A DNA stretch of 64,000 nt from Polyangiaceae bacterium (GTDB lineage: Bacteria; Myxococcota_A; Polyangia; Polyangiales; Polyangiaceae). A program made the translations under genes and the position numbers. The notes below the pieces were generated by a model that saw nothing but the letters and a program-made list of their open reading frames with translations, did no database searches and was not told the origin of the DNA. The stretch's first letter is position 1, and every line of letters starts with the position of its first letter. Positions 1 through 64,000 of the stretch are shown here, one piece after another. The stretch lies in contig JAICTZ010000005.1 of NCBI GenBank assembly GCA_025936115.1, positions 124,001-188,000 on the forward strand, written 5' to 3'.

Positions 1-1269
1 AACTATCGCGCTAATCGCTATCCTTTCCGCGCCGAAAGTCACTTTCTGTACTTCGTCGGCAAGGCGCTCGAGGGTGCGGCGCTCGTCGTTCGGCCGGACG
101 GCTCGATCCTTTACGCGGAGCCGCCGGATCCTGAAGAAGCGCTCTGGACGGGTCCCCAACCGACGCTCGAGCAGCTCGCGACCGAGCTCGGCCTCGAGGT
201 GCGGCCGATCGACGAGCTCCGCTTGGAGGAGCCGACGGCGACCTTGCCTTCGGCGGACGCGGAGACGGCTTTTTTGCAGAGCGATCTGCTCGGTCGCGAC
301 ATCGTTCCGGCCTCGGGTCCCGAGCTCGAAGGGATCGATCTCGCGCTTGCAGACGCGGTGATCGAGCTCCGCCTCGTCCATGATCACGCGGCGCTCACCG
401 AGATGCGCGCCGCGGCCGCCGTGACTGAGCGCGCGCATCGCGCCGGAATGCGCGCCACGCGCCCCGGCTTGCGCGAAGCGGCGATTGTCGGCGCCATGGA
501 CGCGGAGATCGTCGGCGCGGGCTGCACGCACGCCTACCAGCCCATCGTCACGCGCGAGGGCGAAGTGCTGCACGACGAGCGGCATCATCGCCTGCTCGAA
601 GCGGGCGATCTCTTGCTCGCCGACGTCGGTGCCGAATCGCCGGGCGGCTGGGCGAGTGACGTGACGCGCACCTGGCCCGTCAGCGGCCAGTACTCGGGCA
701 GCCAGCGCGCGGTGTACGAGGTGGTGCTCGCCTCACAGCTCGCCGCGATCGACGCGGTGCGTCCCGGCGTGCGCTATCGCGACGTGCACCGCGTCGCCGG
801 CAAGAAGCTGCTCGAGGGGCTCGTCGCGCTCGGATTGTTCCACGGCGACGTCGAGGAGCTCTACGCGCGCGGCGCGGCGGCGCTGTTCTTCCCGCACGGC
901 ATCGGGCACCTGCTCGGGCTCGACGTGCACGACCTCGAGGATCTCGGCGATCGCGCGGGGTACGCGCCCGGGCGCGCGCGCAGCCAAAATTTCGGCGATC
1001 GCTACTTGCGACTCGATCGCGATCTCGTGTCGGGCATGGTCGTCACCATCGAGCCCGGTTATTACCGAATCCCGTACTTGCTCGAGCGTCCCGAAGAGGT
1101 CGGCGAGCTCGAGTCCGCGCTCGATCGGCGTGTGCTCGCCGAGCTTGCCGACGTGCGCGGGATCCGTATCGAAGACGACGTGCTCGTCACCGACACGGGT
1201 GCCGAGGTGCTTACCGGGAGCATCCCGAAAGCGCCGGCCGACGTCGAAGCAGCCATGCGCGCCGCCTGA
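1..1269 (+). CDS. pepP: Xaa-Pro aminopeptidase (M24B), 5' partial
   Basis: Metallopeptidase that removes an N-terminal residue ahead of proline. The frame is open from base 1 to the TGA at 1267, giving 422 visible residues, so the start lies outside the window. The first ~120 residues look like the aminopeptidase P N-terminal domain (RANRYPFRAESHFLYF near the edge). The rest is the pita-bread catalytic domain. All five expected metal ligands can be seen: Asp in ADVGAE, Asp in SDVTRTWP, His in PHGIGHLLGLDVHD, Glu in VTIEPGYY and Glu in RIEDD. A shorter ATG at 199 would cut through the N-terminal domain, so I reject it. No signal peptide can be judged because the true start is missing. A cytoplasmic location is usual for the family. 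Confidence 0.95.
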   Translation, partial: NYRANRYPFRAESHFLYFVGKALEGAALVVRPDGSILYAEPPDPEEALWTGPQPTLEQLATELGLEVRPIDELRLEEPTATLPSADAETAFLQSDLLGRDIVPASGPELEGIDLALADAVIELRLVHDHAALTEMRAAAAVTERAHRAGMRATRPGLREAAIVGAMDAEIVGAGCTHAYQPIVTREGEVLHDERHHRLLEAGDLLLADVGAESPGGWASDVTRTWPVSGQYSGSQRAVYEVVLASQLAAIDAVRPGVRYRDVHRVAGKKLLEGLVALGLFHGDVEELYARGAAALFFPHGIGHLLGLDVHDLEDLGDRAGYAPGRARSQNFGDRYLRLDRDLVSGMVVTIEPGYYRIPYLLERPEEVGELESALDRRVLAELADVRGIRIEDDVLVTDTGAEVLTGSIPKAPADVEAAMRAA

Positions 1270-1304
1270 GACGACGTGAAGCGACGATGTGTGCAGCGCG
1301 CTGC

Positions 1305-1341
1305 GGGTGTCGGTGCATGTCCACGCATGTCTGCGCATGTC
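1305..1341. repeat. GCATGTC iterons at 10-bp spacing
   Basis: Three perfect GCATGTC heptamers begin at 1315, 1325 and 1335, exactly one helical turn apart. A weaker copy (GGGTGTC) starts at 1305 in the same phase. They lie between the pepP stop and the receiver-protein start at 1505. Same-face spacing is typical of cooperative protein binding. Which protein binds is unknown. Confidence 0.5.
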
Positions 1342-1504
1342 AGAAGTGGCGATAAGCGGCGCTGAGGCGGGCCGAGTTGCAAAATCGCACGGCGCTCTAG
1401 CGTCGCGAGCGCCACCTGGCGTCCCGCGACGGCGCAGGCGCGCCTGCACCCGCCGGAGCGCGCGCGATCCGCGCGGCACGTGCGTTGCACGGATAGGGAG
1501 GCAA

Positions 1505-1993
1505 ATGTTAGAGCTCGAAGGGAAGCGGGGAGCTTTGGAATCACCAGTGCATTGGTCCGAGGAGGGCCCGACCGTACCGGGGCTGTCGCCGGAGTTACGC
1601 GTGCTGCTCGCAGAGGACGACGTGGAGATGCGCGAGCTACTCGTCGAGGTGCTGAACGAAGCGGGTTGCCGCGTGACCGTTGCGCGCGACGGCACCGAGA
1701 TGTTGGGCGATCTGCTGCAGGCGGCCTTGCGCCGATTCCCCGAAGAACCGTTCGACTTGCTCATCACGGACCAGCTGATGCCCGGCTGCACGGGGCTCGA
1801 AGCGCTCGCGCGGCTCCGCAGCGTCGGGTATGCGATGCCGGCGCTCTTGATCACGGCGTTCCCCGACGCAGACACGCGCGTGCGCGCGAATCGGCTGCAC
1901 GCACGAGTCTTGGCCAAGCCCTTCGCCCTCACGGAGCTGCACGAGGCGGTGGACCAGGTCACGGTCCTCGCCGCCGACGGAGCGGGCGCTTAG
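1505..1993 (+). CDS. Stand-alone receiver-domain protein
   Basis: Phosphorelay receiver of 162 residues with a ~28-residue N-terminal extension and no output domain, so it probably acts through protein contacts. Visible receiver residues are the acidic pair in LLAEDDVEM (38-39), the phospho-acceptor Asp about 89 in LITDQLMPG, the Thr in LLITAF, and the Lys in LAKPF. I start it at ATG 1505 because GGGAGG lies just upstream. An open frame reaches back to GTG 1289, but that stretch holds the GCATGTC iterons and looks non-coding. No kinase is adjacent. Its stop overlaps the stop of the convergent NamZ gene by 4 bases. Confidence 0.88.
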   Translation: MLELEGKRGALESPVHWSEEGPTVPGLSPELRVLLAEDDVEMRELLVEVLNEAGCRVTVARDGTEMLGDLLQAALRRFPEEPFDLLITDQLMPGCTGLEALARLRSVGYAMPALLITAFPDADTRVRANRLHARVLAKPFALTELHEAVDQVTVLAADGAGA

Positions 1994-3216
1994 GCGCTCG
2001 CTGCTCTCGCGACGCGCGCTTCCGCCTCGAACACCTGCTCGCGCCAGCTGCCGTCGACCGGCGCCACGGCGAGCACGACTTCTTCGGGGGGAGCGCCCGC
2101 GAGCAGTGCTTCGCGCGCCTTGGCCGAGCCCGTGAGCAAGTCGAAGGCGGGAATCGTGGTCTCGAACTCGTAGGGCGAAGTGCGAAACTCGAAGCGCTCG
2201 GGTGCCTGCGCGCGAGCGAGTGCGATGAGCGAGAGGTAGGTCGCGACGGGGCGGAAGAGGTCGGGGTTCGAGACGTGGAGCATGACGCCGTGGCAGCGTT
2301 CACCCGCGTGCTTCTCGAACGTCGGGCGAAAGGTGACGGGGCGCACGAGGGCGCCCGGTACGCCCGCATCCGTGAGGCTTTTCGCGAGCGCAGGGCCGTC
2401 GAGGAACGGCGCGCCCACGATTTGGAACGGGGCCGTCGTGCCGCGGCCTTCCGACAGGTTCGTGCCCTCGACGAGACAGCCGCCTGGATAGACCAGCGCC
2501 GTTTCGAGCGACGGCATGTTCGGACTCGGCATCACGAAAGGGCGGCCCCAAGCGAGCGCCGTGCGGTAGCGCTCCCAGCCGAGGACGGGCGCGACCGACA
2601 GCGCGCCCTCGGCGCCGAGCGGGTGGCCGTCGCGCTCGAAGCACGCCGCCAAGATTTCGCCGAGCGTGAGCGCGTGACGAATCGGCAGGGGCTCGAGACC
2701 CACGAACGAAAGGAAGCCCGGTTCTTGCGGCGCGCCCTCGATCGTCGCCGGGTCGCCCGAGATCGGGTTCGGGCGATCGAGCACGACCGTGTGCACGTTG
2801 GCCGCGCGTGCCGCCCGAGCCGCGAGCAGCGCCGTCCAGACGTACGTGTAGTAACGGGTGCCCACGTCCGCGAGATCGATCACGAGCAGGTCGAGCTCCG
2901 CGAGGTGCTCGGGGCGCGGGACGAGATCTTCACGGCTCTTGCCGTAAAGACTCACGACGGGTGGTAGCGATGCGTCGCCGTCCGTGCGGTCGACGCTGCC
3001 GACGGGAACTTCGGCCTGCGCGTCCGCCTCGAGCCCGTGCTCGGGCGCGAACAAGACGCGCAGTGAGACGCCGAGCTCTTCGAGCACGTCGCGCGTCGGG
3101 CGACCGCGGCGATCGATGCTCGCCGCGTGAGTGAGGAGTCCGACGCGCGAGCTTCGAATGCGGCGCCGGAGGGTCGAAAGCGGTCCTGCCAGTAGCTGAT
3201 CGACTCCGCAAAGCAT
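1990..3216 (-). CDS. namZ: DUF1343 / NamZ-type exo-beta-N-acetylmuramidase
   Basis: A 408-residue protein of the DUF1343 family. Characterised members (NamZ, GH171) remove terminal N-acetylmuramic acid from peptidoglycan fragments. Family landmarks are FAPEHGLEA near residue 72, ADVGTRYYTY, DRPNPI, PSPNMPSLETALVYPGG and EGTNLSEGRGTT. The start at 3216 is supported by GGAGG seven bases upstream. A longer frame to 3384 would overlap the divergent regulator gene. No signal peptide is visible from the chosen start, so the enzyme may act in the cytoplasm on recycled muropeptides, or leave by another route. Family placement is firm. The exact substrate is inferred. Confidence 0.9.
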   Translation of the reverse strand: MLCGVDQLLAGPLSTLRRRIRSSRVGLLTHAASIDRRGRPTRDVLEELGVSLRVLFAPEHGLEADAQAEVPVGSVDRTDGDASLPPVVSLYGKSREDLVPRPEHLAELDLLVIDLADVGTRYYTYVWTALLAARAARAANVHTVVLDRPNPISGDPATIEGAPQEPGFLSFVGLEPLPIRHALTLGEILAACFERDGHPLGAEGALSVAPVLGWERYRTALAWGRPFVMPSPNMPSLETALVYPGGCLVEGTNLSEGRGTTAPFQIVGAPFLDGPALAKSLTDAGVPGALVRPVTFRPTFEKHAGERCHGVMLHVSNPDLFRPVATYLSLIALARAQAPERFEFRTSPYEFETTIPAFDLLTGSAKAREALLAGAPPEEVVLAVAPVDGSWREQVFEAEARVARAASA

Positions 3217-3312
3217 GACGCCTCCGCCGTAGCACGTGTAACCACCGGAAATCACGCGGCGGCTCGGAAATGATTGCGGGACAGGCGGCCGGCAGGTAGC
3301 ATTTTTTTCACA

Positions 3313-4674
3313 GTGCGGCGCGTCCTGGTCGTAGACGACGAAGAGAATCTCAGGGTGGTCCTGCGCACCTTGTTGCGGCGTCACGGCTACGAGGTCGAAA
3401 CGGCGCCGACCGGAGACGAGGCGCTCACGCTCGTCGACTCGTTCGGGCCGGACGTGGTGCTCACGGACGTGCGCATGCCGAAGATGGGCGGGCTCGACTT
3501 ACTGGCGACGCTCAAGGCGAAGGGCAACGAGGCGACCGTGATCGTGATGAGTGCCTACGGAAACATGGATCTCGCGATCGAGGCCATGAAGGCGGGCGCT
3601 TACGACTACGTGCAGAAGCCGTTCAAGCCGGACGAGGTCGTGCTCGCGCTGCGCAAAGCCGAGGAGCGCGAATCGCTGCGGCGCGAGAACCGCGTGCTGC
3701 GCGACGAGATCAGGAAGGAGCACCGCTTCGAGGACATCCTCGCCAAGAGCGCGAAGATGCAGGACATCTTCCGCACGATCGCGAAAATCGCCGAGTACAA
3801 GACCACGGTGCTCGTGACGGGCGAGAGCGGGGCGGGCAAGGAGCTCGTCGCGCGCGCGATCCACCGCCGCAGCAAGCGCACCGGTCCCTTCGTCGCCGTC
3901 AACTGCGGCGCCATTCCCGAGAACCTGCTCGAGAGTGAGCTCTTCGGTCACAAGAAGGGCGCCTTCACCGACGCCGTGCAAGATCGCCGTGGCTTGTTCG
4001 AGGAGGCCAACGGAGGCTCGCTCTTCCTCGACGAAATCGGCGAATTACCGCTCGCGCTCCAGGTGAAGCTCTTGCGCGTGCTCGAGGACGAGAAGATTCG
4101 GCGCCTGGGCGAGACGCGCGACTTGCAGGTGGACGTGCGCATCATCGCGGCCACTCACCGCGATCTCTCGAACGAGACCAAGGCGGGGCGCTTCCGTGAG
4201 GATCTCTTCTACCGGCTCAACGTGCTCCTGATCCATTGTCCCGCGCTCCGCGATCGGCGTGAGGACATCCCGCTGCTCATCGAGCATTTTCTCGCGCGCA
4301 ACAACGCGCGGCTCGGCACGAGCATCCGTGGGCTCGATACCGAAGCCCGCCGCCTGCTCTACGAGTACGCGTGGCCCGGCAACGTGCGCGAGCTCGAGAA
4401 CACGATCGAGCGCGCGATGGTGCTCACCGAGGGTGACATGATCACCGCGGCCGACTTGCCCGAGCGTGTGCGCGAAGCGCGCGACCCCGTGCAAATGCAA
4501 CTCGCGAGCGGCGAGCTCAGCGTGAAGAAGACGATGCGCATCATCGAGGAGATCCTCATCCGGCGTGCCCTGCAAAAGACCAAGGGCAACCGCACGCGCG
4601 CTGCCGAAATCCTCGAGATTAGCCATCGCGCGCTGCTCTACAAGATCAAGGACTACCAGATCACCGATCTATGA
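3313..4674 (+). CDS. NtrC-family sigma-54-dependent response regulator
   Basis: A 453-residue activator with receiver, AAA+ and Fis-type HTH domains in the usual order. Seen are the phospho-acceptor in [14 protein letters not shown] at the receiver end, Walker A GESGAGKE, Walker [11 protein letters not shown], and a C-terminal HTH ([21 protein letters not shown]). The sigma-54 contact loop reads GAFTDA instead of the common GAFTGA. I prefer GTG 3313, which begins directly with the receiver ([11 protein letters not shown]). ATG 3274 is possible but adds residues unlike the family, and neither start has a clear ribosome site. No histidine kinase is adjacent. The stop overlaps a short downstream ORF (ATGA at 4671). 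Confidence 0.92.
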
Positions 4675-4847
4675 TCGCGCCGAGCGGGGGCGGCCCTGCG
4701 CGTCCGGGACGCGTGCACCTGAAACGGCCAGGTTCTTGGCAGCTCGATGCGCAAGCGCAGTTTCCTGCGCTGCGGACGCAACGTGCTGCGGTTCGTATGG
4801 GCTCGGCGCTGTGCGCGGGCGTGTTGGTGGACAACTTGTCTTTTTAA
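4671..4847 (+). CDS. Short hypothetical ORF coupled to the NtrC-like gene
   Basis: A 58-codon frame whose ATG overlaps the TGA of the activator (ATGA), the arrangement expected for translational coupling. The product is basic and Arg/Gln/Ala-rich, with no motif I recognise. It ends in TAA at 4845, and the next small frame continues in the same phase after that stop. Coding status is doubtful. Confidence 0.22.
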   Translation: MIAPSGGGPARPGRVHLKRPGSWQLDAQAQFPALRTQRAAVRMGSALCAGVLVDNLSF

Positions 4848-4916
4848 GTGGACAGGCGCGCCGCGCGGACTCATGCTTGGTCGTGGCGGCAAGGTGCCGT
4901 CGAGGCCGCCGCCGTC

Positions 4917-5093
4917 ATGCTATTCATTTTCATAACGCTCGTGGGTGTGGCGCTGTTGTCGCCCATCGTGGCGCTCAGGTTCGCGATCACGCGCTGGTTC
5001 GTCCCGGCGACGCTCGCTGCGCGCGAAGAAGCGGCCGGCGGTCGCGCAGCGACGCATCTCGAAGGGCGGCTCGCGCTCTCGGCGTTCGATTGA
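4917..5093 (+). CDS. Small predicted membrane protein
   Basis: A 58-residue frame starting MLFIFITLVGVALLSPIVAL, which is one strong transmembrane helix, followed by a short charged tail. GTG 4848 could add 23 residues. It lies in the otherwise gene-free 4675-5134 stretch between the activator and the YeeE pair. I do not recognise a family, and no good ribosome site is present. Confidence 0.35.
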   Translation: MLFIFITLVGVALLSPIVALRFAITRWFVPATLAAREEAAGGRAATHLEGRLALSAFD

Positions 5094-5134
5094 GCGCCGT
5101 TGACAAAGCAGAGCCGCGCGGTACCTAAGCGTCG

Positions 5135-5554
5135 ATGCTTGCGACGTACACGCCCGTGGTGGGGGGCGTATTGATCGGTATTGCGGCGCTCGCGCTGTGG
5201 TTCGGCAACGGACGCACCGCCGGCGTGAGCGGCATCGTGGCCGGTATCGTGCGTCCTCGGCAGAGCGACGTGAGCTGGCGTATCGCGTTCGTCGCCGGGC
5301 TAGTGCTCGCCGGCTGTATCGGTTACGCGCTCAAGCAGGACAGCATCGCACCGTCGCCGCGACCGCTCGGGTTGCTCGCGTTCGCGGGGTTGCTCGTCGG
5401 CGTCGGCACGCGGCTCGGCGGGGGCTGCACGAGCGGTCACGGCGTGTGCGGCGTCGCACGCGGTTCGCGGCGATCACGGGCGGCGACCGCGACGTTCGTC
5501 GCGACCGGCATGTTGACCGTGACGCTGCTTCGCCTCTGGGGGAGCTCGCGTTGA
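5135..5554 (+). CDS. YeeE/YedE-type sulfur transport protein, first half
   Basis: A 139-residue membrane protein with about four transmembrane helices and the signature GGGCTSGHGVCG near residue 98, typical of the YeeE/YedE (TsuA-like) family that imports thiosulfate or related sulfur compounds. Single-chain family members carry two such halves. Here the second half is a separate gene that starts inside this one's stop codon, so the two chains probably form one transporter in the inner membrane. The substrate is inferred from the family. Confidence 0.88.
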   Translation: MLATYTPVVGGVLIGIAALALWFGNGRTAGVSGIVAGIVRPRQSDVSWRIAFVAGLVLAGCIGYALKQDSIAPSPRPLGLLAFAGLLVGVGTRLGGGCTSGHGVCGVARGSRRSRAATATFVATGMLTVTLLRLWGSSR

Positions 5555-6027
5555 AGCACGCGCGCTCGCGTCTGCTCGTCGCGTTCGGCGCCGGTTTGCT
5601 GTTCGGCGCCGGGTTGCTCCTGAGTGGCATGACCCGGCCCTCCAAAGTGCTGGCCTTCTTGGATCCGCTCGGCGCTTGGGACCCTTCGCTCGCGCTCGTA
5701 ATGGTCGGCGCCGTCTCGACGTATGCAGTCGGTATTCGCTGGGGCAGCTCGCGGCGGCGGCAGCGCTCGCTCGAGGCCCCGCTGATGTCCATGTCGCCGC
5801 CGGCGCGGATCGATGCGCCCCTGCTCGTCGGCGCCGCGATTTTTGGTGTCGGCTGGGGGATCGGCGGCTATTGCCCGGGGCCGAGTCTCGTCGCGCTCGC
5901 TTCCGGCCAGAGCGGCGTGCTCGTCTTCGTGGGTTGCATGGTGCTCGGCAGCTTTGCGGCGACGCTGCTCGACGCGACGCCGCACCGTTCCGCCCCGCGC
6001 CGGGACGGTGAAGCCTTGCAGAGCTGA
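5551..6027 (+). CDS. YeeE/YedE-type (DUF6691-like) protein, second half
   Basis: A 158-residue membrane protein, the partner of the preceding gene. It starts at TTG 5551, overlapping the upstream TGA (TTGA), with GGGGGAG about eight bases upstream. Landmarks are GLLLSGMTRPSKVLAFLDP and GIGGYCPGPSLVA. The paired Cys motifs of the two halves are thought to relay the sulfur substrate in characterised relatives. A SutR-like regulator follows, which supports a sulfur-uptake role. Confidence 0.88.
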   Translation: MKHARSRLLVAFGAGLLFGAGLLLSGMTRPSKVLAFLDPLGAWDPSLALVMVGAVSTYAVGIRWGSSRRRQRSLEAPLMSMSPPARIDAPLLVGAAIFGVGWGIGGYCPGPSLVALASGQSGVLVFVGCMVLGSFAATLLDATPHRSAPRRDGEALQS

Positions 6028-6044
6028 CCTCTGCCGCTGCTTCC

Positions 6045-6719
6045 GTGATAACAAATGCGGCCGACATGCCGCAGACAGCGAGAAAGGCTTCGCAGCCGAC
6101 GCCCAAGGGCACCAAATCGACACGCGTGCGCACCAAGGCCGCGCCGGGCGACGAAGTAGGCGCCGCCGAGCTCGCACGTCGCGTGGCCGAGGCGCTCCGT
6201 GGTTTCCGGCGCGACCGGCACCTGTCGCTCGATGACCTCTCGGCGCGCAGCGGAGTGAGCCGGGCGGCGCTGTCGCAAATCGAGGGCGGGCGCACCAATC
6301 CGACGCTCGCCGTGCTGTGGAAAATCGCGGTCGGGCTCGAGGTACCGTTTCACGATCTCTTGGGCACCTCGGCGGAGCAGAGCGTGCGCGTGCTGCGCGC
6401 CGGCGACGCCATCCCGCTTCGAAGCAGCGACGGCCGTACCGAGAGCCGGCTCTTGTCTCCCGGTGGTTCGAGCAGCGACACGGAGGTGTACGAGCTCCGG
6501 CTCGTGCCCAAAGCGGTGCACAAGAGCGATCCGCACGCGCAGGGCACGCGCGAGACGCTCGTCGTGCTCACGGGCGCGCTCCGTCTGGGCGCAGGTCCTC
6601 AAACCCACGAGCTTGCCGCGGGCGACTCGGTCTATTTCCGTGCCGACGTGCCGCACTACTACGAAAACCGCAGCACGCGCGAGACGCGCTGTATCAACGT
6701 CATTCACTACGCCCGCTGA
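6045..6719 (+). CDS. XRE-family regulator with C-terminal cupin (SutR-like)
   Basis: Up to 224 residues. An XRE helix-turn-helix (LSLDDLSARSGVSRAALSQI, then EGGRTNPTL) sits around residues 58-95, and a single cupin barrel occupies the C-terminal ~110 residues (SDPHAQGTRETLVVL and later HYYENRS). This layout matches XRE-cupin regulators such as E. coli SutR/YdcN, a sulfur-utilisation regulator. Its place directly after a sulfur transporter pair suggests it may control them. Start choice is open between GTG 6045 and ATG 6066, and no strong ribosome site decides it. The ligand of the cupin is unknown. Confidence 0.88.
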   Translation: MITNAADMPQTARKASQPTPKGTKSTRVRTKAAPGDEVGAAELARRVAEALRGFRRDRHLSLDDLSARSGVSRAALSQIEGGRTNPTLAVLWKIAVGLEVPFHDLLGTSAEQSVRVLRAGDAIPLRSSDGRTESRLLSPGGSSSDTEVYELRLVPKAVHKSDPHAQGTRETLVVLTGALRLGAGPQTHELAAGDSVYFRADVPHYYENRSTRETRCINVIHYAR

Positions 6720-6778
6720 GGGTAAAAATCGCCGTTTCGACGGCGGTACGTGCACTTCCGGCGCGCTAGGCTTTGGCC

Positions 6779-7363
6779 ATGACCCTGCGGCGAATCGCTC
6801 AACTCGGGGAGCCGATCTTGAGGCAGCGTGCTCGCGAGCTCTCGCTCGAGGAGCTTCGGAGCGAGCCGATCCAGCGGCTGATCAATGACATGATCGAGAC
6901 GATGCACGACGCCGACGGGGCGGGCATCGCGGCGCCGCAGGTCTACGAGTCGCTGCAGCTCACCGTGATCGAGGTGCGCGAGAATCCGCGCTACCCGAAC
7001 GTCGAGCCCATTCCGCTCACCGTGCTCGTCAATCCCGTGGTCACGCCGGACGTGCCGAGCCTGCCCGGCGAGCTCGCCGACGCCGACGCATTCAGCGTTT
7101 ACGAAGGCTGCTTGTCGGTGCCGGGTATTCGAGGGCGCGTGCGGCGGCCGCGGCGCGTGCACGTACGCGCCTGGGATCGCACTGGTGCGCCGATGGAGTT
7201 CGTGTGGGAGGGCTTTCGCGCCGTCGTCGTGCAGCACGAGACGGATCACCTCTGGGGCACGCTCTTCGTCGATCGCGCCGAGCCGCGCACGCTCACGTTC
7301 TTGCGTGAATACGAGCGCTACGTACCGTCCGAGGGTCGGCTCGTCGACGGCGCGTCCGCGTAA
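6779..7363 (+). CDS. def: Peptide deformylase
   Basis: A 194-residue enzyme that removes the formyl group from the starting methionine of new proteins. All three family motifs are intact: GAGIAAPQ (motif 1), EGCLSVPG with the metal-binding Cys (motif 2), and QHETDHLWG with both metal His residues and the catalytic Glu (motif 3). Length is normal. ATG 6779 is preferred over TTG 6773. The gene stands alone. No methionyl-tRNA formyltransferase is adjacent, unlike many def loci. Confidence 0.97.
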   Translation: MTLRRIAQLGEPILRQRARELSLEELRSEPIQRLINDMIETMHDADGAGIAAPQVYESLQLTVIEVRENPRYPNVEPIPLTVLVNPVVTPDVPSLPGELADADAFSVYEGCLSVPGIRGRVRRPRRVHVRAWDRTGAPMEFVWEGFRAVVVQHETDHLWGTLFVDRAEPRTLTFLREYERYVPSEGRLVDGASA

Positions 7364-7432
7364 CGCAGCTTTCATTTTACTGGACCCGACGGGGCGTGGC
7401 GCTGACAGCCGCGCTGAAATTGCCGCGCCGTC

Positions 7433-7460
7433 TTGCGGTCGCCGTCGTGTCCGCTATACT
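7433..7460 (+). promoter_or_regulatory. Candidate sigma-70 promoter for the DUF2325 gene
   Basis: TATACT at 7455-7460 resembles a -10 box. TTGCGG at 7433-7438 lies 16 bases upstream as a weak -35. It sits in the 190-base gap before the gene at 7553 and stands out in GC-rich surroundings. Assignment is by pattern only. Confidence 0.4.
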
Positions 7461-7552
7461 AGACCAAACGCTCGTTCGCTGACGGCTGCGGCGCGCGACC
7501 CCCGTCGGGCGGGCCGTCGGACGCCGCAGGACGAGTTGCAAGACAGGTAGCC

Positions 7553-7903
7553 ATGCACATCGGACTCATCGGCGGCATCGAACGCGGTACGCATCATTAC
7601 GAGACGCTCGCGGCGGAAGGCGGGCACACCGTCGAAATTCATTCGGGGCATCTGGCAGGTCGGGGCGTGGACACGCTCGAGGCCATCGTCGAGCGGGCGG
7701 ACGTCGTCGTCGTGATTACGGACGTCAACAGTCACGGCGGCATGTGGGCCGCGCGCAGGCTCGCCAAGTCGCGCGGCCTTCCGTGCGTACTCGTCCGACG
7801 TTTGGGGATTTCCCGCTTTCGCACCTTGCTCGCGGAGCTAGCCGGGCAGTTACCCGCGAAGGCGCTGGCCAGGACGCCGGCACTGGCGGTTTCCGGCATC
7901 TAG
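7553..7903 (+). CDS. DUF2325 domain protein
   Basis: A 116-residue protein that is nearly all DUF2325: MHIGLIGGIERG at the N-terminus, ADVVVVITDVNSHGGMWAA in the middle, and a closing RRLGISRFRTLLAEL. The fold resembles a small Rossmann-like domain. No biochemical function is established for the family. AGG lies just upstream of the ATG, and a candidate promoter is at 7433-7460. It is not in an obvious operon, since the kinase gene follows after 114 bases. Confidence 0.85.
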   Translation: MHIGLIGGIERGTHHYETLAAEGGHTVEIHSGHLAGRGVDTLEAIVERADVVVVITDVNSHGGMWAARRLAKSRGLPCVLVRRLGISRFRTLLAELAGQLPAKALARTPALAVSGI

Positions 7904-8017
7904 TCGCGTACTCGAAACCGACGGCACGCTGCCGCTAGGGCGCTGCGCGCCGGTCCGTATTTGCGCCTGACGCCGCCGCCGCGCGGAGAGCGGTTCGGAA
8001 CCCTGTATGCTGCCGCG

Positions 8018-10204
<2,187 letters not shown>

Positions 10205-10256
10205 GTCGCGCGCACGTCGCCGACCGCTGGCTGGGGGTCGCACCTGCGGCGGCGGT

Positions 10257-10621
10257 TTCGTTGACATGCTCCAATTCTTGGCCGGCATTCTCGCGGATCC
10301 GACAGGACGGCATCGTTGCATGGCCAACGCGGGCCGATTGGCGGCTACAAGCTCGCCGTCGCGCCGGAACAACTGACGATCGCTGCTGTGGTGGAGCTCC
10401 GGGGGGGCCCCGCTGTTTCCGTTCGTCTCTCTCGCTGCCGGGAGTGTCCCGGCGCCGGCAACTGCCCGGCGCGCCAGGCCCTATCGGAGGCGTGTGCGGC
10501 GGCCTACCGCGAGCTCGGCACGCTCGCTCCGTCCGATGCCATGCAGAACCCGAGGCCGGCCAGCGCACAAGTGCTCGAAACCACGCCGGTGGGTGACGAG
10601 CCGGACCCAGAGCTGCCTTGA
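10257..10621 (+). pseudogene. Decayed Rrf2-family regulator fragment
   Basis: Three frames read in sequence rebuild the middle and C-terminus of an Rrf2 regulator. Frame 3 gives MLQFLAGILA at 10266, frame 1 gives IRQDGIV at 10297-10317, and frame 2 gives HGQRGPIGGYKLAVAPEQLT from 10319. The last frame then stays open to TGA at 10619 and carries a CRECPGAGNC cysteine cluster. Each junction needs a +1 base shift. The N-terminal winged helix is missing. An intact Rrf2 gene starts 96 bases downstream, so this looks like a degraded neighbour or tandem copy. The frame from 10316 could still be translated, but not as a DNA-binding protein. Confidence 0.55.
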
Positions 10622-10716
10622 GGCCTCGCAGGGGGCGGGTTTTTGGCCGGCTCGGGCGGGGGCTCGCCGCGGGCGGAACATCAAGTAGGCTAGCGGCGGA
10701 GGAAACCTGACGCTCG

Positions 10717-11178
10717 ATGATCACGATGAAGGCAAAGTACGCGATTAAGGCGCTTGCGCGTCTCGCATTGGCGCCGCCGGGCGAGCCCGTGCTGATCGCG
10801 GACATCGCGGAAGCGGAGTCGATTCCGAAGAAGTTCTTGGAGGCGATCCTCGCGGAGCTCAAGCAGCACGGCGTCGTGCACAGTCGCAAGGGGCGCGGCG
10901 GGGGCTACCTCTTGTCAAAGAAACCGGAAACGATCACTCTCGCGGCAATTCTGCGGGTGCTCGACGGCCCCATCGCGCCCGTCCCTTGCCTGAGCCGCAC
11001 CGCGTACCGGCGCTGCGACGGCTGCACGGACGAAGCGACCTGCTCGGTTCGTCTCGTCCTGCGTGAGGCCTACGCTGCGAGCGTCGAAGTGCTCGAGCGG
11101 ACGACGCTCGCCGACGTGGCCAAGAACGCGAGCTTGCTCGCCGCACACGAGCGGTTGCCACTCCGCTATTCCATCTGA
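10717..11178 (+). CDS. Rrf2-family transcriptional regulator
   Basis: A 153-residue intact Rrf2 protein. The winged helix covers about residues 1-70 (KAKYAIKALARLAL, EAESIPKKFLEAILAELKQ, and the wing KGRGGGYLL). A cysteine cluster follows (C, then CDGC and C six later), the place where IscR, NsrR and RsrR bind an Fe-S cluster. It is therefore probably a redox, iron or NO sensor that represses genes. No Fe-S assembly genes are adjacent, so the target is unknown. Confidence 0.9.
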   Translation: MITMKAKYAIKALARLALAPPGEPVLIADIAEAESIPKKFLEAILAELKQHGVVHSRKGRGGGYLLSKKPETITLAAILRVLDGPIAPVPCLSRTAYRRCDGCTDEATCSVRLVLREAYAASVEVLERTTLADVAKNASLLAAHERLPLRYSI

Positions 11179-11257
11179 CTCGGGGCCGATTGTCGCGCTC
11201 GGGCGAGCGCGCGAGGAGCGTTTGCAAAGCCGGAACCAACGCACTAACCTCGCGCGC

Positions 11258-11776
11258 ATGATGCGCTCGTTGTTCGGTGTCACTACGGCCCTTCTCGTGC
11301 TCTCCGGCTGCGGCGTCGGCGAACCCGATCACGTCAAATCGCCGGATCAGTTCATTGCCGAGCAAGATCAAGAAGGCGCACAGCAGGTCGCCGCCCAGAA
11401 GGCGCACGAGGGTGCCCGCGAGGCGCCCACCGAGACGGAAGACGAAAAGCTCCGCGAGTGGGACGACAAGCAGGCGACGCTCGAGCTCAAGCGCGCCGCT
11501 CGCTCCGCCGAAACGTGTCCCGAGTCGGTGACCGAGAAGGCGCCGAAGGGCATGGCCACGGTGACGCTCGTCTTTGCCAAGGACGGCAGGGTCAAGGATT
11601 CGAAGATCGACGACGTGTACGCCGAGAAGCCAGTCGGCACCTGTGTGCTCCGCGCGATGGGCTCCGTCATCGTGCCCGCTTACAAAGGTGACGAGCACAC
11701 GGTCGTGTGGGAGATCGATCTCACGGGCGCCAAGCAAAAGCACTCCGGTCCCAAGGGCGGCGACAAGAGCGAGTGA
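11258..11776 (+). CDS. Lipoprotein with TonB/AgmX-like C-terminal domain
   Basis: A 172-residue lipoprotein. The signal peptide ends in the lipobox LSGC (Cys about 19). A charged Gln/Glu/Lys-rich stretch covers ~30-90. The C-terminal ~80 residues (ATVTLVFAKDGRVKDSKIDD, a Cys, then VIVPAYKGDEHTVVWEIDL) resemble the energy-transducer or AgmX-type C-terminal module common in myxobacteria. Two Cys (CPES and GTCVL) could form a disulfide. The start has two adjacent ATGs, 11258 and 11261. Function is unknown. Confidence 0.75.
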   Translation: MMRSLFGVTTALLVLSGCGVGEPDHVKSPDQFIAEQDQEGAQQVAAQKAHEGAREAPTETEDEKLREWDDKQATLELKRAARSAETCPESVTEKAPKGMATVTLVFAKDGRVKDSKIDDVYAEKPVGTCVLRAMGSVIVPAYKGDEHTVVWEIDLTGAKQKHSGPKGGDKSE

Positions 11777-11812
11777 GCCGCGGCCCGTCCGCGGCAACGC
11801 AATCCGGGCGCT

Positions 11813-12031
11813 TCAGAGCAGCCAAACGCCGAGCACGACCAGCACGGCGAGCAGGCCCACGGACGCCATCGCGACCGCTTCCCACACGGAAGACCGCGGA
11901 TCGCTCGACTTGAGCTCGATTGAAGCGAGGCGCGTCACGCTGCGCTGCTTCCTGCCGAATGCCAGGTTGGCGGCTTTGAGCGCCGCGTTTTCGCCGTCGA
12001 GCTCCGTCGTCACGGACGGCGCTTTTGCCAT
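11813..12031 (-). CDS. Small tail-anchored membrane protein
   Basis: A 72-residue frame with a charged N-terminal half and one C-terminal transmembrane helix (VAMASVGLLAVLVVLGVWLL), the pattern of a tail-anchored protein. It ends close to the convergent lipoprotein gene. No family is recognised, and no ribosome site is obvious, so coding status is moderate. Confidence 0.45.
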   Translation of the reverse strand: MAKAPSVTTELDGENAALKAANLAFGRKQRSVTRLASIELKSSDPRSSVWEAVAMASVGLLAVLVVLGVWLL

Positions 12032-12097
12032 GGTTCGGCGCGCGCTGTAAAGCGGCGCGTCCGAGCAGGTGCTCGTGTTCAGTGTCTCGAACCAATA

Positions 12098-15037
12098 CTA
12101 ACCGCGAAAACGTGCCTTACCGCGCGTGTCCCACCAATGACGATATTGGCGCTGCGCGGCGGCGCGCTCCGCTGGCGGCAGATCGTCGTAATAGCCGAAG
12201 TATTCGCGCGTGAGGGCTTTGAGCTCGTCGCCGGCGGCGCGGCGAATGTCTGCGCTTTGGTGCGTGAGCGCGTCGATGAGCCACTCGATGCGGTGACGGG
12301 GCGACGCCGTGCGCCACCAAGCCTGCCAAGCGGCGGCGTCCGTCCCGAAGTCTTGGCGCGCGAGCACGACGAGTGCGCGGCGTGCACTCTGAACGATATC
12401 GACAGGATTGTCCTCGAGCGTGCGCACGAGGTACGGGACCGCTTGCGCTTGGCGCAGCTCGGCGAGCGTCTCGCTCGCCATGAGTCGCACGGTGGTCGGC
12501 CGCATGCGATCCTCCGCCGTTCCGCCCAGCTCCGCGACGAGCGTCGCAATGCCGTCGGGCGAGCTCGCGAGCAAACGTGCCGCGGCGACCGCGGCGCGCC
12601 GCACCTCGGGATCACCGTCGAAGAAGCGACGCGCGATGGCGTGGGCGCTCTCCGGGCCCGAAATTTCTCCGAGCAAACGCGTGGCGTAGCCGCGCACCTC
12701 GGCGTCGCCGTCGTTCGTGCGCACGACCAAGAACGGCACGGCCTTCGGCCCGATGCGCGCGAGCGTACGCATCACGGGACCACAATCGGAGGCACGCGCG
12801 AGTCCCGCCGTCGCACGCCGAGAAGAGGGCACCTCGATCGGTCCGGGAAAGGCCGCCACGAGCACCGCAATCCCCGGCGCTCCCGCCGCGACCAAGCGAT
12901 CGCCCGCGCTCGCGTCGCCTTGTAACAGCTGTTCGAGCAGCGCTTTGCAGTCTTCCGCGACGTCGACGATGACCGTCGGCAAGTCACGATTGTTTTCCGC
13001 GTGCGGCGCGGGCAACGGCCGCGCGCTATGTGCTGCTGCTCGGCTCGCGGGAGCGAGCGGCACGCCTGACGGGGACTCCTCCGTCCAGTCGACGGCCACA
13101 TCGGTCAGTTCCTCGTCGCGGAGCGCGGTGGCGATTGAAACATCTGGCGATTCGGCCGTCTCGACGATCGCGGCTTCGGCGCCGGCGGCTTGCGGACGCA
13201 CGCTGCCTACGCCGGGGCGCGTGCCGCGTTCGTCGCGGGCGAACGGCGAGCTCGGTCCCGAGGTTTCAGCCCAGCCGGCATCCACGGCCTGCGGCGGCAA
13301 CGAACCCGAGCTGCGCGGCCCGTTTGGCTTCGAGTTCGCCGGATCGGTAGGACGTTCGGAGGTGCGCCCGACCGCAATGACCGGTCGCGCCAGCGCTTCC
13401 GCGATCGAGCGCGGAGGGTTGCTCGACGAAGTCGTCGTCGATAGACCCAGCATCGGCGCGAGCGGCCGCGCCCGTGCCTGCGAAGGCGGCGAAGAGAGCT
13501 CCTGGCGTGGCGGTTCGCTGAACAAGAGCGCGGTGTCTTCGACCGGCGCGGGCGGCGCCGGGATCGAGACGAGCGGCTCCGTGCTCGGTGGCAGCGAGGG
13601 CGGCGGTGCAGAGGCGGGCGAAGGTGGCGGAGCGGACGCCTGACTCGCGGGAGGCGCCGACGTCGGATCCGCCGGGGGCGCAGATGCCGGACCCGCGGGT
13701 GGCGCGGACGAAAACGGCGGTGGGCGCCGTTGCGGCGTGAGCACGGCTGCGAGTGCTTGCGCTCGTTCCTCGGGGCCGGGGATGAGGGCACGCTTGGGCG
13801 GCTTCGGGACGAGCGAGCCGAGAACGAGCGCTTCGGCGCGCCCTCGCTTGCGCTGGACGATGAGGCGTTCGAGCGTCGTCGCGACGAGCGGCGCGAACGA
13901 AATCACGTCGCCGATGGTCGTGAGGTCGACGTCTGCGTCGCCATGGTCCCCGTAGAGCACGAGGATCGTGCGGCCGCGCACGCGGATCGGGAGGAGCAAA
14001 ACCAGCGGTCCGGGCCGGCGCTCGAGATCTTTGATCAATTGGGCGTCGAGTCCCCCGCCGCCAAGGCGCGTCAACAGATGACCCGAAGCGTCGCGTGCTG
14101 CGGCGAGCGAGCTCGGCAACTCGAGCGAGACGCCGATGGATTGCACTCTGGCGCGCGCGGCGCCCGGTCCGTGCGCGTCGCGCCCCTCCGCGAGGTCACC
14201 GTGCAACGCAAAAAGCGCGGAGTACTCGAAGTACTGCTGAACGAAGTCGAAGAATGACTCGAGCACGTCGTCGCGCGAGCTCGCTGACAACAGATCGCGC
14301 TCCGCCATCGCGGCCGTGTACGGCCCGACCCGGCGCGGGCCGGGTCCTTCGTCGGGTTGCACGGCGCGGACGAGCGCGTTCACCTCGCCAGCCGTACGAC
14401 CGAGCGGCGGTGCGAGCGCTTCGGGTGAGCGTGCGGGTGGGGCGAGAGACGCCGCGGTTTTCAGCAGGGGCGACAAGCTCTGCACGGCGCCGGGCGGCGC
14501 GATCGTGGGCGGACGCTCGGCGCGATCGTGATCGCCGGGCGGAGGCGCGCTCGGGCTCGTCGAGGCGCGCCCTTCGAGCCGCGCGAGCGCGCGCGCAGTG
14601 CGCTCGTCGAGCGGCTGACCGTAATCCCGCGCGACGGCCTGTCGCACGCGAACGAGCGGCGCGACCTGCTGCACGATCGTGACACCGAGTCCGAAGCCGA
14701 GGTCGTTCTCGACCTCCGCGGGGAGCGGCTCGCTCACGGCGAGCACCAGGATGCCGCCTTGCTCCTCGATCGGGTAGCACGCGAAGCGCTGAGCCACGTC
14801 GGCGGGTACGAGCCGGCGCACGTGCTCCGGCGAGCGCGTGAGCTCGCCCACTTGCGCCGCTTCGAGTCCGAAAGATTCGGCCAGCGCCTCGGAGAGGCGC
14901 GCTTCGCTGAGCGACTGGAGCTCGAGCAAGTTCGTGAGCAGATCCCCGCCGTAGGCCGCTTGCCGAGCGAGCGCTTCCTCGACCTGCTCCATGGATGCGA
15001 GCTGGTGCTTCACGATGCTCGAACTGAGGAGCGGCAT
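12098..15037 (-). CDS. GspE N-terminal (MshEN) / GAF-like / HEAT-repeat multidomain protein
   Basis: A 979-residue cytoplasmic protein. Residues ~1-150 match the N-terminal domain of GspE/PilB-type ATPases (MshEN, a c-di-GMP-binding fold in some relatives), ending with VRRLVPADVAQRFACYPIEE and following text. Residues ~245-400 look like a GAF-type domain (DVLESFFDFVQQYFEYSALF). A ~300-residue Pro/Ala/Ser-rich linker follows. The last ~240 residues are HEAT-like repeats (DGDAEVRGYATRLLGEI; DGDPEVRRAAVAAARLL). No ATPase domain is present, so it cannot be a secretion motor. A scaffold or regulator for type IV pili or secretion is one reading. No pil or gsp gene is nearby. Confidence 0.8.
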   Translation of the reverse strand: MPLLSSSIVKHQLASMEQVEEALARQAAYGGDLLTNLLELQSLSEARLSEALAESFGLEAAQVGELTRSPEHVRRLVPADVAQRFACYPIEEQGGILVLAVSEPLPAEVENDLGFGLGVTIVQQVAPLVRVRQAVARDYGQPLDERTARALARLEGRASTSPSAPPPGDHDRAERPPTIAPPGAVQSLSPLLKTAASLAPPARSPEALAPPLGRTAGEVNALVRAVQPDEGPGPRRVGPYTAAMAERDLLSASSRDDVLESFFDFVQQYFEYSALFALHGDLAEGRDAHGPGAARARVQSIGVSLELPSSLAAARDASGHLLTRLGGGGLDAQLIKDLERRPGPLVLLLPIRVRGRTILVLYGDHGDADVDLTTIGDVISFAPLVATTLERLIVQRKRGRAEALVLGSLVPKPPKRALIPGPEERAQALAAVLTPQRRPPPFSSAPPAGPASAPPADPTSAPPASQASAPPPSPASAPPPSLPPSTEPLVSIPAPPAPVEDTALLFSEPPRQELSSPPSQARARPLAPMLGLSTTTSSSNPPRSIAEALARPVIAVGRTSERPTDPANSKPNGPRSSGSLPPQAVDAGWAETSGPSSPFARDERGTRPGVGSVRPQAAGAEAAIVETAESPDVSIATALRDEELTDVAVDWTEESPSGVPLAPASRAAAHSARPLPAPHAENNRDLPTVIVDVAEDCKALLEQLLQGDASAGDRLVAAGAPGIAVLVAAFPGPIEVPSSRRATAGLARASDCGPVMRTLARIGPKAVPFLVVRTNDGDAEVRGYATRLLGEISGPESAHAIARRFFDGDPEVRRAAVAAARLLASSPDGIATLVAELGGTAEDRMRPTTVRLMASETLAELRQAQAVPYLVRTLEDNPVDIVQSARRALVVLARQDFGTDAAAWQAWWRTASPRHRIEWLIDALTHQSADIRRAAGDELKALTREYFGYYDDLPPAERAAAQRQYRHWWDTRGKARFRG

Positions 15038-15486
15038 GAGATTCGGGAAAAATACGCGATTTAGGCTCTCTCGAGGAGCGCGCCCCTGTCAACCGGTCAC
15101 GCTCGCGTCCGGACATTGGGCCGCTGCGCCCTTTTGCTCTGGTTCTCGTGGCCCGTAAGGCGCGCGGCCGCACGGCTTCACGTCGTTCAGCACGGCCCGA
15201 AGCGCACGCTTTCCGATTGTGCTGGCGCGCGTGCACGGGCTCGACCCGGGCTCGACCGAGCGGCGTCGACAGCCAGCACGTCGCGATAGTTAGCGGAGCT
15301 ACGTGGCGCGTAGCTCACAGACCGGGAGTGCCCCCTCTCCAAATGGCGGCAGCGTCGTGCGCCCCTGCCGCAACGATTTGCCGCAGCCCGTACGCTACCG
15401 ACCCCCGCGCCGTCGATGCGCGCGCTGCGGGCAGCACCGAAGCGCTGCCCGCAGCCGCTGCCCGGCATGTGCCAGGCGAGACTACG
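15038..15486. other. 449-bp region without a supported gene
   Basis: Frames here are short or are mirror frames of neighbours. I see no motif, RNA gene or clear terminator. It contains the promoter side of the 15037 gene and the 3' side of the lipoprotein at 15487. Confidence 0.5.
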
Positions 15487-15987
15487 TCAGTTCGAGCTCG
15501 AGCTCGTGTCCGTCGAAACGCTGCCGGAGACGCTCGCCGATGCCGTGACCTTGATGTCGATCTCGGAGACGGCCTGCGTGGCGGTGCCGTCGTGCTTATC
15601 GACGCGGCAGAGGAGCTTGTGATCACCGGCCGGCGTGGACGGCGGGATCGGAACGTCGACCGATTCCTCGGCCGTCGTCAGGATCGAGGCGCTCGTCGTG
15701 CTGTCGATGAAGAACTCGAGGTGGCCGGCGACCTTGGTGCGGTCGGCGGGCGGGTCCGTGCTCGGATCGCACAAGAACACGTCTTCCGCCTTCACGTCGA
15801 CGTGGACCATGGAACCTGCGGCCACGCTGTCGCTCGAGGACGTGATCTCGACCTTGGCATCGTCGATGTTCGCGTTGTTGTCGTGAACGTCGAGGGTGTT
15901 GTCGTGCACGTCCGCGGAGCACGCCGTGATGCCGGCCGCGCACGCGAGCGCGCCCAAGAACGCCATTCGGGCGATGATAGTTCTCAT
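15487..15987 (-). CDS. Small secreted lipoprotein, unknown function
   Basis: A 166-residue lipoprotein with a signal peptide ending in ITAC (Cys about 23). The mature part begins with an imperfect VHDN repeat (SADVHDNTLDVHDNNANIDD). It then has a beta-rich region that looks like an Ig-like or CARDB-type fold (HLEFFIDST, VDVPIPPSTPAGDHKLLCRV) and a Ser/Thr-rich tail. AAGGAG lies 11 bases before ATG 15987. No known family is assigned. Confidence 0.8.
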   Translation of the reverse strand: MRTIIARMAFLGALACAAGITACSADVHDNTLDVHDNNANIDDAKVEITSSSDSVAAGSMVHVDVKAEDVFLCDPSTDPPADRTKVAGHLEFFIDSTTSASILTTAEESVDVPIPPSTPAGDHKLLCRVDKHDGTATQAVSEIDIKVTASASVSGSVSTDTSSSSN

Positions 15988-16237
15988 GATGAATCGACTC
16001 CTTGTAAGCGACCCGGGTGGTGTGGGTCTCGAGCAGTCGACTCTTCAAGAGGCGTGCCGTGCGCTGTACCGACAGCAATTGCTTTCATTTCAACTACTTG
16101 AACGTGTGGCGGCGCGCCCCCAATTGCGAGGCGCATTGTCTCGTCGGGTCAGACCTGAACGACGCACTGTCCGTCGCAATCACGCCATTCACGATGACGC
16201 GCATTTCGCGACACCCGCTCTCGGACGAGCACGACAG

Positions 16238-16277
16238 TAACGCTTCAGGGTAGCGACTAACGCTGCAAGGTAGCGAC
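16238..16277. repeat. Tandem pair of 20-bp repeats
   Basis: Two head-to-tail 20-mers, at 16238-16257 and 16258-16277, differ at two positions and share the core TAACGCT and GGTAGCGAC. They lie within the 331-base gap (15988-16318) between the 3' end of recA and the start of the 15487 lipoprotein gene. The rest of that gap holds nothing I can identify. Confidence 0.55.
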
Positions 16278-16318
16278 GCGCAGGTTCGCGCGGTGACGCA
16301 CCGTCTCCTGGCGGGCGG

Positions 16319-17350
16319 TCAGGCCGCTGCCTTCTTCGTGCCCGCCCGCCGCGCTTGAGAGGGCAGCGCGTCGAGCGTCGCTTGCTTCACGGCGTCGTAG
16401 AATTTCGGGTCGATGAGGAGCGCGTCACGTGCCCGGTCGCGACCCGCACCGATGCTCTTGCCGCCGAAGGTGACGTGCGAGCCGCTCTTCTCGAGTACGC
16501 CGGCGCCGAGCGCCGTTTCGATCAAGTCCGCGCCCACGTCGATGCCGACGCCCCAGCGGATGTCGAACTCGGCCTCCGTGAACGGCGGGGCGCATTTGTT
16601 CTTCACGAGCTTCACGCGCGTGCGGTTGCCGACCACGGTTTCACCGAGCGTCACCTTGCCGATGCGGCGTACGTCGAGCCGAACGCTCGCGTAGAACTTG
16701 AGCGCCTGCCCCCCGGGCGTCGTCTCGGGATTGCCGAAGACGACACCGATCTTTTGGCGAAGTTGGTTGATGAAGACGAGGCAGGTGTTCGTCCTGTGCG
16801 CCACGGCCGTGAGCTTGCGCAGAGCCTGGCTCATGAGACGCGCCTGCAAGCCCATGTGCGCGTCACCCATATCCCCCTCGATTTCCGCTTTCGGCACGAG
16901 CGCCGCCACGGAATCGATCACGACGAGATCGACGGCGTTCGAGCGCGCGAGCGTTTCGGCGATCTCGAGCGCCTGTTCGCCGCAGTCCGGTTGGGACACG
17001 AGCAGACGCGCGGGGTCAACGCCGATCGCGCGGGCGTAGCGCAAGTCGAAGGCATGTTCCGCGTCGATGAAAGCAGCAACGCCGCCGGTCAATTGCGTTT
17101 GCGCGATGGCGTGGAGCGTCAGTGTCGTCTTGCCGCTCGACTCCGGTCCGTAGACTTCGACGATGCGGCCGCGCGGGTAGCCGCCGACACCGAGCGCTTC
17201 ATCGAGCGCGAGGGAGCCGCTCGGGATGACGTCGACCGTTTCGGCCGCGCCGTCGCCACAGCGCATGATGGCGCCTTGGCCGTAGGTTTTCTGGATCGAG
17301 GCAACCGCTTCGCGCAAGCTGTCCGAGCGTGAACGTTTTTCTTCAGTCAT
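16319..17350 (-). CDS. recA: RecA recombinase
   Basis: A 343-residue recombinase that coats single-stranded DNA, drives strand exchange and triggers LexA cleavage. Seen are Walker [17 protein letters not shown] (usually IDAEHALD), Walker [11 protein letters not shown], the L1 loop region [15 protein letters not shown] and the L2 loop region [20 protein letters not shown]. The C-terminus is basic ([10 protein letters not shown]) instead of the usual acidic tail. The start at 17350 is supported by GGGAG upstream. A longer frame to 17629 has no family support. Myxobacteria often carry two recA genes. Which one this is cannot be told here. Confidence 0.96.
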
Positions 17351-17556
17351 GTGTGCTCCCAACGTGAGCCGTGCGCGCTTCGCGTCGCGGCCTGCTTCGG
17401 GAACACTGGAGAGCACGGCGCGTGCCGCGTAAAAATCGGCTGGAAAAGCGGCTGAACGGCGCGCTCGGCGATCCCACGGTCGCTGGCGCGCCGGTGTTCG
17501 CCACCCTCGATCGCGAGCCGCCGCTCCCCGCCGAGGCTCGCCGGGCCGGGCCGTCG

Positions 17557-18912
17557 CTACTTCTCGGGCTTGAGCCCGATGAAGATCTCCGGCTTCGTCC
17601 CGTCGACGACGAGCCGGCGCGTGACCCATCCCGGCATGCCGACCTCGAAGGAGCGCTTCTCGCCGGGTGCGAGCTCGATCGTCACGGGGGAACTGCCGAC
17701 CGGTTTGCCTTTGCGGAAGAGGCGCGCGCCCGGCGGGCTAATCTTCACGACGACGATGCGCGAGCCCGGCGCGGGTGCGCTCTCGGCGCTCGGCGACGCC
17801 GTGGCGGCGCTCGGTTCGGCGGCGCTCGCGGCCGGCGCGCTCGGAGCGTCCGTCGCGGCGGCCTCGGGCGCTGCGGCCGTGGCGCTGGGGCTCGCGGTTT
17901 CCTCGACCTGCGGCACGGCGACGGCGCTCGGCGCAAGCGCGATCGCGCGTGGCGTGTCCGTCGTTGTCGTCGCGGTGGCCGGAGTGCGCTCCGCTCTCTC
18001 GGCGGCGGCCTTTTGTGCGCGGGTCTGCAGGTACCAGCGGCCACCCATGATCAGCGCGGCGATCACGAGGCTTACCATGAGCCAGCGCGACACCGAATTA
18101 CCCGTGTCACGTGGCGGCACCGACACGCGCAGTGGCGCGTTCTGGCGTGCGCGTTCGCCCTTGGCTTGCGGCGAATCGGCGCGCGTGTTCGAGAACGGTC
18201 GTTTGGCTCGGTCTGCGTCGCCTTTAGCTCCGCTGCCCGCGTCGCCAGCCGACGTCGAGCTCGGCTCGCTCTGCTCTTCGTCGCTCGTGCGCACGTCGTC
18301 GCTTGCCGGTTCGTTCGTGGAGAGCGCGACCGGAGTGTCGCTCCGCGGCTCGGACGCCGCGGCCGTGGGGGCAGCTGCAGCCGGCGCGGCGCTCTTGTCG
18401 TCGGCGCGCCCTTTCGGCGGAACGACCGAAGGCGCCGGAATGCCGATCAGCGTCGACTTCGCCCGGATGGCGCGCGCGGTCGGCGTGAGTGAATCATGCG
18501 AAGGTGGCGAGCTCTTCCCAACGGGCGGCCGGCTCGCGAGGGGAGGCGCGCTCGGCGCCTGCGGAGCGCTGCTCGGTCGGACGGGTCGCGGGCTCACCGA
18601 GCTCGGGCGCGGGGGGTTCAAAGTCGAAGGACGCGGCGGCATGCTCACGGCCTTGGGCGGATGACTGCTCGTCGCCTTGGGCGGCGTAGTCGCCGGCTTG
18701 GGCGGCGTGGAGTTCGAGGGCGCGGGTGGTGCGCTCGCGGCGGCCGATGAGCTCGGGCTAGAGGCTCTCGGGGGCGGCGTCGTGGGTGAAGTCGTGGTCG
18801 CCGGCGCTGCCGGAGCGCTGGGCGGCTGGCTTGCCGATTTGGGGGCGCTGCGCGCCGCGACGAGAGGCTCCTCTCCCCAAGCCTCGTCGAGATCTTCCTC
18901 GTTTTTGCTCAT
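17557..18912 (-). CDS. Pro/Ala-rich single-pass membrane protein with PEGA domain
   Basis: A 451-residue protein. An acidic start ([15 protein letters not shown]) leads into a ~250-residue Pro/Ser/Ala-rich cytoplasmic region, one transmembrane helix ([20 protein letters not shown]), a second Ala/Pro-rich linker, and a C-terminal PEGA domain of ~65 residues ([20 protein letters not shown]). PEGA domains are exported beta-sandwiches often linked to kinases and envelope proteins. The segment [10 protein letters not shown] resembles short motifs seen in myxobacterial kinase-associated proteins, which is a loose impression. Function is unknown. Confidence 0.78.
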
Positions 18913-19112
18913 GCCTTCGCGACCCTAGCTTCGTCCCGACCGAGTGTACCAGAAGCTCGATTTTGCCCAAACTGTAAGCGGGGCAGGGGGGCTTCATGGG
19001 CAACATTCCGAAATTATAGCCTTTTCTGTTCTGCGACGGATCTCGCTCGCTGCTCCGTTGAACCTGATGAAGCCGGACATGCTGCCGGCGGATCGGATTG
19101 AAGGAGACCCCC

Positions 19113-19508
19113 ATGAAGAAGATCCACATGTTCTCGGTGTTGGCGATGGTCCTGGCTGCGAGTGGTGCTGCGTTCGCGCACCCCGGTGGCGGCCGCATGT
19201 TCGAGCGTCTCGACACGAACAACGATGGCAAGGTGACGCTCGGCGAGGCGCAGGCGGGTGCCCAGGCGCGCTTCACGGCGCTCGACAAGAACAAGGACAG
19301 CGTCGTCACGGCCGACGAGCTCGGCGATGGCCCGAAATTCATGATCAAGCACGCCGACGCCAACAAGGACGGCAAGGTCACGCTCGCCGAGCTCCAAGCG
19401 CAGACGCAGACCTGGTTTGGTCGTTTCGACAAGAACAACGACAAAACGATCACGAAGGACGAGCTCCAGGCCGCACGCGCTGACCATCACCCCTGCCCGA
19501 AAAGCTGA
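19113..19508 (+). CDS. Secreted EF-hand calcium-binding protein
   Basis: A 131-residue protein with a cleavable signal peptide (MKKIHMFSVLAMVLAASGA, ending AFA). Four EF-hand loops follow: DTNNDGKVTLGE, DKNKDSVVTADE, DANKDGKVTLAE and DKNNDKTITKDE. All keep Asp at positions 1 and 5 and Glu at 12. AAGGAG lies seven bases before ATG 19113. It is probably a periplasmic or exported calcium buffer or sensor. It sits just before an ECF sigma operon on the same strand, but a 42-base gap leaves co-transcription open. Confidence 0.92.
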   Translation: MKKIHMFSVLAMVLAASGAAFAHPGGGRMFERLDTNNDGKVTLGEAQAGAQARFTALDKNKDSVVTADELGDGPKFMIKHADANKDGKVTLAELQAQTQTWFGRFDKNNDKTITKDELQAARADHHPCPKS

Positions 19509-19550
19509 AGCCGTCTCGGTGAGAATCCCGGCTCATGCTAGCTCCCGCTC

Positions 19551-20135
19551 GTGTCCCACTCGCAGCTGATCGAATCGCGCGACGAAGACTCCGCGCTCGT
19601 GCTGCGGGTGGGCGAGGGCGACGTGGGCGCGTACCGCGAACTGGTTGCGCGGTACGCGCCGCAGCTCCTCAGGTTCGCGACCCGCGTGCTGCGCGACCCG
19701 ACCGAAGCGGAGGACGTCGTGCAGGAGACGTGCCTGCGACTTTGGCAGCGCGCGCGCGATTACACGCCGCAGGCGCGCGTCACGACCTGGCTCCACCGCA
19801 TCGCCCACAACTTGGCCGTCGATCGCCTGCGCGCTCGCGGCCGGCTGAAACCTCTGCCTGACGAAGACGAAGACGCCATGCCCGAATCTGCCCGCCAACC
19901 GAGCCTGATCGACGAGAAGCGACGCGTGCTCGCCCTCGACGCCGCGCTCGCCGAGCTGCCCGAGCGTCAAGCCGCCGCGCTGACGCTCGTGCACCTGCAC
20001 GGGCTTTCGGGCAAAGAAGCCTCCGAGGTGCTCGGCATCGGCGCCGAAGCGCTCGAGTCGCTGCTCGCCCGCGCTCGGCGTGCGCTGAAGGCGGGCCTCA
20101 CGGAGCCGCGCGAGGGCGCCAAAGGAGTGTCGTGA
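19551..20135 (+). CDS. ECF-type RNA polymerase sigma factor
   Basis: A 194-residue extracytoplasmic-function sigma factor. Region 2 (LLRFATRVLRDPTEAEDVVQ, then ETCLRLW) and region 4 (LAELPERQAAALTLVHLHGL, then GKEASEVLGI) are both clear. Start GTG 19551. The stop overlaps the GTG of the anti-sigma-like gene, and that gene overlaps the next, so the three are translationally coupled. The downstream products suggest an envelope or metal stress response. Confidence 0.93.
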   Translation: MSHSQLIESRDEDSALVLRVGEGDVGAYRELVARYAPQLLRFATRVLRDPTEAEDVVQETCLRLWQRARDYTPQARVTTWLHRIAHNLAVDRLRARGRLKPLPDEDEDAMPESARQPSLIDEKRRVLALDAALAELPERQAAALTLVHLHGLSGKEASEVLGIGAEALESLLARARRALKAGLTEPREGAKGVS

Positions 20136-20608
20136 CTCGGCCGCTCGCGCTCGCTCGCTTTCGCGAGCTCGTCGCCGCGTACGGCGCACGGCTCGAGCTC
20201 TGGCCGCAGGACGAAGTGAACGCGGCACGTGAGCTCTTGGCCGTTTCGGCAGAAGCCCGCGCGCTGCTCGAGCAAGAGGCGGCGTTCGATCGCGAGCTCG
20301 CCGTCGTCAATCAGCCGCCCGAGGTGCCGGCGGCGCTGCTCCGCCGTTTGAACGAGGTGCCGCTCAGAGCTCCGCAGCGGCGCGTGTGGTGGCCGTTCGG
20401 ACGTGCGTGGGTGCCGGCGGTTGGCTGGGCTTTCGCCGCGGCAGTCGGTGTGAGCTGGGGCCTGCTCGCGACACCGTTCGAGACCACCGAAGGCGAGACG
20501 GCGCCCGCCGTCGCAGCGCTCGACTCGTCCGCAGCAGCACCGGCGGCGCCGGCCGACGACGATTTCAGCGCGCTCGCCCGCGGGACGCTCGCCGAATTCG
20601 AGGAATGA
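20132..20608 (+). CDS. Putative anti-sigma factor, single-pass membrane protein
   Basis: A 158-residue protein: a cytoplasmic N-terminal ~85 residues, one transmembrane helix (VPAVGWAFAAAVGVSWGLLA) and a short Ala-rich exported tail. It begins at GTG 20132, overlapping the sigma stop (GTGTCGTGA), which is the standard sigma/anti-sigma layout. No ZAS zinc motif (HxxxCxxC) is visible, so it would be a non-zinc type. The role is inferred from position and topology. Confidence 0.72.
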   Translation: MTRPLALARFRELVAAYGARLELWPQDEVNAARELLAVSAEARALLEQEAAFDRELAVVNQPPEVPAALLRRLNEVPLRAPQRRVWWPFGRAWVPAVGWAFAAAVGVSWGLLATPFETTEGETAPAVAALDSSAAAPAAPADDDFSALARGTLAEFEE

Positions 20609-21075
20609 TCATGACTCCGCTCTCCAAACATCTGCTGCTCGCGCTCGCGATTTCGGGCGCGCTGAACCTCCTCTGCGCCGGGCTCTTCGTCGGCAGCGCG
20701 ATTCATCGCTCGCGAATGCGCGCCGAACGGGCGCAGTTCGAGCCGGGGCCGCGCGGCGGGCGTTTCGAGCGACGCGGAGGCGAAGGCCGGCGCGGCGCCG
20801 CGCCGTTCGGCGGCATTTTGGCCGCTCACCGGGACGAGCTCGTTCAGCGGCGGCGCGCCGTCGTGGACGCGCGCCGCGCCGTCGAACGCACGCTCGAGCA
20901 GGAGCCGTTCGACGCCGCAGCGCTCGACCGTTCGCTCACGAACCTGCGCAACGAAACCACGACCTCGCAGGAGCTCGTACACAAAACGCTCGCGCAAGCG
21001 GCCCGCGACGGCGACGCCCAAACCCGGCGCAAGATCGCTGCCGGCTTCGCCAAGCTCGGCCCGAGCGGTCCCTGA
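20605..21075 (+). CDS. Periplasmic Spy/ZraP-like (metal-resistance type) protein
   Basis: A 156-residue protein with an N-terminal membrane segment (LLLALAISGALNLLCAGLFV) and an Arg-rich helical exported region (HRDELVQRRRAVVDARRAVE; FDAAALDRSLTNLRNET) like the heavy-metal-resistance (CpxP/Spy/ZraP) helical hairpin group. ATG 20605 overlaps the anti-sigma stop (ATGA), and ATG 20611 is an alternative. It is likely the periplasmic stress sensor of this sigma operon, feeding back on the anti-sigma factor. Confidence 0.75.
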   Translation: MIMTPLSKHLLLALAISGALNLLCAGLFVGSAIHRSRMRAERAQFEPGPRGGRFERRGGEGRRGAAPFGGILAAHRDELVQRRRAVVDARRAVERTLEQEPFDAAALDRSLTNLRNETTTSQELVHKTLAQAARDGDAQTRRKIAAGFAKLGPSGP

Positions 21076-21323
21076 AGGCACGGTTCAAGAAGAGCCGAAG
21101 CGCGTCGCCCGCTGCCCAGTCGTTTGCGATGGTCCGTGTCCGCCTTCCGGCAGGGCCAGCCCGCAGGGCGGCAGGTACGGCATCGCTCGTTTCCCTTGGC
21201 GAGCGGGACGACGAATCTGCTTCGTGCGACTCTCAGCCTAGCGGCGGGCACGCGCGACGCCCGTGAAATCTGGGCACGCGCGCGATTTGCGTGGGCAAAG
21301 GTGGGGGACGCGCCGAGCGTTGC

Positions 21324-22526
21324 CTACGTCTCGGCCAGCGCCACTCGGCTGAGGAGTGCCCGAGCGACCGCCACGGCGCCGGCGGCGCGCCGTCCGGTGC
21401 GTCCGCGCGCCCACACGGCGGCGGGCGCTCCGAGTTTCTCCGCGCAGGCGAGCACGTCGCCCGTGCGTTCGCGCAAGTGTTGGCGAGCCGCAACGCGCAA
21501 ATCGAAGAGCTCGGGCAAGCTCACGCCTTCGCGTGCGAGCGACTGGCACCAGAAATAACCCCAGCTGCAGAGGACGTCCGTCGGACGTAAATACGCGTCG
21601 AGGCGCGCTTCGAACGAGGCGAACGACTCGGCGCCGAGCACGTCCGCATCGGCGAGCGCCGTGTGGTGCGAAAACGAGGGCGAAAGCGGGCGCCGCGGCG
21701 CGATGAACGCCTCGAAGCGTTCGCCGCTCGCGACGCGCTCGAGCACGAGGTGCACCACCTCCGCAGCGTCGCCGAGCGGCGTGCCGCGCGGCCAGGCGTT
21801 CGTCTCGCCGTAGCCCACGACGAGATCGGCGGCGCGCTCACGACGCACGGTGGGGAATCGCCGCGGCTTCGCCCCGCGGTTCTTCGCGAGGTGGCGCTGC
21901 GCTCGCGTTTCCGCCGCGAAGCGCAGCTGGTGCTCGACCATGGCGTCGAAGGGGCGCAGGAGCGCGCACGCGTCGGCGCGACCCTCGAGCGCAACGAGCG
22001 CCTGCACGATGGCTTCGATGGTCGAGACGCAATGCTCGGCTGGTTCACGACGAATGCGGTAGCGGCTCGGCGTCGTGGGCGCGAGCGCGTAGCGCGGCAG
22101 CGTCAGCAGCTCGGGGTTTCGCTTCAGGAGCTTTTGCGCTTGCCACCACGTGCCGTCGAGCACGACGAGCGTCACGGGGTGGGGCGGGCGCTCGACGGCG
22201 AGATCGCGCGCGCCGGGCCCGGGGAAAAGCAGAATCGCTGGGGCGTCGGCGTTGGCGAGCGCTGTCCGCACGCGCGCCGAAGTGCCGAATTCGACGCCCA
22301 CGTGCCGTTCCGAATTCGGCAGCGCGAGCTCGGCGAGCCGCGCCGTGTTGATCGGCACGCCGCTCTCACGCGGGTGCTGCAAAATCACGACGCGTGTTCG
22401 AGTCGTCACCGGCACGATTTCGGCGCAGAGACACACGCTTGCTGGACGCCCGCAAGCCGCGCACAGGGCGCGCGGTTCCCAGGCGGGGAGCGAGCCGTCA
22501 CGGCTGGTTTCGGTGAGCTCAGGCAA
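21324..22526 (-). CDS. tapT: DTW-domain tRNA-uridine aminocarboxypropyltransferase (TapT-like) with exonuclease-like tail
   Basis: A 400-residue protein. The first ~200 residues are a DTW domain: the zinc-type Cys set CAACGRPASVCLC, LILQ/HPRE-type text (VVILQHPRESG) and the signature VLDGTWWQAQKLL. TapT enzymes add the acp group to uridine 47 of tRNA. The last ~170 residues are extra and resemble a DnaQ-type exonuclease fold (FSHHTALADADVLGAESFAS, LCSWGYFWCQ, GRTGRRAAGAVAVARALL), but the expected catalytic Asp residues are not in place. The start is TTG 22526 with no clear ribosome site, so it is uncertain. Confidence 0.85.
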   Translation of the reverse strand: MPELTETSRDGSLPAWEPRALCAACGRPASVCLCAEIVPVTTRTRVVILQHPRESGVPINTARLAELALPNSERHVGVEFGTSARVRTALANADAPAILLFPGPGARDLAVERPPHPVTLVVLDGTWWQAQKLLKRNPELLTLPRYALAPTTPSRYRIRREPAEHCVSTIEAIVQALVALEGRADACALLRPFDAMVEHQLRFAAETRAQRHLAKNRGAKPRRFPTVRRERAADLVVGYGETNAWPRGTPLGDAAEVVHLVLERVASGERFEAFIAPRRPLSPSFSHHTALADADVLGAESFASFEARLDAYLRPTDVLCSWGYFWCQSLAREGVSLPELFDLRVAARQHLRERTGDVLACAEKLGAPAAVWARGRTGRRAAGAVAVARALLSRVALAET

Positions 22527-22600
22527 GGGTGCGCGGCGTTCTAGTCGATTTCGTGGCGCGCTGCCGCTCTAGACCGGTGCTCGGCGGACGAAGCGGGGCG

Positions 22601-23826
<1,226 letters not shown>

Positions 23827-23830
<4 letters not shown>

Positions 23831-24555
23831 GCGTGCTCCTCGCCCGTCTCGAGCACGACGGCGCGCCTGGCTTCGCGCTGCTCGTCGCGCACGATGAGCC
23901 CGTCTTTGACGACGATGACGCGCGAAGCGTACTCGGCGATGTCCGGCTCGTGCGTGACGAGCGCCACGGTGATGCCCGTCGGCGCGAGCGCTTGCAACAT
24001 GGCCATCACTTCGGTGCTGGTACGCGAATCGAGGTTACCAGTCGGCTCGTCGGCGAAGATGATTTTGGGACGGCCGACGAGCGCGCGCGCGATGGCGACG
24101 CGCTGTTGCTGCCCGCCCGAGAGTTGATTGGGATGATGATCCTGGCGCTTGGCGAGACCGACGAGCTCGAGGGCTTCGCTCGAGCGTTGTTTGCGGTCGC
24201 GGGCAGGTACCCCGGCGTAGACGAGCGGCAGCTCGACGTTCTCGAGCGCGCTCATGCGCGGCAAGAGGTTGAAGTTCTGGAACACGAAGCCGAGCGTACG
24301 ATTGCGCACTTCCGCGAGCTCATTTTTGCCGAGGCGCGAGACGTCCTTGCCGTCGAGCAAGTAGCGGCCGGAGGTGGGGCGATCGAGGCAGCCGAGTACG
24401 TTCATGAGCGTCGATTTGCCGGAGCCGCTCGGCCCCATGACGGCGACGAATTCACCGGGTGCGATCGAGAGCGAGACACCGGCGAGCGCGCGCACTTCGG
24501 CGTCCGAGCCGGCGTTGTAGATCTTGTAGATCTGCTCGAGCTCGATCAGCGCCAT
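23827..24555 (-). CDS. MacB/LolD-like ABC transporter ATPase
   Basis: A 242-residue ATPase with Walker A GPSGSGKST, Q-loop FVFQNFNLLP, signature LSGGQQQRVAIARAL, Walker B IIFADEPTGNLDS and switch His VTHEPDIA. ATG 24555 is chosen because it sits one base from the MacA-like stop and begins MALIELEQIYKIY, like relatives. The frame extends to 24615 with unlikely residues. It energises the adjacent permease. Confidence 0.95.
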
Positions 24556-24556
24556 C

Positions 24557-25999
24557 CTAAAACACTCCGCGCATGCGCGGAGCGCCGCCGCTCGCGCCGC
24601 GCTGGCCTTGGCCATGACCTTGGCCTGCGGGCGTGCTCGGACCGGAGGCGTCGGAGGGCGGCCCTTCGACGATGACGCCGTCGCCCTCTTTGAGCGGACC
24701 GTCGATGATCTCGGTGAAGCTGCCGTCGGTGATGCCGACCGTGAGCTTCACGGGTACGGGGGCGTTGTTCTTGAGCAGGTACGCCGTTTTTTGCGAGCTG
24801 TCGTCGGTGGTACCGGCGAAGGGCACGTCGGCCGGCGACGCGGGCGCGCCGCTCGGTCTGGGAGCGCCGCTCGCCACGGGAGCGTTCGAGCCGGGCGGCG
24901 ACGCACTCGATACGCCGCCGCTCGCCGCATCAGGCGGCGGAGCGCGGCGAGCACGCGCGCTGCCGCCCACCCACGCGCTGTCGCCCGCTGACGCGCTGCC
25001 GCTCGGCCGTCCCCCGCGGTGCGCCGAGCTCGCCGCGGGCGCGCCGGGCGGTTTGAAACGGAGCGCGGCGTTCGGCACGGCGAGCGTGTCGTTGCGCCGT
25101 GCCGTCACGATCGTCACGGTCGCGGTCATGCCGGGCCGGAGCTTGAGCTCGGGGTTATCGACCGCGACGATGGCGGTGTACGTGACCACATTTTGCACCG
25201 TGACGGCCGCGTTCCGCACCTGCTCGATCGTGCCGCGGAAGCGCTGCCCCGGAAACGCGTCGACCGTGAACGCGACGGGCATGGCGACCGCGAGCTTGCC
25301 GACGTCACTTTCGGGCACGCTCGCCTCGATGTGCATCTTCGTGAGATCCTCGGCGATGGTGAAGAGCACTGGCGCCTGCAGTGAGGCGGCGACGGTCTGT
25401 CCGACATCGACGCTGCGCGAAATCACGATGCCGTCGATGGGCGATTTGATCACGGTGAGCGAGACGTTCACCTGGTCTTGGTTGAGCGCGGCGCGGGCCT
25501 GCTCGACGTTGGCTTTGGCGGCGTCGACGCCGGCGCGTGCGACCGCGGCTGCGGTCTGTGCCGTGTCGACGTCTTGCTGGGAGGCGAGGCCCTCGGCTTT
25601 TTGCGTCTTGGCGCGCTCGTATTGGCGTTCGGCGTCGACGAGGGTCGCGTTGGCCTTGGCGGCGTTCGCTTGCGCCGAAGCGTAGTTGGCGCGCGCCTGC
25701 TCGAGGGCTGCTTGGAAGAGCTGCGGATCGAGCTTCGCGACGATGTCGCCTTTTTTTACTTTGGAGTTGAAGTCGGCGTAGAGCGCGAGGACGCGTCCCG
25801 AAACCTGACTGCCCACCTGCACCGTGACGCGCGCCTGAAGGGTGCCCGAGCCGGTGATGCGGGAGCTGATGCTCCGGCGCTCGACCGGAGCGGTCTTGTA
25901 GAGGACTTCGGGCGGACGATGCGCGCGCGCGTAGAAGTAGTAACCGGCTGCGCCACTGACGGCGAGGAGGACGAGCAGCGGGAAGAGCCACTTTTTCAT
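24557..25999 (-). CDS. MacA-like periplasmic adaptor (membrane fusion protein)
   Basis: A 480-residue adaptor with an N-terminal membrane anchor (KKWLFPLLVLLAVSGAAGYY), a lipoyl/coiled-coil hairpin region (QVGSQVSGRVLALYADFNSK; ANYASAQANAAKANATLVDA) and beta-barrel domains. An Ala/Pro/Ser-rich insert of ~75 residues lies near 330-405, which is unusual for MacA and probably a flexible linker. ATG 25999 overlaps the stop of the TolC-like gene (ATGA). It links the inner-membrane ABC pump to the outer-membrane channel. Confidence 0.92.
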   Translation of the reverse strand: MKKWLFPLLVLLAVSGAAGYYFYARAHRPPEVLYKTAPVERRSISSRITGSGTLQARVTVQVGSQVSGRVLALYADFNSKVKKGDIVAKLDPQLFQAALEQARANYASAQANAAKANATLVDAERQYERAKTQKAEGLASQQDVDTAQTAAAVARAGVDAAKANVEQARAALNQDQVNVSLTVIKSPIDGIVISRSVDVGQTVAASLQAPVLFTIAEDLTKMHIEASVPESDVGKLAVAMPVAFTVDAFPGQRFRGTIEQVRNAAVTVQNVVTYTAIVAVDNPELKLRPGMTATVTIVTARRNDTLAVPNAALRFKPPGAPAASSAHRGGRPSGSASAGDSAWVGGSARARRAPPPDAASGGVSSASPPGSNAPVASGAPRPSGAPASPADVPFAGTTDDSSQKTAYLLKNNAPVPVKLTVGITDGSFTEIIDGPLKEGDGVIVEGPPSDASGPSTPAGQGHGQGQRGASGGAPRMRGVF

Positions 26000-27438
26000 G
26001 GAGACACCGAGCAATTGGCGAGCGTCAGCAAGTCGTTGATGCGCGCTTGCACCAGGGCGAGCTCTTGGAGCGCGAGGTTGACCTCGGCTTGGCGCAGGGC
26101 GGCCGCGCTCGTGACGAGATCGAGGCTCGTGCCTTTGCCGGTCTGGTACGCGGCGCGCGTCAGCCGATCGACTTCGAGGGCGAGGTTACGCGCTTCTTCG
26201 GCGACCCGTCGGGACTCGTCGGCCACCTCGACGGAGCGGCGCGCCTGCACGAGAGCGACGCTACTCGAGCGCCGCAGCGCCTCGAGCGACGCAGCGTTTT
26301 GATCCGCGACGGCGGCGGCGCTCCGGCGTGCACCGTAGCGCGCGCCGCCGTCCCAAATCGGCACGCTGAGCACGGCTTGGACGTTCCACGTCGGCCGCGT
26401 GCTCGTAAAATCCGTGGTGGTCGCGGCGAGCGTGCTGCCGACCCCTAGCGTCGGTAAAAATCCCTGATCGACTTCGGTCCTGCGCCGTTCGGAGATCTCG
26501 ACCGCTTTGCCCGCCGCGAGCACGTCGGAACGATGCTCGAGGTCCGGCAGCGCGCGGCACGCTTTGAGCACGCTCTGACCGATGCTCGACAGATCGGTCG
26601 TCGGCAGCACGCCGACCGGCTCCGCCAGGCCCACGGCCAGCCCCAGCGTGTCGCGAGAACGGCGGAGCGTCTCGTCGCTCGTGACGAGCGAGCTTCTGGC
26701 GTTGGCGACGTCTTGACGCGCGCGCACGATGTCGAGCCCGGTCGCGGTGCCGGTGCGTTCTTTGGCTTCGGTGAGCGCGAGCCGTTCGAGCGCGTTCTTG
26801 AGGCCGACGCGGCCGAGCTCGGAGACGCGCTCGGCGGTCACGTTTTGGGCAATGGCCGTCGCGAGCGAAGCCGCCGTCGTGCGTTCGAGATCTTGATAGC
26901 TGAGACGCGTCGCCTCTTCGTTCACGTGCGCCGTGCCGATGGCGTGCCACGCCTGCACGTTGACGACCGTGAGCGACGCCCGCACGCTGCCGGAGTAGGC
27001 GTTGGCGTTCGTGAGCAAGCCCGACGTGTCGACGACGCTGCTCCCGCCCTTGGGGAGGATGGTATGCGTCGCCGTGCCGGTCGCGTTCAAGCTGGGCAGG
27101 ATGGCGGCGAGCGCCGTGCGCGAGTCGGCTTCAGCGCGCCGGATGTCACCGTAGGCACGCCGCAGGTCGGTGGAACGCGCGCGCAAGAGTCGCGACGCCT
27201 CGTCCCAGGATGCGATGAGGCGCTTCGGGGGTGGCACGGGCGCGAGCATCGGATCGGAGACGGGCGGCGCGGGCGGCACGTCGGGCAACGCCATCACGGG
27301 CAGCGGCGCCGAAGCCGGCGCAGTGGCGGCCGACGGTGCGGGAGCGGCGGTTGCGGGGGGCGGTGCCGTCTGCCCCAACGCGTAGCGACTCGCCAAGGCG
27401 GCGGTGAAGACGACCAGAGTCGCGGGGCGGCCTCTCAT
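25996..27438 (-). CDS. TolC-family outer membrane efflux channel
   Basis: A 480-residue protein with a signal peptide (RPATLVVFTAALASRYALGQ), a Pro/Ala-rich N-terminal stretch and two OEP repeats rich in long helices (DLRRAYGDIRRAEADSRTAL; ALVQARRSVEVADESRRVAE; EVNLALQELALVQARINDLL). It is the first gene of the efflux operon. ATG 27438 is chosen since upstream residues are Arg-rich and overlap the LytTR gene in another frame. It should form the trimeric outer-membrane duct. Confidence 0.92.
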   Translation of the reverse strand: MRGRPATLVVFTAALASRYALGQTAPPPATAAPAPSAATAPASAPLPVMALPDVPPAPPVSDPMLAPVPPPKRLIASWDEASRLLRARSTDLRRAYGDIRRAEADSRTALAAILPSLNATGTATHTILPKGGSSVVDTSGLLTNANAYSGSVRASLTVVNVQAWHAIGTAHVNEEATRLSYQDLERTTAASLATAIAQNVTAERVSELGRVGLKNALERLALTEAKERTGTATGLDIVRARQDVANARSSLVTSDETLRRSRDTLGLAVGLAEPVGVLPTTDLSSIGQSVLKACRALPDLEHRSDVLAAGKAVEISERRRTEVDQGFLPTLGVGSTLAATTTDFTSTRPTWNVQAVLSVPIWDGGARYGARRSAAAVADQNAASLEALRRSSSVALVQARRSVEVADESRRVAEEARNLALEVDRLTRAAYQTGKGTSLDLVTSAAALRQAEVNLALQELALVQARINDLLTLANCSVSP

Positions 27439-27566
27439 GGGCAGATGATCAACTAAAGGGTCTAGCCGCGTAGTCCTAATGAACGGCGCAAATCCGACCA
27501 AACGGCCAAGACCTGCCACGAGCCATTGCCCGGCGCCGACGAGCCGGCATCGCGATTTTCGCTGCG

Positions 27567-28361
27567 TCAGCGTTTGAGACCGCGCGTGTCCGCCAGCAAC
27601 CAGGCGCGCACGTGCGCGGCGCGTTCTCGTGCCACCGGAACCCAAATGCCCGAGCGCTCGCCCCCCAGGCCGGCTCCTACGAAAATCCGCGTATCGCTGC
27701 CATCGCGCACGAGCTCGCGCACCTGAGCCGTGTGGACGAGCCAGCTCCGGTGCACGCGCTTGAGCACCTCCCCGAAGCTCGACTCGATTGCCGAAAGCGA
27801 GAGCTCGAGGTCGAAGGTGCCGTGCGGCGTGTGCACGAACGTGAGCCGCTCCGACGCCTCGAAGGCCCAGACCTCGTCGCGATCCAAAAACACGAGACCG
27901 TTGCCCCGGCGTGCAACGATGCGCGCGGTCGAATTCGCGGGCGCTCGTCCGGCGAAGCGCGCGCGCAAGCGCTCGGTGCAGTGCTCGACGCGCTCTTCCG
28001 TGAACGGCTTGAGTAAATAGTCGGCGGCCCCGAGCTCGAAGGCTTCGACGGCGTGCTGTTCGTGGGCCGTCGCGAACACGAACAGCGGCGCGCGCGGCGT
28101 GCCGAGCAGTTCCCGCGCGAGCTCGAGCCCGGCGCGCGCGCTCTGCTCGGCGAGCTCGATGTCGACGAATGCCACGTCGATCGCGAGCCGCTCGCGTCCC
28201 TCGCTCAAAATGCGGCGTGCTTCGTCGGCGTGCGCCACGGCGCCGACCACCTGAGCCGCGCCGGTGCCCTCGAGCAGCTCGACGAGGTAGTTTCGTGCCG
28301 GCCACTCGTCTTCGACGACGAGCGTGCGCAGTCGCGGTGTATCGAAGGCGAGCGTGTTCAC
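27567..28361 (-). CDS. LytTR-family response regulator
   Basis: A 264-residue regulator. The receiver has VVEDEW, the phospho-acceptor in VAFVDIELAE, ATAHE, and KPF. The C-terminal ~100 residues are a LytTR DNA-binding domain (DRDEVWAFEASERLTFVHTP; RVHRSWLVH). It begins at GTG 28361, overlapping the kinase stop (GTGA). It is in a kinase-regulator operon and lies directly upstream of the efflux operon on the same strand, 128 bases away, so it may control it. Confidence 0.93.
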   Translation of the reverse strand: MNTLAFDTPRLRTLVVEDEWPARNYLVELLEGTGAAQVVGAVAHADEARRILSEGRERLAIDVAFVDIELAEQSARAGLELARELLGTPRAPLFVFATAHEQHAVEAFELGAADYLLKPFTEERVEHCTERLRARFAGRAPANSTARIVARRGNGLVFLDRDEVWAFEASERLTFVHTPHGTFDLELSLSAIESSFGEVLKRVHRSWLVHTAQVRELVRDGSDTRIFVGAGLGGERSGIWVPVARERAAHVRAWLLADTRGLKR

Positions 28362-29449
28362 GACGGCGCCTCGGCGTGCACGAGGGGCAGGTCGACGATG
28401 GAGCGCGTGCCGCGTTCGGAAGATTCGAGCCGGAGGGCCGAGCCTGGGTGATTCAGCTCGAGACGGCGGCGCACGACGTGCAAACCGAGCGAGCCCGAGC
28501 GCGGCTCACCGAGCCCAGGGCCGTTGTCCTCCACCGTGCACACGACGCGCGGCTCGCGGCCGCTCGTGACGATTTCGACGCGCACCACGACCTCGCCGCC
28601 TTCGGCGCGCTTGAGCGCGCCGTGCTTGACGGCGTTTTCGACGAGCGGTTGCAAGAGCAGGCGCGGCAAGAGCGCGGCGCGCGCGTCGGGCGCGATCTCC
28701 CAGCGAAAGCGCAGCGCGTCGCGGTGACGCGCGTGCAGGATCGCGACGTAGCGATCGAGCCACTGCATCTCCTGATCGATCGTCTGCAGCTCGTGGCCCG
28801 GCCGTGCCGCGTCGCGGAGCAAATCGCCCAGACAACCGATGAGCCGCCGCGCTTCGCGCGGATCCTCCGTCACGAGCCCCGCGATGGCGTTCAGCGTGTT
28901 CAGCAAGAAATGCGGTTCGAGGTGCGCTCTGAGTTGCGCGGCTTCGATCGTGGTGCGCAGCCGTTCCGCTTCGAGCGCCCGCAAGCGCGCGTCCTCCGCC
29001 GCGAACGGGTACACGAACGCCATGGCCCAGAGCCCCGCGTGCAGTTGCCCGAAGATGAACCCGAACGCGACGCCGCGCAGCAGCGACGGCGCGCGCTCCG
29101 GGTGCCGGAACGCCGGGTAGTGCTGCGCGAGCAACGTCAGCGTCACGCCGAAGAGCACCCCGCTCACCCCCGCCACGCCGACCGTCGTGAGCAGCGTACC
29201 GAGCGCGCCGAAGCGTCGTCGGAGCGTGAAGCGATGCGCGAGACTGAGGAGCGTGAGCGTCACCGGGATTTCGAGACCCCAGAGAAAGGCGTAAGACGCC
29301 GTACGCACCTTGGTCGGCACCACGAGAAAGCGCGCGATGCCGTCGAGCAGCATGATGGCGACGATCACCGCGCTGCCAATCAGGACGCGTCGAAAGCGAT
29401 CGCGGGGAAAAGCGCGCTCCAGCAGGTTCGGGGGCGTGGTGGCGCTCAT
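28358..29449 (-). CDS. LytS/AlgZ-type sensor histidine kinase
   Basis: A 363-residue kinase of the His_kinase (PF06580) group. About four N-terminal transmembrane helices are followed by the phospho-acceptor box LRAHLEPHFLLNTLNAIAGL, the N box QPLVENAVKHG and the G box VEDNGPGLG. It has no large exported domain, so the signal is likely sensed in the membrane. It is the cognate partner of the overlapping LytTR regulator. Confidence 0.94.
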   Translation of the reverse strand: MSATTPPNLLERAFPRDRFRRVLIGSAVIVAIMLLDGIARFLVVPTKVRTASYAFLWGLEIPVTLTLLSLAHRFTLRRRFGALGTLLTTVGVAGVSGVLFGVTLTLLAQHYPAFRHPERAPSLLRGVAFGFIFGQLHAGLWAMAFVYPFAAEDARLRALEAERLRTTIEAAQLRAHLEPHFLLNTLNAIAGLVTEDPREARRLIGCLGDLLRDAARPGHELQTIDQEMQWLDRYVAILHARHRDALRFRWEIAPDARAALLPRLLLQPLVENAVKHGALKRAEGGEVVVRVEIVTSGREPRVVCTVEDNGPGLGEPRSGSLGLHVVRRRLELNHPGSALRLESSERGTRSIVDLPLVHAEAPS

Positions 29450-29623
29450 GACAGGCGATCCGGCGAAGCTAGCGTGGGCATGAACTCCGTCAGTCGGTTA
29501 ACCGTTGCTTGAGGAGAACGCTTCCCCATCAGACTGGAAAACTCCAGCCGTATCGTGCGCCGTCCGCTCGGCCGTTCGAGCGGAGCGTGACACCGACCAG
29601 CGGGGCGCGCCCGTGCCTCGGCG

Positions 29624-30670
29624 TTGTCGCATGCTGGCGACGAGGATAAAAAGCTGACTCTGAAGGCTCACTTACGACTGCTGGAGGCGCCGCTCGTGGT
29701 GGGATGGCTCGCCTTGCCGCGCCTCGCCTGGGCCGCTGAGGCCACGGAGCCGATCCGCATCGAGTATCGCGCCGAAGCGGGCTGCCCGAGCGCGGACGAG
29801 TTCAACGGCCAGGTTTTTCGACGTACGGCGAGCGCCCGCCTCGCGACGAACGCGGAGTTCGCGCGCACCTTCGTCGTGAGCATCGAGCGGCGTGGCAACG
29901 GCCTCGTGGGCAGCCTCGTCGTGCGCCAGGCGGACGGCACGACCGAATCCCGGCAAGTCGCAGGCCCCGAATGCGGCGAAGTCGCCAAGGTGCTCGCGCT
30001 CGCCACGGCGCTCGCGATCGATCCGGACGCCTCCCTCGCGCCGAATCCGGAGCCGGCTCCGGCGCCTCCCGAACCGCCCAAGGCAGAACCGGAGCCGGCC
30101 GAAGCCAGGCCTGCGCCGAGTGAGCCGAATCACGACCCGAGCGCGAACGCGTGGGTCGTGACGCTCGGTGCCGCGATCGAAGGCGCGATCACCCCGCGCC
30201 CCGCCTACGGCGGCTCGGTCGGCGCCGGCTGGCGCGCGCCGCACGGGCTCGGCGCGCTTTCCGCCGCTGGCGTCGACCTCACGTACCTGCGCGCGCCGAC
30301 CGACGCCGTCGGCACTGCGGCCGCTTCGTTCCAATTCCTGTACGCGCGACCCGAGCTCTGCGCCGTGGCGCTCAAGTGGCATCTCGAGTCCGGCGTGGCT
30401 CCCTGTCTGAGCGCGGAAATCGGCGCCGTGACGGGCGCGGGCTCGAACATCACGCATGCTTCGACGCGCAGTCGGGCGTGGGCGACGGTCGATCCCACGC
30501 TCGCGCTGCATCAAGCGCTCGGCGCGGGATTCTTCGTCGAGGCAGCGCTCGGCGCCGTGCTGCCCATCACGCGTTACCAATACGTGTTCCGCGACCCGAC
30601 CACGCACGTGTACACCGTGCCGGGCGTCGCCGTGTTCGGCGCCGTGCGCTTCGGTGTCCGGCTGTTTTGA
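29624..30670 (+). CDS. Periplasmic-domain / Pro-rich linker / beta-barrel-like envelope protein
   Basis: About 348 residues. A hydrophobic leader (APLVVGWLALPRLAWAAEA) precedes a ~95-residue soluble domain with two Cys (AEAGCPSADEFNG; AGPECGEVAKVLALATALAI). A ~45-residue Pro/Glu/Ala linker follows, then ~180 residues of alternating, Gly- and aromatic-containing strands that look like an outer-membrane beta-barrel ending in Phe (FGVRLF). The start is uncertain: TTG 29624 has no ribosome site, while GTG 29696 has GGAGG eight bases upstream but gives a short leader. The same layout recurs at 42455-43405. No function is known. Confidence 0.7.
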   Translation: MSHAGDEDKKLTLKAHLRLLEAPLVVGWLALPRLAWAAEATEPIRIEYRAEAGCPSADEFNGQVFRRTASARLATNAEFARTFVVSIERRGNGLVGSLVVRQADGTTESRQVAGPECGEVAKVLALATALAIDPDASLAPNPEPAPAPPEPPKAEPEPAEARPAPSEPNHDPSANAWVVTLGAAIEGAITPRPAYGGSVGAGWRAPHGLGALSAAGVDLTYLRAPTDAVGTAAASFQFLYARPELCAVALKWHLESGVAPCLSAEIGAVTGAGSNITHASTRSRAWATVDPTLALHQALGAGFFVEAALGAVLPITRYQYVFRDPTTHVYTVPGVAVFGAVRFGVRLF

Positions 30671-30699
30671 GCGGTGGCGCTCGACGACTGACGGTCGCG

Positions 30700-31674
30700 T
30701 TACGGCGATCGCACGCCGAGCTCGTGGCGCACACCTTCGGGCAGGTTCGTATAGCGTGACGTCGCGCAGCGGGGCGGCATCGCGAAGCGGCTCTGCGGCG
30801 CGGCTGGCAAGACGGTGCCGTCGTTCGCCGTCGGTATGCCGAAGATGGCGGAGGCTGGCTCGGGATCGGCGCACGTTACGACGGGGACGTCGGTCGCGGC
30901 ATTGTCGATGCGCGTCGTTTGCATGACGCTCAGTGTCTGCAGCTGACCCCAGCTCGCGGGGATCAGCATGCGACCGAGGAAGGATTCGACACCGGTCGTC
31001 TTGTCGGTCATCCAGGCGCCGTACCAGACGTCGCCCGCATCGGTGCTGCCGTCGGGTCCGAGCTTCAAGTGGTAGACGTGACACGCGGTCCACTCGAACT
31101 TGCCGTGAATCGTCATCCAATCGATCCCGTACTGCGTCACCAGCGCCTTGCGCCCGTTCTTGCCCGTGAAGTCGCCGAGCTCGGCGTCCGTCGGTGGCCC
31201 GGAGATCCAGAACACCGCCATTTTCGTAAAGTCGACGGGGCCCGGGGTTGCGGGATCCGTGTACCCGCCGTGCGCTTGTAAGCCGAAAAAGCCCGTGCTC
31301 CCGCTGTTGACGAACGAGAACTGGTGCACCCAGTAGTACCCGTCGTTGGGCGGATCCGTCTCCATCACGAGATCCCACTCGAGGGAGTCGACGGGCGAAG
31401 GCCAGGTCCAATTCGTGTAGACGTTGGTCGTCCCGATCTGCGTGCCGGCCGTGGCGAGCGGCACGGGCGTCCCCGTCTCGCCGCACGCCGGAGACGGAAC
31501 CGGCGGCGGCGGCGGTGGCGTCGTCGACGTGGCGCTCGGCATGCCCGAGCTCGTCGGTGCGCTCGACGGCGCCGTCTGTCCCCACGAACCGAGCGGGAAA
31601 TCGTCTTGGCACGCGAGCGCGAAGAGCGCGCTGCCGACGATGAAAGCCCGCGCTCGGTTACGGCGCGTGAACAC
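30700..31674 (-). CDS. Lipoprotein with DUF3472-like domain
   Basis: A 324-residue lipoprotein with lipobox ALAC (Cys about 22). A Ser/Thr/Pro-rich linker of ~40 residues is followed by a beta-sandwich region resembling DUF3472 (NVYTNWTWPSPVDSLEWDLV; NDGYYWVHQFSFVNSGSTGF; KMAVFWISGPPTDAELGDF). DUF3472 is often found with carbohydrate-related proteins. GTG 31674 lies inside the end of the upstream TPR-tail gene (17-base overlap), so it is co-translated with the sigma/TPR pair and is probably its output or sensor. Confidence 0.75.
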   Translation of the reverse strand: MFTRRNRARAFIVGSALFALACQDDFPLGSWGQTAPSSAPTSSGMPSATSTTPPPPPPVPSPACGETGTPVPLATAGTQIGTTNVYTNWTWPSPVDSLEWDLVMETDPPNDGYYWVHQFSFVNSGSTGFFGLQAHGGYTDPATPGPVDFTKMAVFWISGPPTDAELGDFTGKNGRKALVTQYGIDWMTIHGKFEWTACHVYHLKLGPDGSTDAGDVWYGAWMTDKTTGVESFLGRMLIPASWGQLQTLSVMQTTRIDNAATDVPVVTCADPEPASAIFGIPTANDGTVLPAAPQSRFAMPPRCATSRYTNLPEGVRHELGVRSP

Positions 31675-32377
31675 TTGCCGAACCCTCGCCGATCAACGAG
31701 CGCACCCGCTGCGCGTACGGTCCGTTCGGATGGTTCTGCAAGAAGTCGCGACCGATGCGGGCGGCAGTTTCGCGCTCGCCGCGCCCGGCGAGCGACTCGA
31801 CCCGCAGGACCGTCGCTTCACTGCGGAGCTGCGGCTTGGGAAAGCGCCGCGCGTAATCGTCGAGTGAGCGCAGCGCCTGGCCGTAATCGTGCGCGAGGAA
31901 GGCGGCGCGCGCTTGCTCGATCGCCGTGAGCTCGGCCGTGAGAGACGTGTCCGACGTGGTCGCGTTGTGGGGCGCGGGTTTCAGGGGCAGCGGGGCCGTT
32001 GCGGGAGCCGGTGCGGGCTCGGCCGCGTTCACGGCGGTGGGCTCGGCTGGCTTGGGCGGTATGATGGCCTGCACCGGTGCCGCGACCTTTGCCGCCGGCG
32101 GAAGCGGCAAAGCGGCCGGCTTGCTGCTGACGGCGTGCACGCTAGCCCAAATTGCTACCGCGCCGACCGTGCCGGCGCCGAGCGTCGTGAGCCAGCCCTT
32201 GGCAGCAGCGCGCACGCCGGTGGCCATCGTGCTCGCCGTGAGGAGCCCGCCGATGCCCACGCCCGCGAGGATCTGCTTCCGGCTATGCGCCGACACGGCG
32301 TCGGCGCGCCCGGCCCGAAGCAATTCCGCTTCGAACTCGTCGGCTCCGCCGTCGAGCAGTCTCACTGGATCACTCAT
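31658..32377 (-). CDS. Single-pass membrane protein with TPR-like tail, sigma-factor partner
   Basis: A 239-residue protein: ~60 cytoplasmic residues, a transmembrane segment (TTLGAGTVGAVAIWASVHAV), a Pro/Ala linker, and a C-terminal ~90-residue helical region with TPR/BamD-like pattern (IEQARAAFLAHDYGQALRSL; RRFPKPQLRSEATVLRVESL). Its ATG overlaps the sigma stop (ATGA at 32374-32377). Position and topology suggest an anti-sigma or sigma-signalling role. The tail resembles that of the FecR protein at 40603-41712. Confidence 0.75.
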   Translation of the reverse strand: MSDPVRLLDGGADEFEAELLRAGRADAVSAHSRKQILAGVGIGGLLTASTMATGVRAAAKGWLTTLGAGTVGAVAIWASVHAVSSKPAALPLPPAAKVAAPVQAIIPPKPAEPTAVNAAEPAPAPATAPLPLKPAPHNATTSDTSLTAELTAIEQARAAFLAHDYGQALRSLDDYARRFPKPQLRSEATVLRVESLAGRGERETAARIGRDFLQNHPNGPYAQRVRSLIGEGSASVHAP

Positions 32378-32988
32378 GGGCCCGGTCTTCTCTTGGTACT
32401 TATGCCCGCACCGACCAACTTTGCTTGCTCGTGGAAAACTTCTCGAGCGCGCCTGAGCCGGGTGGCCACTGTACCCCGAGGTAGGAGGAGGAGGCTCGCT
32501 GTCTGGTCGATCGAGAGCTCTTCCAACTCGAACAGCACGAAAACGGCTCGAAGATCCTCAGGCATGGCGTCGAGCACCCGGTCGAGCAGGGCGCGCGCCT
32601 CGAGCCGTTGCGTGAGCTCTTCCGGGTTGGGCGTCGCTTCATGGGGATTGACGGACAGGCGTAACTCTGCTGCCTCACGCCGGTGATACGAGCGCCTGAC
32701 GTGTGAGGCCACGCGCGTGGCGACGCCCACGAGAAATGAGCGTTCGCTGCCCGGATTGATGCGCGAAAGCTTGTCGTTCGCGATCAGAAACACCTGTTGC
32801 GTCGCATCATCGACATCGGCGGCCGGGACCCCGAAGCGGCGTAGCGAACGCCACACGAAATCGAGGTGCTCCGTCACGAGGCTCTTCAGCGCGAGCGGCT
32901 GCGACGGCGCGGCTAGCGTCTCACTCGGTACGGCGCCGTCGCCGGACTCTGTCTCAGCGGGCGAGCCCGCGCTCGACGTGACGCTCAT
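32374..32988 (-). CDS. Sigma-70 family (ECF-like) RNA polymerase sigma factor
   Basis: A 204-residue sigma factor with region 2 (VTEHLDFVWRSLRRFGVPAA, DVDDATQQVFLIA) and region 4 (MPEDLRAVFVLFELEELSID, RGTVATRLRRARE). It heads the operon running down to 30700. An acidic, Ser/Ala-rich N-terminal extension of ~30 residues precedes region 2. Confidence 0.92.
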   Translation of the reverse strand: MSVTSSAGSPAETESGDGAVPSETLAAPSQPLALKSLVTEHLDFVWRSLRRFGVPAADVDDATQQVFLIANDKLSRINPGSERSFLVGVATRVASHVRRSYHRREAAELRLSVNPHEATPNPEELTQRLEARALLDRVLDAMPEDLRAVFVLFELEELSIDQTASLLLLPRGTVATRLRRAREVFHEQAKLVGAGISTKRRPGP

Positions 32989-33290
32989 GGGCCGTGACAG
33001 GGGAACAGAACTAGTAGTCTACGGTCGATAGGCAGCGCTCGCCACCGTCCTCGCGCGTCGAATCCAAAATGGTGTAGCGCTAAAAAATTCGGCGCGCGGT
33101 TCGCAGTGACGCAATTCGGCAGCGCGCCCCGGCAGTCTCACTCGGAGCGAACTCGCGCGTCGCATCGTGCACCAAGCCCAATTCCACTCGCTCCGTAGCT
33201 TTTCGCCGGAGCACGATTCGATGGAGAAAATGCACACCCCTCGCGCGCCGCACGCCTGATTTCGACGTTCGCAAAACACTCTCAGTTTCG
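32989..33290. other. 302-bp divergent intergenic region
   Basis: It separates the sigma gene (minus) from the cytochrome-like lipoprotein gene (plus), so it should hold promoters for both. No box pair is convincing, and no gene or repeat is seen. Confidence 0.45.
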
Positions 33291-34226
33291 ATGGCACGTG
33301 TACGGCTGCGCTCCGTAACCTTCCTCTTATTGGCTGCGCCTGGTGCCTTGGCTCTCGCGTGCGGCCCCGACGCTACACTGCCGCCCGGCGACGATTTCGG
33401 ATCCGGTGCGACGGGCGGTTCCGGCGCTGCAGCGGGCACGTCAGGTAGCGCGCACGCGGGTATGTCGAGCTTCGCCACGGGCGGTAGCGGCGGTACGAAC
33501 TCGGGCGCTCAAGGGGTGGGGACGGGCGGTACTGGAATGGTCGGTACGGGCGGCACCACGGCGCTCGGCGGCAGCACATCCACCGGCGGCTCCTCTGCAG
33601 TGGGCGGCGGCGCCGGCAAGGGTGCAAGTGGTAACGCCGGCACGAGCGGTAGCGGCGGTACGTTCGGTAGTAGCAGCACGTTCGGCAGCGGCGGCACGTT
33701 CGGTAGTAGCGGCACATTCGGCGGCGGCGGCAAAGTGGGCAGCGGCGGTATGCCGAGCGGCGGCAGTAGCGCCGTGTTCGGCGGCGGCGGTCGCGGCGGC
33801 AGCATGAGTTTCGGCGGTCGGAGTAGCGGCGCGGGTAGCTCCGCCGGCGGCCGTGTGAGCGCCTCGGGCGCCGGCGGGAGCAGCGCCGGCGGCGCGGGCA
33901 GCAGCGTTGCGTTCAGCCAGGTTGCCGCGATTATCCAAACCAATTGCGGAGCGTCCAACTGTCACGGCGGGCGACAAGGCCCGACGCTCACCAGCTCCAA
34001 TCTCACGACGCTTTACAACACGCTGACGAGCACCACCGTGCGCCAGTGCGGGAGCGATCACCTCGTCACGAAGAACGACACCGCCAACAGCGCGCTGCTC
34101 GAGCTGCCGCAGGGTACGTGCAGCAACTTCATCATGCCGCAGGGTTGCACCAAGACACCGTGCCTGGCGGCGGCCGACATCACGACGATCACGAATTGGA
34201 TCAACGCGGGCGCGCCGGGACCCTAG
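33291..34226 (+). CDS. Linker lipoprotein with C-terminal cytochrome c-like domain
   Basis: A 311-residue lipoprotein. Lipobox LALAC (Cys about 24) is followed by ~180 residues of Gly/Ser/Thr, including an 18-bp DNA repeat coding for TFGSSG-type units near 33658-33725. The last ~100 residues resemble the planctomycete-type cytochrome c module. QTNCGASNCHGG supplies a CX4CH heme-type motif, then a Met in NFIMPQGC and the closing TTITNWINAGA. Extra Cys pairs are present. The four-residue Cys spacing is not the usual CXXCH, so heme attachment is not certain. Confidence 0.82.
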   Translation: MARVRLRSVTFLLLAAPGALALACGPDATLPPGDDFGSGATGGSGAAAGTSGSAHAGMSSFATGGSGGTNSGAQGVGTGGTGMVGTGGTTALGGSTSTGGSSAVGGGAGKGASGNAGTSGSGGTFGSSSTFGSGGTFGSSGTFGGGGKVGSGGMPSGGSSAVFGGGGRGGSMSFGGRSSGAGSSAGGRVSASGAGGSSAGGAGSSVAFSQVAAIIQTNCGASNCHGGRQGPTLTSSNLTTLYNTLTSTTVRQCGSDHLVTKNDTANSALLELPQGTCSNFIMPQGCTKTPCLAAADITTITNWINAGAPGP

Positions 34227-34265
34227 ACGAGCTCTCGTCAGCCCCGTGCGCGCCGTCCATCGCGC

Positions 34266-35519
34266 TCAGTTCTTCTGGAAGACGCGCACGTAATCGACTT
34301 CGAAGCGCTGCGGAAACGTCGTCGCGTCGAGGCTGCCGCCGTTCGAGCCGCCGAGGGCGAGGTTCACGAGCATGTACGCCTTCTGTTTGAAGGGGCTCGA
34401 GCCGTCCGGGTTCAGCATGCTCGAGAGCGCCGTCGTGTTCAGCGTCTGCTCGTCCAGAAAGAGCGTGATGTTCTGATCGTCCCAATCCATGCGCCAGACA
34501 TGGAAGTCCGAGGACCAGCTCGCGCCGAGCGACGACAAAGACTTCGAGGCCGAGTCCCACTTCGCCTGCCAGCGCGTGCTCGTGCCGCACGCGACGTTCG
34601 CGCGCACCTGGCCGCCGTAATATTCCATGATGTCGATTTCGCCGTTCGACGGCCACTCCCCGCTCACGCCGAGGGTCCACCAGGCGGGCCACATGCCCGA
34701 CACCGTCGGGATGCGCGCGCGAAGCTCGAAGCGGCCGTACTGCCAGCTCTGTAGTCCGCTCGTGTTGATGCTCGACGACGTGTATTCGGCATCCTGTCGG
34801 CTCGTTTTCCAGTCGCCGCTGCCGGTGTAGTTCGGATTTTCGACGCGCTCCTTCCGCGCTTCGATCACGAGCAGGCCGTCCGCCACGCTCGCGTTGGCGG
34901 TCTGGTACCACTGGTCCTCCTCGTTGCGTACGAAGCCGGTCTCGAATTTCCAGTTCTTGGGATTGGGGGGACCGTCGACGTCGAACTCATCGTGCCAGAC
35001 GAGCGTGTATCCGGCAGGGACGACGATGTCGCCTGCACCGGCGCTGCCCCCGGAGCTCGTGCCGCCGGCTCCGCTCGAGCCGTTCGCGCCGCCGGTGCCG
35101 CCCCTGCCGCCGACGCCGCTCCTGCCACTCGCGTTCGCCGTGCCACCGCTCGTGCTGCCGCGCCCGCCGCGTCCGTCACGCGCGCCGCCGGCTCCGCTCG
35201 CTGCGGTTCGTGTACCCGCGCCGCCGCCCGAGCCGCTGGCGTTCGGTTGACCGCCGCGTCCACTCGCAGCGCTCGGTTCACCCCCTGCGCTCGTTCCGCT
35301 GCTCGAGCTTGCGCCGCCCGCGTTCGCTCCGCCCAGGGCGGTCGCGCCCGCTGCGTCCAAGGCTCCCGCGCTCGCGCCGCTCGCGTGCATGCTGGTGCCG
35401 CCCGCGCCGTGCGGTGTTGCGTCGCTCATGGAGCCGCACCCTGCGAGCACCGCCGTGCTTGCAACGGCTGCCCGCAAGCCGTGTGTCGCGAAGAAACGTT
35501 CGGTGATCGTGCGGGTCAA
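34266..35519 (-). CDS. Surface lipoprotein with GH16 endo-beta-glucanase domain
   Basis: A 417-residue protein. A signal with lipobox LAGC (Cys about 28) is followed by ~130 residues of Gly/Ser/Ala linker, then a GH16 catalytic domain of ~250 residues starting VVPAGYTLVWHDEFD. The catalytic motif NGEIDIMEYYG carries the nucleophile and acid/base Glu residues (ExDxxE). QWYQTANASVADGLLVIEAR and SGMWPAWWTLG are further family landmarks. It is probably a laminarinase or related beta-1,3-glucanase held on the cell surface. The start is TTG 35519. Confidence 0.93.
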   Translation of the reverse strand: MTRTITERFFATHGLRAAVASTAVLAGCGSMSDATPHGAGGTSMHASGASAGALDAAGATALGGANAGGASSSSGTSAGGEPSAASGRGGQPNASGSGGGAGTRTAASGAGGARDGRGGRGSTSGGTANASGRSGVGGRGGTGGANGSSGAGGTSSGGSAGAGDIVVPAGYTLVWHDEFDVDGPPNPKNWKFETGFVRNEEDQWYQTANASVADGLLVIEARKERVENPNYTGSGDWKTSRQDAEYTSSSINTSGLQSWQYGRFELRARIPTVSGMWPAWWTLGVSGEWPSNGEIDIMEYYGGQVRANVACGTSTRWQAKWDSASKSLSSLGASWSSDFHVWRMDWDDQNITLFLDEQTLNTTALSSMLNPDGSSPFKQKAYMLVNLALGGSNGGSLDATTFPQRFEVDYVRVFQKN

Positions 35520-35729
35520 CGCTCTCTATTCTTCCTCGCTCGTTGCCAGTCGTTGGCGCGTCTTTGCGACGAGCGGCCGAATTCTACCACTCTCTAGCGT
35601 GCCGGCGACCCGGCCGACGCACCCGCTTTCCCGGCTTCACCCGCGCCGCTGCTCGCTCGGACGCCTGTGGGAAGCTCGAAATCACGATTAACGCGCCTCA
35701 CGCTCTTGCGCCCGCGTGCGCGCGAACCC

Positions 35730-36407
35730 ATGGCTATCGGTATGGCGCTAGCGCTCGTGACGGGAGCCAATCGGGGAATAGGACTCGCGCTCGTCGAGCT
35801 CTTGCGGCAGCGCGAGCTCGACGTGATCGGCGTGTGCCGTCAGAGCTCGCCCGAGCTCGCGCGCCTCGGCGCTGAGGTGTTGGACGCGGTCGACGTAACC
35901 GACGAACGCGGGATCGAGCGTGTCGTGCGGGCGGTCGGCGGCCGGGAGATCCAGCTGCTCGTCAACAACGCCGGCATCATGCGCTTTCCCGAGACGCTCG
36001 ATCAAATCGATCCCGTCTCCATCCGCCTGCAGTTCGAAGTCAACGCCCTCGCTCCGCTACGGATCACGGCAGCGCTGCGCGGGCGACTCGCGCGCGGCTC
36101 CAAGGTCGGCCTCGTCACGAGTCGCATGGGCTCGATCGACGACAACGGCTCGGGCGGAGCCTACGGCTACCGCATGAGCAAGGCGGCCCTCAACATGGCG
36201 GGCAAGTCTCTGGCGGTCGATCTCAAGCCGGCAGGCGTCGCGGTGGCCATCCTGCACCCCGGGATGGTGCGCACACGCATGACCGGCTCGCACGGTCAGC
36301 TCGAACCACTCGACGCGGCCCGCGGACTGCTCGCGCGCCTCGACGAGCTCACGCTCGAAACCACCGGCGGCTTCTGGCACGCCAACGGACAAAGGTTGCC
36401 CTGGTAA
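35730..36407 (+). CDS. Short-chain dehydrogenase/reductase
   Basis: A 225-residue classical SDR with the cofactor motif TGANRGIG, NNAG, the catalytic Ser in VTSRMGS, and YRMSK. The acidic residue after strand 2 is replaced by CRQSS, which hints at NADP preference, an inference. The C-terminal GFWHANGQRLPW is typical of the csgA/sniffer-like subgroup. ATG 35730 or 35742 may be the start. The stop overlaps the next ATG by one base (TAATG). Confidence 0.92.
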   Translation: MAIGMALALVTGANRGIGLALVELLRQRELDVIGVCRQSSPELARLGAEVLDAVDVTDERGIERVVRAVGGREIQLLVNNAGIMRFPETLDQIDPVSIRLQFEVNALAPLRITAALRGRLARGSKVGLVTSRMGSIDDNGSGGAYGYRMSKAALNMAGKSLAVDLKPAGVAVAILHPGMVRTRMTGSHGQLEPLDAARGLLARLDELTLETTGGFWHANGQRLPW

Positions 36408-36772
36408 TGACCGCACAACGCCTCGTTCGCGTCCCAGTGCTCGTTGCCGCGCTTTTTCTGGCCTCGACTTGCCAGCGTACGAACGACGGCGGCGCTGCCG
36501 TTCCGCACCTCGACAACCATCCGCCTGCGGAGACCTCCGACGGCCGCACCGTGGGTGCCGACGACAAATCACCCCAGCATCTTCTCGCCGAGCAGGGCAC
36601 GTCGTCTCATCCCGCCCCCGGTTGGAAGATCGGGCCGAACGGCGTCTCCTACGATCCTAAGCGCTCCCCTGACGAAGCGAAGGGCGCGACGAAGATCGTG
36701 CTGCCGGACGCGGGCACGGAGACCGTGCCGCCCGCAGCAACTCCCGTCGTCGCGCCGGCGCCGGAAAAGTAA
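36407..36772 (+). CDS. Small lipoprotein, unknown function
   Basis: A 121-residue lipoprotein with lipobox ASTC (Cys about 22) and a disordered Pro/Ala/Asp-rich mature part (PAPGWKIGPNGVSYDPKRSP; PDAGTETVPPAATPVVAPAP). No domain is seen. It is translationally coupled to the SDR gene (TAATG). Confidence 0.68.
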   Translation: MTAQRLVRVPVLVAALFLASTCQRTNDGGAAVPHLDNHPPAETSDGRTVGADDKSPQHLLAEQGTSSHPAPGWKIGPNGVSYDPKRSPDEAKGATKIVLPDAGTETVPPAATPVVAPAPEK

Positions 36773-36872
36773 GCCGTTCGAACGTCCAGCAACGGTTCGA
36801 AGCAACGCGCGAGCCCGAGGCGCGCCAGGGGCCGACCCCTAGCCGCGCGTTGCTTCGGGTGAGGGAAGCGCA

Positions 36873-36971
36873 CTACTTCGCGCTGCCCTTCTCCTTCTTT
36901 TTCTGCTTCTTCTGCTTGACCGTGAGCTTCGGCTGGTTGTTCGTCTTCGGACGCTGCTGACCTTTGGCCAT
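36873..36971 (-). CDS. Very small, highly basic protein (32 aa)
   Basis: The frame begins MAKGQQRPKTNNQPKLTVKQ and ends with a Lys-rich tail, about 40% Lys plus Arg. AAGGGAG lies nine bases before the ATG, one of the best ribosome sites in the window. Short MAKGQ-type proteins with a Lys-rich tail are known to me from other bacteria, with no assigned role. The charge suggests nucleic acid or ribosome binding, an inference. It is divergent from the permease gene. Confidence 0.65.
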   Translation of the reverse strand: MAKGQQRPKTNNQPKLTVKQKKQKKKEKGSAK

Positions 36972-36975
36972 TCGG

Positions 36976-38265
36976 ATGCTCCCTTCTGAAACGACGCGTC
37001 ACCATAGCATGCGACGCGCGCTTTCGATGTTCGATGCGCTGTGTCTCGGCGTGAATGCGGTGGTCGGCAGTGGTGTGTATTTGTTTCCCGGGACGCTGGC
37101 GCAAAAGCTCGGTCCGGCGTCGCTCGTCGCTTGGCTGCTCACGGGGATTTTATGCTTGCCGCTCGCGCTCACGTTCGCAGCGCTCGGCACGATGGAGGAC
37201 CGAACGGGCGGCTCGTTCCGCTACGCGGAGCTCGCCTTCGGTAAAGGAATTGCGTTCGTCGTCGGATGGTCCGCCTGGGTCACCTCCGTGATCTCCTGGG
37301 CTGCGGTCGCGAACGCGCTCCCGAGTTACCTCGAGCCGTTTGCGCCTGCACTCGCGCGTGAGCCGTACGGCCGAATCGTACCGAGCGTGCTGGTGCTCGG
37401 ACTGGCGGGCTTGAACGTCCGGGGCGTCAAACCGAGCGCGCGCCTGCTGGATGCGTTCACCGCGCTCAAGCTCGTGCCGCTGGTCTTCTTCGTGCTGGTC
37501 GGGCTGTCGGCCGTCCGCGCGGCCGAATTTCGGCCGTTCGTGCCGCACGGGCTTACGGCGCTGCCCGCGATGGCGCTGATGACCGTGTTCGCTTACCAGG
37601 GCTTCGAGGTGGTGGGTGTGCCCGGTGGCGAGATGCGCGAGGCGCGCCGCGTCGTGCCGCGCGCCGTGCTCTGGTCGCTATTTTTCCCCGCCCTTCTGTA
37701 CCTTCTCGTTCAACTCGTGTTCCTGGGAGTAGGTGGGCGGCCGACGCGCGCTCCGCTCGTCGACGCGGCGCGTACATTCGCCGGAGGCTCGGGCGCGACG
37801 CTGCTGGCGCTCGGTGGCGTGGTCTCGATGCTTGGCTTCAACGCCGGCACGGCCTTGTGCACGCCGCGCTATCTCCAAGCCCTCGCCGACGAAGGGCTGC
37901 TGCCGCGCGTGCTTGCGAAGGTCCATTCCCGCTACGCCACGCCGGCCGTCGCCATCGTGGCGAGCGGCGTCGTGACCGCCGTGATTGCCGAGCTCTTCGA
38001 CTTCGAGCACCTGGTGGATCTAGCGGCACTCGCCGTACTCGCGCAGTACCTCGCGAGTTCGGCGGCCCTCGTGCGTCTCGGCAGCGGCCGGCTACGGCTA
38101 CTCGGCGCGGTCTCTGTGCTCGTGAGCCTGTCGTTCGGCGCTCAAGGCGAGCTCGCGCCGATCGCGATTCTCGGCGGACTCACGCTCGCGGGCGTCGTGC
38201 TCGCCGTCGGGACGCGCTTCTTTGCCGGCCGCGCTCGTGCGCGCGGCCTCAACCCGGATCGCTGA
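36976..38265 (+). CDS. APC-family amino acid permease
   Basis: A 429-residue inner-membrane transporter with about 11-12 helices. The family's helix 1 motif VNAVVGSGVYLFPGTLAQKL and helix 6 AYQGFEVVGVPGGEMREARR are present, as is NAGTALCTPRYLQALADEG. The substrate is an amino acid or polyamine by family, not resolved here. ATG 37009 is an alternative start closer to helix 1. The 3' end overlaps the convergent GH45 gene by 17 bases. Confidence 0.92.
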   Translation: MLPSETTRHHSMRRALSMFDALCLGVNAVVGSGVYLFPGTLAQKLGPASLVAWLLTGILCLPLALTFAALGTMEDRTGGSFRYAELAFGKGIAFVVGWSAWVTSVISWAAVANALPSYLEPFAPALAREPYGRIVPSVLVLGLAGLNVRGVKPSARLLDAFTALKLVPLVFFVLVGLSAVRAAEFRPFVPHGLTALPAMALMTVFAYQGFEVVGVPGGEMREARRVVPRAVLWSLFFPALLYLLVQLVFLGVGGRPTRAPLVDAARTFAGGSGATLLALGGVVSMLGFNAGTALCTPRYLQALADEGLLPRVLAKVHSRYATPAVAIVASGVVTAVIAELFDFEHLVDLAALAVLAQYLASSAALVRLGSGRLRLLGAVSVLVSLSFGAQGELAPIAILGGLTLAGVVLAVGTRFFAGRARARGLNPDR

Positions 38266-39517
38266 GCCCGGACTTGTTCGTGATGTCGGAGGGGCACGCG
38301 ATCTGTTTGAAGGTGAAGTTCGGGTTGTCCGCCGCGCCGAACCACCCGAGGAACCAATTGCAGCCGTCGAGCAGATCCTGCTTGCCGTTGAACACGGTCT
38401 GACACTTCTGCTTCACGCAGTTGACGTCGCCGTTGCAGCCCGCGAGAAATCCGCCGTATTGCGCGCCCAGATCCGCGGTGCCCCACTGCGTGTTGCACGC
38501 GTTGAGGGCGCCGACGCCGCCGCCCGGAATCAAGAGGTCGAACTGATCGGCTGCGACGCCGCCGTTGTTGATGACCTGCACGATCATGTGCTTGCCGTTG
38601 AGCGCCTGCGTGCTCGTGCCCGAGCCGTTGTGAGAGCTGCCGCTGAACTGCAGGTGGTAACAGCGCCCGCAGACGTAGTTGCCGCCGGAAGCCGCGGCGA
38701 AGCCGTACGAGAGCTTGTCGCCCACGGACCAGGGCGAGTCCTGCCAGCACATGAAAGCGGTGCCGCCGCCTTCACACGCGTTCTTCGCGTTGTTGTCGCT
38801 CAGCGTCTGATTGGACTGGCTGCACGACTTGATCGGGTTGCGACCACCCGTGTTGCCCGTCCATCCGCAGGCCGGCTTGCAACAATCCCAATAACGCGAG
38901 GCCCAACCGTTCGAGCCGCCGGAAATGTCCGGAGGTGGAGCGAGGTTGCCGCCCGCGCCGGAACCGCCGCTGCCGCTCGTGCCGCTCGTGCCGCCCGTAC
39001 CGCTCACGCCGCCACTGCCACCCGAGCTTCGGCCCGCCGCGCCGCCCGAGCTCCGGCCCGCGCTGCCGCCGCGACCGCCGCCCGGCGCGAAGCTGCCCGC
39101 GCTGCCGCCCGCGCCCGAACTCGCCCCGGTGCCTGCGGCGCCGCCCACGCCGACGGTCCCACCCGTGCTCGATAGACCCGCGGTATTCATGCCTGCGGTA
39201 CCGGTTCCGCCCATGGCCGCAGAGCCGCCCGTCGCGCCCGTGCCGCCGCCGCTCGAGCCGCCGCTGCTCGCGCCGCTGCCGCCCGTGCCGACTTGGCCGC
39301 CCGCGTGCGCGCCAGCGCCTCCGCTCGTCGTGCCACCGTGACTCTGGCCCGCGCCGCTCGTCGTCTTGCCTGCCGACGCGCCGTCGCCGGGCGCGAGCGT
39401 CGGTTCGCCGCTGGCGCACGACGCGGCGCTGGCCATGAGCGCGAACGATCCGAAGAAGACGGCGCCGAAGGAGCGCCCTGCACGTTGAGCCAAAGTCATC
39501 ATCTCTTGGGGTATCAT
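38249..39517 (-). CDS. Surface lipoprotein with GH45 endoglucanase domain
   Basis: A 422-residue protein with lipobox SAASC (Cys about 34), a ~165-residue Gly/Ser/Thr linker and a C-terminal GH45 cellulase domain. GH45 landmarks are ASRYWDCCKPACGW with the catalytic Asp, ACEGGGTAFMCWQDSPWSVG, and DQFDLLIPGGGVG with the second catalytic Asp, followed by GWFGAADNPNFTFKQIACP. An auxiliary Asp known from fungal enzymes (in GGD) reads GGV here. Many Cys suggest disulfides. GH45 is mainly fungal and animal, so transfer is possible. ATG 39502 is an alternative start. Confidence 0.93.
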   Translation of the reverse strand: MIPQEMMTLAQRAGRSFGAVFFGSFALMASAASCASGEPTLAPGDGASAGKTTSGAGQSHGGTTSGGAGAHAGGQVGTGGSGASSGGSSGGGTGATGGSAAMGGTGTAGMNTAGLSSTGGTVGVGGAAGTGASSGAGGSAGSFAPGGGRGGSAGRSSGGAAGRSSGGSGGVSGTGGTSGTSGSGGSGAGGNLAPPPDISGGSNGWASRYWDCCKPACGWTGNTGGRNPIKSCSQSNQTLSDNNAKNACEGGGTAFMCWQDSPWSVGDKLSYGFAAASGGNYVCGRCYHLQFSGSSHNGSGTSTQALNGKHMIVQVINNGGVAADQFDLLIPGGGVGALNACNTQWGTADLGAQYGGFLAGCNGDVNCVKQKCQTVFNGKQDLLDGCNWFLGWFGAADNPNFTFKQIACPSDITNKSGLSDPG

Positions 39518-39748
39518 CTGGTTTCGACGTCGGCCAGTCTTGATTCGGACGCACTTTTGCGATCAGAGCTCGGGGCATCCGTCGATCGCAGAGAATTTCA
39601 GCTCGGAGACAAGTTCGAGCGCGCGCCTGCCTCGCTTCGGCCGCGAGCGGTGACTAACACGGGAGCGGCTACTGGCGCGATGCACGCCCGAGCTCGCGAG
39701 TTTTAGCGGCTTTTCGCGCCGACGGGCCGAGGGCAGGCGCAATCACTT

Positions 39749-40594
39749 TCAGCGGTCGTACTCGCCGCCGACGCACGTGTGACTTGCCGGATCACAGACG
39801 AGCGGCGCGCCGCAATCGCGAGAATCTTTGCACACGACGCAGGTGAACGTGAGGGGATCGCAGACGCGCCCGAGCGCGCTGCAGTCGCCGTCGACGGCGC
39901 ACTCGGCGCAGCGCGCACCGGCCGCACAATGCGGGCCGCGCGGGTTCGAGCTGCAGTCGGCGTCGGCGAGACACTCGACGCAAACGCTGCGCCGGGTGTT
40001 GCACATGTGGGTCGAGCGGCTGCAGTCGTGATCGGGATCGAGCTCCGTCGCGCAGCTCTGCAAGCACGAATGGCTCCAGCCGTCACACACGCTGCCTGCA
40101 GGGCAACCGTCACTGGGGGTGCACGGCGTGCAGCGATGCTGGCTGATGTCGCAGTAGGGATTCGCAGCCGGACAGTCGAGATCTTGGCGACACTCGACGC
40201 AACTTACGTCGGTGTCATCCGAGCAGAAAAGGCCGTACATCTCGCAGACTTCGCAGTCCGCCTCCCCGGCGGCCCCGCTCGCGCCGCTCATGCCGCCGAC
40301 ACTCGTGGAGCCGGCGCTGGACGTGCCACCTGGGCTCGACGGGGCACCCGCGCTCGACGTGCCACCCGAGCTTGCTGCCGCGCCCGAGCTCGCTGCCGCG
40401 CCTGCGCTCGCTGCTGCACCTGTGCTCGCTGCCGCGCCTGCACTCGACGTGACGCCGGCGATCCCGCCGCCCGGTCCATCGGGCGGCGCGCCCGAGCTTC
40501 CCCCGCCGTTCGCGGGAGTGCCTCGATCGAAGCGAAACTCTCCGTTGCAGGCGAACGCGAGCAAGAGCAGCGCCGCGAGCTTTCGGCTATGCAT
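39749..40594 (-). CDS. Cys-rich repeat lipoprotein
   Basis: A 281-residue lipoprotein with lipobox AFAC (Cys about 16), an Ala/Gly/Ser linker that includes GAAAS-type repeats, and ~170 residues of Cys-rich modules (SCVECRQDLDCPAANPYCD; VCVECLADADCSSNPRGPHC; VCKDSRDCGAPLVCDPASHT). Each module has about six Cys in the spacing common to myxobacterial secreted proteins. It starts eight bases after the FecR-like stop, making it the third gene of the sigma operon from 42373. Confidence 0.82.
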   Translation of the reverse strand: MHSRKLAALLLLAFACNGEFRFDRGTPANGGGSSGAPPDGPGGGIAGVTSSAGAAASTGAAASAGAAASSGAAASSGGTSSAGAPSSPGGTSSAGSTSVGGMSGASGAAGEADCEVCEMYGLFCSDDTDVSCVECRQDLDCPAANPYCDISQHRCTPCTPSDGCPAGSVCDGWSHSCLQSCATELDPDHDCSRSTHMCNTRRSVCVECLADADCSSNPRGPHCAAGARCAECAVDGDCSALGRVCDPLTFTCVVCKDSRDCGAPLVCDPASHTCVGGEYDR

Positions 40595-40602
40595 CGTCGA
40601 GC

Positions 40603-41712
40603 TCACGGCGAGCGCGCGAGCGTCTGCATTTCCCCGCGAGCGAAGCCTGCCGGGTAGCGTGCGAGGTAACGCTCCGCCTCGGCGCGTGCGCTCGGGGTGT
40701 CGCTGCGCGAGAGCAGCCGGACGCGCTCGACGAACGCGCTTTCGGCGAGCTGACCGCGCGGAAAACGAGCCAGCAAACGCCCGTACGTCGCGAGCGCCTC
40801 TCCGCTGCGGCCCGCGCGTCGTGCGGCTTCGGCTGCGGCATAGAGGTCGTTTTGCTCCGAGAGCGATGACGTGGCGGCGCTGCTCTCCTCTGCCGTGCTC
40901 GCCGCGGGCGCGACCGACGGCTTCGTCGCGGGCGCCGCGACCGGATTCGACGATGCGCGACGCTCCCCGTTTGCCGCGAGTCGCTCCGTTGCGCGCGGAC
41001 GCAGCGGAGCGCGCGCTTCCGTCACTGCCGGGGCCAGGGGGGCTTCTGCCGGAGGCGTACACAGGCTCGTCCACTGCTCACCGCCGACCAGCATCAGGAC
41101 CTTGCCACCGGAGCGCACTTCGACGCGTCCTTCCTCCACGGCGACGTGCGAGCGCTCGGCGCAGTCGCTCGTGGCAGGTTCGAGCTTCACGTCGAACACG
41201 GTGCCGCGCACTTCCACCTCGGCCTGGGGCGTGTCGACCAAGAAGCGCTCGTTCGGGCGCAGCTTCGCGACGTGCAGGTGCGCGCCGCCGCGCAAAAGCG
41301 CAAAACGTTGCGTCGTCGTCGCGTCGCGGCACTCGAGCACGCTCTTGGCGTCGAGCGCGATCTGGGTGCCGCTCGCGAGCACGACGGAGGTGGGCGCGCC
41401 CGCGGGCGCGACGATGCTCTGCCCCGCGTCGAGCCCGCGATGCCGATCGCCCGCAGCCGTGCAGTTCGCGCCGCGGCAGGCGTTCGCGCGGGGATTTCGC
41501 GGAGCGACTGTGAAGAAGACGGCGAGCGCCGCCACGGAGGCAAACCCCACGCCGGCGGCCACGAGGCGCGCGCTCCGCCGTTTACGCCGCATCGCCATGC
41601 CCTGCGCGACGACGCTGATGCCGACGTCGCGGCTCAGTCGCGATTCCTTCGCCAGCGGTCGCTCCCGCAGCAACCACGCCGCGAGCGCCGCGTAGCGCGT
41701 GGGCTCAGTCAT
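40603..41712 (-). CDS. FecR-domain membrane protein with TPR-like tail
   Basis: A 369-residue protein. A cytoplasmic N-terminus is followed by a transmembrane helix (LVAAGVGFASVAALAVFFTV), a FecR domain (GTQIALDAKSVLECRD; FLVDTPQAEVEVRGTVFDVK), an Ala/Pro-rich linker and a C-terminal TPR-like tail (YAAAEAARRAGRSGEALATY; ARFPRGQLAESAFVERVRLL). FecR proteins pass envelope signals to sigma factors. The start at 41712 overlaps the end of the sigma gene by 8 bases, which supports pairing. Confidence 0.9.
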   Translation of the reverse strand: MTEPTRYAALAAWLLRERPLAKESRLSRDVGISVVAQGMAMRRKRRSARLVAAGVGFASVAALAVFFTVAPRNPRANACRGANCTAAGDRHRGLDAGQSIVAPAGAPTSVVLASGTQIALDAKSVLECRDATTTQRFALLRGGAHLHVAKLRPNERFLVDTPQAEVEVRGTVFDVKLEPATSDCAERSHVAVEEGRVEVRSGGKVLMLVGGEQWTSLCTPPAEAPLAPAVTEARAPLRPRATERLAANGERRASSNPVAAPATKPSVAPAASTAEESSAATSSLSEQNDLYAAAEAARRAGRSGEALATYGRLLARFPRGQLAESAFVERVRLLSRSDTPSARAEAERYLARYPAGFARGEMQTLARSP

Positions 41713-42373
41713 GGAGCTCCCGGTGCGAGCGGGCGAGATCATCCATCGAGCCGGCGAGATCCGGATCGCGGAGGATCCGCTCGTGCATCTCTTTGCGCCC
41801 GCGCACGAGCCGGCTCTGCACGGCGGCGACGCTCACCTTGGTGATGTCGCTGATCTCCTTCAGCGAGAAGCCGTGCACGTCGTGGAGCACGAACGTCCAG
41901 GCGCGGTTCGCGTCCATGTCCGTCAGGTGCTTCTGGACGCGACGGATCGAGTTACGCAAGAGGGCGGTGCCGCTCGCCGCTCGATCCGCCCGGTCGAAGG
42001 TCTCGGAGTCGGTGAGCGCGAAGAGTCGCCGTTCGATCTTGCGCCGGCGGATGTGCTTGTAGGCGGTGCGAGCCGCGATGACGGCGGCCCAAGCGTCGAG
42101 CGGGCACTCGCCGCGGAAACGTTCGAGGCTGAGCACGAGATCGATCAAGGCCTGCTGAACGAGGTCGTCGTGGTCGGGATCGCGCGCGCCGAGCAGGCGG
42201 CCGAGCGTGCGCTCGATCACCGGCCGCAACCGGTCGTGGAAATTTGCTGCGGCAGCGGCCTCACCAGCGATGACCGCCGCGAGCAGCGCCCCGTCCGCTT
42301 CCGCCGCCGGCAGCTGGCTGGCCGGGGAATTGCCTTTGACGAGACGAAGCGGGCGCAGGGGTGCTGGAGACAT
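41705..42373 (-). CDS. Sigma-70 family RNA polymerase sigma factor
   Basis: A 222-residue sigma factor with region 2 (RPVIERTLGRLLGARDPDHD, DLVQQALIDLVLSLERFRGE) and region 4 (VLHDVHGFSLKEISDITKVS, AAVQSRLVRGRKEM). ATG 42373 is preferred over 42406. It forms an operon with the FecR-TPR gene and the Cys-rich lipoprotein. Confidence 0.9.
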   Translation of the reverse strand: MSPAPLRPLRLVKGNSPASQLPAAEADGALLAAVIAGEAAAAANFHDRLRPVIERTLGRLLGARDPDHDDLVQQALIDLVLSLERFRGECPLDAWAAVIAARTAYKHIRRRKIERRLFALTDSETFDRADRAASGTALLRNSIRRVQKHLTDMDANRAWTFVLHDVHGFSLKEISDITKVSVAAVQSRLVRGRKEMHERILRDPDLAGSMDDLARSHRELHD

Positions 42374-42454
42374 GGGGGCCCTGATCGGAAGTGCCTCGAT
42401 CCGCATATTAGCAGGCGCAGGCCTCGGCGGACGCGAGACCGTTCCAACTTGCGC

Positions 42455-43405
42455 CTAGAAGGACGCCCGCAGGCCGAGCCGCGCGAGCGGATTGACGGGA
42501 GGCCAGGTCGCGCGCGCCTCCTCGTGCACGTAAATGGTCGTCTTGCCGGCCAGAACTTCAGCTCCGAGCTCGACGAATAAGCTCGACGTTTCGTTGAAAT
42601 CCACTCCCGCCGTCCCGCACAACGTTCCACCCAACAAGAATCGCTCTTGACGGTCCGGCTCCGGATCGTCGGACGAAAAATGGCTCACCGACAGTTGGTA
42701 CAACCCGACACCGAGACTCACGCCGAGCCAAGTTGCCTCCGTCGGGCGAAAGGCGCGCCAGCTCGTGCGCGCAACGAGCGAGCCGATACGTGACGAAGCC
42801 TGCGCCTCGGCGAGCTCACCGAAACGAAGCTCGCCCGCCAAGCCGATCCGAAAGCGCGCGGTGAGCGCAACGTCGCCAGCGAGGCTCGCACCGAGCGTCG
42901 TGCCCTCGCCTGGCCCCGAAGCTGCGACCGCTGCGCTGATCTCCCCCTGTGGAAAGGTGCGCGTGAGTTTGGCGGGAGTCGCCGCGATCGGCAGCGGCGC
43001 GCTCGTCGGGGGCGGCGGAGCCGTCGTGCTCGGCGCAGGGGCGGGTGCGGGCGCGGCGGGCGTGGTTTCGAGGAAGACGGCCGCCGCGAGAAAGCCGAGT
43101 GTGCGGCCGCGCTCGGCGTCGGGATCGGTCGCCTCGAAGCTCACCCAGCGCTCGAGACAGTCGTCGCGCGCTCGGCAAAGTCTCAGGCGCGCGTGCTCGT
43201 GACGCGGCGAGTCCCACGACAGCACGGCGCTCTCGCTGCCGCGTTCCGGCGGCGGCACGGCTTCGGGCTGGTCGTCGAGGAACGACTCGGTGCGCACGCT
43301 CACGTCGGGTCCGAGCATTTCGCTCGCGGCTTGTGCCATGGCACCCGTACTCGGTGCGGCGACTTGGCTCGTCGCCACCCAGATCGTCAAAGCCGCCGCG
43401 GTCAC
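42455..43405 (-). CDS. Periplasmic-domain / Pro-rich linker / beta-barrel-like envelope protein
   Basis: A 316-residue protein: a signal peptide ending AMA, a ~95-residue soluble domain with two Cys (ARLRLCRARDDCLERWVSFE) closing with a hydrophobic helix, a ~35-residue Pro/Ala/Thr linker, and ~180 residues of probable beta-barrel strands ending in Phe (ARLGLRASF). The plan matches the 29624-30670 protein, though overall similarity is low by eye. It lies upstream of, and on the same strand as, the sigma operon at 42373, 82 bases away. Confidence 0.72.
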   Translation of the reverse strand: MTAAALTIWVATSQVAAPSTGAMAQAASEMLGPDVSVRTESFLDDQPEAVPPPERGSESAVLSWDSPRHEHARLRLCRARDDCLERWVSFEATDPDAERGRTLGFLAAAVFLETTPAAPAPAPAPSTTAPPPPTSAPLPIAATPAKLTRTFPQGEISAAVAASGPGEGTTLGASLAGDVALTARFRIGLAGELRFGELAEAQASSRIGSLVARTSWRAFRPTEATWLGVSLGVGLYQLSVSHFSSDDPEPDRQERFLLGGTLCGTAGVDFNETSSLFVELGAEVLAGKTTIYVHEEARATWPPVNPLARLGLRASF

Positions 43406-43466
43406 CGTCGAGCGAGCCTAGCAAAAGGGTTGTCGGATGCTTTCGAGCCGAAGCGCGCGGCGCTGC

Positions 43467-44360
43467 TCAGTACGGCTTCTGGCCGGAAATGTTGCCGCCC
43501 GGTGCGTAGTCGCAGAGCACGGTGTTGTTGAAATGGGCGTTCGGACAATTCACGATCGCGCAACCGATCCGAACGCTGTCGCGCCAAACGACCTGGGTGT
43601 AGTGACCGGCGCTCGAGAAGTCGTTCTTCGCGTAGTCGTACTTGCTCGACTCGCTCATCCAGCTGTTCAGGGCGTCCGCCGGCGCCACGGTGTTGCCGGT
43701 CGTCGCGTAGATATTTTCGCCCACGTAGCTGTCCTTGCCGCCGAGCGCTTGGTAGTCCGTGGAGCGATCCATGTTGTGATCGACGAGCTGTCCGTCGGGC
43801 GCGACGCACTTGCTGAGGTAGTTGTACGCCGAGTCGGCGAGGATCGGGTCCCAGCTCATGGGCGGCAGCGGGGGCACGGGCAGGGGATTCAAGTCGGTGC
43901 GCGCTCGTGCGGCGTTGTGCGCGGCGACGAACGCCTCGATCAAGGTCTTGCTGAGCGGATTGGTATGGCTCGCCACTGCGGAGCCCCCGCTGCCGTTCGG
44001 TGCGCCCGCTCCGCCGCCCGCATCGTCCTGGCCAGCTTGACCCGAGCCGCCACTGCTGCCGGGACGCCCGGCCGCGGCGGAGGAGCCGCCGGTATCGGCA
44101 GAGCCGCCGCTCTCGGCAGAGCCACCGGTCCCGCCCGAGGCCCGCGCGCCGCCGCTCTCGCCCGCGCCGCCGGTCTCTCCGAGCGTGCCGCCCGTTGCTG
44201 CGGAGTTGCTTCCGCCACGTGCGTGATTACCGCCGGCCGCGCCGCCCGTACCGCCCTGCTCTGCGCCGCTCGCGCCGGCCTCGCCTGCATCACCGTTGGC
44301 GCCGCCGCTACTGCAGCCGACGACGGTAAGAAGCGAAACGATCAAAGCATGGCGGAGCAT
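43467..44360 (-). CDS. Surface lipoprotein with CAP/SCP (PR-1) domain
   Basis: A 297-residue lipoprotein with lipobox VVGC (Cys about 16), ~110 residues of Gly/Ser/Ala linker, then a CAP domain of ~150 residues. LIEAFVAAHNAARARTDLNP carries the first conserved His, VGENIYATTG the Glu region, and AGHYTQVVWRDSVRIGCAIV the second His and signature. CAP proteins bind lipids or act on surface partners. Bacterial roles are mostly unknown. Confidence 0.93.
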   Translation of the reverse strand: MLRHALIVSLLTVVGCSSGGANGDAGEAGASGAEQGGTGGAAGGNHARGGSNSAATGGTLGETGGAGESGGARASGGTGGSAESGGSADTGGSSAAAGRPGSSGGSGQAGQDDAGGGAGAPNGSGGSAVASHTNPLSKTLIEAFVAAHNAARARTDLNPLPVPPLPPMSWDPILADSAYNYLSKCVAPDGQLVDHNMDRSTDYQALGGKDSYVGENIYATTGNTVAPADALNSWMSESSKYDYAKNDFSSAGHYTQVVWRDSVRIGCAIVNCPNAHFNNTVLCDYAPGGNISGQKPY

Positions 44361-44519
44361 AACGAAGACCTCGCGGGTCAAGAAGAAGCGGGAGGGCGGA
44401 GGGCCCTCTCGTGCTCTCCCAATTTGGGTCAACTTGGCGCCGAGCGCCAGCCCCGATCGCTCGCCACGCGCAGTTCGCGCGCCCGGCCTGGGCGGCTCTG
44501 CGCATGGCGCCACCGCGCG

Positions 44520-45698
44520 TCACAGACTCGGCGCAAATAGGCTTTTACCGCGGAAAGCCCGCTGCGGCTTGGCGAACAGGTACCCCTGCAAGAGGTCGGC
44601 GCCGAGCGTCGTCAGGGTGTCTCGTTCTGCTTCGGTTTCCACTCCCTCGCACACCACGTAAGTGCCGAGCTCCCGCTGGCATACCGTCAGCATCGAACGC
44701 ACGATGCTCGCCTTGCGTTTGGAAGTGTCGATGCCACGCACGAGCGACATATCGAGCTTTGCCACGTCCGGCTCGAGTTGGCTGAAGCTCGAAAGCCCCG
44801 CGTAACCGGCGCCGAGGTCGTCGACCGCGATGCGGTAGCCGAGGGCGCGCAGCCGAGTCATGCACGAACGCACGTCGCTCACGCGGCTGAGCGACGTGCG
44901 CTCGGTGATTTCCAGCACGACGTGCGGCGCGTGGGCCGAGAGCGGCGCCGTGGGGCCGTACAGGCTTTCGTCGCCGAGGTCGGCGGCGTGCAGGTTCACG
45001 AACATCATCGTGTCGGGCGGGGCTCGGTCCGCGATTTCGGCGACGACGCGCCGAACGGCGCGTCCGACTTCGCGCACGCGACCGAGCCGCTCCGCGGCGT
45101 CGAACAAGAGTCCGGGCGTGCCGAGCGTCGGTTCGTCGGAGCGAACCAGCGCCTCGTAGCCGAAGACGCTCTTGTCCGACCAGCGCACGATGGGCTGGAA
45201 CGCGACCCAGAGCTGCTCGAGCGCGCTATCGAAGCGCGCGTCGAGCCCGGCGCGATCGCCGATGAGCCAACCGTCACCCTCGCTGAGCTCGAGCGCACGG
45301 CGCTTGAGCACCGCGAGCCGATGCATGGCGCTCGCCGAAAACACCGCGTGACGCAGGACTTCGACGTCGACGGGCTTCTGCAAATAGCGAAAGCCGCCGT
45401 ATTCGATGATGGCCACGGCGCTCTCGAGTGAGGGATTGCCCGTGACCATGATCACGGGAACGTCGAGGTCGAATTCGCGGATCAACTTGAGAAACTCGGT
45501 CCCGGTGATGCCCGGCATGCTGAGGTCGGTGACCACGACGGAAAACGAGCGCCCTCGTTTGAAGAGCGCGAGTGCGTCCATGGCGTTCGACACCGCATCC
45601 ACTTTGCAGCCACTGCGCGTGAGTGCGCGCGCCGCTAGGGCACGCATCTCCGGCTCGTCGTCGACGACCAACACCTCCAGCAGCTGTTCTTCACTCAT
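44520..45698 (-). CDS. Response regulator with EAL c-di-GMP phosphodiesterase domain
   Basis: A 392-residue protein. The receiver (1-~125) has VVDDEPE, the phospho-acceptor in VVVTDLSMPGITG, and KPV. The EAL domain (~150-385) keeps its catalytic set: GYEALVR, FVNLHAADL, LEITERTS, AVDDLGAGYAGLSS, AKLDMSLV, VCEGVET and LLQGYLFAKP. It is likely active and lowers c-di-GMP when phosphorylated, affecting motility or matrix. No kinase is adjacent. Confidence 0.95.
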   Translation of the reverse strand: MSEEQLLEVLVVDDEPEMRALAARALTRSGCKVDAVSNAMDALALFKRGRSFSVVVTDLSMPGITGTEFLKLIREFDLDVPVIMVTGNPSLESAVAIIEYGGFRYLQKPVDVEVLRHAVFSASAMHRLAVLKRRALELSEGDGWLIGDRAGLDARFDSALEQLWVAFQPIVRWSDKSVFGYEALVRSDEPTLGTPGLLFDAAERLGRVREVGRAVRRVVAEIADRAPPDTMMFVNLHAADLGDESLYGPTAPLSAHAPHVVLEITERTSLSRVSDVRSCMTRLRALGYRIAVDDLGAGYAGLSSFSQLEPDVAKLDMSLVRGIDTSKRKASIVRSMLTVCQRELGTYVVCEGVETEAERDTLTTLGADLLQGYLFAKPQRAFRGKSLFAPSL

Positions 45699-45913
45699 GA
45701 CCGCCCGCTCTCGAACTCACCGCCCGGCCCCCCGAATTTCACCGATTTCCGAGGTGCCGCCGGCCCGGCGACTCTAACTTCGTCGCGGGCTTGGGCCAAG
45801 CGCCCCCCCGTTTGTGCCCGGGATTGAATGTCCAGGCGCTCATCGCGAGCACGCGGGCGAACCCGCATGCGCTCGTCGGCCGCGCCGGCCGACGCCGGAG
45901 CCGAGCTGCGCGC

Positions 45914-46801
45914 TCACGGGTCCTTGCAGCAGCGAAAGCCGGTCGAATAGTCGTGATAGCCGGGCTCGTGCGCCATGGTCACGAACTCACAGCCCTCGCC
46001 GTGTTGGTTGAGCGTGCTGAAGAAGCCGCCCATGAACACGCCCTTGCCCTGATTGACGATGAGCTTCGCGCGAATGCCGCTCGTGAGCGGCAGCTTGTCT
46101 CGCATGGATGCGTCCACGCGATCGGCGACCCACTCGTGCAGGTTGCCGACGAGATCGTAGACGCCTCCGGAGCTCACGCACTCCTGGTAAGCACCGGTCT
46201 CTGCGAGGAAGCCGTCGCGCTGATCGAGCTCGGGATCGTTGAAGCCTGCGTCGTACTTCCACGCGCGCGGATCGCTGCCGTGGAGGATCGACAGCAGGTG
46301 CGGTTTGTTGACGTTGCAGCGGCCGGACACGTATTTCGGGCCGTAAGGGAAAAGCGTATTTTTGTCGCCGCGACAGGCCCGGTACCACTCCGTGAGCGAA
46401 CAGAGCCGTTTGCCCGCGTTCTCGCAGGCGTTCGCCGCTTCGAGCTGACTGATGTAGCCCTGCGGTTTGACTCCAGCCTTCGAGACGGCGACGAACACTC
46501 CGCCCGTCGGCCGCGCGGAGTTCGGATGCGGCACGAGCGACCCGTCGTCGCTGCGGCGCATGAGGCTCGCTTCGTAGCGATCGACGCAGGTTGCACCGAC
46601 GCGCGCCATCTCGCTCGGACAGCCCGTGCTCACTGTCGGCTTCGGAGCTGGCGCGGGCGCGGTCGTCTTCGCGCGAGTCGGGGGCGCTGCGGGCTTGGCG
46701 TCGGCGTAGACCGGCGAGCTCGTCGGCTTGAGCGCGAAGAGCAGCGCCACACCGACGGCGCCGAACGCGGCAATCAAGGCGTGGGCACGGTTACCAGCCA
46801 T
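45914..46801 (-). CDS. FGE-sulfatase (SUMF1-type) domain protein
   Basis: A 295-residue protein with an N-terminal hydrophobic anchor (ALIAAFGAVGVALLFALKPT), a Pro/Ala linker and a formylglycine-enzyme-type domain: KRLCSLTEWYRACRGDKNTL, YDLVGNLHEWVADRV, and the closing GFRCCKDP. The domain is shared by sulfatase activators and by many proteins with other roles. No sulfatase gene is adjacent. ATG 46801 is chosen over an upstream extension to 46849. Confidence 0.88.
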   Translation of the reverse strand: MAGNRAHALIAAFGAVGVALLFALKPTSSPVYADAKPAAPPTRAKTTAPAPAPKPTVSTGCPSEMARVGATCVDRYEASLMRRSDDGSLVPHPNSARPTGGVFVAVSKAGVKPQGYISQLEAANACENAGKRLCSLTEWYRACRGDKNTLFPYGPKYVSGRCNVNKPHLLSILHGSDPRAWKYDAGFNDPELDQRDGFLAETGAYQECVSSGGVYDLVGNLHEWVADRVDASMRDKLPLTSGIRAKLIVNQGKGVFMGGFFSTLNQHGEGCEFVTMAHEPGYHDYSTGFRCCKDP

Positions 46802-47095
46802 CGAACCTGAATTTACGAGGAGGCTCGGAGCCTTGCCACCCGAGCGCACCGGGGGCGAGCGCCGGGCTCAACCGAGTGCGCGCAAACGTGAGGCCCAGCA
46901 CGTCGCGGTGACAAACATGTGAACAATTCACGTCAAGTGTGAGAAACGCTCCAGGGCTGAGCATGCAACCCCATAAGAACACGAGGGATTTCCACGTGGC
47001 GCGCGAGCGTCGCACGAGCCGCGGTTATCCCCAGGCGCCCCTTCGCGTCCGGGTCCTGCGCCTTCGGCCCCCCCTGCGTTTCCCGAACTCCGACC

Positions 47096-48238
47096 TCAGC
47101 GCCGCCGGCGGCGCGCCAGCCAGATGCCGAGACCGAGGACGCCCGCAAAGCCGAACGGCGTAGCCCGGCCGCGCGCGGAGATCGCACAGCCGCCGCCCCG
47201 ATTGCTTTCGTCGGGCGGGCTTCCGGGTGCGCTCTTCGTTCCACCGCTGCTCGAGCCGAGCGAGCCGGCGCTGCCGCCCGTCCCGGTCGCGCCCGTCCCG
47301 ACGGCGCCGGTGTTCATCGAAGTTCCACCCGCGCTCGGGGCGGCGCTGCCGGCGCTGCCGCCAGTGCCGCTCACGACTCCGCCCGTTCCCGGCATTCCGG
47401 CTGCGCCTGTGCCGGCGTGCGCGCTACTCGGTCCGCCCGCCGTGCCGGGAGCTCCACCACCTGACATGAGCCGTCCGGCTTCGCCCATCGCGCCGCCCAT
47501 GCTCGCGCCGCCCATGCCCATGCCGCCCGTCCCGCCGCTGCTCGTGCTCGGTGCGCCGCCGTTCGGCGCGCCGCCGCCGTTCGGCGCGCCGCCGCCGTTC
47601 GGCGCGCCGCCGCTGCTCGTGCCGCCCGTGCCTGCGGCCGCCGTGATCGAGATGAACGCGCAGTGATGGTAATAACAGCCGTTCGTCTGCGTCGCGGTCT
47701 CCGGCGTGCTCGTGTGCGGAGTCATGTACTCGCGCACTTGCAGCACGCATTTGTCGCACGTCACATTGTTCGGCAAAGTGACCTCGACCGTTTGCGCGCC
47801 AGAAAACGGTTGACTCTGCGTGTGCTCGAGCAGGCCGTCAGCGAGGATCGGGAACGCAGGCGTCGCCTGCATGTCGTCGTGCTCGCACATGGTGCCGCTG
47901 TCGGCGCGCGACATGTCGGGCGGCAGGTCCATCATGTCCCCGCTCGTGGCGAGCGCGACGCGGTAGTGCCCGCCGTGCGTGACGGTCTCGGCGATCTTGA
48001 TCGTGACCTTGTCGCCGGGCTTGAACGGCGTCGTCGGGCCGGTCGCTGCCGGATCCCCTTCGTTGCCGCACGGCCAGTCCTTTTGAGGACTCCCCTGCGA
48101 AGTCTCCGTCGTCCAGTTCGGAGGCGCTTGGAGATTGAAATGAGCCTGGGCGAGCGAAGGAAGCAGAGTGACGCAGGTCGCTACGGCAAGCTCGCTCGCT
48201 CGGCGCCGCGTGCCCCCGTTCAAGACGAAACGTGACAT
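47096..48238 (-). CDS. LPMO-like protein with Gly-rich linker and MYXO-CTERM tail
   Basis: A 380-residue exported protein. The signal peptide ends SLAQA and the mature chain begins HFNLQAPPNW. An N-terminal His after cleavage is the mark of lytic polysaccharide monooxygenases, which bind copper through it. Further His (HGGHYRVAL, YYHHCAFISI) could complete the brace. It resembles the polysaccharide-monooxygenase-like family named from Sorangium. A ~150-residue Gly-rich linker follows, with an 18-bp DNA repeat (three copies, 47561-47614), then a MYXO-CTERM tail: GGGCAISARG, a helix and a final Arg cluster. GAGG lies upstream of the ATG. Confidence 0.85.
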   Translation of the reverse strand: MSRFVLNGGTRRRASELAVATCVTLLPSLAQAHFNLQAPPNWTTETSQGSPQKDWPCGNEGDPAATGPTTPFKPGDKVTIKIAETVTHGGHYRVALATSGDMMDLPPDMSRADSGTMCEHDDMQATPAFPILADGLLEHTQSQPFSGAQTVEVTLPNNVTCDKCVLQVREYMTPHTSTPETATQTNGCYYHHCAFISITAAAGTGGTSSGGAPNGGGAPNGGGAPNGGAPSTSSGGTGGMGMGGASMGGAMGEAGRLMSGGGAPGTAGGPSSAHAGTGAAGMPGTGGVVSGTGGSAGSAAPSAGGTSMNTGAVGTGATGTGGSAGSLGSSSGGTKSAPGSPPDESNRGGGCAISARGRATPFGFAGVLGLGIWLARRRRR

Positions 48239-48326
48239 CGCGATGACCTCGAGGTTAATGCTGGTGCTGCGGGGCCGCAATAAATGAATCGCTGCATGGG
48301 TCGGGCCATGCGTAGGATGCCCGCTC

Positions 48327-49145
48327 GTGGTGCCCGATCTCCTCAAAGCGCTCGTGCTCGGTATCGTCGAGGGTCTGACCGAGTTTCTGCCCATTTCTTC
48401 CACAGGTCATTTGATCCTTGCCGGCTCCCTGCTCGACTTCGAGAGCGAGAAAGCGAAGGTCTTCGAAATCGTGATCCAGACGGGAGCGGTGCTTGCCGTC
48501 GTCTGGGAATATCGCGCGCGCTTCGGGCGCGTCATCGGCGGCCTCGGGCACGACCCGACGGCGCGGCGCTTCGCGACGAACATCTTCATCGCGTTCTTGC
48601 CAGCGGCGGTGCTCGGCCTGCTGTTGGCCAAGCACATCAAAGCCCTGCTTTTCAGGCCGATCCCCGTGGCGCTCGCGTTCATCGTCGGTGCGTTCGTCAT
48701 CTTGTGGGCGGAGCGGCGCGAGCATGTGACGCGCATCGAGCACGTGGACGACATCACGTCGTGGGACGCGCTCAAGATCGGCGCCGCACAAACGTTGGCG
48801 CTCATCCCCGGCACCTCACGCTCCGGAGCGACCATCATCGGCGGGCTCCTCCTCGGCCTGTCTCGCAGAGCGGCAGCGGAATTTTCCTTCTTCCTCGCCA
48901 TTCCCACGCTGATGGCCGCCGCGGCGTACGACGCGTTCAAACATCGCTCGCTCTTCACGTCGAGCGACATTGGCCTCTTCGGTGTCGGGCTCGTCGCGGC
49001 CTTCGTTTCGGCGTTCCTCTGCGTACGCTGGCTCTTGCGTTACGTGAGCCGACACGACTTCACGGCCTTCGCTTGGTATCGCATCGCGTTCGGACTCGTG
49101 GTCCTCGGCACCGCGTACGCCGGCCTCGTTCACTGGTCGTCCTAG
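48327..49145 (+). CDS. uppP: Undecaprenyl-diphosphatase (BacA/UppP)
   Basis: A 272-residue multipass membrane enzyme that dephosphorylates undecaprenyl diphosphate to recycle the cell-wall lipid carrier. The first motif [17 protein letters not shown] and the second motif [12 protein letters not shown] are intact. Start GTG 48327. Relatives give bacitracin resistance when abundant. It is a stand-alone gene between the LPMO-like gene and the low-complexity lipoprotein. Confidence 0.97.
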
Positions 49146-49338
49146 CGCTGTCCTAGTGCTCATGACGCGCGGTTTGCCCGGGCTCTGAACCGGCGCTCGG
49201 CCGGCTCGAAGAACTTTCTTTCAGCCCATCCGCCGCACCGGAACGGCGTCACGCGCCCGCCGCTATGTGCCTGCCTGTACGAGCATGTGGGTACGAGTAA
49301 TCAGCAACCGAAGTTCGAACAGATTTCGAGGATCCCCC

Positions 49339-49980
49339 ATGAAGCTTTCTCACATTGGCATCAGCATCGTCTTGGCAAGCTGTTGCACTTTTGTCGCGTG
49401 CGGTGGCGACGATGACACGACGAACGGCAGCGGCGCATCGAGCGGCAAGGGTGGCAAAGGTGGCTCCGGCGGCAGCACCAGCGTCTCCGGCAAGGGAGGA
49501 TCGGGCGGAACAGGAACGGGTGGATCCGCCACGGGCGGTACCACGTCAACGGGCGGCACCACCGCCACAGGCGGCACCACCGCCACGGGCGGCACGGGCA
49601 CCGGTGGTACCGGTCGCGCGGGTACCGGAGGAACGAGCCCCGGCAGCGGTGGCGATGCCACGGCCGGCGCTTCAGGCGCATCGGGTGAAGGCGGTGCTGG
49701 TGGAGACAACGGCGGCACCACTGCCGGTGGCCGCACGGGTTTCGGTGGTCGCAACACGGGCGGTCGCAACACGGGCGGTCGCAACACGGGCGGTCGCAAC
49801 ACGGGCGGTCGCAACACGGGTGGTCGCAACACGGGCGGTCGCAACACGGGCGGTCGCAACACGGGCGGTCGTGAGGCTGGAGGTGGCGGCGGTCTTGGCG
49901 GTCTCGGCGGTCTTGGTGGTCTTGGTGGTCTTGGCGGGGTCGAAGCGGGCGGTCGCGCCGGCGGTGCTGCGGGCGGTTGA
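49339..49980 (+). CDS. Low-complexity Gly-rich lipoprotein with no globular domain
   Basis: A 213-residue lipoprotein: signal peptide, lipobox FVAC (Cys about 21), GGDDDT, then only Gly/Ser/Thr/Asn/Arg repeats to the end. It includes eight GGRNT units and five GGL-type units. It has the linker of its neighbours but lacks any C-terminal payload. It could be a surface coat or spacer protein, or a linker protein that lost its domain. GAGG lies near the ATG at 49339. Confidence 0.75.
   Translation: MKLSHIGISIVLASCCTFVACGGDDDTTNGSGASSGKGGKGGSGGSTSVSGKGGSGGTGTGGSATGGTTSTGGTTATGGTTATGGTGTGGTGRAGTGGTSPGSGGDATAGASGASGEGGAGGDNGGTTAGGRTGFGGRNTGGRNTGGRNTGGRNTGGRNTGGRNTGGRNTGGRNTGGREAGGGGGLGGLGGLGGLGGLGGVEAGGRAGGAAGG
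49744..49863 (+). repeat. 15-bp minisatellite coding for GGRNT units
   Basis: Eight head-to-tail copies of a 15-base unit (core GGTCGCAACACG) with almost no third-position variation. The copies keep frame. Such sequence identity suggests recent expansion or conversion. It is followed by a 9-bp repeat coding GGL at about 49890-49935. Confidence 0.92.
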
Positions 49981-50027
49981 TGCAGTCCGCACCGCGCTGA
50001 GCTCTCGCGCCCGACCGGGGCAAGCGC

Positions 50028-50645
50028 TCAGCGCGGCTTCGCTCTTTTCTGCTCCGCTTCGAGCTTACGCTTGATGGCGTCGATGGCGAAGGCGACGGCC
50101 TCCGCCGCCTCACGACCGTCGACGTGCAGCTCGTGACGCAGGCGTGCCCAGGTGTCGGCCGAGAGCAGGCAGGCGACGACGGCTGCTGCCTGATGTCGCG
50201 TGAGTTCGCTCACGTTGGGCGCCGTGTCTCCGACCGCCTTTTGCAGCGCCGTGAGGCGCGCGGCGCGTGCCCCAGCGCGAAAGCTCTGCCGCGTCACGAG
50301 CTCGGCCGTGACGAGCTCCGCGTGCGCATCGAAGCTCGCAAACTGCGCGCGCGCGAGCGTGATGGCCGCGTCGAGCGTGCGCGGCGGCTCGTGCGATCCG
50401 AGCTCCTCGTTCACGCGCGCGGCGAGGGCGTCGAACAGCGCGTCGCGCGTCGGAAAGTGCCGGTAGATGGTGCGCGCCGACACGTTGGCGCGCCGCGCGA
50501 GCTCGAACATCGAGAACTCGAACGCACCGGTCTCCGCGAGCTGCTCCACCATCGCGTCGAGGATGACGCCTCGAGTCGCGTCGTGCAGGCGGCTGCGCAA
50601 GGAGCCACGTTTTGCAGGCGGCGCGGCCCACGCGGGCTTAGCCAT
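50028..50645 (-). CDS. TetR-family transcriptional regulator
   Basis: A 205-residue regulator with an N-terminal HTH (FSMFELARRANVSARTIYRH, FPTRDALFDALAARV) and a helical ligand-binding C-terminus ending in a Lys/Arg tail. ATG 50645 lies within a 31-bp palindrome (50642-50672). ATG 50657 is an alternative start also inside it. Binding there would give autorepression. It may also act on the divergent porin gene at 50888. Confidence 0.92.
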   Translation of the reverse strand: MAKPAWAAPPAKRGSLRSRLHDATRGVILDAMVEQLAETGAFEFSMFELARRANVSARTIYRHFPTRDALFDALAARVNEELGSHEPPRTLDAAITLARAQFASFDAHAELVTAELVTRQSFRAGARAARLTALQKAVGDTAPNVSELTRHQAAAVVACLLSADTWARLRHELHVDGREAAEAVAFAIDAIKRKLEAEQKRAKPR

Positions 50646-50672
50646 GACGCATGACATGTAAGCGCGTCATGG
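50642..50672. promoter_or_regulatory. Interrupted palindrome at the tetR start, candidate operator
   Basis: Perfect 9-bp arms CCATGACGC (50642-50650) and GCGTCATGG (50664-50672) flank 13 bases. A second, imperfect pair TGACATG/CGTGTCA (50652-50681) overlaps it. The palindrome covers the tetR start codon in the tetR-porin divergent gap. Confidence 0.5.
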
Positions 50673-50887
50673 TCCGTGTCAAGCGGTGATGATTTGGTAT
50701 TTGTAGGCGGGCAACGTGACACGTGGCCGGCGGCTCTGGTCCACGCCGTTCCACGGGCGACGGGGGACGGAAGCGCGAATTGCCATCCAAACGTCGCCCA
50801 AAAATGCCGACGTCGATTCGTCTCGCGCCAAGCGTTGTCACCAGTTGTTCACGCAAGCCGACTACTCGTCTTGTTACAAGGCCGCGC

Positions 50888-52492
50888 ATGTCACTTGCTC
50901 GTCTCGCAGGAGCTAACGCTTCGTTTCCTTCCTGCCGGTCCGTTCGCTGTCTGAGCGCTGCTCTGGCGCTCGTCTCGGCGTTCAGCCTGTCGTCCGAAGC
51001 CTGCGCGCAGCCGGGCGACGCTCCGCCGCCGGACGTGGCGCCCGCGCCGATTCCCGCCGCGACGACCTCGGTCGCTCCGGCGCCGCCAACGCCGCGGCCC
51101 GCAGCCGTGGTCGTCGTGCCGCCGCCCGCGGTGGTGCCCGTCGCGGTGCCGGTGGCTGCCGGAGACGTGACGACCGAGCCGCTCGCCGGGGTCAGCGATC
51201 AGAGCATGTTCCTGCGCTCGCCGGACAACGTGTTCCAGTTCTTCCCGAACGGTCGTTTGCAGGTCGACACGTACTTTTACAAGGGTCGCAACGAGATGCC
51301 GAACGACACGGTGCTCTTGCGCCGTGCTCGGCTCGAGCTCGTCGGTTGGATCGGCGGGGTCGCGTTCTTCTCGATCGCGGGCGACTTCGCCGCGGGCGTG
51401 CCCTCGACTTCAGGCAACCCCGCCGCGCAGTCGTACCTGAACACGACCGACGATTACGTGGGACTCGCGCCCTGGGGCACGCTCGCCATGTTCCAGGTCG
51501 GCCAATACGACGCGCCGTTCACGCTGGAAAACCGCACGTCGGACAAGTACTTCGACTTCATGGAGCGCTCGCTCACGGTGCGCGCGTTCGGCATCCCGCA
51601 GAACAAAGAGACCGGCGGCATGTTTCACGGCTACGACGAAAAGAAGCACTTCTTCTACTCGCTCGGCCTCTTCAACGGCGACGGTCAGAACTTCAAAAAC
51701 GTCGACGAACACTTCGACTGGATGGGCCGCGGCTGGATCGCTCCCGCGTCGTTCATGGGCGACGGGCCGCTGCACGACGTGGCAATCGGCGGCTCGTTTT
51801 GGTCGGGTTATCGCAAATACGCCGGCCCGCCCGCGAATCAGTCGACGCAAGGCAACTTCACCTTCTTGAATTTTGCCCCCTACACGACGAGCGCGACGAG
51901 CGAAGTGCCGATGACGAACGTCGGACTCCGGCAGTTCCATCGCCAAAATTCGTATGCGCTCGAGATCAACGCGCCCATCGCCCACAAGTTCGGCGTCCGC
52001 TACGAGGCGGTGTGGAAGACGGTGCCGCTCAGCGCGGACCAAATCGCCGCCAACGGCGCGGGTACCCACCTCGGTCACGCGGAGCTCAAGGGCACCTCGA
52101 TGTACGGCGAGGCCTGGGTCTGGGCGCTCGGCGACGATCGCATCATCGGTGATCAGCAGGGCCTCGAGCCGCTCCCGCGCTACAAGAAATTCGGCGTGAA
52201 GCCTCCGCAGCACGGGCTGATGATCACCGGGCGCATCGAGGACCTGAACGAACGCGTGACCGAGGACGCGGCGACTGCGGCGCTCAACCTCGGCAACAAG
52301 GCCGTCGGTAAGACGCACGTGAACAGCTACGAGCTCGGTATCAACTACTGGTACTCGAAGCGTTTCCGCGCGACGTTCAATTACGTCTTCAACTACTTCC
52401 AGCAGCACGGCGCGGACACGGCGCCGCAGATCAAGGCGCTCAAGAGCCCAGCCGAACACGAAATCGCGTTTAGGCTCGCCGTAGCGCTCTGA
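50888..52492 (+). CDS. Phosphate-selective porin (OprP/OprO-type)
   Basis: A 534-residue outer-membrane beta-barrel. The signal peptide (CLSAALALVSAFSLSSEACA) is followed by a ~70-residue Pro/Val/Ala linker, then a barrel with family-like text: FFPNGRLQVDTYFYKGRNEM, LLRRARLELVGWIGG, GQYDAPFTLENRTS, LFNGDGQNFK and a C-terminal FRLAVAL. ATG 50888 is chosen because upstream residues are Arg-rich and unlike a leader. The anion substrate is inferred. Confidence 0.87.
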   Translation: MSLARLAGANASFPSCRSVRCLSAALALVSAFSLSSEACAQPGDAPPPDVAPAPIPAATTSVAPAPPTPRPAAVVVVPPPAVVPVAVPVAAGDVTTEPLAGVSDQSMFLRSPDNVFQFFPNGRLQVDTYFYKGRNEMPNDTVLLRRARLELVGWIGGVAFFSIAGDFAAGVPSTSGNPAAQSYLNTTDDYVGLAPWGTLAMFQVGQYDAPFTLENRTSDKYFDFMERSLTVRAFGIPQNKETGGMFHGYDEKKHFFYSLGLFNGDGQNFKNVDEHFDWMGRGWIAPASFMGDGPLHDVAIGGSFWSGYRKYAGPPANQSTQGNFTFLNFAPYTTSATSEVPMTNVGLRQFHRQNSYALEINAPIAHKFGVRYEAVWKTVPLSADQIAANGAGTHLGHAELKGTSMYGEAWVWALGDDRIIGDQQGLEPLPRYKKFGVKPPQHGLMITGRIEDLNERVTEDAATAALNLGNKAVGKTHVNSYELGINYWYSKRFRATFNYVFNYFQQHGADTAPQIKALKSPAEHEIAFRLAVAL

Positions 52493-52546
52493 GCCGAACC
52501 ACGGCCGGACGGCGGCGCGGCGGTTGCACTGCTGCGGGCGAGCTCG

Positions 52547-54321
<1,775 letters not shown>

Positions 54322-54342
54322 TCCTTGCCTGCGCCCGCCGCT

Positions 54343-55812
54343 TCAGAACGCGATCTGGAGCCGGGTATCGATCAGGCTCTCGGTCTTCTTGTTGCCGCCG
54401 TGGGCTGCGCCGCCGCGGAACGACGTGTTGTCGTACGCAATACGCAAGTGGTTCCAGGTCGCGAGGTGCCAGGTACCGACGACTCCCCACTCGGTCGCGC
54501 GCTGAGCCGACGTGTTCCGATTCGCGAAGCCACGCTCGAAGGCCAGGTCGCCCACGCGCAGATCCGCGTAGCGGGCGCCGAGCTCGAAAGCGCCGAAGTC
54601 ACCGTTGCCGGGATCGATGGGGTGCTTGACCTGCACGCCGCGGAACGTCTCTTCTCCTCCGATGGCGGCCGCGAGCGTGAGCTGCCAAGCCACCGTGCCC
54701 ACCGTGGCGCGCGCGCCGAGCGGATTGACCCAGTGTTCGTCCACCCGCACGTACTCGAACATCGCGCCGAAAGGGCCCGCGTAGTAATACGCCTGCGGCG
54801 TGAGGAGCGTGCGCTTGCCGAGCGCCGTGGCCGCCGAAGCGTACGTGAAGAACTGGGTTTGCCCTGCGGTCTGGTACGCCACGGCCGCTCCCTGCTCGTT
54901 GCCGATCGTGCCCGCGATGCCGAAGCCGAGCCCGCGCAACCCCAGAATGTTCGTTGGAAGGAAGGGCTGGAAGAACAGCCGACCTTCGACGTCCTTCGAG
55001 TCGTTGTTGTCCAGCTCTCCAACTTGTCCATTCGGCGTGCCGTTGAAGAGACCGACCGCCCATTCGAACGCGCCGTTCCCGACGTTGCCGTGGAGCTGCG
55101 CGCCCAAGTCCCGATTGGGCACGAGTTGCGACGGTAGCGACGTCTCCGGAAAGAAGGTGTCGCGTGACGACTGCAAACGTTCGAGCCCGACCGGCGGCTT
55201 CATCTTGCCCGCGCGGAACTGCACCTCACCCAAGAAGCGCAGGTTGCCGTACGCGTCGAGGATTTGGAATTTGCTGCCCGCGAACTCGGGCTGCAAAGTG
55301 AGCTCGAGATACTTGAACAGGCGTGCGTCGATCGACGGCCGCGCGCGTCGAATCAAGAACGTGCTCACGCCGCCTTTGTCCGTGAGAAACCAGCGGCCGT
55401 CGCCGTCGAACAGGGCGTGAAACTCGAGGCGGTATCGATCGTCGGCCGATGCGATCACGAACTTCGACGACTCCTTGAACTTCCTCGAAGGCAATTCGTT
55501 CGGGCGCGGATTGCGCGCCGTGCCTTCGCCTGGCGGTTCGGTCGCGACCGGGGGCACCACGGGCGCGGGAGCCGGAGGCGGAACCGTCGGCACGCTCCCG
55601 GCTGGGGGCGCCAGATCGTTCGGGGCCGTGTTTCGAAGCGGCACCGGCTCGCTGCTCGGCGCAGGGACTGGCGCCGGGGACGGCGAGGGGGTCGGAACGG
55701 TGTCGGGTGCGGGCGCTGGGTCCGGGGCCTGAGCGTGCGCTGTGAGCGGGACCAAGAGTGCCGACGCCATAACCATGGAAAAGACGCGCGATCGAGCCGG
55801 CGAAACAACCAT
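54343..55812 (-). CDS. Phosphate-selective porin (OprP/OprO-type)
   Basis: A 489-residue outer-membrane protein: a signal peptide ending AHA, a ~85-residue Pro-rich linker and a barrel with [75 protein letters not shown], and a C-terminal LQIAF. It is closer to the OprP/O pattern than the 50888 porin. It is convergent with the kinase and collapsed activator genes. Its upstream region is unusually AT-rich. Confidence 0.92.
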
Positions 55813-55860
55813 GGGAAGAGTAATACATAAACTCGATAGAGTAAGTAAAGTAGTATGTCG
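55813..55860 (-). promoter_or_regulatory. AT-rich promoter region of the 54343-55812 porin gene
   Basis: About 48 bases directly before the porin start are AT-rich, in contrast to the surroundings. On the minus strand they include TATGTATTACT as a possible -10 region and TTTACTTACT further up. No Pho-box direct repeat is clear. The start-proximal placement and composition make a promoter likely. Confidence 0.4.
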
Positions 55861-55962
55861 ACTCAGCCTGGCTGGATTCGGACGCTCTTGGACAGGTCGG
55901 CGGAAGAATTCCAGGTCCGCGGCGCTAGCCGACTTGGCTACGTGCGGGGGTAACTCTTCGGC

Positions 55963-57351
55963 GTGGCGGCTTCGATGAGCGACGGCGAGAGCCCGAACGA
56001 CGAACGGCCGCGTGTGCTCGAAGTACTGCGTCGCTACGGCTGGAACGCGACCTCGTTTCAGATCTTGGAGCCGGGGTTTTCGTACTGGTTCAGTGAGCCT
56101 GACGCGTGTGTCGCTTACGTCGATACGGGGCGCGCTTGGGTCGCGGCGGGCGCGCCCGTGGCCCCTGACGAAAAGCTCGTGGAGGTCGCGCGCGGTTTCG
56201 TGAGCGCCGCACGCGCCGCGCGCCGACGCGCCGTATTCTTTGCGACCGAGCGTCGTTTCGCCGGCGCGGACGGCTTCGAGTCGGTGCTGATCGGCGAACA
56301 GCCGCTGTGGGATCCCGCCGAGTGGTCGCGCACGCTCGAGACGGTGCGGAGCCTACGGGAACAGCTGCGGCGCGCGCGCGCCAAGGGCATCGTCGTCTCG
56401 AAGCTGTCGCCGGCGGTGCTCGCCGACGAGGGTAGCGCCGAGCGTCGCGCCATCGACGCGCTGATCGAGCGTTGGAGCGGCATGAAGGCGATGCCGCCGA
56501 TGGGCTTTCTCGTGCGGGTCTATCCGTATTCGTTCCCCGAGGAGCGCAGCGTCTACGTCGCGAAGAAGGACGACGAGCTCGTCGGTTTTGCGGGCGTCGT
56601 GCCGGTGTACGCCCGGAACGGGCGTTTCATCGAGGACCTCTTGCGCGGTCCCGACGCTCCGAATGGCACGAGCGAGCTCTTGGTCGACGCGGCCATGCGC
56701 GACGCCGCCGCCGAGGGCGTGCGCTACGTGACGTTGGGACTCGCGCCGCTCGCGGGAGCGGTGCCGTTCGGGCTCCGGCTCGCGGGGCGCTGGAGCGCGG
56801 CGCTCTACGATTTCGCCGGTCTCGCCGCGTTCAAAGCCAAGTTTCGGCCGCGCGAATGGGCGCCGATTTATCTCTCGTACCCCGAGGAACGCAGCATGCA
56901 CCTGGCCGTCTACGACAGCCTGTCGGCGTTCTCGCAGCGCGGTCTCCTGCGCTACGGCCTGGACGCGCTCCTGCGCGGTCCGACGATCGTGGTGCGCATG
57001 CTCGCGCTCTTGCTCGTGCCCTGGACCCTCGTGCTCGCCACGGCCGATAGCGCGCGCTGGTTTCCCGCCGCGTGGGTGCAGTGGTTTTGGGTCGTGTTCG
57101 ACGTGGTCGTGTGCGGTGGACTCATCGTGCTCAGCGTGCGCTGGCGCGGGTGGCTCGCGGCGGCGCTCTTTGCGCTCGTGAGCGCCGACGCCGTCACGAC
57201 GCTCGGCGAAGCGCTGCTGTTCCTGTTCGGACGGCGTCCGAGCGCGTTCGAGCTCGTCGTGGCGGCCGTGGCCGTCGCGGGGCCCGTGCTCGCGAGCGTG
57301 GTGCTCTACAACGCGCGTCGCCGCTCCGCGCGCGCGACGGAGAAGAGTTGA
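55963..57351 (+). CDS. MprF-like lysyltransferase domain with C-terminal membrane helices
   Basis: A 462-residue protein. Residues ~15-330 are the DUF2156/LPG-synthase catalytic domain (tandem GNAT folds): PGFSYWF, RWSGMKAMPPMGFLVRV, VGFAGVVPVYARNGRFIEDL, DAPNGTSELLVDAAM and LGLAPLAG. Residues ~335-455 hold about four transmembrane helices. In MprF the membrane part comes first, so the order here is reversed. The family transfers lysine or alanine to phosphatidylglycerol, and the amino acid is unresolved. Start GTG 55963 or ATG 55975. The stop TGA lies within the first copy of the downstream tandem repeat. Confidence 0.88.
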   Translation: MAASMSDGESPNDERPRVLEVLRRYGWNATSFQILEPGFSYWFSEPDACVAYVDTGRAWVAAGAPVAPDEKLVEVARGFVSAARAARRRAVFFATERRFAGADGFESVLIGEQPLWDPAEWSRTLETVRSLREQLRRARAKGIVVSKLSPAVLADEGSAERRAIDALIERWSGMKAMPPMGFLVRVYPYSFPEERSVYVAKKDDELVGFAGVVPVYARNGRFIEDLLRGPDAPNGTSELLVDAAMRDAAAEGVRYVTLGLAPLAGAVPFGLRLAGRWSAALYDFAGLAAFKAKFRPREWAPIYLSYPEERSMHLAVYDSLSAFSQRGLLRYGLDALLRGPTIVVRMLALLLVPWTLVLATADSARWFPAAWVQWFWVVFDVVVCGGLIVLSVRWRGWLAAALFALVSADAVTTLGEALLFLFGRRPSAFELVVAAVAVAGPVLASVVLYNARRRSARATEKS

Positions 57352-57490
57352 ACCGCCAAGACGCCAAGGGCGCTAGTCAGAAGAGTTGAATCGCCAAGGC
57401 GCCAAGAGTCCGAAGGGGAAGCGGAAGAGTTGAACCGCCAAGACGTCAAGGGCGAGAGGCGGAAGAGTTGAACCGCCAAGACGCCAAGAG
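57342..57490. repeat. Four direct 29-bp repeats (GCCAAGACGCCAAG type)
   Basis: Copies start at 57342, 57380, 57424 and 57462, with spacing 38, 44, 38. Each begins GAAGAGTTGAA and contains CGCCAAGACGCCAAG with 0-3 changes. Every copy carries TGA within AGTTGA, and the first supplies the stop of the upstream gene. The spacers are short and similar, unlike CRISPR spacers. Confidence 0.9.
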
Positions 57491-57553
57491 GGCCGAGAAA
57501 ATAGCAATTTGGCGTTCTTGGAGTCTGCCATTCTTGGCGTCTTGGCGATTTTT
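57474..57553 (+). terminator. Long stem from repeat 4 and an inverted copy, with T run
   Basis: CGCCAAGACGCCAAG at 57474-57488 is the perfect reverse complement of 57533-57547, giving a 15-bp stem with a 44-base loop, followed by ATTTTT. A second partial arm at 57511-57520 allows a shorter alternative hairpin. It lies between convergent genes, as a bidirectional terminator would. The long loop is atypical. Confidence 0.5.
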
Positions 57554-57574
57554 CTCCTCGGGGGCCGCTCCACG

Positions 57575-59095
57575 CTACAGGCGAGGTGACGCGGGCACTT
57601 CGGACGCGCCGCTGATGTGCAGCACGATGCCGGCGGCGGCGAGGCGCTCGGCCTCCTCCGCCAGCTCGGCGCGCGTGAGCGGCGCGCGGTCGAAGCCGTC
57701 GCTGGCGAGGCGCAAGGACAGCGTCTTGCCTTCGGCGGAGAGCTCGAAGGGCGGCAAAGGCTCGCTGCTGCGGCTCCGGTTCAAGGCACAGGCGAGCCGA
57801 AAGACGATGCCGAGCCGGAGCGCGCGTTCGCGCTCGGCGAGCGGCAACGCCGCGAGCGCCTCGAGCGGAAACTTGCGGCGCTGCGCGTGCACGATGAATG
57901 CGAGCAGCTGCTGTTCATTTCTGGAGAAGCCCGGCATGTCGGCGTGGCCCACGATGTAGGCGCCGTGCTTGTGAAAGCCCGTGTGCGAGATCTCGAGGCC
58001 GATCTCGTGCAGGCGCGCGGCCCAGGACAGGTGATGGCGATCGTCCTCGCTCGTGAGGTTCCAGGCGCGCGCCACCTGCTCGAGGCAGCTCTGCGCGGTG
58101 CGCTCGACGCGCGCCGCTTGTTCGGCGTCGGCGCGCGCGCGATCGGCCAGCCAGCGAATGCTGCGCTCGCGCACGTCCTCGTGCCGGATGCGGCCGAGCA
58201 AATCGTAGAGCAGCCCCTCGCGCAAAGCGCTCTGCGCGGGCAGCATCAGCTCGATGCCGAGGCTCTTGGTCACGGCGAGTAGGATCGCGAGCCCGCCCGG
58301 CAGCACCAAGGCGCGCTCGGGATCGAGGCCCGGCAGGCTGACGGCGCGCGTAGTGCCTGCCGCGCACAAGGCGGCGCGCAACTTCTTCAAGCCTTTGCGC
58401 GTGATGCCTTGTTCGGACCAGCCGCTCGCCTGCACGAGCTCGGCGAGCGCGAGTACGGTGCCCGACGAGCCGTAGCACGAGCTCCAGCCGAGCCGGCGGT
58501 ACTCCGTCGTGATCGATTGCAGCTCGAGCATGGCGGCCATCTGCGCGCGGCGGAAAGAGTCGCGATCGAGCGCTCCGCCCGGAAAAAAGCGCGTCGAGTA
58601 GCTGACGCAGCCCATGAACAGGCTCTCGGTCGCGACGGGATCGAAGCCCTCGCCGAGGATGCATTCGGTGCTGCCGCCGCCGATGTCGACGACCAGGCGC
58701 CGGCCGTCCTCGTTCGGCACTCCGTGCGAGACGCCGAGGTAGATGAGGCGCGCTTCCTCGCGGCCCGCGATGATGTCGATGGGATGGCCGAGCGCCACTT
58801 GTGCGCGCTCGAGGAAGGCCGCGGAATTTTTTGCCTGCCGCAGCGTGTTCGTGCCCGCGGCGCGCACCGTCCCGAGCGGCAGCTCACGCACGCGCTGGCC
58901 GAAGCGCGTGAGGCAGGCGAGCGCACGTTCGGTCGCCTCTTCGCTCAAGCGGTGCTCGGCGTCGAGGCCAGTCGCGAGCCGGACGCGCTCGCGCATGCGA
59001 TCGACGATGCGGAGCTGTCCGTCGTCGACGCGCGCGACGATCATGTGGAAGCTGTTGGAGCCGAGATCGACGCCGGCGACGATTTGAGGGTCCAC
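57575..59095 (-). CDS. Exopolyphosphatase / pppGpp phosphohydrolase (Ppx/GppA)
   Basis: A 506-residue enzyme of the ASKHA fold. AGVDLGSNSFHMIVARV is the first phosphate loop, RAAGTNTLRQAKN and GREEARLIYLGV follow, and VVDIGGGSTECILG is the second phosphate loop. The C-terminal half is an HD-like helical domain (RLHEIGLEISHTGFHKHGAY, IVGH). It degrades polyphosphate or pppGpp. Start GTG 59095 has GGAG upstream and fits the family. An extension to 59137 lacks support. Nearby porins of the phosphate-selective type fit a phosphate theme. Confidence 0.94.
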   Translation of the reverse strand: MDPQIVAGVDLGSNSFHMIVARVDDGQLRIVDRMRERVRLATGLDAEHRLSEEATERALACLTRFGQRVRELPLGTVRAAGTNTLRQAKNSAAFLERAQVALGHPIDIIAGREEARLIYLGVSHGVPNEDGRRLVVDIGGGSTECILGEGFDPVATESLFMGCVSYSTRFFPGGALDRDSFRRAQMAAMLELQSITTEYRRLGWSSCYGSSGTVLALAELVQASGWSEQGITRKGLKKLRAALCAAGTTRAVSLPGLDPERALVLPGGLAILLAVTKSLGIELMLPAQSALREGLLYDLLGRIRHEDVRERSIRWLADRARADAEQAARVERTAQSCLEQVARAWNLTSEDDRHHLSWAARLHEIGLEISHTGFHKHGAYIVGHADMPGFSRNEQQLLAFIVHAQRRKFPLEALAALPLAERERALRLGIVFRLACALNRSRSSEPLPPFELSAEGKTLSLRLASDGFDRAPLTRAELAEEAERLAAAGIVLHISGASEVPASPRL

Positions 59096-59238
59096 GCACT
59101 TCTCCGTGACGGAGTGTGCCGCGGGGCTTCCGACCACCGGCCGGGAAAACCAAAACCCAAGGAATTTCCAGGACTTATTCGGCTGTCACGTGACGCGTTT
59201 GCGCGGGCGCGGGATTCGAAGTCGTTCGGGGGCGTCAC

Positions 59239-59326
59239 GAGCGTGCGGCGCGAGATGCCGAGCAGCTCGGCGGCGCGAGTTCTGGTTGCCGCCGCAGCGC
59301 TCGAGGGCGTCGAGGATTTGCTGGTC
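59239..59326 (-). pseudogene. Remnant Fis-type HTH of a sigma-54 activator
   Basis: On the minus strand, DQQILDALERCGGNQ (59326-59282) continues, after a one-base shift, as TRAAELLGISRRTLV (59280-59236). Together they form the classic C-terminal Fis helix pair of NtrC-family activators. An in-frame stop (TAG) sits three codons before the first piece, and the rest of the gene is gone. It lies in the 340-base gap 59096-59436, where nothing else is visible. Confidence 0.6.
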
Positions 59327-59436
59327 GGGTAGCTAAGCGGCACTCAAGCGGCAATCGTTCGCGCGGCGCGCACCGTGGAAGGCGCGCCGCGCTCTAGCTT
59401 CGGATCGGTCGTAGAACGGTCGAACGACCGGGACGC

Positions 59437-60909
59437 TCAGCGAGTGATGATGTGCGGCTTGCAGCCGGCGAGCACGCTGAGGGTCGCCTTCTTGTCGGTG
59501 CCGCCGTCGGTGCTGCCGGTCCCCATGGTTTGGTCGTTCTGGACTTGGGTGCAGGCGGCCGGGCACAGGATGGCCTGCGTCGGCATCTGCGGGTCATCGA
59601 AGTACCAGCCGAGGGAATCGCCGCACGCGCTCGCGCCGCCTTCCACCAAGCCGTAGTCGGTCTTGGTGCCGCTATTGTCCGTGTAGCTGATGTTGATTTG
59701 AGTCGGATCGATTTGCTCGCCGCTCGTGGTCGCCTTGGGAATGTCGATGTTGCACGAGACCGCCTTGCCGCGGATCGCGAGCAGGGTGTTGAGCAGGTCG
59801 TCGGTCGCCTTGCTTCCGGCGCTCACCACGTACGACTTGGTCGTTCCGCCCGATTTGGCGATGGCATCGAGCACCATGCTGTTCAGACCGCCGAGGCCGA
59901 TGACGTACGTTTCGATGCCCGCCTTCAAGCCGTTGGCCGCGATGTTCGCGATGTTCTGAGTATTCGTGTCGCAGCCATAAGGCTCTCCGTCCGTGACGAG
60001 CACGATCACGGTCTGCGAATTCGGGTTCGCCATCTGGTAGGTGGTTGCCCACTGCACGGCTCCGCCCAAGGCGGCCGACGTTGGCGTCGCCGGATTCGGG
60101 TTCGGCATGTCCGGCCCGGGCGGCGGGGACGTCTCGATGGCGTGGATGAGGTCCGCCTCCTGGGTGTCGGTCGGAGCCAGATCAGCCGTGAGCGGAGCGA
60201 TGCCGACGAGGGGCTGCGCGCAGGCGTTGACATCGCAGTTGGGCCCGGCCACGCCGGTCGAGCCGGCGGCGCCAGGCATGCCGGCGCCGCCGCCCATGAA
60301 GCCGCCCATGAAGCCGCCGCCCATCACGCCGCCCGTCTGCCCATAGCCGTCGCAGCCGACGGCGGGGTTGTCGTCCGGGAAAAAGCGCAGGGCGACGCGT
60401 AGCCCTGCGGCGGCTGGGTTCTGGAAGAACTGCTTGAGCGCGTCCGACGTGACATCCCAGCGCGTTGTCGGAGGGTCTTCCATACAGGGCGGGTTCGCCA
60501 TCGAGCCGCTGTCGGCACACGCCAGCATCGACCAGGAGCGGTCGTACATGACGAACATGTTCACGTCCTTCAACGTGCCGTTCGCCTCTCCCTTGCCGCA
60601 GGCGGCGTCTTCGTCGACCGGGTCAGGTGCGTCGCTCATGGACGCGTCGACGTCGATGAGGGAGCTGCCGCCCGTGGATGGGCTGGAGCTGCCGCCCGTA
60701 CTCGAGCCGCCGCTCGAATTCGAGTTACCGCCCGCTGCGGAATTCGCTCCGCTGCTACCTCCCGTCGCCGCCGAGCTCCCGCCCGAGCTCGGCCCAGTCG
60801 CGCCGAGGCCCAAGCTAGGGCCCGGATCGACCGAGGGGCTGCAAGAGTAAGCCGCAGCGCCGAGAGCGCCGATCAAAATGCCTAGGCTGTGGAGCGTGTT
60901 TTTTTGCAC
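59437..60909 (-). CDS. Linker lipoprotein with von Willebrand factor A domain
   Basis: A 490-residue lipoprotein with lipobox AYSC (Cys about 23), a Gly/Ser linker of ~60 residues and a VWA domain from ~115 to ~380. The metal site is present as DRSWS (DxSxS), a Thr in PTSAALGG and the Asp in VTDGEP. A Met/Gly-rich loop (GGGFMGGFMGGGAGMPG) is inserted after the first strand region. The last ~100 residues form a Cys-containing beta domain. GTG 60909 has GGAGG upstream. Likely role is adhesion or complex assembly at the surface. Confidence 0.92.
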   Translation of the reverse strand: MQKNTLHSLGILIGALGAAAYSCSPSVDPGPSLGLGATGPSSGGSSAATGGSSGANSAAGGNSNSSGGSSTGGSSSPSTGGSSLIDVDASMSDAPDPVDEDAACGKGEANGTLKDVNMFVMYDRSWSMLACADSGSMANPPCMEDPPTTRWDVTSDALKQFFQNPAAAGLRVALRFFPDDNPAVGCDGYGQTGGVMGGGFMGGFMGGGAGMPGAAGSTGVAGPNCDVNACAQPLVGIAPLTADLAPTDTQEADLIHAIETSPPPGPDMPNPNPATPTSAALGGAVQWATTYQMANPNSQTVIVLVTDGEPYGCDTNTQNIANIAANGLKAGIETYVIGLGGLNSMVLDAIAKSGGTTKSYVVSAGSKATDDLLNTLLAIRGKAVSCNIDIPKATTSGEQIDPTQINISYTDNSGTKTDYGLVEGGASACGDSLGWYFDDPQMPTQAILCPAACTQVQNDQTMGTGSTDGGTDKKATLSVLAGCKPHIITR

Positions 60910-61220
60910 GGGGCCGCCTCCGTGAGCGGGTCCAGCGTGAGGTGAATTGAGGTCGCTCGAACGGAGCGACCGGGGGCGATGAATCTAGCACACCGTGTGC
61001 TGGAGGCGCTCATCAATTGCTACAGTAACCGTCGCAGTGAGAGTCTGTCCGCCAATCAGCTCACTCGCTTTGAATCTTTTCGCACTACGACGGTTTCTTG
61101 CAGCTCGAGTGTCGGCTTGCGGTGCGATTGGAGCGCGGGGCCGTCCGCCACGCTCGATCGTGCGCGAGCTAGGTGTGCTCCGTCGACCGCTTCGGCTCGG
61201 AAACGGTGGCGATGTTTTCC
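60910..61220. other. 311-bp region without a supported gene
   Basis: It holds the 5' region of the VWA lipoprotein (ribosome site next to 60909) and the 3' flank of the desaturase gene. Short frames here have no recognisable features, and no hairpin terminator is convincing. Confidence 0.4.
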
Positions 61221-62312
61221 TCACCCCTTCTGCTGCGGGGCGACGCGCGAGGGAGTGTGCGGACGCACGCTCTCGCGTAGAGTACGTCGAACTTTCGCGA
61301 CGAGCGTGTGGAACCGATACCCGGTTTTCGGATCGACGAGAGTCTCGTGATCGGCATAGACGCGCGGTGTCGCGTGCACGGCGGCGAGCGCTTTCCAGAG
61401 CGGCATCGATTGATAGCGTTCGGGCCAACGCGCGCGCACGAGCTCACGCACGAGCGGCGCGTGGCGCGAGCTCATCCAGGGGAAGAGATGATGCTCCACG
61501 TGAAAACCGAAGCGCAGCGTCAAGAAGTCGACCACGGGCGGCACCGTCACGCTGAGCGAATTCGCGAGCGGGTCGTTGACGTCCGTGTGCGGGCTCAGCG
61601 CGTGGTTCGTGAAGATGTAGCCCATGACGCAGGCGTTCGCGATCAGCGCGGGCACGATGTAGGCCCAAAGAAACGTGCCGATTCCGAGCACGAGCGCGAG
61701 CGCGGTCCACAGCGCCACACCGGCGGACGTCTCGAGCAACGCGAAGGCGAGCTCGCGCGGCTGCAAGTAGCGCCGGCGCCGCGCCGTGAACAGGACGTGC
61801 AGGCTCTGCACGTGGAAGCCGATGAGCAGACTCGTGAGTCCGCGAAAGCGGTCGCGGCCCACGCCGAAGCAATCGGTGCTCAGGCGAACGAGCAGACTTC
61901 GACGGTGCTCGCCGAGGGTCGGGTAAGCGTCGGGATCGACGCCCGGCAGGTTGGCATGTCCGTGATGCATGCGGTTGTGCCACGCGATCCAGAGCCGCGG
62001 TGAGAGCACGAACGGCAAGAACGCGAGCCAGCCGACGGCGAGGCGCAGGCGTTTGCCGCGCACGATCGCGCCGTGCAGCGTCTCGTGCGCGACGAACGCG
62101 AGGCCCGCGAACGAGCAGCCGATGACCAGCGAGACGAGCGGCGCGAAGAGGCCGCGCGCCCAATGCTCGGCGAGCGCCAGCGTGCCCGCGAAGACGACGC
62201 CGACATGTACCGGCAACCAGAGCAGGCGCGAGCGTGCTGGCTCGAACACACGCGCTGGCAGATGTGGTTTGAGCTCTCCCGCGTAAACCGAAGTCGGTCG
62301 CAGAGATATCAC
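61221..62312 (-). CDS. Membrane fatty acid desaturase
   Basis: A 363-residue di-iron membrane enzyme with the three His boxes HETLHG, HNRMHHGH and HVEHH, plus another upstream of the third (TNHALSPHTD). About four transmembrane helices are present. The HVEHHLFPWMSSRHAPLV stretch matches acyl-lipid or acyl-CoA desaturases. Bond position and substrate are unresolved. GTG 62312 is the start. Myxobacteria use unsaturated and polyunsaturated lipids in membranes and development. Confidence 0.92.
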   Translation of the reverse strand: MISLRPTSVYAGELKPHLPARVFEPARSRLLWLPVHVGVVFAGTLALAEHWARGLFAPLVSLVIGCSFAGLAFVAHETLHGAIVRGKRLRLAVGWLAFLPFVLSPRLWIAWHNRMHHGHANLPGVDPDAYPTLGEHRRSLLVRLSTDCFGVGRDRFRGLTSLLIGFHVQSLHVLFTARRRRYLQPRELAFALLETSAGVALWTALALVLGIGTFLWAYIVPALIANACVMGYIFTNHALSPHTDVNDPLANSLSVTVPPVVDFLTLRFGFHVEHHLFPWMSSRHAPLVRELVRARWPERYQSMPLWKALAAVHATPRVYADHETLVDPKTGYRFHTLVAKVRRTLRESVRPHTPSRVAPQQKG

Positions 62313-62713
62313 CCATTAGGTATGTGACTAAGCGAGTGCTCGCGCCGTCATGCTTGAGTCAGGAACACGCTTGTTTCGCGTGGAGAGCCGTGACGCGGCG
62401 TGACGCGACCCGGCGCAGGCGCCACCGGACGTCACGTCCGCCCCGTCGCGCTGCGTCGCGGGCGCATCGCAGCGCGTCGCAACGGATCGCCGGCGTCACG
62501 TGGCAGTCGAGGCGCCGCCAGCGCGTTCGAGTCGTCCGGCGACCCGAAGTCTCGAGTGTGCCCGCAACGTTCGCTCACTCCGTCTTACAGCGCCCGACAC
62601 GCGCGCGACGGTTGAGCCGTCCGGAGCTCGAAGTCCCACCTGGGAGGGCGTGGACAGGGTCGCGCCGAAGTGTGCAAGATGATGGTGACCACTCGGGTCG
62701 GAGGAGCTGCTGA
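62313..62713. other. 401-bp divergent intergenic region
   Basis: It separates the desaturase gene (minus) from the fibro-slime lipoprotein gene (plus). It contains a pair of CGTGACGCG 9-mers ten bases apart (62389 and 62399). The only clear signal is a ribosome site (GGAGGAG) just before 62714. No gene is supported. Confidence 0.5.
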
Positions 62714-64000
62714 ATGCCGCGCTTGAGCTTGCTTGTAGTCGTGGGCCTCGTCCTCACCGGGGCGCTTGGCTGTGGAGTCGATGCCACGCCGAACCGGGAT
62801 TTGTCGTACTCGGAACCGGACGGGAGCGGCGGCACGGCGGGCGGCAGCGGTGGGACGGTCGCAACCGGCGGGAGCGGGAACGCGCCGGGCAATGGCGGAT
62901 CCATTGGTGTCGGCGGCGATGTCGGAGTCGGCGGTTCCGTGGGGGGCTCTGAGGCCGAGTGCACGCCGCCCACGGGTCCGTTCTGCGGCGACGGCATGGT
63001 CAATCAGCCGAACGAGACGTGCGACGACGGTAACCTCCTGCCCGGCGACGGCTGCACGGGCGTCTGCACCACCGAGCCATACTTCGCGTGTCCGCCAGCG
63101 GGCGGCGCGTGCAGCTCGACGCTGCGTTGCGGGGACGGCACGCGTTCGCCTGGCGAGGCCTGCGACGACGGTAACACTGCGGCCAACGACGGCTGTGCCG
63201 CGGACTGCTCGCTCGTCGAGCCCGGCTACTTTTGCCCGACGGCCGGTCAGCCGTGCATGCGCTCCGAGGGCGCGTGCGGCGACTCCAAGGTGCAGCCCGG
63301 CGAAACGTGCGACGACGGCGGTACGGTCGACGGCGACGGCTGTAGCGCGCAGTGCCGCGTCGAGCCTGGATTTCGCTGCACGCAGCCGGGTAAGCCGTGC
63401 ATCGTCGTGGCGGCTTGTGGCAACGGCACGAAGGAAGGCGCCGAGGCGTGCGACGACACGAACACGACGTCCGGCGACGGCTGCTCGAGCACGTGCCACG
63501 TCGAAATCGGGTGGGTATGTGCCACGCCGGGGATGCCTTGCAGAAAGACGATGTGCGGCGACGGTAAGAAGGAGGGCACGGAGTGTTGCGACGACGGCAA
63601 CACCGTCCCGATGGACGGCTGCACGGCGGATTGTCGCTGCGAACCGACCTGCCCCGCGATCGGCGCCTGCACGCCCAAGTGCGGCAACGGCATCGTCGAG
63701 GGCAGCGAGGTGTGCGACGACGGCAACGCGGCCGACGGTGACGGCTGCTCCGCCGCGTGCAAGCCGGAGCCGGGTTTCGCTTGCATGACGCCGGCCTGCA
63801 CGCTCGTGAACGGGCAATGCGCGCTCGTCGTCCCGGCGACCTTCCGAGATTTCAACGCTTACAACGCGACGGGCGGCCACCCGGACTTCCAGCCCGGAAG
63901 CAACTCGAGCGGCGCCATTCAGGGGCTCGTGCAGGACAAGCTCGATAGCGACGGCAAGCCCGTGCTTTCGTCGGCCGCCGGCACGTCGGCGGCCGGCGGT
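62714..64000 (+). CDS. Lipoprotein with myxo-disulfide repeats and fibro-slime domain, 3' partial
   Basis: 429 codons are visible and the frame is open at the window edge. Signal and lipobox ALGC (Cys about 20) come first, then a ~50-residue Gly linker and six to seven Cys-rich repeats of the DUF4215/myxo-disulfide type, each with a CGDG...ETCDDGN...GDGCS core (for example SPGEACDDGNTAANDGC). From about residue 375 a fibro-slime domain begins (ATFRDFNAYNATGGHPDFQP). Both modules are typical of secreted myxobacterial surface proteins. GGAGGAG lies about ten bases before ATG 62714. Confidence 0.92.
   Translation, partial: MPRLSLLVVVGLVLTGALGCGVDATPNRDLSYSEPDGSGGTAGGSGGTVATGGSGNAPGNGGSIGVGGDVGVGGSVGGSEAECTPPTGPFCGDGMVNQPNETCDDGNLLPGDGCTGVCTTEPYFACPPAGGACSSTLRCGDGTRSPGEACDDGNTAANDGCAADCSLVEPGYFCPTAGQPCMRSEGACGDSKVQPGETCDDGGTVDGDGCSAQCRVEPGFRCTQPGKPCIVVAACGNGTKEGAEACDDTNTTSGDGCSSTCHVEIGWVCATPGMPCRKTMCGDGKKEGTECCDDGNTVPMDGCTADCRCEPTCPAIGACTPKCGNGIVEGSEVCDDGNAADGDGCSAACKPEPGFACMTPACTLVNGQCALVVPATFRDFNAYNATGGHPDFQPGSNSSGAIQGLVQDKLDSDGKPVLSSAAGTSAAGG

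Follow-up and report, generated by a model that had tools for sequence, protein, structure and literature searches.

The closest described systems are the FecI–FecR–FecA (FecIRA) type of cell-surface signaling and its FoxI/FoxR/FoxA and PupI/PupR/PupB counterparts, wherein an ECF sigma factor gene adjoins that of a membrane protein, as it does in the loci described here. The C-terminal part of FoxR and PupR is an STN-like domain (PMC9249621, PMC11637429). TPR repeats accompany an ECF sigma factor in group ECF42 (PMC8103513, PMC8999054), and the Sorangium-represented groups ECF220 and ECF276 have also been listed (PMC8999054). In Bacteroidetes, a lipoprotein export signal of K-(D/E)2 or Q-A-(D/E)2 lies behind the Cys (PMC5080379). 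We found no description of the system reported here in the literature that could be searched.

Two sigma–TPR–barrel loci in the window

The window, by which we mean the whole 64,000-nucleotide stretch of DNA that was analyzed, is from a Polyangiaceae bacterium (Myxococcota; genome of 8.06 Mb) and carries two copies of the gene set. Copy 1 (29624–32988) comprises the following features.

29624–30670, plus strand: barrel protein, with a signal peptide, a TolB-N-like domain, a Pro-rich linker, and an 8-strand outer-membrane barrel, ending in Phe
29741–30037, plus strand: predicted periplasmic domain of the barrel protein (residues 40–138), with conserved C54 and C117 and a fold match to TolB
30140–30667, plus strand: predicted 8-strand barrel (residues 173–348), OmpA/NspA/OmpW-like (Z 15–16)
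30700–31674, minus strand: lipoprotein payload with lipobox LFALAC and no Pfam family
31588–31611, minus strand: mature N-terminal tag CQDDFPLG of this payload, which fits C-x(5-7)-[LIVM]-G
31658–32377, minus strand: membrane protein with a C-terminal TPR tail, a putative anti-sigma factor without a FecR domain
31700–31936, minus strand: TPR tail (residues ~148–226), with YfiO, TPR_16, and tol_pal_ybgF model matches, homologous to the copy 2 tail
32374–32988, minus strand: ECF sigma factor (Pfam r2 and r4), placed in the class A clade by the sigma tree

Copy 2 (39749–43405) comprises the following features.

39749–40594, minus strand: Cys-rich lipoprotein payload (29 Cys) with lipobox LAFAC and TraA-like Cys repeats (E 2e-7)
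40526–40549, minus strand: mature N-terminus CNGEFRFD of this payload, a variant tag whose pattern CN-x-x-F-x-F-D also occurs in the L069 and L149 relatives
40603–41742 (start also given as 41712), minus strand: FecR-domain membrane protein with a TPR tail, a putative anti-sigma factor (Pfam FecR E 7e-14; AF2 model)
40612–40866, minus strand: TPR tail (residues 293–377), matching BamD (Z 12.2) and YbgF (Z 10.6)
41068–41418, minus strand: FecR beta-solenoid (residues 109–225), matching the PupR periplasmic domain (Z 17.4 over 117 residues)
41705–42406, minus strand: ECF sigma factor (Pfam r2 and r4), placed in a separate lineage by the sigma tree
42455–43405, minus strand: barrel protein of class B type, with a profile match to the copy 1 family (E 1.1e-9), ending in Phe

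All eight genes of the two loci lie where the initial annotation had placed them. At both loci the sigma gene overlaps the TPR-tail membrane gene, by 4 nt in copy 1 and by 8 nt in copy 2 (41705–42406 with 40603–41712), a gene for a lipobox-bearing lipoprotein follows, and the barrel-type protein ends in Phe. The sigma factors, of 204 aa in copy 1 and 233 aa in copy 2, match Pfam r2 and r4 only.

The TPR tails of the two copies, in which the initial annotation had seen a shared residue pattern, are homologous (BLASTP E 5e-4; one profile recovers both). The barrel proteins are also homologous by profile–profile comparison (96.4% probability, E 1.1e-9), with the match confined to the barrel part; BLASTP of barrel 1 against barrel 2 gave no significant match (E 0.14), and direct BLASTP between the copies was likewise weak or nil for the lipoproteins and the sigma factors. 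Such comparisons called for profiles. Neighborhood conservation was checked in related genomes and extends across Myxococcota. Because the tails and barrels are homologous by profile and the neighborhood is conserved, neither of the objections that the initial annotation had raised against itself, unrelated parts and a neighborhood without counterparts, applies. Its view of the window pair as a duplication had to be abandoned: a tree of the sigma factors in this genome puts the two in separate lineages, both well supported, which rules out local duplication of these copies. The copies also differ in that copy 2 has a FecR domain and copy 1 has none by Pfam, with a Pro/Ala-rich linker in its place.

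An AF2 model of barrel 1 was built from 33 homologues (mean pLDDT 85), and VIA-align matched its N-domain to the N-terminal part of TolB (Z 8.8, rmsd 2.6–2.7, 98–99 residues). The predicted architecture is that of an 8-strand barrel similar to OmpA, preceded by a periplasmic domain that resembles TolB-N. Since the barrel part has only ~175 residues and 8 predicted strands, there would be no room for a plug. Pfam and NCBIfam gave no family for the barrels, and no beta-propeller was matched in the barrel protein. The N-domain is an alpha/beta domain with TolB-N as its best match; STN-domain chains are missing from the VIA-align matches listed for it, but one domain took up that list and their absence carries no weight. 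The 'two-Cys' label given to this domain suits copy-1-type barrels, in which C54 and C117 are conserved, but the cysteines of copy 2 are not equivalent to them.

In the copy 2 membrane protein, the FecR domain (Pfam E 7e-14) sits between the membrane segment and the C-terminus, which is modeled by AF2 as a five-helix TPR-type tail (pLDDT 88–98). Note that TPR matches at Z 10–12 are commonplace among helical repeats. The description of these proteins as single-pass is apt for class B, wherein 15 of 16 have one clear span with a positive-inside bias, but is uncertain for copy 1 because two weak hydrophobic stretches are present. Among class A proteins a second weak stretch is frequent and a clear positive-inside bias is lacking, and therefore the TPR tail could be cytoplasmic in some of them.

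Recurrence of the gene set in the genome and the phylum

The genome carries ~33 pairs in which an ECF sigma gene overlaps a membrane-TPR gene, mostly by 4 nt, and ~40% of its ~80 ECF sigma factors lie in such cassettes. The cassette would therefore account for a large share of the sigma factors gained by expansion in the lineage. The commonest order is barrel, sigma, TPR, and often lipoprotein. Every copy-1-type barrel gene found genome-wide (19/19) adjoins a sigma gene, which is far beyond chance, and the same is true of the copy-2-type relatives in this genome (9/9).

When barrels and TPR proteins were searched independently in 22 other genomes, 39 of 55 barrels lay within 5 kb of a TPR match, and 36 of these 39 share the same order and strand, with the barrel gene followed after ~600–700 nt by the TPR gene. 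Gene calling in 40 held-out loci yielded 35 TPR genes; 32 of the 35 come after a sigma gene, and in 26 of these 32 sigma–TPR sets a barrel gene precedes the sigma gene. The barrel–sigma–TPR order is retained across distant families of Myxococcota. A single-protein barrel scan of genome contigs gave one match, in a Nannocystis exedens MAG. Exceptions are a barrel–sigma pair without a TPR gene (L110) and one TPR gene without a detectable sigma gene (L220/L223).

Lipoprotein payloads and their N-terminal tag

The claim that the copies carry different lipoprotein payloads extends to the whole family. A lipoprotein gene stands right after the TPR gene in 17/49 cases versus 37/348 (p 4e-5), and by a strict test only about one-third of class A cassettes have one directly after the TPR gene. 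Most of the downstream lipoproteins are unrelated to one another, the 59 of them falling into 37 clusters. No Pfam or NCBIfam family was found for payload 1; several of the payload domains that can be recognized (GH8, arabinofuranosidase, Kazal, and adhesin-like domains) act outside cells. The proposed four-part system is qualified in that a lipoprotein is frequent but not obligatory.

Despite their diversity, 31 of 48 immediately downstream lipoproteins start with the tag C-x(5-7)-[LIVM]-G, in which a hydrophobic residue precedes a Gly that lies 7 to 9 residues beyond the Cys. The first count (17/29 versus 11/194) was made in the same set where the tag was spotted, and therefore we relied on held-out loci, wherein 14/19 carry it compared with 11/194 other lipoproteins. 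Within held-out loci only, the comparison is 14/19 versus 6/16 (p 0.03), where the 16 may include lipoproteins of the same cassettes, for example where TPR gene calling failed. The tag offers a direct way into the sorting or display of surface lipoproteins in Myxococcota, for which we found no described signal.

Proposed signaling and comparison with known systems

We consider it probable, though far from certain, that the cassette is a TonB-independent relative of FecIRA cell-surface signaling, wherein the periplasmic domain of the barrel would touch the TPR tail of an anti-sigma factor in the membrane. The 8-strand barrel is predicted to reside in the outer membrane, with its TolB-N-like domain on a flexible periplasmic linker, and the inner-membrane protein is predicted to place a short N-terminus inside and its TPR tail in the periplasm. 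This N-terminus would hold the overlapping sigma factor while the tail docks onto the periplasmic domain of the barrel. An event at the cell surface, involving the barrel or its tagged lipoprotein, may then alter the tail contact and free the sigma factor, which would transcribe its own cassette. The parts may thus signal jointly, with barrel and lipoprotein facing outward, and the lipoprotein could be the exchangeable outer component, be it an enzyme, an adhesin, or a Cys-rich domain, that is attached through the common tag behind its lipid-bearing Cys. A point against this reading is that upstream of 19 barrel genes no shared promoter motif clearly exceeded the shuffled controls, one GC-rich 7-mer excepted.

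Co-variation is consistent with this arrangement. Across 18 cassettes of one genome, the sigma, TPR-protein, and barrel distances correlate (r 0.43–0.48, p 0.0002), and the cytoplasmic N-terminus of the membrane protein tracks the sigma factor. With sigma controlled for, the TPR tail tracks the barrel N-domain (partial r 0.31, p 0.002). Its correlation with the barrel part is not significant (0.11, p 0.16), although that part aligns worse than the N-domain, and this could by itself depress the value.

The cassette could instead monitor envelope stress or assembly, with the tail and the TolB-N-like domain sensing barrel assembly or Tol-Pal state rather than an outside ligand. We regard this as unlikely: the tails do match BamD and YbgF/CpoB, and the barrel N-domain matches TolB, but TPR matches of that strength are common for helical repeats, and ~33 copies whose payloads differ and include several secreted-type enzymes better suit many outside inputs.

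RcsF is threaded through OmpA, and by analogy the barrel might be an export or display partner that brings the tagged lipoprotein to the surface or keeps it there, with the sigma pair setting dose only. A common tag on unrelated payloads, positioned behind the lipid-bearing Cys as is the Bacteroidetes export signal (PMC5080379), agrees with such a role, yet many barrel–sigma–TPR sets have no neighboring lipoprotein and the tail-to-N-domain correlation favors a relay, so we judge it quite improbable. Block duplication of old sigma operons, with barrel and lipoprotein as ordinary targets that have no sensing role, would by itself yield correlated part distances but is very improbable given that the order is retained across distant families and that the tail follows the N-domain even with sigma accounted for.

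A further tentative reading, which we think rather doubtful, is that the tag serves as a signal for docking or export and is recognized by the barrel of the same cassette, such that each of the dozens of cassettes displays a different surface lipoprotein and senses its state. If true, this would be a modular display-and-sense platform with which a predatory or polymer-degrading bacterium watches many extracellular targets by one relay design and without TonB.

Compared with the Bacteroidetes signal, the tag is likewise a short stretch right behind the lipid-bearing Cys of varied lipoproteins, but the C-X-K-(D/E)2-X pattern is absent from CQDDFPLG and CNGEFRFD, and the family consensus has no K-(D/E)2. 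In ECF42 the TPR repeats are fused to the sigma factor in the cytoplasm, whereas here they are on a separate membrane protein. The barrel protein has a TolB-N-like fold and the relay a YbgF-like TPR, both reminiscent of Tol-Pal, although the TolB-N-like domain here is fused to an outer-membrane barrel. In copy 2 and class B the family shares with FecIRA a FecR beta-solenoid, and it also has a predicted outer-membrane barrel whose N-terminal periplasmic domain hangs on a flexible linker. It differs in that class A lacks the FecR domain, the putative anti-sigma protein ends in a TPR tail where FoxR and PupR have an STN-like domain, the barrel N-domain matches TolB-N best, and the barrel is predicted to be 8-stranded and unplugged, and hence not a TonB-dependent receptor. 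The cassette suggests that FecIRA-like signaling through a small unplugged barrel is possible, and the periplasmic pair of TPR tail and TolB-N-like domain, present in dozens of matched natural versions, provides material for the study of partner specificity.

The two cassettes of the window

Two cassettes had been recognized in the window by the initial annotation, each comprising a barrel gene, an ECF sigma factor gene, a gene for a membrane protein with a TPR tail (TPR gene), and a lipoprotein gene whose product is here termed the payload. All eight genes lie where they had been placed, and a codon-usage gene caller predicted each of them independently, though with a later start for barrel 1.

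29624–30670 (+), barrel 1
30700–31674 (−), lipoprotein (payload 1)
31658–32377 (−), TPR membrane protein of copy 1
32374–32988 (−), sigma 1
39749–40594 (−), lipoprotein (payload 2)
40603–41712 (−), FecR-TPR membrane protein of copy 2
41705–42406 (−), sigma 2
42455–43405 (−), barrel 2

In copy 1 the sigma and TPR genes share 4 nt, and in copy 2 they share 8 nt. The copy 2 membrane protein carries a FecR domain (Pfam E 7e-14) that had been overlooked; we refer to sets without FecR, such as copy 1, as class A and to those with FecR as class B. The proposed kinship of the TPR tails was borne out (BLASTP E 5e-4), as was that of the two barrels, whose homology is detected by profile only (hhalign 96.4%, E 1.1e-9) and is confined to the barrel part.

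The window pair had also been regarded as duplicates of each other, and this claim has to be abandoned: the two sigmas fall in separate groups of a tree of 78 sigmas from this genome, which rules out a local duplication. Class A sigmas form a group of 21 rows that includes copy 1 (19 with TPR partners, support 100/99), and most class B sigmas form one separate group (support 100/97). The copy 2 sigma groups with that of locus L077 (support 100/100), outside both. Both window copies belong to a family that is old and has expanded.

Other genes in the window are as follows.

19551–21075 (+), a third ECF sigma gene, unrelated, followed by a pair of small genes encoding 158 and 154 aa, of which the former overlaps the sigma gene by 4 nt
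33291–34226 (+), protein resembling a lipoprotein, in which long Gly/Ser repeats occur together with a short C-terminal part that contains Cys (CHGG); it matches no Pfam family and adjoins sigma 1 on the opposite strand
34266–35519 (−), GH16 glycoside hydrolase
38249–39517 (−), GH45 glycoside hydrolase
43467–44360 (−), CAP-domain lipoprotein, co-directional with barrel 2 and immediately 5′ of it, which may be a member of the copy 2 set

The two hydrolases, which have N-terminal stretches rich in Gly/Ser, lie between the cassettes and are consistent with a polymer-degrading lifestyle.

Occurrence in the genome and across Myxococcota

The 8.06-Mb assembly yields 83 Sigma70_r2 matches. Almost all of its sigma loci were retrieved, their genes were called, and profiles were built. 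These loci contain 32 TPR-tail genes, every one adjoining a sigma gene (overlap mostly 4 nt), and locus L199 holds one additional set. With a looser threshold, 34 sigma–TPR pairs were obtained, 24 in class A and 10 in class B. When the whole genome was searched, all 19 matches to the copy 1 barrel profile adjoined a sigma gene; 18 lay within the retrieved loci, and the remaining one belongs to a full set. All nine matches to the copy 2 barrel profile, itself derived from such loci, likewise lie by sigma genes. The TPR profile gave one more strong match, at L220/L223, where the TPR gene adjoins a gene for a 341-aa exported-looking protein and no sigma is detectable. An incomplete set at L110 (3922–5548) has a barrel and a sigma without a TPR gene. 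Two sigma–TPR pairs, at L076 (1409–2950) and L116 (6223–7575), have LamB-type porins as neighbors, with Pfam E-values of 1e-83 and 6e-89, and no cassette barrel was found next to either.

We then surveyed 141 sampled Myxococcota genomes, picking loci on the barrel alone. The barrel was present in 23 genomes. Among the 30 loci picked, including three weak matches and one cut by a contig edge, a sigma gene lay within 1.5 kb in 22 and a TPR gene in 19; in a wider view, the window locus and G020 also qualify. A separate TPR profile search matched 36 genomes, including 22 of the 23 with the barrel (Fisher p 3e-15, uncorrected for kinship). Outside the window's genome, a TPR match lay within 5 kb of the barrel in 39 of 55 cases, and 36 of these 39 neighbors share a common strand and order, with a gap of mostly 600–700 nt that leaves room for one sigma gene; the search profiles include sequences from some of these genomes. 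In fresh loci, selected on a TPR match and unused in the earlier analysis, a sigma gene precedes 32 of 35 called TPR genes, with a barrel before the sigma in 26.

Lipoprotein payloads and their N-terminal tag

Lipoprotein genes are enriched directly after the TPR gene: 17 of the 49 class A sets have one there, compared with 37 of 348 background neighbors (p 4e-5). Several payload genes share a 4-nt overlap with the TPR gene. The payloads are mostly unrelated beyond mature residue 40, where 59 sequences fall into 37 BLAST clusters, the biggest having four members. Among the domains that can be identified in them are GH8 (at three loci), the catalytic domain of an arabinofuranosidase, RCC1 and PD40 propellers, an ice-binding-like adhesive domain, and, at L138 (2608–3906, −), four Kazal-type protease-inhibitor domains in a protein with 43 Cys.

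Common to the mature N-termini is the pattern C-x(5-7)-[LIVM]-G (17 of 29 in the discovery set), with a consensus of approximately C-G-x-[DE]-[VI]-S-L-G-S-[GD]. With the pattern fixed, 14 of 19 payloads from held-out loci carried this tag, versus 11 of 194 earlier control lipoproteins (p 1e-11), a control rate close to a rough estimate of the composition expectation. The contrast with other lipoproteins of the held-out loci is smaller (6 of 16, p 0.03). Payload 1 fits the pattern (CQDDFPLG); payload 2 and its relatives have CNxxFxFD in its place. Five loci (L119, L124, L127, L128, and L130) carry a second lipoprotein gene just 5′ of the barrel gene and in the same orientation, indicating that payloads can flank the set at both ends. 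These second lipoproteins are Cys-rich, except that of L130.

Predicted structure, co-inheritance, and comparison with FecIRA signaling

The barrel 1 model (33 homologs, mean pLDDT 85) predicts an OmpA/NspA/OmpW-like 8-strand barrel at residues 173–348 (VIA Z 15–16). Residues 40–138 resemble the TolB N-terminal part (Z 8.8, rmsd 2.6–2.7 over 98–99 residues), a match that spans most of the domain with a modest Z, slightly above unrelated rows. In the copy 2 FecR-TPR model, the FecR beta-solenoid is PupR-like (Z 17.4) and the TPR tail BamD- and YbgF-like (Z 10–12, values common among helical repeats).

Across 18 class A cassettes, the pairwise distances of sigma, TPR protein, and barrel correlate (r 0.43–0.48, p 0.0002); because the comparison is made inside one genome, species history is no confounder. 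When sigma distance is controlled for, the TPR tail still correlates with the predicted periplasmic domain of the barrel protein (r 0.31, p 0.002) but not with the barrel part (r 0.11, p 0.16), whose poorer alignment could account for the weaker correlation. With the tail fixed, the membrane protein N-terminus tracks sigma (r 0.33, p 0.001). These sequence correlations agree with one periplasmic and one cytoplasmic contact and prove neither. No shared promoter motif was found upstream of 19 barrel genes.

In the established form of cell-surface signaling, the receptor N-terminal domain contacts the regulator's C-terminal periplasmic part, and upon a signal the regulator is proteolyzed and the sigma set free (PMC9249621, PMC11637429). 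By analogy, we infer the same logic for the cassette: the TolB-N-like domain of the barrel would bind the TPR tail, presumably in the periplasm, and a signal would alter this contact and free the sigma. We found no description of the cassette in the literature searched, whose coverage did not extend to the main ECF reclassification. The cassette would function like FecIRA signaling, yet it lacks several of that system's defining features. The layout is alike, but every outer module is swapped: a small barrel stands in place of the TonB-dependent receptor, a probable TolB-N-like domain in place of the receptor's STN, and a TPR tail in place of the regulator's STN-like tail, and the putative class A regulator, unlike that of FecIRA-type systems, has no FecR domain.
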